DNA from: Acidobacteriota bacterium
GTDB taxonomy: Bacteria > Acidobacteriota > Vicinamibacteria > Vicinamibacterales > UBA2999
Direction of reading: 5' to 3'
DNA: 33,578 bases
Assembly (NCBI GenBank): GCA_021731095.1
Contig: JAKFYA010000022.1
Location: forward strand, 1 to 33,578
In this document: piece by piece, positions 1-33,578 of the stretch
Numbering within the stretch: position 1 is the stretch's first letter
Layout of the letters: every line of letters starts with the position of its first letter
The notes under the pieces: generated by a model
The model's input: only the letters and a program-made list of their open reading frames with translations
What the model was told of the DNA's origin: nothing
Database searches by the model: none
Position numbers and translations under genes: made by a program

Positions 1-792
1 GAGGCGTGGCAACGAAGCCTGCAGGCCGGCCGTGTAGGGATGGAAGGGCGAGCGGAAGATGGCGCGCACGTCGCCATACTCCACCACCTGGCCGGCGTAC
101 ATCACGGCGACCCGGTCCGCCGTCTCGGCCACGATGCCGAGGTCATGGGTGATCAGAATGACCGCCATGCCGAACTCGGCCTGCAGCGTCTTGAGCAACT
201 CGAGGATCTGTGCCTGGATGGTGACGTCGAGGGCCGTGGTCGGCTCGTCGGCAATCAGCACGGCTGGTTTGCAGACCAGCGCCATGGCAATCATCACGCG
301 CTGCCGCATGCCACCCGACAATTGATGGGGATACTCGTCGAAGCGCTGGGCGGCAGCCGGAATGCCCACGCGCTCCAGCATCTCGATGGCCCGCGTGCGT
401 GCCACGGCGCGCGACACCCGGTCATGCAGCATCACGCTCTCGGCAATCTGATCGCCGCAGGTGAACACCGGGTTGAGCGACGTCATCGGCTCCTGGAACA
501 CCATGGAGATCGACTTGCCGCGGATGGCACGCATCTCGGCGTCCGGCAGGGTGAGCAGATCGCGCCCCTGGAAGAGAATGCGTCCTCCGACAATGCGGCC
601 TGGCGGCGTCGGGACCAGCCGCAGGATGGTCGCGGCCGTGACGCTCTTGCCGCTGCCCGATTCGCCCACCACCGCCAGCGTCTCGCCAGCGGCCACATCG
701 AACGACACGCCATCGACCGCCCGGATCACGGCGTCATCCGTGACGAAGTGCGTCCGCACGTCCTCAAGGCTCAGCAGCGGCGTGCGGCTCAT
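1..792 (-). CDS. oppD: Peptide/oligopeptide ABC transporter ATP-binding protein (OppD/DppD-like), 3' end truncated by window start
   Basis: Reverse-strand translation from ATG at 792: [52 protein letters not shown]... with Walker A GESGSGKS, signature LSGGMRQR and Walker [13 protein letters not shown]; 4-bp overlap with the upstream permease gene. Not in the supplied ORF track because it runs off the window. Confidence 0.93.
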
Positions 793-1943
793 GACCGTCC
801 TCCGACGCGGCGCGGGTCGAGGGCATCGCGCAGCCCGTCGCCCAGGAAGTTGAACGCCATGACGGTCAGGAAGATGGCGGTGCCAGGCACGAACAGGAGC
901 CATGGAAACGAGGTCAGGGCCCTGATGCTCCGCGCCTGGTTGAGCATGTTGCCCCACGACGCGGCCGGCTCCTGCACGCCAACCCCGATGAAGGAGAGCA
1001 CCACCTCGCCCAGGATGTAGCCGGGAATCGAGATGGTGGCCGCCACGATGACGTACGACATGGTGTTCGGCAGGATGTGCCGGACGACAATGCGCATCCG
1101 GCTGAAGCCCAGGGCCTCGGCGGCCGTGACGAACTCGCTGCGGCGCAGGGACAGCACGAGGCCGCGGATGACCCGGGCCAGGCTGGCCCACCCGATGAAG
1201 GCAAGGATGGCGACAATGCCGAGGTAGACCTGCTGGCTGGGCAGGTCGATGGGGATCACCCCGCGCAGCGCCACGATGAGATAGAGCGACGGAATGCTGA
1301 GCAGCAGCTCCGTGGAGCGCATGATGAGCGTGTCCGGCAGGCCGCCGAAGTAGCCCGAGATCCCACCCAGCAGCATGCCGAGCGAGAACGAGATGGCAAT
1401 GCCGATCAGGCCGACTGTCAGTGACACCTGTCCACCGAACAGGGCGCGCGACAGGACATCCCGACCGAACGAGTCCGTGCCCAGGAGGTAGATGTGGCCC
1501 GGCGCGTCGACACCGAACAGATGAACCCGGGCCGGCACCAGTCCGAGCCAGTGGTAAGGGGCTCCATTCACGAAGAACCGGACCGGGAGCGGGCGTGTCG
1601 TGTCGTCCTCGTAGCGGAAGGCGCCGGGGTCGGCCAGGCGCGTCGCGTAGACGAACGGGCGCAGGTGCCAGTGGCCGTCGGCGTCAATCCAGCGCAGGGA
1701 CTGGGGCGGATGGAAGTAGCGCTCGCGGTCCATCTCCTCGGCGGTTGAGGGGGCGACCATCGGGGCGAGCAGGGCCAGCAGATAGAACAGCGTCAGCACG
1801 GCTCCGCCCACCAGTGCCAGAGGACTCCGGCGGAACTGTCGCCAGAAGACGCGCAGGGGCGACTGGGGCGCTGCCGCCTCGGCGTCATTCCACGGGTCGG
1901 CCGCCGTGGAGGCCGCCGCTGGTCCGGACGGCTGCTCAGTCAT
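789..1943 (-). CDS. oppC: Peptide ABC transporter permease (OppC/DppC-like)
   Basis: ORF 789..2000; likely start MTEQPSGP at 1943. N-terminal TM, BPD permease motif [19 protein letters not shown]-terminal [15 protein letters not shown] typical of OppC/DppC. Confidence 0.93.
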
Positions 1944-2904
1944 AGGTGATGCGCGGGTCCACCGCCGCCAGGAGCAGGTCGGCCACGAGGTTGCCGGCAA
2001 TCAGCACGCCCGACGCCATCAGCACCGAACCCATCACGAGGTACTGGTCCTGGGTCAGGATGGCGTCAAGGGTCAGCCGGCCCAGGCCGGGCCACGAGAA
2101 GATGATCTCGGCCACGAAGGAGCCCGACACCAGCGCCCCCAGCGTGTAGCCGAACAGCGTGATCATCGGGTTCAGCGCGTTTCTGAGAGCGTGCTTGTAC
2201 ACCACGACCCGCTCGTCGAGCCCCTTGGCGCGGGCCGTGGTGACGTAGTCGAGCCGCAGCACATCCAGCAGGTTGCTGCGCATCTGCCGCATGCGGCTCG
2301 CCAGCGGGATCAAACCGACCACAAAGGCCGGCAGCACCAGATGGTGGGCGATGTCGAGCACCTGCCCGATGCCGGAGAGGTCGTCGTAATCGAGCGAGCG
2401 CATGCCGCCGACGGGAAACCAACCAGTCCGGGCCGCCAGCATGAGGAGTAGCAGCCCTGACAGGATTTCCGGCACCGACAGCCAGATGAAGGCGACGAGC
2501 GAGAGCAGCCGGTCGAGCCATGAATGCTGGCGCACGGCCGCCCAGATGCCCAGCGGCACGGCCAGGCCCCAGGTCACGGCGGCCGAGGCGATGGCCAGGA
2601 GCAGCGTGTTCATCAGTCCTTCGCGCAGGACCGTGAAGACCGGCTGGTGACGCGAGAACGACTCGCCGAAGTCGAACCGCAGCACGATGTTCCGCAGGTA
2701 GAAGCCGTACTGCACGTACCAGGGTCGATCCAGCCCGAAGTTGCGTCGCATGGCGTTCAGGGTCTCGGTCGAGACGCCCGGGTTTTCGCCCATCTGGCTC
2801 AGGAAGTCGCCTGGCGCCAGTTGCAGCAGGAGAAACGTCAGCAGGGAGATGCCCAGCAGCAGGGGCACCGTCTGCAGCAGTCGCCTGAGGACGTAAGTGC
2901 GCAT
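1936..2904 (-). CDS. oppB: Peptide ABC transporter permease (OppB/DppB-like)
   Basis: Start MRTYVLRRLLQTVPLLLGISLLTFLLLQLAPGD at 2904; TTARAKGLDERVVVYKHALRNALNPMITLFG motif; 8-bp overlap with oppC. Confidence 0.94.
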   Translation of the reverse strand: MRTYVLRRLLQTVPLLLGISLLTFLLLQLAPGDFLSQMGENPGVSTETLNAMRRNFGLDRPWYVQYGFYLRNIVLRFDFGESFSRHQPVFTVLREGLMNTLLLAIASAAVTWGLAVPLGIWAAVRQHSWLDRLLSLVAFIWLSVPEILSGLLLLMLAARTGWFPVGGMRSLDYDDLSGIGQVLDIAHHLVLPAFVVGLIPLASRMRQMRSNLLDVLRLDYVTTARAKGLDERVVVYKHALRNALNPMITLFGYTLGALVSGSFVAEIIFSWPGLGRLTLDAILTQDQYLVMGSVLMASGVLIAGNLVADLLLAAVDPRITYD

Positions 2905-2912
2905 GATGAGGT

Positions 2913-4763
2913 CTAGCGCGCTCCGTCTTTCGCCTTCACGTAGACCGTTTCGATGTCTCGCACGAGGACGTGGGGCAGGGCCGTGGGCAGCATGTTCCCG
3001 AAGCGGTTCGACACCGGCACCCGGTTGAGCTGCGTCGGCAGCCAGATCTGCCACGCCTGCTCGTTGACGATGTCCTGCACCTCGTTCCAGGCTTTCTGCC
3101 GGACCGGCAGCTCGGGTCTGGAGACGATGACGTCCATCAGCGCGTCAATCCGGGCCTCCTCTGGCGTCTCCGGCTTTGGCTGCTCCACGTTCCAGTTGTG
3201 ACTGCGACCGCCGGAGCGCCACACGTTCTGACCCATGCCGGGGTCTGGAGGCACGCCGCTCTGAAGGCCAAGGAGGATGGCGTCGTACTGGAAGTCGTCG
3301 TGCAGGTTCGAGATCAGGGTGTTGAAGTCGACCGGCGTCAGCACCGCCTTCACGCCGAGCTTGGCCAGGTCATCCCTGATGAAGTTGGCCATGGCCACCC
3401 GGAGACGGTTGTCCCCGTTGGTCTTGAAGGTGAAGGTGACGGCGTTGCCCTTGTCATCTTCGATGACCCCATCACCGTTCCGGTCCTTCCAGCCCAGGCC
3501 GGCCAGCAGAGCCTTGGCCGCCGGCAGGTCGTAGTCGTACTTCTTCACGCCGGGGTAGTACCAGTCCTTGATGTTCGGCAGCGACTGCGACCAGTTCTTC
3601 ACCGCGTGGCCCAGATACACGCTCTTGATGATGGCGTCGCGATCCACGGCCATCGACACCGCGCGCCGGAAGACCGGGTTGTTGAACCAGGCGTACTTCA
3701 TGGCGCCCACCTGGGGGGTGCCGACGGTCTTGCCGGGTGCCGCCTTGCGGATCGGATTGAGATTGAACCAGAAGAAGTTGGTGGCCAGGCGCGGACCCAG
3801 GGTGTGGAGGGTGAAATTGCCCTCCTGCTGGTGCGCTTCGTAGTAGGCGTAGTTCTCCGGCTTCACATTCTCGAGGCCGTCCAGTTCGCCGGCGCGGAAC
3901 TTCAGGTCGGCGGCATCCTGATCCGGGACCACCAGGAACACCAGTTCGTTCAGGTAGGGCAAGCGCTGGCCCTGCTGGTCCACACCGAACCAGTACGGAT
4001 TCCTCGCCAGCACGGTCTTCTCGTTCGGGACGTACTGTTTGACCACCCACGGGCCGCTGGTCACAAGCTGCGCAGGCGGTGTGCTGACGTTGTAGGCCGA
4101 GGCGAATGTCCCCGCCTTGTAAGCGGGTTCGAGGATGTGCTTCGGGAGGATGCGGACATCGCCGATGAGCGAGGGCACCATGGCGTTGGGCGCCGGGGTC
4201 TTCACGACGATGGTCAGGGGATCGGGCGACGAGACCGCCCACGGCTTGCCGTCCATGGTGAGGAGGTCCTGCACCGAGGGGTGCAGCGACGGGTCCTGGG
4301 CGATGGCAAAGCTGAAGAGCACGTCGTCGGCAGTGATGGGATGCCCGTCCGAGAACGCCAGACCCTTCCGCAGGTGGAATGTCCAGGTCAGCCCATCCGT
4401 GCCCAGCTCCCAGAACGTGGCCAGCAGCGGCGTGTCCTTCTGCGTGGCCTTGTCGAAACCGGTCAGCCCCTTGAAGAGTTCATAGGTGATGTCGGTCGAG
4501 GAGGTCTCACTCGCCATGATCCCGTTGAACGTCTTGGGACCCGTGGTCTCTCCGAGGACGAAGCGGCCGCCATACCGTCCCACCGACGGGAGGGTGCGGA
4601 CCAGTGGTTCGGCCGGCGGGGGCACGGTGTCGGTGTGGGCCTCCTGCTTCGGGGCGCCACCGCATGCGGCCAGCATCCAGCCGGACGCGGCCAGAACGAG
4701 AAGCAGTGACGTCGGGCGCCGGCCCGCCGGGCGGGTGCTGAACGGGAGCATCTGTGTGCGCAT
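2913..4763 (-). CDS. oppA: Peptide ABC transporter substrate-binding lipoprotein (SBP_bac_5 family)
   Basis: Start MRTQMLPFSTRPAGRR at 4763; signal peptide with lipobox-like LAAC; DITYELFKGLTGFDK, TWTFHLRKGLAFSDGHPITADDVLFSF motif typical of SBP family 5. Confidence 0.93.
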   Translation of the reverse strand: MRTQMLPFSTRPAGRRPTSLLLVLAASGWMLAACGGAPKQEAHTDTVPPPAEPLVRTLPSVGRYGGRFVLGETTGPKTFNGIMASETSSTDITYELFKGLTGFDKATQKDTPLLATFWELGTDGLTWTFHLRKGLAFSDGHPITADDVLFSFAIAQDPSLHPSVQDLLTMDGKPWAVSSPDPLTIVVKTPAPNAMVPSLIGDVRILPKHILEPAYKAGTFASAYNVSTPPAQLVTSGPWVVKQYVPNEKTVLARNPYWFGVDQQGQRLPYLNELVFLVVPDQDAADLKFRAGELDGLENVKPENYAYYEAHQQEGNFTLHTLGPRLATNFFWFNLNPIRKAAPGKTVGTPQVGAMKYAWFNNPVFRRAVSMAVDRDAIIKSVYLGHAVKNWSQSLPNIKDWYYPGVKKYDYDLPAAKALLAGLGWKDRNGDGVIEDDKGNAVTFTFKTNGDNRLRVAMANFIRDDLAKLGVKAVLTPVDFNTLISNLHDDFQYDAILLGLQSGVPPDPGMGQNVWRSGGRSHNWNVEQPKPETPEEARIDALMDVIVSRPELPVRQKAWNEVQDIVNEQAWQIWLPTQLNRVPVSNRFGNMLPTALPHVLVRDIETVYVKAKDGAR

Positions 4764-4810
4764 GGGCGTGTCCGGATTGTAGTTGAGGACCGGGCGATTG
4801 GACGGACCCG

Positions 4811-5803
4811 TCAGGATCGGCTGAAGGTGAGGAGGGCCAGGGCTGAGCACAGGAGGGCAAACCCGTGAAGGACCAGCACCACCTGCCACTGCGTGTAGCC
4901 CAGTGCCAGGAGGCGATGATGCACGTGCCGCTGGTCGGGCTGGACCATCCGTCGAAGCGCGGCCAGGACCCCGCGTGTCGCGCCGTCTGGCGAGGTGGCG
5001 CCCAGACGACGACCCGCCACGATGGCCAGGTCAGCCAGTGGCAGTGCAAAGATGAGCAGTGGGACGGCGCCCGCCAGGACCGTCGTGCCCTTCTGCCAGC
5101 CGGTCATGGCTGTGACGGCCAGGATGAAGCCGATGACGAGGCTGCCGGCATCGCCCAGGAACACCGAGGCCGGGAAGATGTTGAAGGGCAGGAAGCCGGA
5201 GAGGGCCCCCGCCAGCGCGATGAGGAGGACCGCCTCGGGCGTGTGGTCGCGGGCCATCAGCACGGTGGCACACGTCGCGGCGGCAATGATGGCCAGGCCC
5301 GTAGCCAGCCCGTCCAGCCCGTCCATCAGGTTGAAGGCGTTGGTGACCGCGAGCACCCAGAGCCAGGTCACCAGGGGAGACAGGACGCCCAGCGCGTAAG
5401 TCGTGCCGAAGAGCGTGACATGGTTGATGGTGATCCCGGCACCGATGACCAGGGCGGTGGCACCCGTCTCCACGGCCAGCTTCAGCCAGGCTGGCAGGCT
5501 GGCCATGTCGTCTGCGGCGCCGACCGCGAACACCAGGGCCGCAGCGGCAATCAGGGGCACCATCGGGCCTGACCAGGCTCCCGCCCCTCCGGCTCCTGGC
5601 GGGTCCAGACAGACAAACAGGGCCACGGCCAGACCCGATGCGAGCACCACGGCCATGCCGCCGGTACGCGCCACCGCGACGCGGTGGACCTTTCGCGTTC
5701 CCGGCACATCCACCATGCCGGTGGCATGCGCCAGGTGCCGCATGAACGGGGTGAGCGCAGCCGCCAGACACGCCGCCACCACAAACAGCACCGCCAGATT
5801 CAC
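4811..5803 (-). CDS. Polyprenyl-phosphate sugar-1-phosphate transferase, WecA/MraY/TagO (ALG7/GPT) superfamily
   Basis: GTG start at 5803 (VNLAVLFVVAACLAAALTPFMRHLAHATGMVDVPGTRKVHRVAVARTGGMAVV); NAFNLMDGLDGLATGLA, FLPFNIFPASVFLGDAGSLVIGF and RHVHHRLL motifs; GTGA 4-bp overlap with upstream MurG-like gene. The longer 560-aa ORF in the track is an upstream over-extension. Confidence 0.9.
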   Translation of the reverse strand: MNLAVLFVVAACLAAALTPFMRHLAHATGMVDVPGTRKVHRVAVARTGGMAVVLASGLAVALFVCLDPPGAGGAGAWSGPMVPLIAAAALVFAVGAADDMASLPAWLKLAVETGATALVIGAGITINHVTLFGTTYALGVLSPLVTWLWVLAVTNAFNLMDGLDGLATGLAIIAAATCATVLMARDHTPEAVLLIALAGALSGFLPFNIFPASVFLGDAGSLVIGFILAVTAMTGWQKGTTVLAGAVPLLIFALPLADLAIVAGRRLGATSPDGATRGVLAALRRMVQPDQRHVHHRLLALGYTQWQVVLVLHGFALLCSALALLTFSRS

Positions 5804-6894
5804 CGGGCGTCTCCCAGCAGGCGTTCGCAGACCGCTACGACCGCGCCCGCAGCGCCAGGCAAGGCGGTACGTCGCGCGGCGTCGGCCGCCGCACGCCAGT
5901 TGGCTGGCCGCAGCAGGGTAGCCACCTGGTCGGCCACACGCGCCTCGTGCCAGTCGCGCTCCCGGATACTGATGGCCGCACCGGCCGCCACCATGGAGGC
6001 CGCGTTGTCCGCCTGATGGTCGTGCGCCGCGCTGGGCAAGGGTACCAGCAGCGCCGGTCGCCCGGCCAACGCCAGCTCGGCCACGGTCCCGGCACCGGCA
6101 CGCGCCACCACCAGGTCCGCCCAGGCGTACGCTGCTGCGGCGTCCTCGATGAACGGCGTCACGGTCGCAACCGTGCCGGCGTCGCGGTAGGCCTGCTCCA
6201 GCCGGATGGCGTCGCCGTCGGCCATCTGGTGTCGCACGTCCACACGGACCCCGAGGCGGGACAGGTCTCCGACCAGGGATGGCAGCCATCTCGCGAAGGA
6301 CGCACCATCGCGCGAACCTGACAGGACCAGCAGGTGCGCGGCACCTGGTGATGGCGGCGTCAGGGGCGTCGACACCAGCGCGTCGAGACTGGGTCGAACC
6401 GGCCAGCCGGTGACGGTCAGGTGGGGAGCCGCCAGCGATGCGCGGTCGAGCCACGGGCTGACACAGGCATGATCCACCACGTGCGCCAGCCACCGGTTCG
6501 CCAGGCCTGGCACGGCGTTGCCTTCATGAATCACCGTGGGACGGCCCAGCAGACGCGCGCCCAGGAGCACGGCACCCGTCGCGAAGCTGCCAAAGCCGAT
6601 CGCGAGCTGGATCCGGCGGTGCCTGAGGGCCCGGTGCGCCTCCGCGATACCGCGCCCGGTCTGTACTGCGGCGGCCGCCAGGCCCCATCCGGCGGCGCGG
6701 GCAATCGGTGCGGCCGAAATCCCTTCATAGGGCCACCCATGTCGCGCGGCCAGGGCCGACGCCAGTCCGTCCCGAGGGCCGAACAGCGTGCACTCGACCG
6801 TGCCGACATGGTGACGATAGGCGTCCGCCACCGCCAGCGCCGGGTAGAAATGTCCGGGTGTGTCACCGACGGCCAGTGCAATCCGGCGGGTCAT
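5800..6894 (-). CDS. MurG-like (GT28) UDP-sugar transferase; candidate functional equivalent of ALG13/ALG14
   Basis: MTRRIALAVGDTPGHFYPALAVADAYRHH; GSFATGAVLLGARLLGRPTVIHEGNAVPGLANRWLA; ADLVVARAGAGTVAELALAGRPALLVPLPSAAHDHQADNA, a MurG-type UDP-GlcNAc binding region. The canonical MurG GGTGGH loop is altered. Confidence 0.85.
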   Translation of the reverse strand: MTRRIALAVGDTPGHFYPALAVADAYRHHVGTVECTLFGPRDGLASALAARHGWPYEGISAAPIARAAGWGLAAAAVQTGRGIAEAHRALRHRRIQLAIGFGSFATGAVLLGARLLGRPTVIHEGNAVPGLANRWLAHVVDHACVSPWLDRASLAAPHLTVTGWPVRPSLDALVSTPLTPPSPGAAHLLVLSGSRDGASFARWLPSLVGDLSRLGVRVDVRHQMADGDAIRLEQAYRDAGTVATVTPFIEDAAAAYAWADLVVARAGAGTVAELALAGRPALLVPLPSAAHDHQADNAASMVAAGAAISIRERDWHEARVADQVATLLRPANWRAAADAARRTALPGAAGAVVAVCERLLGDAR

Positions 6895-6921
6895 GCGCCC
6901 GTGCTAGCCTTGTCGCGGCGC

Positions 6922-8181
6922 ATGAGGGTCTCTATCGTGGTCCTGGGTGATCTGGGCCGCAGTCCCCGGATGGTGTATCACGCGCTTGCGCTGGCCGCAC
7001 GCGGTGTCTCCGTAGACCTGATTGGCTATGAGGGGAGCCTACCACGGGCGGTGGTTGGCGAGCCCCACATCACCTGTCACGTCCTGGGTGGGTCGGTCAC
7101 TCGCGGCCCAGAGTCAGCCGCCTCTGAACCCCGGCATCCCTGGCGTGCCCATGTGACCTGGCTGGCGCAGGCCGCGTCCCGCGCGCTCCGGCTCTGCTGG
7201 CATCTGCCTGTCGTCCTGCTGATCCGGACGCCACGGCCGGACGTGGTGCTGGTGCAGAGCCCGCCGGCGGTGCCGGTCCTCGCCATCGCCTGGCTGAGTG
7301 CCAGACTCCGCGCCGCGCGGCTCATCATCGACTGGCACAACCGCGGCAGCAGCCTGGTGGCGCTCCGTCTCCATCCGGGCCATCCGGTCGTCCGTCTGGT
7401 GGATGGCTGGGAGCGCTTCTGGGGTCGGCGGAGTGACGGGGGGCTCTGTGTCTCCGCTGCGCTGCAGGCGCATCTGACTGAAGGCGGGCTGGCTCGCGTC
7501 CACGTCTTCCGCGACAGACCGGCAGCGCGCTTCCGGCCGCTCTCCGCGGACGAGCGGGCGCCAGTGCAGGCGCGGGTGCTGGGCGCTGTCTGCGACCGTC
7601 TGGTCGTGGTGCCGAGCAGCTGGAGTCCGGATGACGACTTCGACCTGCTGCTCGCGGCGTTGAGCCACTTTGCGCAACGCGCGGACGACTGCATTCAGGC
7701 GGGCGCCTCGGTTCCGCCGGTCACCGTGGTGCTGACGGGAGATGGCCCGCTGCGAGCCAGGTACGAAGGCCGCTTTGACGCCCTGCAGTCCGACCAACTG
7801 CGCGTGCTGGTCCGCTGGTTCTCGCCCGACGACTACGCCGCGCTGCTGGGCACAGCCGACCTGGGCATCAGCGTGCACCGGTCTGCCTCGGGGCTCGACC
7901 TGCCGATGAAGGTGTGTGACCTGCTCGGCGCGGCCGTTCCCGTCTGCGCGCTCGACTATGGGCCGTGCCTGGCTGAACTGGCCAGGGCCGATGGCGGGTG
8001 CCTGCTGTTCCAGACCGCTGAGGACCTGGCGGCGCGGCTCGTCGGGCTACTCGGTGACGACGAGCCGTCACGCGCGCGGCTCGGCCACCTGCGAACTGCC
8101 GCGGCGGCCGCCTCCGCGCAGCGGTGGGAGGACGGGTGGGCCCAGGACGCCTGGCCCCTGTTGCACGACGCATCCCTGTAG
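6922..8181 (+). CDS. ALG1-like (GT33) glycosyltransferase, putative polyprenyl-PP-chitobiose beta-mannosyltransferase
   Basis: ATG at 6922; LGDLGRSPRMVYHALALA, IIDWHNRGSS, VVVPSSWSPDDDFDLLLAAL, WFSPDDYAALLGTADLGISVHRSASGLDLPMKVCDLLGAAVPVCALDY correspond along the whole protein to recalled eukaryotic ALG1 blocks. ORF 6421..8181 in the track is over-extended. Confidence 0.85.
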   Translation: MRVSIVVLGDLGRSPRMVYHALALAARGVSVDLIGYEGSLPRAVVGEPHITCHVLGGSVTRGPESAASEPRHPWRAHVTWLAQAASRALRLCWHLPVVLLIRTPRPDVVLVQSPPAVPVLAIAWLSARLRAARLIIDWHNRGSSLVALRLHPGHPVVRLVDGWERFWGRRSDGGLCVSAALQAHLTEGGLARVHVFRDRPAARFRPLSADERAPVQARVLGAVCDRLVVVPSSWSPDDDFDLLLAALSHFAQRADDCIQAGASVPPVTVVLTGDGPLRARYEGRFDALQSDQLRVLVRWFSPDDYAALLGTADLGISVHRSASGLDLPMKVCDLLGAAVPVCALDYGPCLAELARADGGCLLFQTAEDLAARLVGLLGDDEPSRARLGHLRTAAAAASAQRWEDGWAQDAWPLLHDASL

Positions 8182-8196
8182 AATCGCAGGGCTCTC

Positions 8197-10002
8197 ATGC
8201 GTCTTCCCCGCGACTATTACGTCAGCGTCCGTCGCCGCTTCGCCCTGCTCACGCCGCAGGAACGATGGTGGTGGCTCTCGTGCCTTCCGCTCGGTGTGGT
8301 GACGGCGGCGCTCGAGACCGTGAGTGGCCTGTTGATCTTCGCGTTGATGGGAACGCTGCTGGGCTCGTCGGGTGGTCGTATCGGGGCGGTGCTCGGAAGC
8401 CTGCTGTCGGGCGTCGGCATCGGCGTCAGCGCCAGGAGTCTCACCGCGTTGTGCGCCGCCATCTACATCGGCAAGAACGTGGTCTGGATGGTGGCCACCT
8501 TCTACCGGTCGCGGGTCATGGCCGCCCTGGGCGCCAGCCTGTCAGACCGCTTCATCCGGGCCTATCTGACGGCGCCGTACGCCTTCCACCTCCGCCGGAA
8601 CTACACGGACACCGCCTATGGCTTCACCAGCGGCGTGCCGGCCATCGTGCACATGCTCGAAGCTTTGGTGACCCTGGTGACCGAGTTGCTCGTGGTCGCC
8701 GGGCTGTCCGTGGTGCTGATGCGCGTGGCTCTGGTCGAGACGCTGACCGCTGCGGGCATCATCGCCCTGTCGGTGCTGGCCTTTTCGTGGCTCACAAAGG
8801 GACGATTCCAGGTGCTCGGCGAGCGCCACGCGACACTCGGTGGGGAACTCGACCGACAGGTGCTCCAGGCCCTGGCCGCCTTCCGTGAAGTCACGGTCTT
8901 TGGCCGGGTCCTCACGTTCGCAAGGCGGATTACTGAGGTGGATGCCAGGCGCGTCGCCGCCGCCATGGACTTTGCCGCGCTTGAGGCCGCTCCACGGCTC
9001 TGGACCGAGACGGCCTTCATCCTCGGGCTGGCCGGTCTCGTCCTGACGCTCGACGTCTCCTCGCTCTCGCTCCAGACCGTCCTTCCGTTTATCGGGCTGT
9101 ATGCCTATGCAGGATTCAGGCTCATCCCCGCCGGCCATCGGCTGTCGTATCAACTCAACCGGATCCGGTTCGAGGTGGCGGCCAGCGAGGCGCTGTGTCG
9201 GGATATGGAGCGTCTGGTCCCTGTCGCAGTCGCCAAGCCGACGGGTCCGGCGGAGCGGCGGAGCCCGCACGCATGGCGGTCCCTGACCCTCACGGGCGTA
9301 TCGTTCGCCTATGAATCGACGGATCGCCTGGTGTTGTCCGATATCAGCCTGTCTGTGGCGCAAGGAGACTGTCTCGCGGTCGTGGGCGCCACGGGCGCCG
9401 GCAAGTCCACGCTGGCCGATCTGATCATGGGGCTGCTGGTGCCGACATCAGGCGCGGTCCTGGTGGATGGTGTGTCCATTCACGACGACCTGCCGTCCTG
9501 GCAACGCCATATCGGGTACGTGCCACAGGCGCCCTATCTGCTCGATGACACGCTCGGACGGAATATCGCCTTTGGTGTGGTGGACGAGGAGGTGGATGCG
9601 GCGGCGCTCGCGGCTGCCGTGGAGGCGGCCCAGCTTGGGTCGCTCGTGGCCTCGCTGCCAGACGGACTGAATACCGTCATCGGTGACCGCGGGACCCGGC
9701 TCTCCGGCGGTGAACGGCAGCGGGTCTCGATTGCCCGTGCCCTCTATCGGGACGCCAGCCTCCTGGTGCTGGATGAGGCCACCTCAGCGCTCGATCCCGG
9801 TACCGAACGCGCTCTCACCGAGGCCATTGATGACTTGCGGGGACGCACGACGCTCCTCGTGATTGCGCATCGTCTCAGCACGATCGAACGGGCAGACCGC
9901 CTGATCGTCCTCAACGAGGGTCGCATCGAGGCGGTGGGCACCTACGCAGAACTTCGGGACACCAGCGCCGTCTTCCGGGCCATCTCGGCTCTCGACGCCT
10001 GA
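8197..10002 (+). CDS. ABC transporter with fused permease and ATPase, PglK/MsbA-like lipid-linked oligosaccharide flippase candidate
   Basis: 601 aa; N-terminal membrane domain with YAYAGFRLIPAGHRL; Walker A GATGAGKS, IGYVPQAPYLLDDTLGRNIAFG, LSGGERQRVSIARALY, LLVLDEATSALD. Confidence 0.88.
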   Translation: MRLPRDYYVSVRRRFALLTPQERWWWLSCLPLGVVTAALETVSGLLIFALMGTLLGSSGGRIGAVLGSLLSGVGIGVSARSLTALCAAIYIGKNVVWMVATFYRSRVMAALGASLSDRFIRAYLTAPYAFHLRRNYTDTAYGFTSGVPAIVHMLEALVTLVTELLVVAGLSVVLMRVALVETLTAAGIIALSVLAFSWLTKGRFQVLGERHATLGGELDRQVLQALAAFREVTVFGRVLTFARRITEVDARRVAAAMDFAALEAAPRLWTETAFILGLAGLVLTLDVSSLSLQTVLPFIGLYAYAGFRLIPAGHRLSYQLNRIRFEVAASEALCRDMERLVPVAVAKPTGPAERRSPHAWRSLTLTGVSFAYESTDRLVLSDISLSVAQGDCLAVVGATGAGKSTLADLIMGLLVPTSGAVLVDGVSIHDDLPSWQRHIGYVPQAPYLLDDTLGRNIAFGVVDEEVDAAALAAAVEAAQLGSLVASLPDGLNTVIGDRGTRLSGGERQRVSIARALYRDASLLVLDEATSALDPGTERALTEAIDDLRGRTTLLVIAHRLSTIERADRLIVLNEGRIEAVGTYAELRDTSAVFRAISALDA

Positions 10003-10033
10003 GCCGCGCTCACCCGACTGCGTTCGGGGCTCA
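10000..10033. terminator. Possible bidirectional terminator hairpin between convergent genes
   Basis: TGAGCC (10000-10005) / GGCTCA (10028-10033) with inner CCGA (10014-10017) / TCGG (10024-10027); unpaired asymmetric segment, no U-tract. Confidence 0.3.
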
Positions 10034-11029
10034 ACGGGGCCACAGCCGTCGCCCCAGCTGCCTGAGGCCCGGGCTGGCCACTGGGCGCAGCGCCCGTGCG
10101 CACGTTCGCCTGACGGCGGCAGCCCAGCCAGGCCGCGTGTCCGGGTAGGCCTCGAAAGTAAGGTCGCGGGGCGGCCTCGGGGACAGGTCTGGCGTGCTGA
10201 GCCACTGGTGAAGCTCCCGATGCATGAAGGGAAACAACTGATGCTCGGTGAGAATGCGCCGCCGCGCGTCCGCAATGGCCTCCAGGCGGGTTGACCAGGT
10301 ATCGCTCATCGCGATGGCACGCACCTGCTCCGGTGCCTCGGGGTCACGGATGTCAATGCGGATGAAGGCCTCTGCCGGAATCCACCGCTCCAGTGCCGTG
10401 CACCCGTAATAGAGCGGCAGCGTCCAGGCCAGCAGGGCGTCGACGACCTTCTCCGTCCAGTAGTACGGGTTGACGTGGTTCTCGATGGCCAGGGTGTACC
10501 GGTACGGCGCCAGACCGTCCCACTTGTCCGGAATCTCGCGGATGCCGCGGCCATACAGGTCCAGTTCGACGCGCGCGGCCTGGAGTCGGGTGAGAAACCG
10601 GCGCCGGTCGTCATGGCCGGGTACCAGGGCCGCCGTGCTGGTGATCCAGGAGAGCCCGCGCGGCTTGTCTGGACAGGGCATGGCGATCAGGTCGTCATAG
10701 GTCCGTGTGACCCGCCAGGGCAACGCGCCGTGTGAGGCCACATACCGCGGGCCGAGCCTGGTGGGGTCCTGCATGTAGATGCGCGAATAGGCCGGCAGGC
10801 CCGCATGGAGGCCGAGGCGATGCGCGACAGGAGGTTCTCCGATGATGGCCCAGACACGGTCCGGTGAGCACCGGACGCGCACCGGTTCGGCGGCGTGGTT
10901 CAGGACCAGGACGTGGTCGCAGACCTCGACCGGCTCTTCCGTGAACGTGATGTCCTGCCACTGGAACGAGCCGCCCGGCGTCTGGCGACCGAGATCGGGA
11001 TAGTCCCATTTGATGATCCGGACCAGCAT
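10031..11029 (-). CDS. Glycosyltransferase family 10 (fucosyltransferase-like)
   Basis: 332 aa; C-terminal KWDGLAPYRYTLAIENHVNPYYWTEKVVDALLAWTLPLYYGCTALERWIPAEAFIRIDI matches the GT10 fucosyltransferase core pattern. Confidence 0.85.
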   Translation of the reverse strand: MLVRIIKWDYPDLGRQTPGGSFQWQDITFTEEPVEVCDHVLVLNHAAEPVRVRCSPDRVWAIIGEPPVAHRLGLHAGLPAYSRIYMQDPTRLGPRYVASHGALPWRVTRTYDDLIAMPCPDKPRGLSWITSTAALVPGHDDRRRFLTRLQAARVELDLYGRGIREIPDKWDGLAPYRYTLAIENHVNPYYWTEKVVDALLAWTLPLYYGCTALERWIPAEAFIRIDIRDPEAPEQVRAIAMSDTWSTRLEAIADARRRILTEHQLFPFMHRELHQWLSTPDLSPRPPRDLTFEAYPDTRPGWAAAVRRTCARALRPVASPGLRQLGRRLWPR

Positions 11030-11077
11030 GCGAGGCCCGACTGTATCACCCGCGCGGCGGGCGCACCGTCGCTGGCG

Positions 11078-12121
11078 CTACCGGTCCGTTGACGGGCGCG
11101 TGGGCATGTCTCCGTCGAGCGCGTAGGCCGCCGACAGCTGACGCGCGACGGCCGTGGCGATTTGCGGCGGCATCCAGACGCCAGGGGGGCCGACGTGCAC
11201 CTGATCACCGAAGGCGTCCATCGGCAGATAGAGGATGGGCTCGGCAAAGACGCCGTCGGCGTCCCTCCACGGCCGGCTTGCGGGCGACGGCGAGGCGAGC
11301 ACGCGCAAGGTGCCGCCCCGTGCCCGACACAGCGCCTGCATGCGCGCCAGGTAATGCTCGGCTACTGGGGCCAGCACGACGTCCGTCACCCGGTCCGGCC
11401 CCGGGAAGTGAACCGTTGCGAAGCGGCCGCCGGCAAGCAGACTGATCCATCGCAGCAGTGGCTCGGCTGGCACCTCCGGTTCGGCCGGGGCCACCGTAGG
11501 TGCGATGGTCAGGTCCCGCCTGGAGAACAGAGGGCGTACGAGCTGATACGGCACCTGCCGCCAGGCGCTGTTGATGGCCATGGTGCCGGGGAGGAGCCAG
11601 CGTCCGACGTGGATGGCCGTCAACCGGACATCACGCTTGACCGAGAAGACCTCGGCCACGTGCCGCCGGGTGTGGAAGAGGCTGCAGAAGAAGTCGCTGG
11701 CCACTGGCGGCTCGAGGTTCACCTGGAGTGTCTCTGGACGCACCAGGAGAACCGCGTCCTGTGCCCGCGGACATTGCCGGAAGGTCTCCTCAAGCAGGTA
11801 GTAACTGCCGGCGATGGAGAGGCCCCCGTTCGAGGTGAGAAAGCGCACGCGGCCATTGGGCTCCGAGCCGGGAGGAAAGAACTGGCGGGCCACGCTGTCG
11901 CCGAGATACACGCGTTCGACTAGTGGACCAGGCTGACTGGCCAGAGCCGGCAACCGGTAGACATCACGTTCGAGCAGACTCTGTCCGCCGGTCGCTTCGA
12001 TCCGTCGCGTGGCCTGGGCATCAAAGATCGCCAGCAGGACGGCGAGTCCGACGCCGAAGAGGACGCACGTGCGCAGGAAGCGGCGCAGGGCGACAGGGGT
12101 GGTGACGGATGGGTCGGACAG
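11078..12121 (-). CDS. Membrane-anchored SGNH-like protein (paralogue of 19365..20333); putative glycan O-acetylation/esterase partner
   Basis: GDSVARQFF (SGNH block I-like) and a C-terminal DQVHVGPPG (D..H, block V-like). Track ORF starts at a TTG (11953), but reading upstream in frame gives LRRFLRTCVLFGVGLAVLLAIFDAQATRRIEATGGQSLLERDVY, homologous to the paralogue's N-terminus; the extended start is non-ATG and uncertain (CTG at 12121 used here). Confidence 0.65.
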   Translation of the reverse strand: MSDPSVTTPVALRRFLRTCVLFGVGLAVLLAIFDAQATRRIEATGGQSLLERDVYRLPALASQPGPLVERVYLGDSVARQFFPPGSEPNGRVRFLTSNGGLSIAGSYYLLEETFRQCPRAQDAVLLVRPETLQVNLEPPVASDFFCSLFHTRRHVAEVFSVKRDVRLTAIHVGRWLLPGTMAINSAWRQVPYQLVRPLFSRRDLTIAPTVAPAEPEVPAEPLLRWISLLAGGRFATVHFPGPDRVTDVVLAPVAEHYLARMQALCRARGGTLRVLASPSPASRPWRDADGVFAEPILYLPMDAFGDQVHVGPPGVWMPPQIATAVARQLSAAYALDGDMPTRPSTDR

Positions 12122-12204
12122 GTCAGATCCTCGCGGTCGTCAACACTACCATGCAGGTCTGTCGATGGACGCCACCGCGACAGACGCGGTACGCTCACCG
12201 GGCC

Positions 12205-13386
12205 GTGTCGAGCCCCGCACCTGCGTCTCCCGCGAGCCCACTGGAGCACCGCAGGCGTCGCCTGCGCGTGGCGATGCTGGGCTATCCCGGCCAGCGTGTG
12301 TCGGCCGGCGGCCTGATCTATGACGCCACAGTGCTCACGGGCCTGCGCGAGCTGGGCGTGGTCGTGGATGAACTGCCGGTGCCCTGGTTCGGCTTCGGCT
12401 ATGCCCGCGGGCTGGCCGGCAATCTCCTGACACTTCCGACGCTGACAGACTACGACGTCGTCCTGCAGGATGAGATGGTGCACCCGTCGATGGTGTGGCG
12501 GAACCGGCGCATCCGACGGGCTGGAATCCCGGTCGTCGCGCTGGTGCACAACCTCACCTGGCGCCAGCATGACGGTCTACGGCGACGCCTGGCTCGTGGC
12601 GTTGAACGTGCCTACCTGCGTGGCGTGGACGGTGTGATTGCCGTGTGCGCCAGCACCCAGGACGACGTGGTGCTGACGAGCGGGGTGGGCAGACCGACCG
12701 TGGTCGCCCACGCCGGTCGTATCGAGGCGACCGGCAGGCCCAACGAGGCCGATGTCACGGCCAGGGCCACGGCGCCAGGCGCGCTGCGGCTGATTTCGGC
12801 TGGCGTCGTGGTCCCACACAAGGGCGTCCACCGTCTGCTGGACCTGGTGGCCGCCATGCCGGCCGGAAGGGTCACCCTGGATGTCGTGGGGAGGCAGGCC
12901 GAGGCACCTGCCTACGTACGGGCGCTCCGGGCGCGCATCACGGCGGCCGGGCTGGACGCGACCGTGCGGCTGCACGATGAGGTCGACAGACAGCGGCTCA
13001 GTGCGATGTTCGCCAACAGTCACCTCTTTGTCCTCGGGTCGGAGCGGGAGGCCTACTCACTCGCGGCGCTCGAGGCCCTGGGGGCCGGACTCCCCTGCCT
13101 GCTGCCCGACGCGGGGGGCTCGGGAGAGCTTCTCGGCGTCGAAGGGAGACCCGGACGAACAGACGGCACGCCTGCTGGTGTTGCAGGCCTGACGCTTCCG
13201 GTGGGCGACACGGAGGCCTGGGTGCGCGTGGTCTCGGAATTCGCAGCCGACCGGACACACCTGGCGCGGTGCGCGCTGGCCGCGTTGGCGCGACATCAGG
13301 CGCACGGCACCTGGCGCGAGACAAGCCAGGCGGTGTACGAGCACCTGCACGCGATTGTGGATGGTTGGTCGCAGCCCAGGTTCTAA
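12205..13386 (+). CDS. Glycosyltransferase family 4
   Basis: RVAMLGYPGQRVSAGGLIYDATVLTGLRELG; LISAGVVVPHKGVHRLLDLVAAM; FVLGSEREAYSLAALEALGAGLPCLLPDAGG (EX7E region). Start uncertain: GTG 12205 favoured over ATG 12109. Confidence 0.85.
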   Translation: MSSPAPASPASPLEHRRRRLRVAMLGYPGQRVSAGGLIYDATVLTGLRELGVVVDELPVPWFGFGYARGLAGNLLTLPTLTDYDVVLQDEMVHPSMVWRNRRIRRAGIPVVALVHNLTWRQHDGLRRRLARGVERAYLRGVDGVIAVCASTQDDVVLTSGVGRPTVVAHAGRIEATGRPNEADVTARATAPGALRLISAGVVVPHKGVHRLLDLVAAMPAGRVTLDVVGRQAEAPAYVRALRARITAAGLDATVRLHDEVDRQRLSAMFANSHLFVLGSEREAYSLAALEALGAGLPCLLPDAGGSGELLGVEGRPGRTDGTPAGVAGLTLPVGDTEAWVRVVSEFAADRTHLARCALAALARHQAHGTWRETSQAVYEHLHAIVDGWSQPRF

Positions 13387-14303
13387 TCCAGCCTGGGTGC
13401 CCAGTACGAGCCCGGCCTGATGCCCAGCCTTCGCCCCAGCAGCAGCACAGCACCACCAGCGTTCCGCACCAGCGCGCCAGCCCGGCGCCGGTCTGCCTGA
13501 CAGAACCCGGATGTCAGGTCGGGCGTCTCGGCGCCAGCCGCCCTGGCGCGCAGCCGGGCCGCCGAGCAGACGCGACAGGGACAGGGCCTGTCCTCGGTGA
13601 TCGTGGTGGCAAACGCGGCATTGGGTACCGCCTCCGGACGGGTCAGCGCGTGCAGCCGGAGGTGCACGCGTGTGGCGTACCCGGTTGCGGTGTCGGCCGG
13701 CATCCGGATGGGAAGGGCAAAGCGCAGCAGCCGTCGCGCCGCGTCGCGCGTGAGGAAGTAGGCATAGGCGCCCTGCGCGTACTCGACCGTCCGTGCCACG
13801 CGCACGCCTGGCGCCAGCGCCTCGCTGGCAAACGTGGTCAGCGCGCCGTGATCATGGGTGACCGGCGCGCCAGGGATCCACGGGCGGCGGCTGGAGTGGT
13901 GTCCGACGAACACCAGATCAAAGCGTCCGCTCGACGCCCCCAGCGCTCGCAGGAGTACCGGCAGACGCGGGCTCAGGTCCACGTCGTCTTCGAGGATCAA
14001 CGCGCCCGCGTGGGGACCCGCCGCCAGCCGCTCCCAGAGCGCGGCGTGGCTGAGGGCGCAGCCGATCTCGCCGCCGGTCAGGCGTCGCCCGAGCCAGGGT
14101 TGAACCTGGAGTGCCTGGTTGCCAGCCAGCTGCCGCACGGCCTCGTCGTCCAGTCCGTGGCCGTTGATCGCCTCGACCCGCTCGAACGGGACCCCGAGGC
14201 GCGTCAGCTGGGTCGCCATGTGCTGCATCCGTGCAGTCGAGGCGGCCAGATTCAGCACCCAGACGGGCAGGTCAGAACTGGAAATAGATGAAGCTGCGTC
14301 CAC
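13383..14303 (-). CDS. Glycosyltransferase family 25 (LPS-type) protein
   Basis: LPVWVLNLAASTARMQHMATQLTRLGVPFERVEAINGHGL; LTGGEIGCALSHAALWERLAAGPHAGALILEDDVDLSP is characteristic of GT25. GTG start overlaps the MBOAT gene end. Confidence 0.88.
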   Translation of the reverse strand: MDAASSISSSDLPVWVLNLAASTARMQHMATQLTRLGVPFERVEAINGHGLDDEAVRQLAGNQALQVQPWLGRRLTGGEIGCALSHAALWERLAAGPHAGALILEDDVDLSPRLPVLLRALGASSGRFDLVFVGHHSSRRPWIPGAPVTHDHGALTTFASEALAPGVRVARTVEYAQGAYAYFLTRDAARRLLRFALPIRMPADTATGYATRVHLRLHALTRPEAVPNAAFATTITEDRPCPCRVCSAARLRARAAGAETPDLTSGFCQADRRRAGALVRNAGGAVLLLGRRLGIRPGSYWAPRLD

Positions 14304-15732
14304 CGAGATCTCCCATCCAGAGAATGACGAGGATCAGCGCGTAGTAGGCCGGCCAGCGCACCCAGACTGGTGCGGCGTCCCAGCGCCGCACGGCCTCGTG
14401 TCGCGCACCCAGGTGCTCCACGCCCAGCATCAGGGCGATCAGCAGGCCGGCAATCAGGAGGTGCCCTTCGCGTGAGAGCGAGAACATGCGGAGGATATGG
14501 TCGGGATCCGGGCAGGCAAACAGGGGGCCCGTGCCAAGGCGGGCCAGCAGGGCCGCCGCGTCGCCGAGGGAGGCGGCCCTGAAGAAGAGCCATGCGAACG
14601 CGACGAGCTGAAAGGTGACGACCATGGCCAGACCCCTGCGCACCGCTGGATGCCGGTCAAGGCCCGTGAGGCCCGCCACGCGGTCACGCGTGGTCGAGGT
14701 CAGCCGCGCGACGACCAGATAGAGGCCGTGCAGCGCTCCCCAGACCACATAGGTCCAGTTGGCGCCGTGCCAGAGGCCGCTGAGGACAAACACGACCGCG
14801 ACGTTGCGGAGGGATGCCAGTGGTCCGACCCGACTGCCTCCCAGAGGAATGTAGACATAGTCGCGGAACCAGGACGACAGTGAGATGTGCCAGCGGCGCC
14901 AGAACTCCTGCACCGAGCGCGACTCGTAGGGACGATCGAAGTTGAGCCCGAGGTCAATGCCCAGCACGCGGGCCGCACCGATGGCCGTATCGGAATAGCC
15001 GGAGAAGTCGCAGTAGATCTGGATGGCAAAGAGCCAGGTGGCCACCACGACCCAGCCGCCGCCGTAGTCGCCCGGTGTCTTGTAGACCAGATCCACGATG
15101 AGCGCCATGCGGTCTGCGATCACCATCTTCTTGAAGAGGCCCCAGAGCATCAGGCGAAGGCCGTCAAAGACGCGGTCAGGGTCGAAGCGCTGGGGCGTCC
15201 GGAATTGCGGCAGCAGATGCGCGGGGCGCTCGATCGGTCCGGCGACGAGCTGAGGATAGAACAGCACGTACAAGGCATAGAGGCCGAGGTGACGTTCTGC
15301 GGGGAACCGGCGCCGGTAGACCTCGATGGTGTAGGCCATCGACTGGAACGTGTGGAAGGAGAGGCCGACGGGCAGGACCCAGGCGAGCACGGTCAGGTCG
15401 TAGTGCCAGTGGAGCGCCGTGGCCACAGTCCGGATGTTCTCGTTGAAGAACGCGGCGTACTTGAACGCGCCAAGGATGCCCAGGTTGGCGGCGAGACTCA
15501 CGACGAGCAGCAGGCGCCGCCGGGTGCCCTCTGCCGCCTCGATCAGGCGAGCGGCCGTGTAGTCGACCAGGATCACACCCAGCAGGACGAGCAGGAAGCG
15601 CGGGATGAAGCTGGCGTAGAAGAGCGCGCTCACCGCCAGCAACATGGCCCAGCGGACGCGGTGCGGCAGGACGAAGTACAGCGCGGTGGTGACCGGGAAG
15701 AAGATCAGGAACGAGAGCGAATTGAAGAGCAT
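14272..15732 (-). CDS. MBOAT family O-acyltransferase (AlgI/PatA-like)
   Basis: 486 aa; MLFNSLSFLIFFPVTTALYFVLPHRVRW; CDFSGYSDTAIGAARVLGIDLGLNFDRPYESRSVQEFWRRWHISLSSWFRDYVYIPLGGSR; GLWHGANWTYVVWGALHG (catalytic His region). Confidence 0.95.
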   Translation of the reverse strand: MLFNSLSFLIFFPVTTALYFVLPHRVRWAMLLAVSALFYASFIPRFLLVLLGVILVDYTAARLIEAAEGTRRRLLLVVSLAANLGILGAFKYAAFFNENIRTVATALHWHYDLTVLAWVLPVGLSFHTFQSMAYTIEVYRRRFPAERHLGLYALYVLFYPQLVAGPIERPAHLLPQFRTPQRFDPDRVFDGLRLMLWGLFKKMVIADRMALIVDLVYKTPGDYGGGWVVVATWLFAIQIYCDFSGYSDTAIGAARVLGIDLGLNFDRPYESRSVQEFWRRWHISLSSWFRDYVYIPLGGSRVGPLASLRNVAVVFVLSGLWHGANWTYVVWGALHGLYLVVARLTSTTRDRVAGLTGLDRHPAVRRGLAMVVTFQLVAFAWLFFRAASLGDAAALLARLGTGPLFACPDPDHILRMFSLSREGHLLIAGLLIALMLGVEHLGARHEAVRRWDAAPVWVRWPAYYALILVILWMGDLGGRSFIYFQF

Positions 15733-15767
15733 GTCCGGGGGCGTCTGGCCGCAACGATAATACGCGG

Positions 15768-16991
15768 TCAGAGCAGAGGCGGCGCGCTGAGGAGGGCCAG
15801 ATCTTCTTCGCTCAATGTCCGGTTCGCCACCCGGCGGTAGTGCGCGCGCAGCAGGCGCGCCGTCGAGTCCCAGGAAAATGCGGACGCCCGGCTCCGTCCT
15901 CGCGTGGCCAGCGTGGCACGCAGCCCGTCGTCCAGCCAGACCCGTGCAATCGCGGCGGCCATGGCCGTGGTGTCCACGGGATCGAAGAACAGGGCCGCCT
16001 CGCCCGCCAACGACGGAAGCGACGTGACGGCCGCGCAGGCCAGGGGTGTACCAGCTGCGAGACTCTCCAGGACCGGCAGCCCGAAACCCTCGAAGCGTGA
16101 GGGAAAAACCACCGCGCGCGCGAGGTGGTACAGGCTCCGCACCTCATCCGGGGCGACGTGACCGAGCTGGCGCACCTGGGACGTCAAGGCACGATCCACG
16201 ATGCGTGCGTCAATGAGGCGGCCATGTGACGTCGGCAGACCGCAACAGACCAGGGGCACACGCAGGCCCTCCCGGTCTCTCAGATGGACCAGCGCCTCGA
16301 GCAGGCCGAGGTGATTCTTGTGGGGCCAGGTCGCCGCCGGGCAGAGCAGGAAAGCGTCGGGGAGCGCCAGTCGCTGGCGAACGGCTGCCAGCGTCGAGTC
16401 GTCCGGGCGCACGCCCGCGTCATCGGGCGGCGCATTCGGCACCACCACGACGCGGTCGTCCGGAAGGGGGTAGGCGTTGAGAAGGTCACGTCGTCCCCAA
16501 CTGCTCAGGGCGATCACCGTGTGCGCCGCCGTGCAGAACTGCCGGTAGTGCGCCGTCCGCTCGGCCAGTTCCGTGGGTCGAAAGCAATCGGGCAGGTGCA
16601 GATGCTGGAGATCGTGGGGCTGGTAGAGGCTTGGCACGTCCGTGAGGAAGGCGGACTGCACGGAGAAGTGCATCACGTCGATACCTGCCCGTTCGATCGT
16701 GCCGTCGGAGCGAGGCACGTAGGCCCAGGATGGGCCCAGTCGCGCGCGCGCTCGCCGGACGAACGCCCGCACGCGCCGTCCACGGCGTGGCGGCGGGGCC
16801 AGGAGGGGTCGGCAGGAGCCGCCCAGGAGAGGCCGAATCCATCCGCCGGCCTCGGGTGTGATGAGGAAGTGGTACTCCTCGGGGCCCTCAAGCGCCGACA
16901 GGGCCGAGGCCAGGCCGGCCATCACCTGCTGCACCCCGCCATGCTGGCCGTCATGGAGGCGCGCGTCGAGGCAGACCCGGAAGGGTGACAC
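15768..16991 (-). CDS. Glycosyltransferase family 4 (mannosyltransferase-like)
   Basis: GTG start at 16991 (VSPFRVCLDARLHDGQHGGVQQVMAGLASAL); CPAATWPHKNHLGLLEALVHL; VFPSRFEGFGLPVLESLAAGTPLACA. Confidence 0.9.
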   Translation of the reverse strand: MSPFRVCLDARLHDGQHGGVQQVMAGLASALSALEGPEEYHFLITPEAGGWIRPLLGGSCRPLLAPPPRRGRRVRAFVRRARARLGPSWAYVPRSDGTIERAGIDVMHFSVQSAFLTDVPSLYQPHDLQHLHLPDCFRPTELAERTAHYRQFCTAAHTVIALSSWGRRDLLNAYPLPDDRVVVVPNAPPDDAGVRPDDSTLAAVRQRLALPDAFLLCPAATWPHKNHLGLLEALVHLRDREGLRVPLVCCGLPTSHGRLIDARIVDRALTSQVRQLGHVAPDEVRSLYHLARAVVFPSRFEGFGLPVLESLAAGTPLACAAVTSLPSLAGEAALFFDPVDTTAMAAAIARVWLDDGLRATLATRGRSRASAFSWDSTARLLRAHYRRVANRTLSEEDLALLSAPPLL

Positions 16992-17019
16992 ACGAAAACG
17001 CTATCATGCTGCCCATCGC

Positions 17020-17793
17020 ATGACCGACCCGGCGCGACTTTGCATCGTCACCAGCGTGGCGCCCCATCGCGTGGTCGCCCAGCAGCGGGCGGTGGCGAGC
17101 TGGAAGCGGCTCGGTGCTGAGGTGCTGTCCCTGAATGCGGCAGACGAGCTCCGTCTCCTGGCTCCGCAGTTTCCCGAGGTGCAATTCCTGCAGGCTGCGC
17201 GTGATGCGCAGACGTTTCTGGGGCGGCCGTGCGTGTTCATCCGTGACCTGATGCAGGCGGCTGCCGGGAGCGGCGCGACCGTGTGCGGTGTGGTGAACAG
17301 TGACATCGAGCTGATCGATGCGCCGGGCCTGCGCGCGATGCTGGACGCGCAGACGCGCGACGCCCTCGTCATTGGCGCCCGCGTCGACTACGTACAGGGC
17401 CAGCGCGAGCAGGGCACCGTCTATCCCCTCGGGTACGACTTCTGCTTCTTCAGTCCTGATGCAGTGGCGGTAGTGCCGGACGAACCGTACTGTCTCGGCG
17501 CGCCCTGGTGGGACTACTGGCTGCCGGCCGTCTGGCTGGACGCGGGGCGCCCGTTGAGGCGTCTCGTGTCACAGGTGGCCTGGCATGAGCGGCACCCGGC
17601 GGCCTACCGCCCATCGCACTGGATGATGTATGGCGGACTGATGTCCGGGCGATTGATTGACGTCGGGCGGCGGCCGTCACTCTTCCCCAGGTCGATCAAT
17701 GGGGGGAAGGATCTGATCGCAAGAACAGAGCGGCTGGCGCGCGCGTTACAGGAGCAAATCGAGCGTCGGGCCGAAACCCTCATCTGGCCATGA
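17020..17793 (+). CDS. Uncharacterised protein, possibly GT-A-fold glycosyltransferase-like
   Basis: ATG at 17020 (MTDPARLCIVTSVAPHRVVAQQRAVASWKRLGAEVLSLNAADE); VVNSDIELID has a possible D-x-E motif; YDFCFFSPDAV and LGAPWWDYWLP. Function inferred from context. Confidence 0.6.
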   Translation: MTDPARLCIVTSVAPHRVVAQQRAVASWKRLGAEVLSLNAADELRLLAPQFPEVQFLQAARDAQTFLGRPCVFIRDLMQAAAGSGATVCGVVNSDIELIDAPGLRAMLDAQTRDALVIGARVDYVQGQREQGTVYPLGYDFCFFSPDAVAVVPDEPYCLGAPWWDYWLPAVWLDAGRPLRRLVSQVAWHERHPAAYRPSHWMMYGGLMSGRLIDVGRRPSLFPRSINGGKDLIARTERLARALQEQIERRAETLIWP

Positions 17794-19316
17794 GTGTGAC
17801 GGAGGGGCCCGTTCGCCGACGCGCGACGGCCGCTATGGTGATGGCGGCAATCTGCCTGTTGCCGCTGGCTGGTCTGAAGGCGGTGTCTCTGGGACTGGTT
17901 GCCACGCGGGACATCCGGCAGCTTGTCGTGCCGTGGATGGGAGGCCCGGCGACATCGGTTGCGGGCCTGATGCTGGTTGGGCTGATGGCCACGTGTGTCC
18001 CGCTCGCGCTTGGCGCGCCGCTCGCACGGACGTCCTGGCCCGCCCGCTGGTGGGCGGGCTTCCTGGCGGCCGGTACGCTGCTCGTGGGTCTGTATGCCGC
18101 GGGCGTGGGACGTGGCCTCAGCGTGTCCATCGGCGCCGTGGCAGCGGCCGGGGTCGCTGCGGCGTGGGTGCGCAGGGACGGTTGGCCGGTGGCGCGTTCC
18201 CGCGTCGAGCCTGGACACGTACTTCTGGGTGCGGTGATGGCCGGGTTGCTGGTGGCCGCGATGGCGCACACGCTGGCGGGACCCACCATGGCCTGGGACG
18301 CCGTGGCTGTCTGGTTGCCAAAGGTGCGTGGCCTTGCGTCGGGGGCTTCGCTGGCGGAGCTGGCGCGCCCGACCTATCCCCCGCTGGGTGCAATGGTCTG
18401 GTCCGTGGCGGCATCGGTCGGCGGAAGTGAAGCAGCAGGTCGTGGCGTGCTGGCGGCGGCGGCCCTCGTGGCGCTGCTGGGGCTGACCGACCTGGTGCCG
18501 GGCCGGTTGACACTGGCGATCAGCGTGCTCGTCTCGGCCGTGGCCGTCGTGTTCTTCGGCCTCGACGCGTTTACCAATGGTTATCAGGACGCGCTGCTGG
18601 CGGCGGCGGCTGGCATGAGCGCCGTGGCGCTGATCGTGTCGTTCGACCAGGCCACTGACGCCGTGTCACGGTGCCGGCATGCGGCACGTGGCCTGGCGGC
18701 CGCGGGCGCACTGGGGCTCATCAAGAGCGAGGGGGCCGTCTTCGGCGCGTGTCTCATGCTGGCCTATCTCCTCGTGTCACTGGCCTGGACTGCACGCGGG
18801 GACTGGCTCGGCCTGTTGCGCGCCCTCCGCCTTCCGCTCGCGGGCTATGCCGGTGTCGGACTTCTCTGGCCCGTCGCTTTGCTGGTGCATGGCTTTCCTG
18901 TATTCGAGCGACAGGAGGGCACGTTCTCGGCGGCTGGTCTGCTGGCCGTGCCGTGGCGCCTCGCCGATCGTCTTCCGACCATCGCGTCAGCCATGGCGGC
19001 ACTGCTGGGAGACGGGAGGCGCCTGACGCTGCTTGCGGCCGTGGCCCTGGCCGCGAGCGCCGCCGTGCCTGGCCTCTGGCGGCATGGCGCTCCACGAGCA
19101 CATCGGGCGGTGCAGTTTCTCGGAGTGGTCAGCCTGTTCCATCTGCTGTCTGTGATCGTGATGTTTCTGGCGACGGAGGCCCCACTGGCCTGGCATCTCG
19201 ACACCGCACTCCTGCGCCTGTTGCTGCACCTGCGGTGGATCGTGGCGGCTATCGTGGTCGTGGTCGGTGTGGAGGTCATCCGCATGGCCGGAGGCGAGGC
19301 GTCCTCACGCCGCTGA
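17790..19316 (+). CDS. Polytopic membrane protein, putative GT-C-type glycosyltransferase
   Basis: 508 aa with many hydrophobic segments; AWDAVAVWLPKVRGLASGASLAELARPTYPPLGAMVW resembles the WDA..W..K....YPPL pattern of bacterial GT-C-like proteins; ATGA overlap with 17020..17793. Confidence 0.6.
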   Translation: MSVTEGPVRRRATAAMVMAAICLLPLAGLKAVSLGLVATRDIRQLVVPWMGGPATSVAGLMLVGLMATCVPLALGAPLARTSWPARWWAGFLAAGTLLVGLYAAGVGRGLSVSIGAVAAAGVAAAWVRRDGWPVARSRVEPGHVLLGAVMAGLLVAAMAHTLAGPTMAWDAVAVWLPKVRGLASGASLAELARPTYPPLGAMVWSVAASVGGSEAAGRGVLAAAALVALLGLTDLVPGRLTLAISVLVSAVAVVFFGLDAFTNGYQDALLAAAAGMSAVALIVSFDQATDAVSRCRHAARGLAAAGALGLIKSEGAVFGACLMLAYLLVSLAWTARGDWLGLLRALRLPLAGYAGVGLLWPVALLVHGFPVFERQEGTFSAAGLLAVPWRLADRLPTIASAMAALLGDGRRLTLLAAVALAASAAVPGLWRHGAPRAHRAVQFLGVVSLFHLLSVIVMFLATEAPLAWHLDTALLRLLLHLRWIVAAIVVVVGVEVIRMAGGEASSRR

Positions 19317-19364
19317 TCGTGAGGGGGCGCCGCGCGTGACCCCCAGGCCGACCAGCGGCGCCTG

Positions 19365-20333
19365 TCACCGGCTCGATGGAAGCCCGGACGGCGTGATGAG
19401 TCTGGCGGGATGGCCTGGCGCTTCGCAGGCCCCATCGGCGGGTTCAGTGGCGAGCGGCAAGGCGGCGAGGAGTCCGTACTGTGCGGCGTAGGCCCTGGCG
19501 ATGCCGGTTCCCAGGCATCCCCTGGCGCCCTGGCCTGCAGCGCCGACATGGATACCGTCCCCCAGCGCATCGTGGTTCACATACAGCAGCTCTGCATCGA
19601 AGTGCCGCATCGGGTCGGTCCAACGCCGGTCATCGGGCAGAGGTGCCGCGAGCACGCGCACCGAGCCGCCATGGCTCCGGGCCAGGTCACGCAACCGAGC
19701 GAGATAGTGCCGTCCTACCAGAGATAACCTGACAGTCCCCACGGTGTCTGCCGGCACCCGGGCGAATGGATCCATCGCCAGGCGTGTGTCGAGACTGCGT
19801 GGCGGTTGTCGCCACGCCGCATTGGTGGCCAGCAGGCCTGGCATCAGCCACCGGGCCACCTGGGGGAGAGTGATAGCCGGATTGTGCTGAAGCCACCAGA
19901 CCTCGGCCATCTGGGCCGGGGTGTGGAAGAAGCCGCTGAAGTAGGTGACCGCCGAGGCAGCATCGAGCGTGCCTCGCAGCGTTTCAGGACGGCAGATGAC
20001 GACGATGTCCCGTGCGCGCGGACATGCCCGGAACGCGTCCTCAGCCAGGTAGTAGAAGCCCGCCATCGTGATGGCGGCATTGGTCGTGAGGAAGCGGACC
20101 TGCCGGCTCGGCTCTCGTCCGGTCGGAAAGAACTGGCGCGCCACGCTGTCGCCGATGATCAGCTGGGTGACCGAGGTATCAGGCGTGCGGGCGTGGGTCA
20201 GTGCCGTGTAGACCTCACTGCCGATGAGGTTGCGACCTCCCGCGCCGTCAATCCGGGCCCGCAGGCCTCTGTCGACGGTGGCGACGAGCAACACGAGCGT
20301 CAGGATGAAGCGCGTCGCGGTCCACGTGGTCAC
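19365..20333 (-). CDS. Membrane-anchored SGNH-like protein (paralogue of 11078..12121)
   Basis: GTG start at 20333 (VTTWTATRFILTLVLLVATVDRG) gives an N-terminal TM; IIGDSVARQFFPTGREPSRQVRFLTTNAAITMAGFYYLAEDAFRACPRARDIVVICRPETL; DGIHVGAAG near the C-terminus. Confidence 0.7.
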   Translation of the reverse strand: MTTWTATRFILTLVLLVATVDRGLRARIDGAGGRNLIGSEVYTALTHARTPDTSVTQLIIGDSVARQFFPTGREPSRQVRFLTTNAAITMAGFYYLAEDAFRACPRARDIVVICRPETLRGTLDAASAVTYFSGFFHTPAQMAEVWWLQHNPAITLPQVARWLMPGLLATNAAWRQPPRSLDTRLAMDPFARVPADTVGTVRLSLVGRHYLARLRDLARSHGGSVRVLAAPLPDDRRWTDPMRHFDAELLYVNHDALGDGIHVGAAGQGARGCLGTGIARAYAAQYGLLAALPLATEPADGACEAPGHPARLITPSGLPSSR

Positions 20334-20355
20334 GTGCGGTATCCTACCGCTCCTC

Positions 20356-21603
20356 ATGGACACGCCGGGCCGCAGGCTCACCATCGCCCTCCTGCATCTC
20401 GACCTCGGCTTCGGTGGGGCTGAGCGGCTCATGCTTGACGCCGCGCTGGAGCTGGGGGCGCTCGGCCACCGGACCGCGCTGTTCACCAGTGCCATGAATC
20501 CGGCCCGGACCTTTGACGACGCGACGAACGGTTGTGTGGACGTACGCGTCCGGGTGTCCCGGTTACCCGCGGCTATCGCACGTCGCGTGCGGGTGCCGTG
20601 TGCCGTGGTCAGGATGGCCGGACTGGCTGCGGCGGCCCGGCGTGAGCTGGCGCCCGACCTGGTGCTGTGCGACCTGGTGCCGCAGGCGATCGCCGCTGTG
20701 CGTCGTCTCGCGCGGGCACCGGTCCTCTTCTATTGCCACTACCCCGACGCGTTGCTGGCGCCGCCAGGCGGTGTGGCCTATCGCCTGTATCGCTGGGGAC
20801 TCGACGCGCTGGAACGGCAGGGCATGGGATGCGCGGACGGACTGGCCACCAACAGCCAGTTCACCAGGCGTGCCATGGGTCTGCAGATGCCGCGCCTCGC
20901 GGCTGACGCCGTCCCGGTGGTCTATCCCGGCGTCGACCTGATGCGCTTCGGGCAGCTGCCGCCCGTGCCCGAGGCCTGGTCCGACGGTGACGAGGTGGTC
21001 GTGGCGTCGGTGGGACGTTTCCACCCCGACAAGGATCATCCGCTCGCCGTGTCCGCATTCGCCGCCCTTCTGCGGCAAGTCCCTGACACGCTCCGGCGGC
21101 GGCTACGCCTCGTGATCAGCGGGGGCCTCGATGCCACCAGACCCGAAGAGCAACAGGTGCGCGCCGCCCTGGCCGAGCGCATTCGTGCCTACGGGCTCGG
21201 CGCCCAGGTGGCTCTGCTCGTGTCGCCGACGGATGCGGCGCAGCGGGAGCTGATGGCTCGCGCGTCACTGGTCCTGCACACGGCACCGGCCGAGCACTTC
21301 GGGATGAGCCCGGTTGAGGCGATGGCGGCCGGGCGTCCCGTGGTGGCCGTCGCCCGCGGGGGACTGCTGGAAACGATTCGTGATGGCGAGACCGGCTTTC
21401 TCCGAGAGCCGACGGCAGAGGCCCTGGCAGGCGCGCTGGCCACCGCGTGCGCCGAGCCGGCGATGGTGGTTCGCATGGGACGACAGGCACGCGTGGATGC
21501 GCAGGTCCGCTTCAGCCGGCAGCGCTTCGGCCAGCAGCTGCACGAGTCGGCGCTGGCCGCGTTCGACCGTGGTGCCACAGGCCACCGGCCTTACGGCGTG
21601 TAG
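20356..21603 (+). CDS. ALG2-like GT4 glycosyltransferase (putative alpha-1,3/1,6-mannosyltransferase)
   Basis: ATG at 20356 (MDTPGRRLTIALLHLDLGFGGAERLMLDAALELGALGH); VLCDLVPQAIAAVRRLARAPVLFYCHYPDALL; ADGLATNSQFTRRAM; VYPGVDLMRF; HFGMSPVEAMAAGRPVVAVARGGLLETIRDGETGFL. Blocks correspond to recalled eukaryotic ALG2. Confidence 0.85.
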   Translation: MDTPGRRLTIALLHLDLGFGGAERLMLDAALELGALGHRTALFTSAMNPARTFDDATNGCVDVRVRVSRLPAAIARRVRVPCAVVRMAGLAAAARRELAPDLVLCDLVPQAIAAVRRLARAPVLFYCHYPDALLAPPGGVAYRLYRWGLDALERQGMGCADGLATNSQFTRRAMGLQMPRLAADAVPVVYPGVDLMRFGQLPPVPEAWSDGDEVVVASVGRFHPDKDHPLAVSAFAALLRQVPDTLRRRLRLVISGGLDATRPEEQQVRAALAERIRAYGLGAQVALLVSPTDAAQRELMARASLVLHTAPAEHFGMSPVEAMAAGRPVVAVARGGLLETIRDGETGFLREPTAEALAGALATACAEPAMVVRMGRQARVDAQVRFSRQRFGQQLHESALAAFDRGATGHRPYGV

Positions 21604-23813
21604 GCGAAGACCCGGACGAGGGGCGGCCCACCGGGGCGGGTGCTTTCGTCATGGACAGGCTGGAAGCGGACCAGCGCATCGAGCGGGACCGCCGACTCTC
21701 CAGGCTCCAGCCCGACCAGGGCGTGCCTGCCTGGACCACGGGACCGGAGCTGCGCCTCGGCCGCTTCGTAGGTGGCGTAGCGATCCAGTCTGGTGATCTC
21801 TTTGTAGGTGCGGCCGTCACGACCGGTTCGCTCCACCCAAGTCACCACCCAGGAGCTGTGGCGAGGCTGGACGGCCCGACCGGCAAAGGTCTGGAGGTGG
21901 ACCGCCATCGACCGGTAGTACGCCGGATGGAAGACCCAGGTGCGGACCAGCGTGCCTCCGCCGGTCTTCTGGTACATCGGCTCGGCAAAGTCCGCCGCGC
22001 TCAGACCGACGAGTGCGGGCATGCCGAGGAGTCGCCCGCGGAGGCGGCCGTCGGCGCCGTCGCTGGTCCAGCGCATGGCCATGTCGTCATCGACCATGAC
22101 GTACCGCGCGCGCTTGGCGTCCATCCACGCATGGGCCGCCACCGGCGTGACTGACGTGAAGAAGGCGGCCGCCTGGTCGGCGCCCTCCTGGGTGCCGTTC
22201 GACATGGGGACCCGATGCGCCAGTGCGGTGATCCAGTAGCCTTGGTCCCAAAAGGCCATCACGCTGTACTGTGCCCGTGGCATCGCGTCGGCGTCGTACC
22301 GCGCCAGGTACAGGTCTCCCTGAGGAAACGGCTCGGGTGAGTGCGTGCGCAGCCATGTCAGGGCCTGCCACCAGGCCGGGGTCGGCCCTGAATCCCGACT
22401 CGCCGTGGCGACGGCTTCCGGCAACGTTGGCGCGACGAGCACGGCCAGCGCGAGCGGAGCGCCCAGCAGGTGCCAGCGTGAGGGTCTGGCCCGGGCTGTC
22501 CACCAGGCGAGGACGCCGGCGGCCGCGGCACCGGTGAAGAGGGCGAGCATGGGTGCCAGGTAGTAGCCGAAGCGCGTCGCCTTGAAGGTCGCGGCCAGGA
22601 CCCAGAACAGCCAGACCCCGAGCAGGAGCCTGTCTGGCTCTCTTCGTCGCCAGGCACGCCACGAGACCGTGGCAGCGGCAGGAATTCCCAGCAGGAATGG
22701 CGCGCCAAACATCGACAGGGGCGCGGTCAGGGATAGCCGGTCTCCCGGCCAGAGCAGTGGCCGCAGCTCGAGAATGGACGAAGGGGCACCGCCCGGGCGC
22801 AGCCGGGCGAGGTCGACGAGCCAGTGACGACCCAGGTCCGGCATGGCCAGCGCGATGAGTCCACAGCCGGCCACGCCCAGTCCCAGGGGGAGCACCAAGA
22901 CGGTGGCGCGTGGCCACCCGCGGCGCGCAGTCTGGTCCGCGAGGGCGACGAGCAGGGCGGCGAACAGGGCCACTGCGACGAGGGACGAGACCTGGAGGCC
23001 CCATCGATCGAGCTGGCGGGGCTGGAAGGCGAGCACAAGTGTCAGCGCTGACAGACCGGTCCTGCTCACGCCAAGGCCCAGCACCCGTACGTCGGCCCAG
23101 GCTGGCGCCTGGCGCCAGGCCCAGGTCAGGACCCAGACGGCCAGGGCGCCCAGCAGAAAGGGCGCGCTGGTCCAGGAGAGGTAGTAGGCGCCCAGGCCAC
23201 ACCCGGCGAGCCACCACGGGATGGCCCGGGTCGGGTCCGTCACGGCGCGACAGAGAGCCAACAGCGTAGCCTCCACCAGCACCACCTCCAGGACGTGGTG
23301 GTCGGTGAATCCAAGCTGGGTCCGTTCAAGGAAGGGCCCAGGCATCAGGGCCATCAGCGCGGCGGTGAACAGGCCGGCCTGTCGGCCGAACACCTGTCGA
23401 CCCAGCAGGTAGCCCAGGCACACCGCGACGACCGCCAGCACAGGGGGGGCCAGGGCCGCCACGGCCTCTACCGTGCCCGTGGCCGGATGGCCGAGTCCAA
23501 TCGCCAGGGCCGCCAGGGCGACCAGAAGGTCGAACAGGGGGGCGATCGCGACATGTTGCCCGTCGATCAGGGCATAGGGGTCAACTGTCAGCCGGTGGGG
23601 GAAGTTGGCCACCAGATGGGTGACCGCCCGGAGGTGGTACCAGCCGTCATCCTGAAACCGGACCCAGCTCCCCCCCATAACCCGGTCCCAGGGCAGCCAG
23701 ACCCGGAGCGCCAGTGCGGCGCTGCACAGGGCGAGCAGGGCGAACCAGGTGCCGGACGACCTCCCGTCCGCGCCGCTCGGGCTCGGGCTCGGGCTTTCAG
23801 CCGGGGACGACAT
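21591..23813 (-). CDS. STT3/AglB/PglB-family oligosaccharyltransferase (GT66)
   Basis: 740 aa; first-loop acidic motif FQDDGWYHLRAV (codons near 23638-23657), second loop GFTDHHVLE (23286-23312), candidate SVSE/TIxE-type motif SSILELRPL (22761-22781), and FWDQGYWI (WDQGYWI at 22230-22250) equivalent to WWDxG, followed by a C-terminal soluble domain. Confidence 0.9.
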   Translation of the reverse strand: MSSPAESPSPSPSGADGRSSGTWFALLALCSAALALRVWLPWDRVMGGSWVRFQDDGWYHLRAVTHLVANFPHRLTVDPYALIDGQHVAIAPLFDLLVALAALAIGLGHPATGTVEAVAALAPPVLAVVAVCLGYLLGRQVFGRQAGLFTAALMALMPGPFLERTQLGFTDHHVLEVVLVEATLLALCRAVTDPTRAIPWWLAGCGLGAYYLSWTSAPFLLGALAVWVLTWAWRQAPAWADVRVLGLGVSRTGLSALTLVLAFQPRQLDRWGLQVSSLVAVALFAALLVALADQTARRGWPRATVLVLPLGLGVAGCGLIALAMPDLGRHWLVDLARLRPGGAPSSILELRPLLWPGDRLSLTAPLSMFGAPFLLGIPAAATVSWRAWRRREPDRLLLGVWLFWVLAATFKATRFGYYLAPMLALFTGAAAAGVLAWWTARARPSRWHLLGAPLALAVLVAPTLPEAVATASRDSGPTPAWWQALTWLRTHSPEPFPQGDLYLARYDADAMPRAQYSVMAFWDQGYWITALAHRVPMSNGTQEGADQAAAFFTSVTPVAAHAWMDAKRARYVMVDDDMAMRWTSDGADGRLRGRLLGMPALVGLSAADFAEPMYQKTGGGTLVRTWVFHPAYYRSMAVHLQTFAGRAVQPRHSSWVVTWVERTGRDGRTYKEITRLDRYATYEAAEAQLRSRGPGRHALVGLEPGESAVPLDALVRFQPVHDESTRPGGPPLVRVFAYTP

Positions 23814-23857
23814 GCCCGAGACGGTACCACAGCGCCATGTGCCGACCCACCCGTGCC

Positions 23858-23887
23858 TTGCAGGATCCGCAGGTGGTCAGCTAGACT
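23858..23887 (+). promoter_or_regulatory. Putative sigma70-type promoter for tRNA-Gln
   Basis: TTGCAG (23858-23863), 18-nt spacer, TAGACT (23882-23887). Confidence 0.5.
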
Positions 23888-23918
23888 ACGGGTTTGCGCA
23901 GGATGCCAGGCACCAAGC

Positions 23919-23993
23919 TGGGGCGTGGCCAAGCGGTAAGGCGCGGGACTTTGGCTCCCGTATTCGAAGGTTCGAATCCTTCCGCCCCAACCA
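23919..23993 (+). tRNA. tRNA-Gln (anticodon TTG)
   Basis: TGGGGCG...CGCCCCA acceptor stem, anticodon stem CGGGA-CTTTGGC-TCCCG (TTG at 23951-23953), T-arm GAAGGTTCGAATCCTTC, encoded CCA. Confidence 0.96.
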
Positions 23994-24049
23994 CCTCCCG
24001 AGCGGATTGCTGACGACGAGCGATGAAACGACCCCACGGCGACGCACTC

Positions 24050-25000
24050 ATGCCCACGGACTTCGGGGACCTCAAGGTCTTCACCGGGTCCGCTCATCCC
24101 CAGTTGGCCAGGGAAATTGCCGAATTTCTTGGCATTCCGCTGGGGCAGGCACGTCTGCGGCGGTTCCCGGACACGGAAGTCTCGTTTCAGATCGACGAAA
24201 ATATCCGCGGCGCTGACGTCTTCATCATTCAGCCCACCTGCAATCCGGTGGACCCGAATCTGATGGAGCTGATGATCATGATCGACGCGTTTCGTCGGTC
24301 ATCCGCCGCCCGCATCACGGCCGTGGTGCCGTATTACGGTTACGCCCGCCAGGACCGGAAGGACAAGCCCCGCGTGCCGATTTCGGCCAAGCTGGTGGCA
24401 AACCTGCTCGGGGCGGCCGGTACGAACCGCGTGCTGACGATGGACCTGCACAAGGCCCAGATTCAGGGGTTCTTTGATATTCCGGTCGATCACCTGTTCG
24501 CGGCCCCGGTCATCATTGACCACCTGGCGCGCCAGGGCATGACCGACCTGACCATGGTGGCCCCCGACGTCGGCGGCGCCGAACGTGCCCGCGCCTACGC
24601 CAAGCGCCTCGGCGCGGAACTCGCCGTGGTCGACAAGCGGCGGACTGAAGATGGCACGGCCGAAGTGATGAATGTCATCGGTGACGTCAAGGGTCGGACC
24701 TGTGTGATTCAGGACGACATCATCGACACCGCCGGCACCATCCAGAAGGCGGCGGCGGCGCTCAAGTCGGCGGGCGCGGCCAAGGTGGTCGCGTGTGCCG
24801 TGCACGGCGTGCTCTCGGGTCCTGCCATCGAGCGGATCGAGAATTCGCCGGTTGACCAGCTCATCGTGACCAACACGATTCCGTTGCGCGAGGACGCGCA
24901 GCGGTGCAAGAAGATCGTCGTGCTGTCGGTGGCCAGACTGCTGGGCCAGGCGATTCGGAGCATCCATGAGGAAACCTCGGTTTCCTCGCTGTTTGTTTAG
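24050..25000 (+). CDS. prs: Ribose-phosphate pyrophosphokinase
   Basis: MPTDFGDLKVFTGSAHPQLAREIAEFLG; FPDTEVSFQIDENIRGADVFIIQPTCNPVDPNLMELMIMIDAFRRSSAARITAVVPYYGYARQDRK; start could be 24023. Confidence 0.96.
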   Translation: MPTDFGDLKVFTGSAHPQLAREIAEFLGIPLGQARLRRFPDTEVSFQIDENIRGADVFIIQPTCNPVDPNLMELMIMIDAFRRSSAARITAVVPYYGYARQDRKDKPRVPISAKLVANLLGAAGTNRVLTMDLHKAQIQGFFDIPVDHLFAAPVIIDHLARQGMTDLTMVAPDVGGAERARAYAKRLGAELAVVDKRRTEDGTAEVMNVIGDVKGRTCVIQDDIIDTAGTIQKAAAALKSAGAAKVVACAVHGVLSGPAIERIENSPVDQLIVTNTIPLREDAQRCKKIVVLSVARLLGQAIRSIHEETSVSSLFV

Positions 25001-25029
25001 GTGGCGGCCAGCAGGCTGCTGAGGTAGGT

Positions 25030-25692
25030 ATGGACGCGATTCTCGAAGCAACGAAACGTGACACCCGCGGCAAGAACGAGGCCCGGCGCCTCCGGGTGGC
25101 TGGCCGTATTCCGGCGGTGATCTACGGGGCCCGCACGGGCAGCGCGGCGCCGGTCGGCACGGCCGTGGCGGTGAACCCGAAGGATCTGATGAAGATTCTG
25201 CGCTCCGAGTCGGGAGCCAACACCCTCATCAGCCTCCGCAACGAGGATGGCGAGTCCAAGGTGATGATCCGGGAGTACCAGATCGACCCGGTCACCCACC
25301 ACCTGCTCCACGCCGACTTTTACCAGCTGGCGATGGACAAGGAAATCCAGGTCACCGTGCCGGTGCAGATCACGGGCACCCCGGTGGGCGTGAAGCTCCA
25401 GGGCGGCATGCTGGACTTCCTGACTCGCGAGATTCACGTGATGTGTCTCCCGACGCAGATTCCGGAGCACGTGACCCTCGATGTGTCCGAACTGGCGCTG
25501 AACGGGTCCATCCGTGTCCGCGACCTGCCGGTCAACGCCGGCTGGCGTGCCGTCACCGAGGGCGACACGATGATCGTGCACGTCGTGTCGCTGAAGGCCG
25601 AGGAATCGGCGGCGGCGGCGGCGACCGAGCCCGAAGTGGCCAAGAAGGGCAAGACCGACAAGCCCGAGGAGTCGGCTGCCAAGAAGAAGTAG
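25030..25692 (+). CDS. rplY: 50S ribosomal protein L25/general stress protein Ctc
   Basis: TKRDTRGKNEARRLRVAGRIPAVIYG; HADFYQLAMDKEIQVTVPVQITG; Lys/Glu/Ala-rich tail. Confidence 0.94.
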   Translation: MDAILEATKRDTRGKNEARRLRVAGRIPAVIYGARTGSAAPVGTAVAVNPKDLMKILRSESGANTLISLRNEDGESKVMIREYQIDPVTHHLLHADFYQLAMDKEIQVTVPVQITGTPVGVKLQGGMLDFLTREIHVMCLPTQIPEHVTLDVSELALNGSIRVRDLPVNAGWRAVTEGDTMIVHVVSLKAEESAAAAATEPEVAKKGKTDKPEESAAKKK

Positions 25693-25695
25693 CGC

Positions 25696-26286
25696 GTGAA
25701 GCTCATCATCGGGCTCGGGAATCCCGGTACGCAGTATCGGGACACCCGGCACAATGTCGGGTTTCTGGTGGTGGACGAGCTGGCGCGTCGCAGCAGTGTG
25801 ACGCTGGCGCTGGCCCCCTCCCAGATACCCGAGACGATGATCGGCAAGCGCTTCGGCGTGCCGCCAGTGATGCTGGCCAGGCCGCTGACCTTCATGAACC
25901 GCAGCGGCGATGCCGTGGCGGCGCTGGCGCGGTACTACGATTGCGCGCCGGTCGATATGCTGGTGATTTCGGACGATGTGGCCCTGCCGTTTGGCAGGCT
26001 GCGCGCCCGGACCAACGGGTCGGCCGGTGGGCACAACGGTCTCAAGTCGATTATCGAGCGGCTTGGGACTGCGGAATTCGCCCGGCTTCGGCTGGGCGTG
26101 GGGCGCGGTGATACGCGGCGGGATCTCGCCGATCACGTGCTGTCGACGTTCGAGCCCGGGGAACGCGCCGGACTCGACACACTCATTGCCAAGGCGGCGG
26201 ATGCCGCCGAGATGTTCGCCGTAGAGGGCATCGGTCCGGTGATGAATCGCTACAACCCGGATGTTACGGAGCCGGAGACTCACTGA
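25696..26286 (+). CDS. pth: Peptidyl-tRNA hydrolase
   Basis: GTG start; KLIIGLGNPGTQYRDTRHNVGFLVVDELA; LARPLTFMNRSGDAV; GSAGGHNGLKSI. Confidence 0.96.
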   Translation: MKLIIGLGNPGTQYRDTRHNVGFLVVDELARRSSVTLALAPSQIPETMIGKRFGVPPVMLARPLTFMNRSGDAVAALARYYDCAPVDMLVISDDVALPFGRLRARTNGSAGGHNGLKSIIERLGTAEFARLRLGVGRGDTRRDLADHVLSTFEPGERAGLDTLIAKAADAAEMFAVEGIGPVMNRYNPDVTEPETH

Positions 26287-26292
26287 CTCCTT

Positions 26293-26310
26293 GCCGCACA
26301 TGCGTGCGGC
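26293..26310 (+). promoter_or_regulatory. Hairpin in rpsF leader
   Basis: GCCGCAC (26293-26299) / GTGCGGC (26304-26310) perfect inverted repeat, 4-nt loop, upstream of AGGAG and the rpsF ATG at 26332. Confidence 0.4.
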
Positions 26311-26331
26311 CATTAGTCCAGAAGGAGACGC

Positions 26332-26784
26332 ATGAATCGGAAGTACGAACTGGTGTACGTCGTCTCGCCCGACGCCACCGAAGAGCAGGTCACCGACCTG
26401 CACACGCAGGTCGAAGCGATCTGTCAGCGCCTGGATGGCCAGGTCGAGAAGACCGACAACTGGGGCCGGCGCAAGCTGGCCTACGAAATCGGCGCCCACA
26501 AGGAAGGCACCTACGTCGTCGAATACATCCTCGGCTCGGGTGAGCTGATGAAGGAAATCGACCGTCGTCTGAAGGTGTCGGACCTGGTGATTCGTCACCT
26601 GGTGGTCCGTGTGGACGAGGAAGAGGGCGTCATCGAGCGCACGCGCGCCCGCCGGACGGTGACCTCGCAGCGCCGCCGCATCGCGCGCGGCCTGCCGCCG
26701 GATCGCGCTCCGGGCGAAGGACAGCGTGGCGACGGTGATGACGATCGGGACGACCGGTTTGACGGTCCGGAGGTGGAACGATGA
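26332..26784 (+). CDS. rpsF: 30S ribosomal protein S6
   Basis: MNRKYELVYVVSPDATEEQVTDL; NWGRRKLAYEIGAHKEGTYVVEYI; charged C-terminal tail. Confidence 0.95.
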   Translation: MNRKYELVYVVSPDATEEQVTDLHTQVEAICQRLDGQVEKTDNWGRRKLAYEIGAHKEGTYVVEYILGSGELMKEIDRRLKVSDLVIRHLVVRVDEEEGVIERTRARRTVTSQRRRIARGLPPDRAPGEGQRGDGDDDRDDRFDGPEVER

Positions 26785-27080
26785 ACGGACGACGTAGCGG
26801 CCCGACTGGCGGTCGTGGCGCCCGCAAGGGAGCTGATGCGAAGGCGAAGGACGGTCAGCGCCGCCCGATGTTCCGCCGTCGCAAGATGTGCAAGTTCTGC
26901 GTCGACAAGATCGACGACATCAACTACAAGGACGCGAAGCTGCTGCTGCCCTTCGTGCCGGAGCGGTCCAAGATTCTCCCGCGCCGCATTTCAGGCACGT
27001 GCGCGCTGCACCAGCGCAAGCTGCGGACCGCGATCATGCGCGCCCGCCAGCTGGCGCTGATTCCGTACACGTCCGACTAG
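26781..27080 (+). CDS. rpsR: 30S ribosomal protein S18
   Basis: RRRKMCKFCVDKIDDINYKDAKLLLPFVPERSKILPRRISGTCALHQRKL; ATGA overlap with rpsF. Confidence 0.96.
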   Translation: MNGRRSGPTGGRGARKGADAKAKDGQRRPMFRRRKMCKFCVDKIDDINYKDAKLLLPFVPERSKILPRRISGTCALHQRKLRTAIMRARQLALIPYTSD

Positions 27081-27103
27081 GGCGCGGCACCGAGGAACGA
27101 TCG

Positions 27104-27565
27104 ATGGAAATCATTCTCAGAGAGCACGTCGACCACGTGGGCCGTCGCGGCGAGATCGTCAAGGTCGCCGATGGTTACGCGCGGAACTACCTGCTGCCCC
27201 GGAAGCTGGCCCTGCTGGCCACCGATGGCAACAAGAAGCGGGTCGAGCGCGAGCGCAAGATCATGGAAGCGCGCGAAGCCGAAGAGCGTGGTCAGGCGGA
27301 GGCCATTTCGGTCCGTCTGCAGGCGCTCGAACTGGTGTTCCCCCGCCGCGTGGGCGATACCGAGCAGCTCTATGGCTCGGTGACCTCCAGCGACATCGCC
27401 GACTTCCTGAAGGCGAATGGGTTCGACATCGACCGCCGCAAGCTGGTGCTGCCCGAGGCGCTCAAGACCCTGGGCGAGCACACCGTGGCGCTGAAGCTGC
27501 ACCGTGAAGTGAGCGTTCCGCTCAAGGTGCAGGTCGTCAAGGAAGTCAAGGGCGGTCAGGCGTAA
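27104..27565 (+). CDS. rplI: 50S ribosomal protein L9
   Basis: MEIILREHVDHVGRRGEIVKVADGYARNYLLPRKLAL; KLHREVSVPLKVQVV. Confidence 0.96.
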   Translation: MEIILREHVDHVGRRGEIVKVADGYARNYLLPRKLALLATDGNKKRVERERKIMEAREAEERGQAEAISVRLQALELVFPRRVGDTEQLYGSVTSSDIADFLKANGFDIDRRKLVLPEALKTLGEHTVALKLHREVSVPLKVQVVKEVKGGQA

Positions 27566-27592
27566 GCCACCTCCGTATCGCACGATTGGCCT

Positions 27593-27617
27593 GGGGAGCG
27601 GCGTCCTGCCGCTCCCC
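27593..27617 (+). terminator. Strong hairpin between rplI and dnaB, candidate terminator
   Basis: GGGGAGCGGC (27593-27602) - GTCCT - GCCGCTCCCC (27608-27617), perfect 10-bp stem; no clear U-tract. Confidence 0.5.
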
Positions 27618-27697
27618 GGTTCGTCCCGGATCCCGACCGGGAAGCTTTCTGCTAGACTCCTCTCTTTCCGCCTTTTCCCTTTTCCATCTTCGCTTCC

Positions 27698-29044
27698 ATG
27701 GCTGATACGGGCTCTGCCGCGGATCGCACGCTGCCGCACAATCTGGATGCGGAGCGCTCGGTGCTCGGCGCCATCCTCGTCGACAACAACGCCTTCAACA
27801 CGGCGGCCGAATCGATTGATTCGGGCGACTTCTATCGGGACGCGCACCGCCGCATCTTCGATTGCATGGTGACGCTCAACGAGCGCCACGAGGCCATCGA
27901 CTTCATCACCCTCAAGGAAGCCCTCGGGAAGAGCGGCAGCCTCGACGACATCGGCGGCCCGGCCTACCTGGCGTCGCTGGCGGATGGCGTGCCGCGGGCG
28001 ACCAACGTCGAGCACTACGCGAAGATCGTCAAGGAGAAGGCGACCCTCAGGAATCTGATCTTCGCGGCCAACAAGATTCTCGGCGAGGCCTACGGCGCCG
28101 AGCAGGAATCGGACCTGATTCTCGACGGCGCCGAGAGCGCCATCTTCGCGGTGGCGGACGACCGGCTGCGGTCGGGCTTCGTCCCGATGAAGGATCTCGT
28201 CCGCGACAACTTCCCGAAAATCGAGCAGCTCTTCGAGCAGAAGCGACTGATCTCCGGCACGCCCACCGGTTTCGTCGATCTGGACGAGATGACCCGCGGC
28301 CTGCAGGGCGGCGATCTCATCATCATCGCGGCCCGCCCATCGATGGGGAAGACCAGTCTGGTGCTGAACATCGCGCAGTACGTCGCGCTGCAGCCCAACA
28401 TGACCGCGGGCTTCTTCTCGCTGGAAATGTCAAAGGAGGCGCTCTTCCTGCGTCTCCTCACGTCCGAGGCGCAGATCGACAGCCATCGCCTGCTGAGTGG
28501 CGCCATCGGCGGCAAGGATTACAGCCGCATTTCGCACGCGCTGGAGAGCCTGAGTGCGATGAAGCTGTTCATCGATGACACGGCGAGCATCGGCGTCATG
28601 GAAATGCGGGCCAAGTCGCGCCGCCTCCAGTCCGAGCACGGGCTGAATCTGCTGGTGGTGGACTATATCCAGCTCATGAGTGGACGTGGCCGCTTCGAGA
28701 ACCGCACGCTCGAACTGGCCTCCATCTCGCGGTCGCTCAAGGGGCTGGCCAAGGAGCTGAACGTCCCCATCGTCATCCTGTCGCAGTTGAGCCGCGCATC
28801 GGAATCGCGCTCGGACCACCGGCCGCAGTTGTCCGACCTGCGCGAGTCGGGCGCCCTCGAGCAGGACGCGGACCTTGTCGTGCTCATCTATCGCGACGAG
28901 GTCTACAACAAGGATCCGAACAACGAACTGGCCGGCACCGCGGAGCTGATTGTCGCCAAACAGCGTAATGGCCCGACCGGAACGGTGAAGCTGGCGTTCC
29001 TGAAGGAACAGACCCGCTTTGCCAATCTCGCGCCCGGCATGTAG
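27698..29044 (+). CDS. dnaB: Replicative DNA helicase
   Basis: LPHNLDAERSVLGAILVDN; LIIIAARPSMGKTSLVLNIAQ; LLVVDYIQLMSG; LSQLSRASESRSDHRPQLSDLRESGALEQDADLV. Confidence 0.97.
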   Translation: MADTGSAADRTLPHNLDAERSVLGAILVDNNAFNTAAESIDSGDFYRDAHRRIFDCMVTLNERHEAIDFITLKEALGKSGSLDDIGGPAYLASLADGVPRATNVEHYAKIVKEKATLRNLIFAANKILGEAYGAEQESDLILDGAESAIFAVADDRLRSGFVPMKDLVRDNFPKIEQLFEQKRLISGTPTGFVDLDEMTRGLQGGDLIIIAARPSMGKTSLVLNIAQYVALQPNMTAGFFSLEMSKEALFLRLLTSEAQIDSHRLLSGAIGGKDYSRISHALESLSAMKLFIDDTASIGVMEMRAKSRRLQSEHGLNLLVVDYIQLMSGRGRFENRTLELASISRSLKGLAKELNVPIVILSQLSRASESRSDHRPQLSDLRESGALEQDADLVVLIYRDEVYNKDPNNELAGTAELIVAKQRNGPTGTVKLAFLKEQTRFANLAPGM

Positions 29045-29071
29045 CCGGACGCTTCTTCCCGGCAGCTCCCG

Positions 29072-30208
29072 ATGATCCGCAGCACCGTTGCCAAGGTCGA
29101 CCTCGGCGCGCTCCAGGCCAACTTCCGCGCCATTCGGGCGTTTCTGGCGGCCGAGCGCGGTCCATCCGGCCAGCCGCCACAGGTCATGGCGGTGGTCAAG
29201 GCGAACGCGTATGGCCACGGCGCCGAACCCGTAGCGCGTGCGCTCGAGGCGGCCGGCGCGACCATGCTGGCCTGTGCCGACATCGAGGAAGCCGTGGTCC
29301 TGCGCAGGGCCGGCGTCGCGGTGCCGATCCTCGTCTTCGGCGCGCTCAGCGTGAGCGACCTGGACGGCCTGTTCGAGTTCGACCTGACGCCCACCATCTC
29401 GACGCCGTCTGCGGCCCGCGCGGTCGAGGGCGCTGCCGCGCGACGCGGAGTGCGGCTCGGGTATCACCTGAAGATCGACACCGGCATGAACCGGTTGGGG
29501 TTCCGGCACGACAACCTCCGCCGGACCGTGCCAGAGCTGCTGAGCAGCCCGCACCTGCATCTCGACGCGGTCTACACGCACTTTGCGAGCGCCGACGATC
29601 TGGAGCGGACGCTGTTTGCCGAGCAGCGCGTCCGCTTCGAGTCCGCCCTCGCGACCGTGCGGTCCCTCGGCGGGAGCCCGGCCTTGGTACATGCGGCCAA
29701 CAGCGCCGCCACGCTTCGCGACTCGCGCGTGTGGTACGACGCGGTCCGACCCGGGCTGATGCTGTATGGCATCGTGCCACCGCCTCTCGCCGCCACCATT
29801 CCCCTGCAGCCGGTGCTCTCGCTCACCAGCCGCGTGGTGGCGGTGAAGGGTGTCCGGCCAGACGAGGGCGTCGGCTACAACTGGCGCTTCACGGCCTCTG
29901 CGCCTGCCACCATCGCCGTGGTGCCGGCTGGCTACGCCGACGGACTGGACACGCGTCTGTCCGGGCGGGGCAGCGTGCTCATTCGCGGTCGCCGTGTCCC
30001 CATCGTGGGTGCGGTGTCGATGGACATGCTCACCGTGGACGTGACCGGGATGGACGTGGAGCCCGGCGACGAAGTGGTGATTCTCGGCCGGCAGGGAGAC
30101 GAGCGCTGGCAGCAGATTGACGCGCGGGAAGTGGCGGCGGAAATCGGCACCATCCCGTGGGAGGTCGTCTGCCGGATCGGGACGCGAATCGAGCGACAAT
30201 ACACCTGA
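29072..30208 (+). CDS. alr: Alanine racemase
   Basis: AVVKANAYGHGAEPVARAL (PLP lysine motif); HLKIDTGMNRLGF; VPAGYADGL; VGAVSMDMLTVDVT. Confidence 0.96.
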   Translation: MIRSTVAKVDLGALQANFRAIRAFLAAERGPSGQPPQVMAVVKANAYGHGAEPVARALEAAGATMLACADIEEAVVLRRAGVAVPILVFGALSVSDLDGLFEFDLTPTISTPSAARAVEGAAARRGVRLGYHLKIDTGMNRLGFRHDNLRRTVPELLSSPHLHLDAVYTHFASADDLERTLFAEQRVRFESALATVRSLGGSPALVHAANSAATLRDSRVWYDAVRPGLMLYGIVPPPLAATIPLQPVLSLTSRVVAVKGVRPDEGVGYNWRFTASAPATIAVVPAGYADGLDTRLSGRGSVLIRGRRVPIVGAVSMDMLTVDVTGMDVEPGDEVVILGRQGDERWQQIDAREVAAEIGTIPWEVVCRIGTRIERQYT

Positions 30209-30209
30209 C

Positions 30210-31619
30210 ATGAAGGCGCCACGGACCGTATTCGTCTGTCAGGAGTGCGGTGCGCAGGCCCCCAAGTGGCAGGGGAAGTGCGACGACTGCGGCGCCTGGA
30301 ACTCCCTGGTCGAAGAGCGCCCTGCGCCGGGCCCCGCGCCCGGCGGGGCTGCGCCGCCCAACCGGTACATGCACGTCGGCGCGGGCGGCACGGCACAGTT
30401 GTATGCCGAGGTGGAAACGGCCGCCGCCAGACGCCTCAGCTCAGGCATCGGGGAGTTCGACCGTGTGCTGGGTGGCGGCATTGTGCCTGGGTCGCTGGTG
30501 CTGCTCGGCGGCGAGCCTGGCATTGGCAAGTCAACCCTGCTGCTGCAGGCCGCCGGGCTGTTTGCCACTCAGATGGGCGCGCTCTCGCCTCCGGGCGGCC
30601 CGGTGCTCTATGCCTCTGGTGAAGAGTCCGAGCACCAGATCAAGAGCCGCGGTGACCGGTTGGGCGTGGGCAGCGCGCCGCTCTACCTGCTGGCCGAAAC
30701 CTGCATCGAGCGGATTCTGGAAGAGATGTCCCGGCTCAGGCCGTCGCTCGTGATTGTCGACTCGATTCAGACGGTCTTCTCGCTCAAGTTCCAGTCTGCG
30801 CCCGGCAGCATTGGTCAGGTGCGCGAGGCGGCGACGCAGTTTCTCTTTGCGGCCAAAGCGCAGAACATCCCGACCGTGCTGGTGGGCCATGTCACCAAGG
30901 ACGGCGCGCTGGCCGGGCCGAAGGTGCTCGAGCACGTGGTCGACACGGTGCTCTACTTTGAAGGGGATCGTCACCACTCGCACCGGGTCGTCCGGGCCAT
31001 CAAGAACCGGTTCGGCGCGGTCAGCGAACTGGGCGTCTTCGAGATGACCAGCAGTGGTCTGCGCGCCGTGGCCAATCCCTCGAAGCTGTTCCTGGCCGAG
31101 CGGGCCTCCGGCACGCCCGGTTCGGCGGTGCTCTGTTGTGTCGAAGGCTCGCGGCCCATCCTCGTGGAGGTGCAGGCCCTGGTCAGCACCAGCAGCTACG
31201 GGAACGCGCGGCGGATGGCCATCGGCATCGACCAGAGCCGTCTGGCACTGCTGCTGGCCGTGCTCGAGAAGCGGGCCGGTCTGAACCTGGCCGGCGACGA
31301 CGTCTACGTGAACGTGGCCGGCGGCATGAGCGTGGATGAAACGGCGGCCGACCTGAGCGTGCTGGCGGCCGTGGCCTCCAGCGTGCGCAACCGTGCCCTC
31401 TCGCCCAATACGGCGGTCTTTGGTGAGGTCGGCCTCAGCGGTGAAATCCGGGGCATTCCCCAGGCCGCGCTGCGCATCCGCGAGGCGGCGCAGATGGGAT
31501 TCACGCGCGTGGTGTTGCCAGAGGCCAACCTGGACCCGGCCGACGACCCGAGCGATGGCCGCTGCGAACTGGTTGGCGTGCGCGCCCTCGGTGAAGCCCT
31601 CGACGTCCTGCTCGCTTGA
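30210..31619 (+). CDS. radA: DNA repair protein RadA/Sms
   Basis: FVCQECGAQAPKWQGKCDDCGAWNSL zinc finger; GGEPGIGKST Walker A; IKNRFGAVSELGVFEM; Lon-like C-terminal domain. Confidence 0.96.
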   Translation: MKAPRTVFVCQECGAQAPKWQGKCDDCGAWNSLVEERPAPGPAPGGAAPPNRYMHVGAGGTAQLYAEVETAAARRLSSGIGEFDRVLGGGIVPGSLVLLGGEPGIGKSTLLLQAAGLFATQMGALSPPGGPVLYASGEESEHQIKSRGDRLGVGSAPLYLLAETCIERILEEMSRLRPSLVIVDSIQTVFSLKFQSAPGSIGQVREAATQFLFAAKAQNIPTVLVGHVTKDGALAGPKVLEHVVDTVLYFEGDRHHSHRVVRAIKNRFGAVSELGVFEMTSSGLRAVANPSKLFLAERASGTPGSAVLCCVEGSRPILVEVQALVSTSSYGNARRMAIGIDQSRLALLLAVLEKRAGLNLAGDDVYVNVAGGMSVDETAADLSVLAAVASSVRNRALSPNTAVFGEVGLSGEIRGIPQAALRIREAAQMGFTRVVLPEANLDPADDPSDGRCELVGVRALGEALDVLLA

Positions 31620-31694
31620 TTTTCCACCCCGCACGGTTCTAACGTTCGGTCATTCATCCGTCGCCGCCTTTCATATCGTTCGCGGGGGGTTGTC

Positions 31695-32723
31695 ATGGCG
31701 TGGTTCTTTCTGGCGCGCGTGTTGTTCATAGCGGCCGTCAGCTACTCGGCCCATCAGGTACGGCCGCTGACGGGCGATGTGCCGAACCTGATGTTCGGCG
31801 GAGCCCTGGGAGCACTGATCGTGTTTCTGGAGATCAGGCTCCGCAATACCTCGGTGACCCACATGCTGGGGGCACTGCTGGGGGGCGCCATCGGGCTGGC
31901 GCTGGCCCGCACCATTGGTGCGGCCCTCTACTGGGCCAATCTCGACAGCGGCCGCGTGGTGTTCCTGCACACCCTCATCCTGCTCGCCCTGCCGTATCTG
32001 GGCATGGTGATTGGGGCGCGGCGCGGCGAGTGGCTGGACCCGGCGCGGCTGGTGGCCCTGTTCCGCGGGTCCGGGCCGCAGCGGCGCTACCGGATTCTGG
32101 ATACGAGCGTCATCATCGACGGCCGCGTGGCGGACATCTGCGAGACCGGCTTCCTCGACGGCACGCTGGTTGTACCCCAGTTCGTGCTGCGCGAATTGCA
32201 GGCCATTGCTGATTCGTCGGATCCGGCCCGGCGGAACCGGGGCCGGCGCGGGCTTGATATCCTGCAGAAGATCCAGAAGCTGCCTGGCGTGGACGTCATG
32301 ATCTCTGACGTGGATTTCCCCGATGTGCGGGAAGTCGACATGAAGCTGATTGAATTGTCCCTGTCACTGCAGGGCCGGCTTGTCACCACGGACTTCAACC
32401 TGAACAAGGTGGCGCAACTGCGGGGCGTGTCGGTGCTCAACATCAACGACCTGGCCAACGCCCTCAAACCCGTGATGCTTCCGGGCGAACAGATGACCGT
32501 GCTGATTCTCAAGGAAGGCAAGGAACACAACCAGGGTGTCGCGTATCTCGACGATGGCACCATGGTCGTGGTGGACAATGCCCGGAAGTCGATTGGCAAG
32601 TCGGTCGAGATGGTGGTGACCAGCGTGCTCCAGACCACGGCCGGGAAAATGATCTTCGGACGTGTGGCCGAGTCGTCGGCGCTTCCCGGGCCGGCCCCCA
32701 TCGTGGCCGCCACAGGATCGTAG
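31695..32723 (+). CDS. PIN/TRAM domain membrane protein (YacL-like)
   Basis: N-terminal TM segments; RILDTSVIIDGRVADICETGFLDGTLVVPQFVLRELQAIADSSD; GRLVTTDFNLNKVAQLRGVSVLNINDLANALKP; TRAM-like C-terminus. Confidence 0.92.
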   Translation: MAWFFLARVLFIAAVSYSAHQVRPLTGDVPNLMFGGALGALIVFLEIRLRNTSVTHMLGALLGGAIGLALARTIGAALYWANLDSGRVVFLHTLILLALPYLGMVIGARRGEWLDPARLVALFRGSGPQRRYRILDTSVIIDGRVADICETGFLDGTLVVPQFVLRELQAIADSSDPARRNRGRRGLDILQKIQKLPGVDVMISDVDFPDVREVDMKLIELSLSLQGRLVTTDFNLNKVAQLRGVSVLNINDLANALKPVMLPGEQMTVLILKEGKEHNQGVAYLDDGTMVVVDNARKSIGKSVEMVVTSVLQTTAGKMIFGRVAESSALPGPAPIVAATGS

Positions 32724-32725
32724 GC

Positions 32726-33451
32726 GTGCCGCCGTTTCACTGGTGGCGGACGGTCTTCTTTCTCATCCCTGCCATCAGCGTCTACACCATCGTGCTCGGC
32801 ACCCTGTCGCTGGGGTCGAGCCTCTTCGAGTCCAGCGGTCACTTCGCGCACTGGTGCGCCCGCGCGTGGTCGTGGCTGATTCTCCGGACGACGGGTGTGG
32901 AGGTCACGGTCGAGGGGCTGGAGCAGCTGACGCCCGGGCAGACCTATGTGTTCGTGGCCAATCACCAGAGCATCTACGACATTCCGATCCTCTTCTGGTC
33001 GCTGCCGTTTCAGTTGCGCATCATCGCGAAGGAGTCGCTCGGCAGCTTCCCCTTCCTGGGTTGGCACCTGCGACGGACGGGCCACATGCTGGTGGACCGC
33101 CGCAGGCCGGACCGGAGTGGCGTGATTGGCTGGGCGAAGCGTCTGACCGCCAACGGTCTCTCCCTCATCGTGTTTCCGGAGGGGACACGCAGCCAGGACG
33201 GGCGGGTCGCCCGCTTCAAGGGGGGGAGTTTCCTTGTGGCGCTGCAGGCTGGGCTGCCGGTCGTGCCCATCTCAGTCGTGGGAAGCCGCCACATCATGCT
33301 GAAGGGGCGACTGGCCACCTATCCGGGCAAGGTCACGCTGATTGTGCACCCGCCCATCGACACGACCGGCATGGCCGACGACGAGCCGAAGGCGTTTGGC
33401 GAGCGGGTGCGTCAGGTGGTGCAGCCGTCGGCCGAGCGCGATGTCGCCTGA
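32726..33451 (+). CDS. plsC: 1-acyl-sn-glycerol-3-phosphate acyltransferase
   Basis: GTG start; FVANHQSIYDIPILF (HX4D-type), FPEGTRSQDGRVARFKGGSF. Confidence 0.92.
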   Translation: MPPFHWWRTVFFLIPAISVYTIVLGTLSLGSSLFESSGHFAHWCARAWSWLILRTTGVEVTVEGLEQLTPGQTYVFVANHQSIYDIPILFWSLPFQLRIIAKESLGSFPFLGWHLRRTGHMLVDRRRPDRSGVIGWAKRLTANGLSLIVFPEGTRSQDGRVARFKGGSFLVALQAGLPVVPISVVGSRHIMLKGRLATYPGKVTLIVHPPIDTTGMADDEPKAFGERVRQVVQPSAERDVA

Positions 33452-33537
33452 GGGGGGGCACACTCGTCCTGGCCCCGGAGCTGGCCGGCATCATCCACCC
33501 GGGCGATCCTCGTGGTGTTCGCGCCCGCCTCGTCGGA

Positions 33538-33578
33538 TTAGCGGAAGAGTCCGACCAGCCGGTCGCCTAGCAGGCGCT
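33538..33578 (-). CDS. C-terminal tail of an unidentified minus-strand gene entering from the right edge
   Basis: Reverse strand reads ...RLLGDRLVGLFR* with stop at 33538-33540; too short to identify. Confidence 0.25.
   Translation of the reverse strand, partial: RLLGDRLVGLFR

Follow-up and report, generated by a model that had tools for sequence, protein, structure and literature searches.

In the making of human and yeast glycoproteins, ALG1 attaches the first mannose of the sugar tree; the Campylobacter Pgl system is formed by PglC/A/J/H/I, the flippase PglK and PglB. As a kind of pathway, N-glycosylation is already known, and what is new here is a whole ALG-like cassette together with its spread, in which a single cluster unites the gene of a bacterial ALG1-like family with ALG2-like, ALG11-like, chitobiose-type and STT3 genes. 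The main phylogenomic study was unable to identify which prokaryotic proteins are most closely related to Alg1, and it considered the protein a possible eukaryotic innovation (Lombard 2016, PMC4973528); no report of a bacterial or of an archaeal ALG1 was found in the open-access literature searched. Since bacterial relatives of ALG1 had not been pinned down before, the family described here, a strong candidate for the missing prokaryotic relative, bears on the source of the eukaryotic pathway.

The DNA analyzed, hereafter the window, comprises 33,578 nucleotides from the genome of a soil-type Acidobacteriota bacterium of the order Vicinamibacterales (contig JAKFYA010000022.1). At positions 6922..8181 of its forward strand lies an open reading frame with an ATG at 6922, a stop ending at 8181 and no internal stops, its GC content by codon position (0.78/0.53/0.82) showing the bias typical of the adjoining genes. 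The predicted product is an ALG1-like (GT33-type) mannosyltransferase of 419 aa. In full-length blastp comparisons it displayed 34% identity over 449 aa to human ALG1 (2e-79) and 30% over 425 aa to yeast ALG1 (1e-68), and the other glycosyltransferases of the window gave nothing significant against either. The eukaryotic comparison sequences were provisional versions entered by hand, human and yeast supplying the only two eukaryotic ALG1; a control against published data, covering three human proteins, showed agreement at three patient-variant positions for ALG1 (Q50, S258, A360), at five positions and a peptide for ALG11, and at G347 for ALG2. Across 19 bacterial homologues, 54 columns are conserved in at least 18, and 41 of them are identical in human and yeast ALG1. 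The signature blocks GD[LV]GRSPRM, [IV]DWHN, SWTxDED, TGxGPLR and SSSGLDLPMK are present, and the four conserved blocks on which the initial annotation had relied all occur, in the order it gave; in view of the 41 shared columns, chance does not account for them.

A profile built from the bacterial family recovered human ALG1 at 7e-129 and yeast ALG1 at 7e-111; the first protein outside ALG1 followed at 0.006. Reciprocally, a profile of human and yeast ALG1 run against 616 proteins returned exactly the bacterial ALG1-like ones (2e-109 to 6e-46), none of the rest falling below 0.2, so that full-length homology to eukaryotic ALG1 exceeds that to any GT4 family in both directions. Bacterial and eukaryotic ALG1 also formed one clade in the tree (100/99), apart from ALG2, ALG11 and other GT4 proteins. 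Thus, the assignment of this reading frame to a eukaryote-like ALG1 homologue, proposed in the initial annotation, holds by blastp, reciprocal profiles and phylogeny, as does its view that the likeness goes beyond generic GT4 similarity, the reciprocal profiles separating ALG1 from every GT4 present; the outcome it had named as evidence against itself, a GT4 family other than ALG1 as the top profile match, did not appear. The gene is in this way supported as encoding a putative bacterial orthologue of eukaryotic ALG1.

The catalytic region points in the same direction. The GT4 E-x7-E motif is absent, its first E being replaced by the SGLDLPMK block; the ALG1 form in its place reads S-x-S-G-L-D-L-P-M-K-x-x-D, and the conserved K of GT4 gives way to the SWTxDED block. 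Replacement of both the E-x7-E of retaining GT4 enzymes and this K fits the expectation for an inverting beta-mannosyltransferase. An AlphaFold model shows a complete GT-B fold (pLDDT 91), whose nearest solved folds are those of BshA, MshA, PglA and PimA/PimB' (PimB' and PimA with GDP-Man); a sequence search against the PDB gave no homologue, and no ALG1 structure was found there. With the GT4 enzymes PimA and PimB' the protein shares the GT-B fold and, presumably, the GDP-Man donor, but it lacks their retaining E-x7-E and is only 14-17% identical to them in structural alignment. The alternative that a generic GT4 enzyme was mistaken for ALG1 on accidental motif similarity is rejected as having next to no probability: the sole Pfam match is Glyco_transf_4, below threshold, and the GT4 fold is common to both, yet in each direction more than 40 orders of magnitude of E-value separate ALG1 from the rest in the reciprocal profile searches, the ALG1 clade is distinct and the GT4 catalytic motif is missing. 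No NCBIfam match was obtained. Eukaryotic ALG1 (CAZy GT33, chitobiosyldiphosphodolichol beta-mannosyltransferase) resembles it over the full length, in all signature blocks and in having no E-x7-E, the bacterial protein differing in its location in a bacterial gene cluster, in a carrier that is presumably undecaprenol rather than dolichol, and in being anchor-free. It begins at the first Rossmann strand, equivalent to human ALG1 residue 35 onward, without the N-terminal transmembrane anchor, a feature of the eukaryotic ER form that is not among the sequence-defining traits of GT33.

Around this gene, most of a lipid-linked oligosaccharide pathway can be recognized, a setting that goes beyond the initial annotation. 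A PglK/MsbA-type ABC flippase gene (8197..10002, forward strand; MsbA 4e-84 and PglK 6e-60, both under the curated cut-offs) begins 15 bases downstream, a gap that suggests one transcript for both. Divergent from this pair, and overlapping each other by 4 bases, are the reverse-strand genes for a WecA/ALG7-like polyprenyl-phosphate GlcNAc-1-phosphate transferase (4811..5803; Pfam Glycos_transf_4 1e-35, TIGR02380 wecA 2e-32, the latter below cut-off) and for a MurG-like GT28, proposed as the second-GlcNAc transferase in the role of ALG13/14 (5800..6894; TIGR01133 9e-61, below cut-off). The latter does not behave as an orthologue of canonical MurG, which this genome encodes elsewhere (on C75): its equivalog score stays under the cut-off, and it belongs to a clade (100/100) made up of the MurG-like cassette copies, from which the canonical MurG proteins encoded in the same genomes are separate. 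This separation speaks for a dedicated role. About 10 kb beyond the ALG1-flippase pair, an ALG2-like GT4 mannosyltransferase gene (20356..21603, forward; 34.5% over 400 aa to hand-entered human ALG2, 2e-62) converges with one for an STT3/AglB-type single-subunit oligosaccharyltransferase (21591..23813, reverse; 740 aa). The former product groups with human ALG2 (97/97), apart from ALG11 and other GT4. The STT3 protein exceeds the curated cut-offs of PF22627 and PF02516 (STT3 N-terminal domain and AglB core), matches the archaeal-type TIGR04154 (archaeo_STT3) at 6e-113, below its 450-bit cut-off, and carries the motifs DDGWYH, DHH and FWDQGYW; its catalytic block is FWDQG, versus WWDYG in most relatives (L066, L072, L067, L085, L040, L079). 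An ALG11-like gene was not found in the window, every other cassette part being there. A GT10 (fucosyltransferase-type) protein (10031..11029, reverse; PF00852 1e-10) might act with a GDP-sugar at a later glycan step, hinting at fucose on the glycan.

The likeliest function of the ALG1-like protein would be that of a GDP-Man:GlcNAc2-PP-undecaprenol beta-1,4-mannosyltransferase for a eukaryote-type N-glycan core. The WecA/ALG7-like enzyme would form GlcNAc-PP-undecaprenol, to which the cassette MurG-like GT28 would add the second GlcNAc, giving chitobiose; the ALG1-like enzyme would then add one beta-1,4-mannose from GDP-mannose by inversion, and the ALG2-like protein, in relatives also the ALG11-like one, further mannoses. 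The PglK-type ABC protein would flip the lipid-linked product, and STT3 would transfer the glycan to asparagine of exported proteins. We infer every reaction of this scheme, as well as its acceptor, linkages, undecaprenol carrier and N-linkage, from genomic evidence; in hand are the ALG1 and ALG2 homologies, the enzyme families, the recurrence of the gene set, the co-occurrence with STT3 outside one family (f3) and GDP-mannose 4,6-dehydratase (Gmd). The latter exceeds its curated cut-off both in the genome of the window and in the majority of the relatives tested, implying a GDP-mannose pool. Relatives encode GMPPB-like (~35% identical to hand-entered human GMPPB) or ManC proteins, and a GDP-mannose pyrophosphorylase was not seen in the 81% complete genome that carries the window.

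Such a pathway would resemble Campylobacter Pgl in its cytoplasmic assembly of a lipid-linked glycan, its ABC flippase and its single-subunit STT3-type transferase, and would differ in using ALG7-, MurG-, ALG1- and ALG2-like enzymes instead of PglC/A/J/H/I and an STT3 nearest to TIGR04154. With archaeal AglB pathways, including that of the Sulfolobus chitobiose enzyme Agl24 (PMC8993221), it would share an STT3/AglB relative and a chitobiose step performed by a MurG-like GT-B enzyme; however, neither Agl24 nor Alg14/13 is close to MurG (PMC8993221), whereas the cassette enzyme is a GT28 near it.

Related genes were not restricted to this genome. A profile scan of GTDB detected 48 loci with an ALG1-like gene, mostly in Acidobacteriota and also in Rokubacteria, while a single-protein scan of GTDB contigs found none; by record title the gene also occurs in Myxococcota, Planctomycetota, Gemmatimonadota and Proteobacteria, phylum counts being approximate since some depositor taxon names look wrong. 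ALG1-like relatives were absent from the viral contigs and plasmids searched. In the window's order, 36 of 162 genomes carry the gene at E <1e-40, separated by a wide gap from ordinary GT4 matches at ~1e-5. Outside family f3, cassettes with WecA/ALG7-like, MurG-like GT28, ALG2-like, ALG11-like, PglK/MsbA-type flippase and STT3 genes recur: locus L066 holds flippase, ALG11-, ALG7-, MurG- and ALG1-like, STT3 and ALG2-like genes within ~10 kb, and L135 has ALG2-, ALG11-, ALG7-, MurG- and ALG1-like genes plus STT3. The cultured isolate Luteitalea sp. TBR-22, which has a closed genome and belongs to another family of the order, presents a compact version with adjacent ALG1, MurG-like, ALG7-like and STT3 genes, making the pathway testable. 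ALG2-like neighbors are 34-45% identical to hand-entered human ALG2 (39-45% in relatives, with a maximum of 45% over 403 aa); ALG11-like proteins are weaker matches (28% over 256 aa to hand-entered human ALG11) and group with human ALG11 (97/94). Proteins of 927-973 aa with an STT3 domain adjoin the cassette at L040 (3189-5972 and 6044-8833, in tandem), L041 (5938-8859) and L079 (5990-8809), and appear to be a second oligosaccharyltransferase type used with ALG1.

In the window's family, STT3 was found in 11 of 12 genomes with ALG1 and in 0 of 31 without it (Fisher p 2e-9, a test that ignores kinship), and across the order minus f3 in 13/14 against 1/121 (p 4e-16, likewise ignoring shared descent). 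That the protein is a bacterial ALG1 orthologue serving N-glycosylation through a lipid-linked oligosaccharide pathway is the reading we consider probable. Counting against it are the patterns of family f3 and genus g2 described below, the GDP-mannose pyrophosphorylase not found in the incomplete genome, the FWDQG block of the window's STT3 and the window's lack of an ALG11-like gene. A true ALG1 homologue might, instead, have kept fold and donor and act on another acceptor, for an envelope polysaccharide, a glycolipid or an O-glycan rather than an N-glycan core. Family f3 lends itself to this, since 22 of its 27 genomes have ALG1, and in these neither a convincing STT3 (protein and HMM searches) nor an extra cassette-type MurG-like gene, nor the cassette itself, was found; so does the sister genus g2, where ALG1, ALG7- and ALG11-like genes and STT3 are present and an extra MurG-like gene was not found, indicating that the chitobiose step is not constant. 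GT10, GT25, MBOAT and more GT4 genes in the window region also resemble envelope polysaccharide synthesis. Nonetheless, outside f3 most of the genomes tested combine ALG1 with an STT3 or STT3-domain protein, and ALG2-like, ALG7-like and flippase genes are found repeatedly alongside ALG1. Action on another acceptor is possible above all in f3, and as a general account we hold it unlikely, though not to a degree that would make it surprising. Within f3, the ALG1-like gene of L045 (9938-11266) stands amid genes whose translations read as xanthine dehydrogenase-, allantoinase- and dihydropyrimidinase-like (purine/pyrimidine catabolism); L039, L048, L070 and L078 have the gene without STT3, and several of the L045 neighbors recur there.

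Regarding its origin, contamination of the metagenome bin with eukaryotic DNA might be suspected from a fragmented, metagenome-type assembly (3.6 Mb, 490 contigs, 81% complete, 5.3% contamination). Considering that (i) the same contig encodes bacterial L9, DnaB, alanine racemase, RadA and PRPP synthetase, (ii) ALG1-like genes occur in dozens of separate assemblies and in the isolate's closed genome, and (iii) the gene is intronless and clustered, this explanation is rejected as having practically no likelihood. Human and yeast ALG1 branch within the bacterial set beside L046 (93/93; 86/87 in a larger tree), near Rokubacteria and deltaproteobacterial sequences, in a tree whose rooting on ALG2/ALG11 is weak (3.5 changes per column on the joining branch). 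With two hand-entered eukaryotic sequences and this very long outgroup branch, any direction of transfer read from the tree would be tentative. The bacterial genes could be gifts from a eukaryote, and the resemblance would then be uninformative on the origin of ALG1; bacterial ALG1 is indeed as similar to human ALG1 (35% identity, 281 bits for L017) as the human protein is to the yeast one (~35%, 259 bits). Against this, bacterial ALG1 covers a wider range than the eukaryotic pair, its deep branches reaching several phyla and human and yeast ALG1 falling inside it, and the gene clusters are of bacterial style, containing a MurG-type GT28 and an ABC flippase, not eukaryotic ALG13/14 and RFT1. 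Judged as history, apart from the functional readings, a gift from eukaryotes seems improbable. Tentative, and rather less likely than not, is the broader proposal that a eukaryote-type Man1-5GlcNAc2 lipid-linked oligosaccharide is built in several bacterial phyla by ALG1, ALG2 and ALG11 orthologues and attached to asparagine by STT3, and that eukaryotes took ALG1, perhaps also ALG2, from such bacteria.

If the cassette is active, lipid-linked N-glycosylation would extend to phyla where it was previously not known, the origin of the eukaryotic pathway would become testable, and anchor-free ALG1 and ALG2 would be available for structure work and glycoengineering.

Some further features were recorded. 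L051, L059, L061 and L063 are titled Bifidobacterium, Acidimicrobiia or Cyanobacteria, and their ALG1 loci group with Acidobacteriota, these records being probably misnamed. Within the glycan region of the window, a small protein (17020-17793, forward) and one with multiple membrane spans (17790-19316, forward) had no family match. Two reverse-strand genes (11078-11953 and 19365-20357), also without Pfam match, look paralogous and share a GDSVARQFFP block; with the MBOAT gene (14272-15732) they may make up a pair for O-acylation of the glycan.

Follow-up and report, generated by a model that had tools for sequence, protein, structure and literature searches.

N-linked protein glycosylation in bacteria is best known from Campylobacter-like species, where the genes for a lipid-linked glycan (PglC and glycosyltransferases), the ABC flippase PglK and the single-subunit oligosaccharyltransferase (OST) PglB lie together in the pgl locus. 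In archaea the corresponding OST is AglB, for which crystal structures from Archaeoglobus fulgidus are available (GT66; PDB 3WAJ, 5GMY, 7E9S), and in eukaryotes the glycan is built by the ALG7-ALG13/14-ALG1-ALG2 pathway before transfer by STT3. Lombard (2016, PMC4973528) reported bacterial STT3 homologues inside the euryarchaeal clade and attributed them to transfer from archaea, but that paper does not mention Acidobacteria or Chloroflexi. It reports no prokaryotic relative of Alg1 and left the origin of this enzyme open, and its closest prokaryotic relatives could not be determined. Here we describe a locus from an uncultured bacterium of the phylum Acidobacteriota (Vicinamibacterales) that encodes an AglB-type OST beside predicted sugar-building enzymes, one of which closely matches human ALG1. 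The DNA analyzed, here called the window, is the stretch of 33,578 nucleotides at positions 1–33,578 of contig JAKFYA010000022.1, assembly GCA_021731095.1.

A first-pass annotation had placed an OST gene at 21591–23813, and this observation was confirmed. The open reading frame exists exactly at these positions, although on the minus strand (ATG at 23813, 740 aa), whereas the plus-strand reading contains stops. All motifs that the annotation had named were found in the protein, FQDDGWYHLR at residues 53–62, GFTDHHVLE at 168–176, SILEL at 346–350 and FWDQGYWI at 521–528. To see whether these motifs are conserved we aligned 81 homologues. A scan of the genome contigs with the single protein had found no relatives, but a scan with an alignment did. 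The results showed that D56, DHH, E349 and W522-D523 are invariant, and that position 521 is W in 79 sequences and F in only two, the window protein and one Dehalococcoidia protein (NFWDYGHW). Hence, the motifs are conserved positions and not chance, and the F is a real and rare exception. In FQDDGW (residues 53–58; 23640–23657, minus strand) only D56 corresponds to the first-loop catalytic/metal Asp, since "QDD" is the form of the window protein itself and most relatives have ND or TD there. In FWDQG (residues 521–525; 22239–22253, minus strand), which stands in place of WWDYG, W522, D523 and G525 are kept while the first W is changed to F and Y to Q, a Q that is also present in 9 other homologues.

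The annotation had interpreted the protein as an STT3/AglB-type OST closer to archaeal AglB than to PglB, and our results support this reading. The STT3 N-terminal domain (PF02516, 60.1 bits, cut-off 24.5) and the AglB core domain (PF22627, 60.8 bits, cut-off 27) both scored above their curated cut-offs. The NCBIfam model TIGR04154 (archaeo_STT3, archaeosortase A-associated) matched over residues 25–724 with 378.8 bits, which is below its cut-off of 450, making the protein a relative and not a member of that family. A. fulgidus AglB (AfAglB) was the best match in a PDB sequence search (E 1e-46), where PglB was not found. This was further supported by structure prediction (AlphaFold pLDDT 91.9, pTM 0.91), as the best 19 PDB matches in a fold search were all OSTs, with AfAglB first (E 3e-31), followed by STT3A/B (about 1e-17) and PglB (3e-12). 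A different GT-C fold had been named beforehand as the outcome that would overturn the assignment, and it was not what we found. By residue correspondence with the AfAglB crystal structure, rather than by measured distances, the metal and catalytic residues D56, D171, H173 and E349 align with AfAglB D47, D161, H163 and E360 (roles from PMC8342417), where D171 and H173, which correspond to the AfAglB metal ligands D161 and H163, are part of the DHH motif (171–173; 23295–23303, minus strand) and E349 is the glutamate of the TIXE-type motif SILE (346–349; 22767–22778, minus strand). In a phylogenetic tree the acidobacterial OSTs form one clade (SH-aLRT 100) that includes the window protein (99).

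The annotation had also suggested that the W-to-F change could affect sequon recognition, and at present this is a hypothesis only. F521 corresponds to AfAglB W550, and WWDYG forms part of the +2 Ser/Thr pocket (PMC8342417), therefore the change could give a weakened OST or one of altered specificity, for example for another +2 residue. However, all other catalytic positions are intact, F is a conservative change, and the Dehalococcoidia protein has the same F with an otherwise canonical site. We therefore consider a weakened or altered enzyme unlikely.

The larger finding lies outside the OST gene, since positions 4811–21603 of the window hold what we interpret as a lipid-linked-oligosaccharide locus. 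A WecA/MraY-type polyprenyl-P HexNAc-1-P transferase (4811–5803, minus strand, start approximate) was identified by PF00953, while TIGR02380 gave 112.6 bits, below its cut-off. It is followed by a GT28 protein (5800–6894, minus strand) that is a paralogue of MurG and is predicted to form chitobiose as a GlcNAc transferase, in the role of Alg13/14 or Agl24. This protein scored 205.8 bits with the MurG model TIGR01133, below the cut-off of 250.25, and the canonical MurG (303 bits) lies elsewhere in the genome, so the GT28 is a dedicated paralogue. Next are an ALG1-like (GT33-type) glycosyltransferase (6922–8181, plus strand) and an ABC half-transporter with TM and ATPase domains (8197–10002, plus strand). 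The transporter is of MsbA/PglK type and a predicted flippase for the lipid-linked oligosaccharide, although it scored below the cut-offs of both models (PglK 203 versus 1000 bits, MsbA 283 versus 602 bits).

Further into the locus we found a GT10 fucosyltransferase-like protein (10031–11029, minus strand), a protein with a GDS motif that is SGNH-like by inspection and gave no family hit (11078–11953, minus strand), a GT4 glycosyltransferase (12109–13386, plus strand), a GT25 glycosyltransferase (13383–14303, minus strand), an MBOAT O-acyltransferase (14272–15732, minus strand) and a second GT4 glycosyltransferase (15768–16991, minus strand). These are followed by an unassigned protein (16858–17793, plus strand, true start probably nearer 17000), a polytopic membrane protein of 508 aa without family hit that is possibly a GT-C or a polymerase (17790–19316, plus strand), and a second SGNH-like protein (GDSVARQFFP; 19365–20495, minus strand, start approximate) resembling the one at 11078–11953. 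Finally, an ALG2-like GT4 glycosyltransferase (20353–21603, plus strand, start approximate) overlaps the OST gene tail-to-tail by 13 bp.

To examine the likeness to the eukaryotic enzymes we compared the 15 locus proteins with human ALG1 and with ALG2. The ALG1 reference was not a database record, but it agreed with 10 of 10 published residue numbers and with the length of 464. ALG1 matched only the ALG1-like protein, with 34% identity over 449 residues (241 bits, E 6e-74), as compared to a best score of 25 bits in 500 shuffles. Other acidobacterial ALG1-like proteins scored up to 287 bits, and an alignment of 12 sequences, human included, had 51 invariant columns. With an ALG2 reference that was neither a database record nor checked against a printed source, only the ALG2-like protein matched (34% over 398 aa, 192 bits, E 4e-56). 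It can be argued that both proteins are ordinary bacterial GT4 enzymes with a superfamily resemblance that may use other donors and acceptors, as these cannot be read from sequence, Pfam and NCBIfam give only general GT4 labels, and in one family the ALG1-like proteins without an OST lie among purine-degradation genes. Against this, the matches extend over the whole length, while the other GT4s of the locus do not match at E 1e-3. In PDB searches the ALG2-like protein gets only 55 bits from its best GT4 and the ALG1-like protein gave no match at E 0.1, and GT4s beside archaeal and Chloroflexota AglB score at most 27 and 44 bits. A mere superfamily resemblance thus appears unlikely, although we cannot exclude it.

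We then asked if the OST and the glycan genes belong together. The arrangement of PNPT-GT28 divergent from the ALG1-like gene, with the OST adjacent, was also found in genomes G074 and G016, and in another class, in genome G364, PNPT is fused to the ABC flippase and followed by ALG1-like, GT4 and STT3. PNPT, ALG1-like and OST recur together in three other acidobacterial families, one of them in another class. Within the window's family the ALG1-like protein and the OST co-occur in 9 of 9 genomes, with none carrying only one and 21 carrying neither, and genome G083 has an internally deleted OST and also lacks the ALG1-like protein. Possibly, the glycan genes instead make a surface polysaccharide (O-antigen or EPS) and the OST only happens to lie beside them, using a glycan made elsewhere in the genome. 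MBOAT, GT10 and GT25 are common in polysaccharide loci, in most members of the window's family the OST sits apart from the cluster of PNPT, ALG1-like and ABC genes, and one family of about 22 genomes has ALG1-like proteins without any OST. Conversely, genome G067 has an OST without ALG1-like, and ALG2-like is rare (genomes G000, G074 and G123). However, no Wzy or WaaL family was among the Pfam hits of the locus, and with PNPT, ALG1-like and OST staying together in four families we regard a chance neighbourhood as unlikely. A glycosylasparaginase gene beside several OST genes looked like a further partner, but it is also present in OST-less genomes and missing from the window's genome, and it is not used as evidence.

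The genome is 81% complete with 5.3% contamination, therefore we also considered that archaeal or eukaryotic DNA had been joined to a bacterial contig by assembly or binning. This is very unlikely and in practice refuted, as the housekeeping genes prs, rplY, pth, rpsF, rplI, dnaB, alr and radA lie on the same contig, the OST falls inside the acidobacterial clade, and the cluster recurs in independent genomes, one of which (G016) was assembled as a single contig.

Taken together, our results are best explained by a bacterial protein N-glycosylation locus, a reading in which we are fairly confident. In this view the WecA-type enzyme would put a HexNAc-1-phosphate, probably GlcNAc, on a polyprenyl phosphate, the MurG paralogue would add a second GlcNAc, and the ALG1-like enzyme would add a mannose, probably beta-1,4 and from GDP-Man. 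The ALG2-like and the other GT4, GT10 and GT25 enzymes would extend, branch or fucosylate the chain, MBOAT and SGNH-like proteins would acylate it, the ABC transporter would flip the lipid-linked oligosaccharide, and the OST would transfer this Man-GlcNAc2-type glycan to Asn of N-X-S/T in exported proteins. The genome has a GDP-mannose 4,6-dehydratase, implying GDP-Man, although dedicated GDP-Man pyrophosphorylase models did not clearly hit in G000. What our analysis demonstrates is the homology, the intact motifs, the predicted fold, the conserved neighbourhood and the co-occurrence, whereas each substrate and linkage, the direction of flipping, the acceptor, expression and the reactions themselves, including mannosyl transfer by the ALG1-like protein and glycan transfer to Asn, are inferred.

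It is possible, although on present evidence somewhat less likely than not, that Acidobacteriota run a eukaryote-like route with a GlcNAc2 core, ALG1-type beta-mannose, ALG2-type mannose and an AglB-type OST, and that their ALG1-like family is the closest prokaryotic kin of eukaryotic ALG1. The family would then be either the source lineage of an enzyme described as a eukaryotic innovation, or an old transfer out of eukaryotes. The ALG1-like protein was absent from all 23 AglB-bearing Chloroflexota, Nitrospirota and archaeal genomes tested, apart from one generic GT match at E 7e-6, so it did not visibly travel with AglB from those lineages. A bacterial family at 34% identity that is genetically tied to an OST gives ALG1 a concrete bacterial relative and makes the question of its origin directly testable by phylogeny and by assay. 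The locus is also a candidate single-locus source for building eukaryote-like N-glycan cores in E. coli.

Bacterial AglB-type OSTs have been reported before. Here, in a phylum different from that of the Campylobacter-like species with PglB, an AglB-type OST is embedded in a predicted glycan-assembly locus with ALG1- and ALG2-like enzymes. Compared to AfAglB, the OST shares the predicted fold, the DHH and TIXE-type motifs and the AglB core domain, and has a variant form (FWDQG) of the WWDxG-type motif, but has a bacterial host, about 22% identity in the structural alignment, F at the first position of WWDxG and a shorter C-terminal part (740 versus 875 aa). The Campylobacter pgl locus follows the same logic, with lipid-linked glycan genes, an ABC flippase and a single-subunit OST in one locus, but the locus described here has an OST of AglB type and not PglB, a polytopic WecA-type initiator and MurG-, ALG1- and ALG2-like glycosyltransferases. 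With the eukaryotic pathway it shares the ALG1-like protein and, as far as the provisional ALG2 reference shows, the ALG2-like protein next to an STT3 homologue, and PNPT and GT28 in the predicted roles of ALG7 and ALG13/14, while it differs in that the GT28 is a MurG-type single protein (173 bits to its best MurG in the PDB), in the single-subunit OST and in the extra GT10, GT25 and MBOAT proteins.

To confirm the open reading frame we translated both strands of the region 21591-23813. The minus strand encodes a protein of 740 aa from an ATG start, while the plus strand is closed there. All motifs listed in the first-pass annotation (FQDDGWYHLR, GFTDHHVLE, SILEL and FWDQGYWI) are present, and its observation was therefore confirmed. 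In an alignment of 81 homologues D56, D171, H172, H173, E349, R414, W522, D523 and R534 are invariant wherever the column is filled, while position 521 is W in 79 sequences and F in two, the protein studied here and the homologue L028 from Dehalococcoidia. The Q at position 524 is shared with other acidobacterial OSTs (WWDQG), so only the F is unusual. The OST of genome G098 (loci L013 and L018) has a stretch of SRQEVPSRQEVPSR(H/Q)EVP repeats inserted in a predicted loop, and several AglB genes can occur in one genome, with three in Dehalococcoidia W281 (L026, L030 and L084) and a tandem pair in the Methanoperedenaceae locus L092. Relatives found by protein search belong to the same order as the genome studied here, and the contig carries the bacterial housekeeping genes prs, rplY, pth, rpsF, rplI, dnaB, alr and radA on the right.

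Pfam searches identified STT3 (PF02516) and AglB_core-like (PF22627) domains over cut-off. The NCBIfam model archaeo_STT3 covers residues 25-724 with 378.8 bits, which is under its cut-off of 450 bits, so the protein is a relative and not a member of that subfamily. In the PDB the nearest sequences are those of Archaeoglobus AglB (E 1e-46), and PglB is not found by sequence. This was further supported by structure prediction with AlphaFold2 using 46 sequences (pLDDT 91.9, pTM 0.91), where a Foldseek search with the model ranked AfAglB first (7E9S, E 2.8e-31, TM 0.73), STT3A/B next and then PglB. In the sequence alignment to AfAglB, D56, D171, H173 and E349 sit at D47, D161, H163 and E360, which coordinate the metal or, in the case of E360, act through water (PMC8342417), and F521-W522-D523 sit at W550-W551-D552. 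In a tree of 61 sequences the 13 acidobacterial OSTs form one group (SH-aLRT 100) with the protein studied here inside it (99) on a long branch, and archaeal and Chloroflexota sequences lie outside. The first-pass interpretation of an STT3/AglB-type oligosaccharyltransferase closer to archaeal AglB than to PglB was supported by these results.

Left of the OST gene, the region 4811-21603 is a glycan-assembly locus. It contains a WecA-type PNPT, a GT28 of MurG type, a GT4-like protein at 6922-8181, an ABC half-transporter, GT10, GT25, three further GT4 proteins, an MBOAT, two proteins with a GDS motif and two proteins without an assigned family. The genome has its own canonical MurG elsewhere (303 bits, over cut-off) whereas the GT28 of the locus scores 205.7, so the latter looks like a dedicated paralogue able to add the second GlcNAc. 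The two proteins with the GDS motif, at 11078-11953 and 19365-20495 on the minus strand, are related to each other, share the motif GDSVARQFFP and gave no Pfam or NCBIfam match. They lie in a locus with an MBOAT and possibly take part in glycan O-acylation.

On reading, the protein at 6922-8181 looked like ALG1 and that at 20353-21603 like ALG2. To test this we used a human ALG1 sequence that was reconstructed rather than taken from a database record, and compared it with published residue numbers, namely G44 (PMC13218555), Q50, S258 and A360 (PMC7616334), F394 (PMC8286991), and N70, S71, K322, G358 and R438 together with an implied length of 464 (PMC8458739). All 10 positions and the length agree. 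In blastp with a nominal database of 1e8 letters ALG1 hit only the ALG1-like protein (34% over 449 aa, E 6e-74). An ALG2 reference reconstructed in the same way, but without such a comparison to printed sources, hit only the ALG2-like protein (34% over 398 aa, E 4e-56), and this match counts as a lead. The other GTs of the locus did not appear at E 1e-3, and the best of 500 shuffles each gave 25 and 27 bits, respectively. Concerning ALG1, acidobacterial ALG1-like proteins and human ALG1 share 51 invariant columns.

We next looked at conservation of the gene set. In G074, a genome of family f10 (locus L049), ALG2-like, PNPT-GT28 divergent from ALG1-like, and OST lie on 7.9 kb, and in G016, a single-contig genome of family f3, ALG1-like is divergent from GT28-PNPT-OST. 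In G364, a genome of family f78 in another class, PNPT (PF00953) is fused with the ABC flippase (PF00664 and PF00005) in one 984-aa ORF (L153:6405-9359, plus strand), followed by ALG1-like, a GT4, a 645-aa protein and an STT3 with WWDYG. Within the family of the genome studied here other members keep PNPT, ALG1-like and ABC together, in one tested case with a GT4 between, while the OST lies elsewhere. Among 30 genomes of this family 9 have both a full-length OST and ALG1-like, none has one alone and 21 have neither (Fisher 7e-8, counting genomes and not independent events). One family member, G083, retains an OST gene with a large in-frame internal deletion, the N- and C-terminal parts being joined in a 261-aa ORF (L014/L019, contig C54:20832-21530), and this genome has no ALG1-like gene.

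There are exceptions to this pattern. Genome G067 has an OST only, and family f5 has ALG1-like in about 22 genomes without an STT3. In two f5 loci (L130 and L132) the ALG1-like orphan lies beside purine-degradation genes, encoding xanthine dehydrogenase-type subunits, allantoicase and amidohydrolases. Outside Vicinamibacterales only two further acidobacterial families had ALG1-like, and the AglB-bearing Chloroflexota and archaea that were searched lacked it. A glycosylasparaginase-type protein (GlcNAc-Asn amidase family, 178 bits to 1P4K) with a Tat-like signal lies divergently beside the OST in four genomes (L140:8632-9747 and L139:8609-9724, both on the minus strand, and loci L029 and L038), but it also occurs in OST-less genomes and is missing from the genome studied here.

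Most likely, lipid-linked GlcNAc2 is made by PNPT and GT28, mannosylated by the ALG1-like and ALG2-like enzymes, decorated by GT10, GT25, GT4 and acylation proteins, flipped by the ABC transporter and transferred to Asn by the OST. Every substrate and linkage in this scheme, as well as the mannosyl and glycan transfer activities themselves, is inferred. A GDP-mannose 4,6-dehydratase in the genome (434 bits, over cut-off) implies a GDP-Man pool and suits the GT10, although the GDP-Man pyrophosphorylase was not identified with the models tried.

In the literature searched, which did not extend to subscription journals and preprints, no paper joined Acidobacteria (with N-glycosylation) or Acidobacteriota with an oligosaccharyltransferase. 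As we used a single eukaryotic reference, the resemblance to ALG1 gives no direction of transfer. Bacterial AglB-type OSTs have been noted before as transfers from archaea (PMC4973528), and the same review states that the closest prokaryotic relatives of Alg1 could not be determined and that it may be a eukaryotic innovation. The ALG1-like family found here is therefore the most interesting part.
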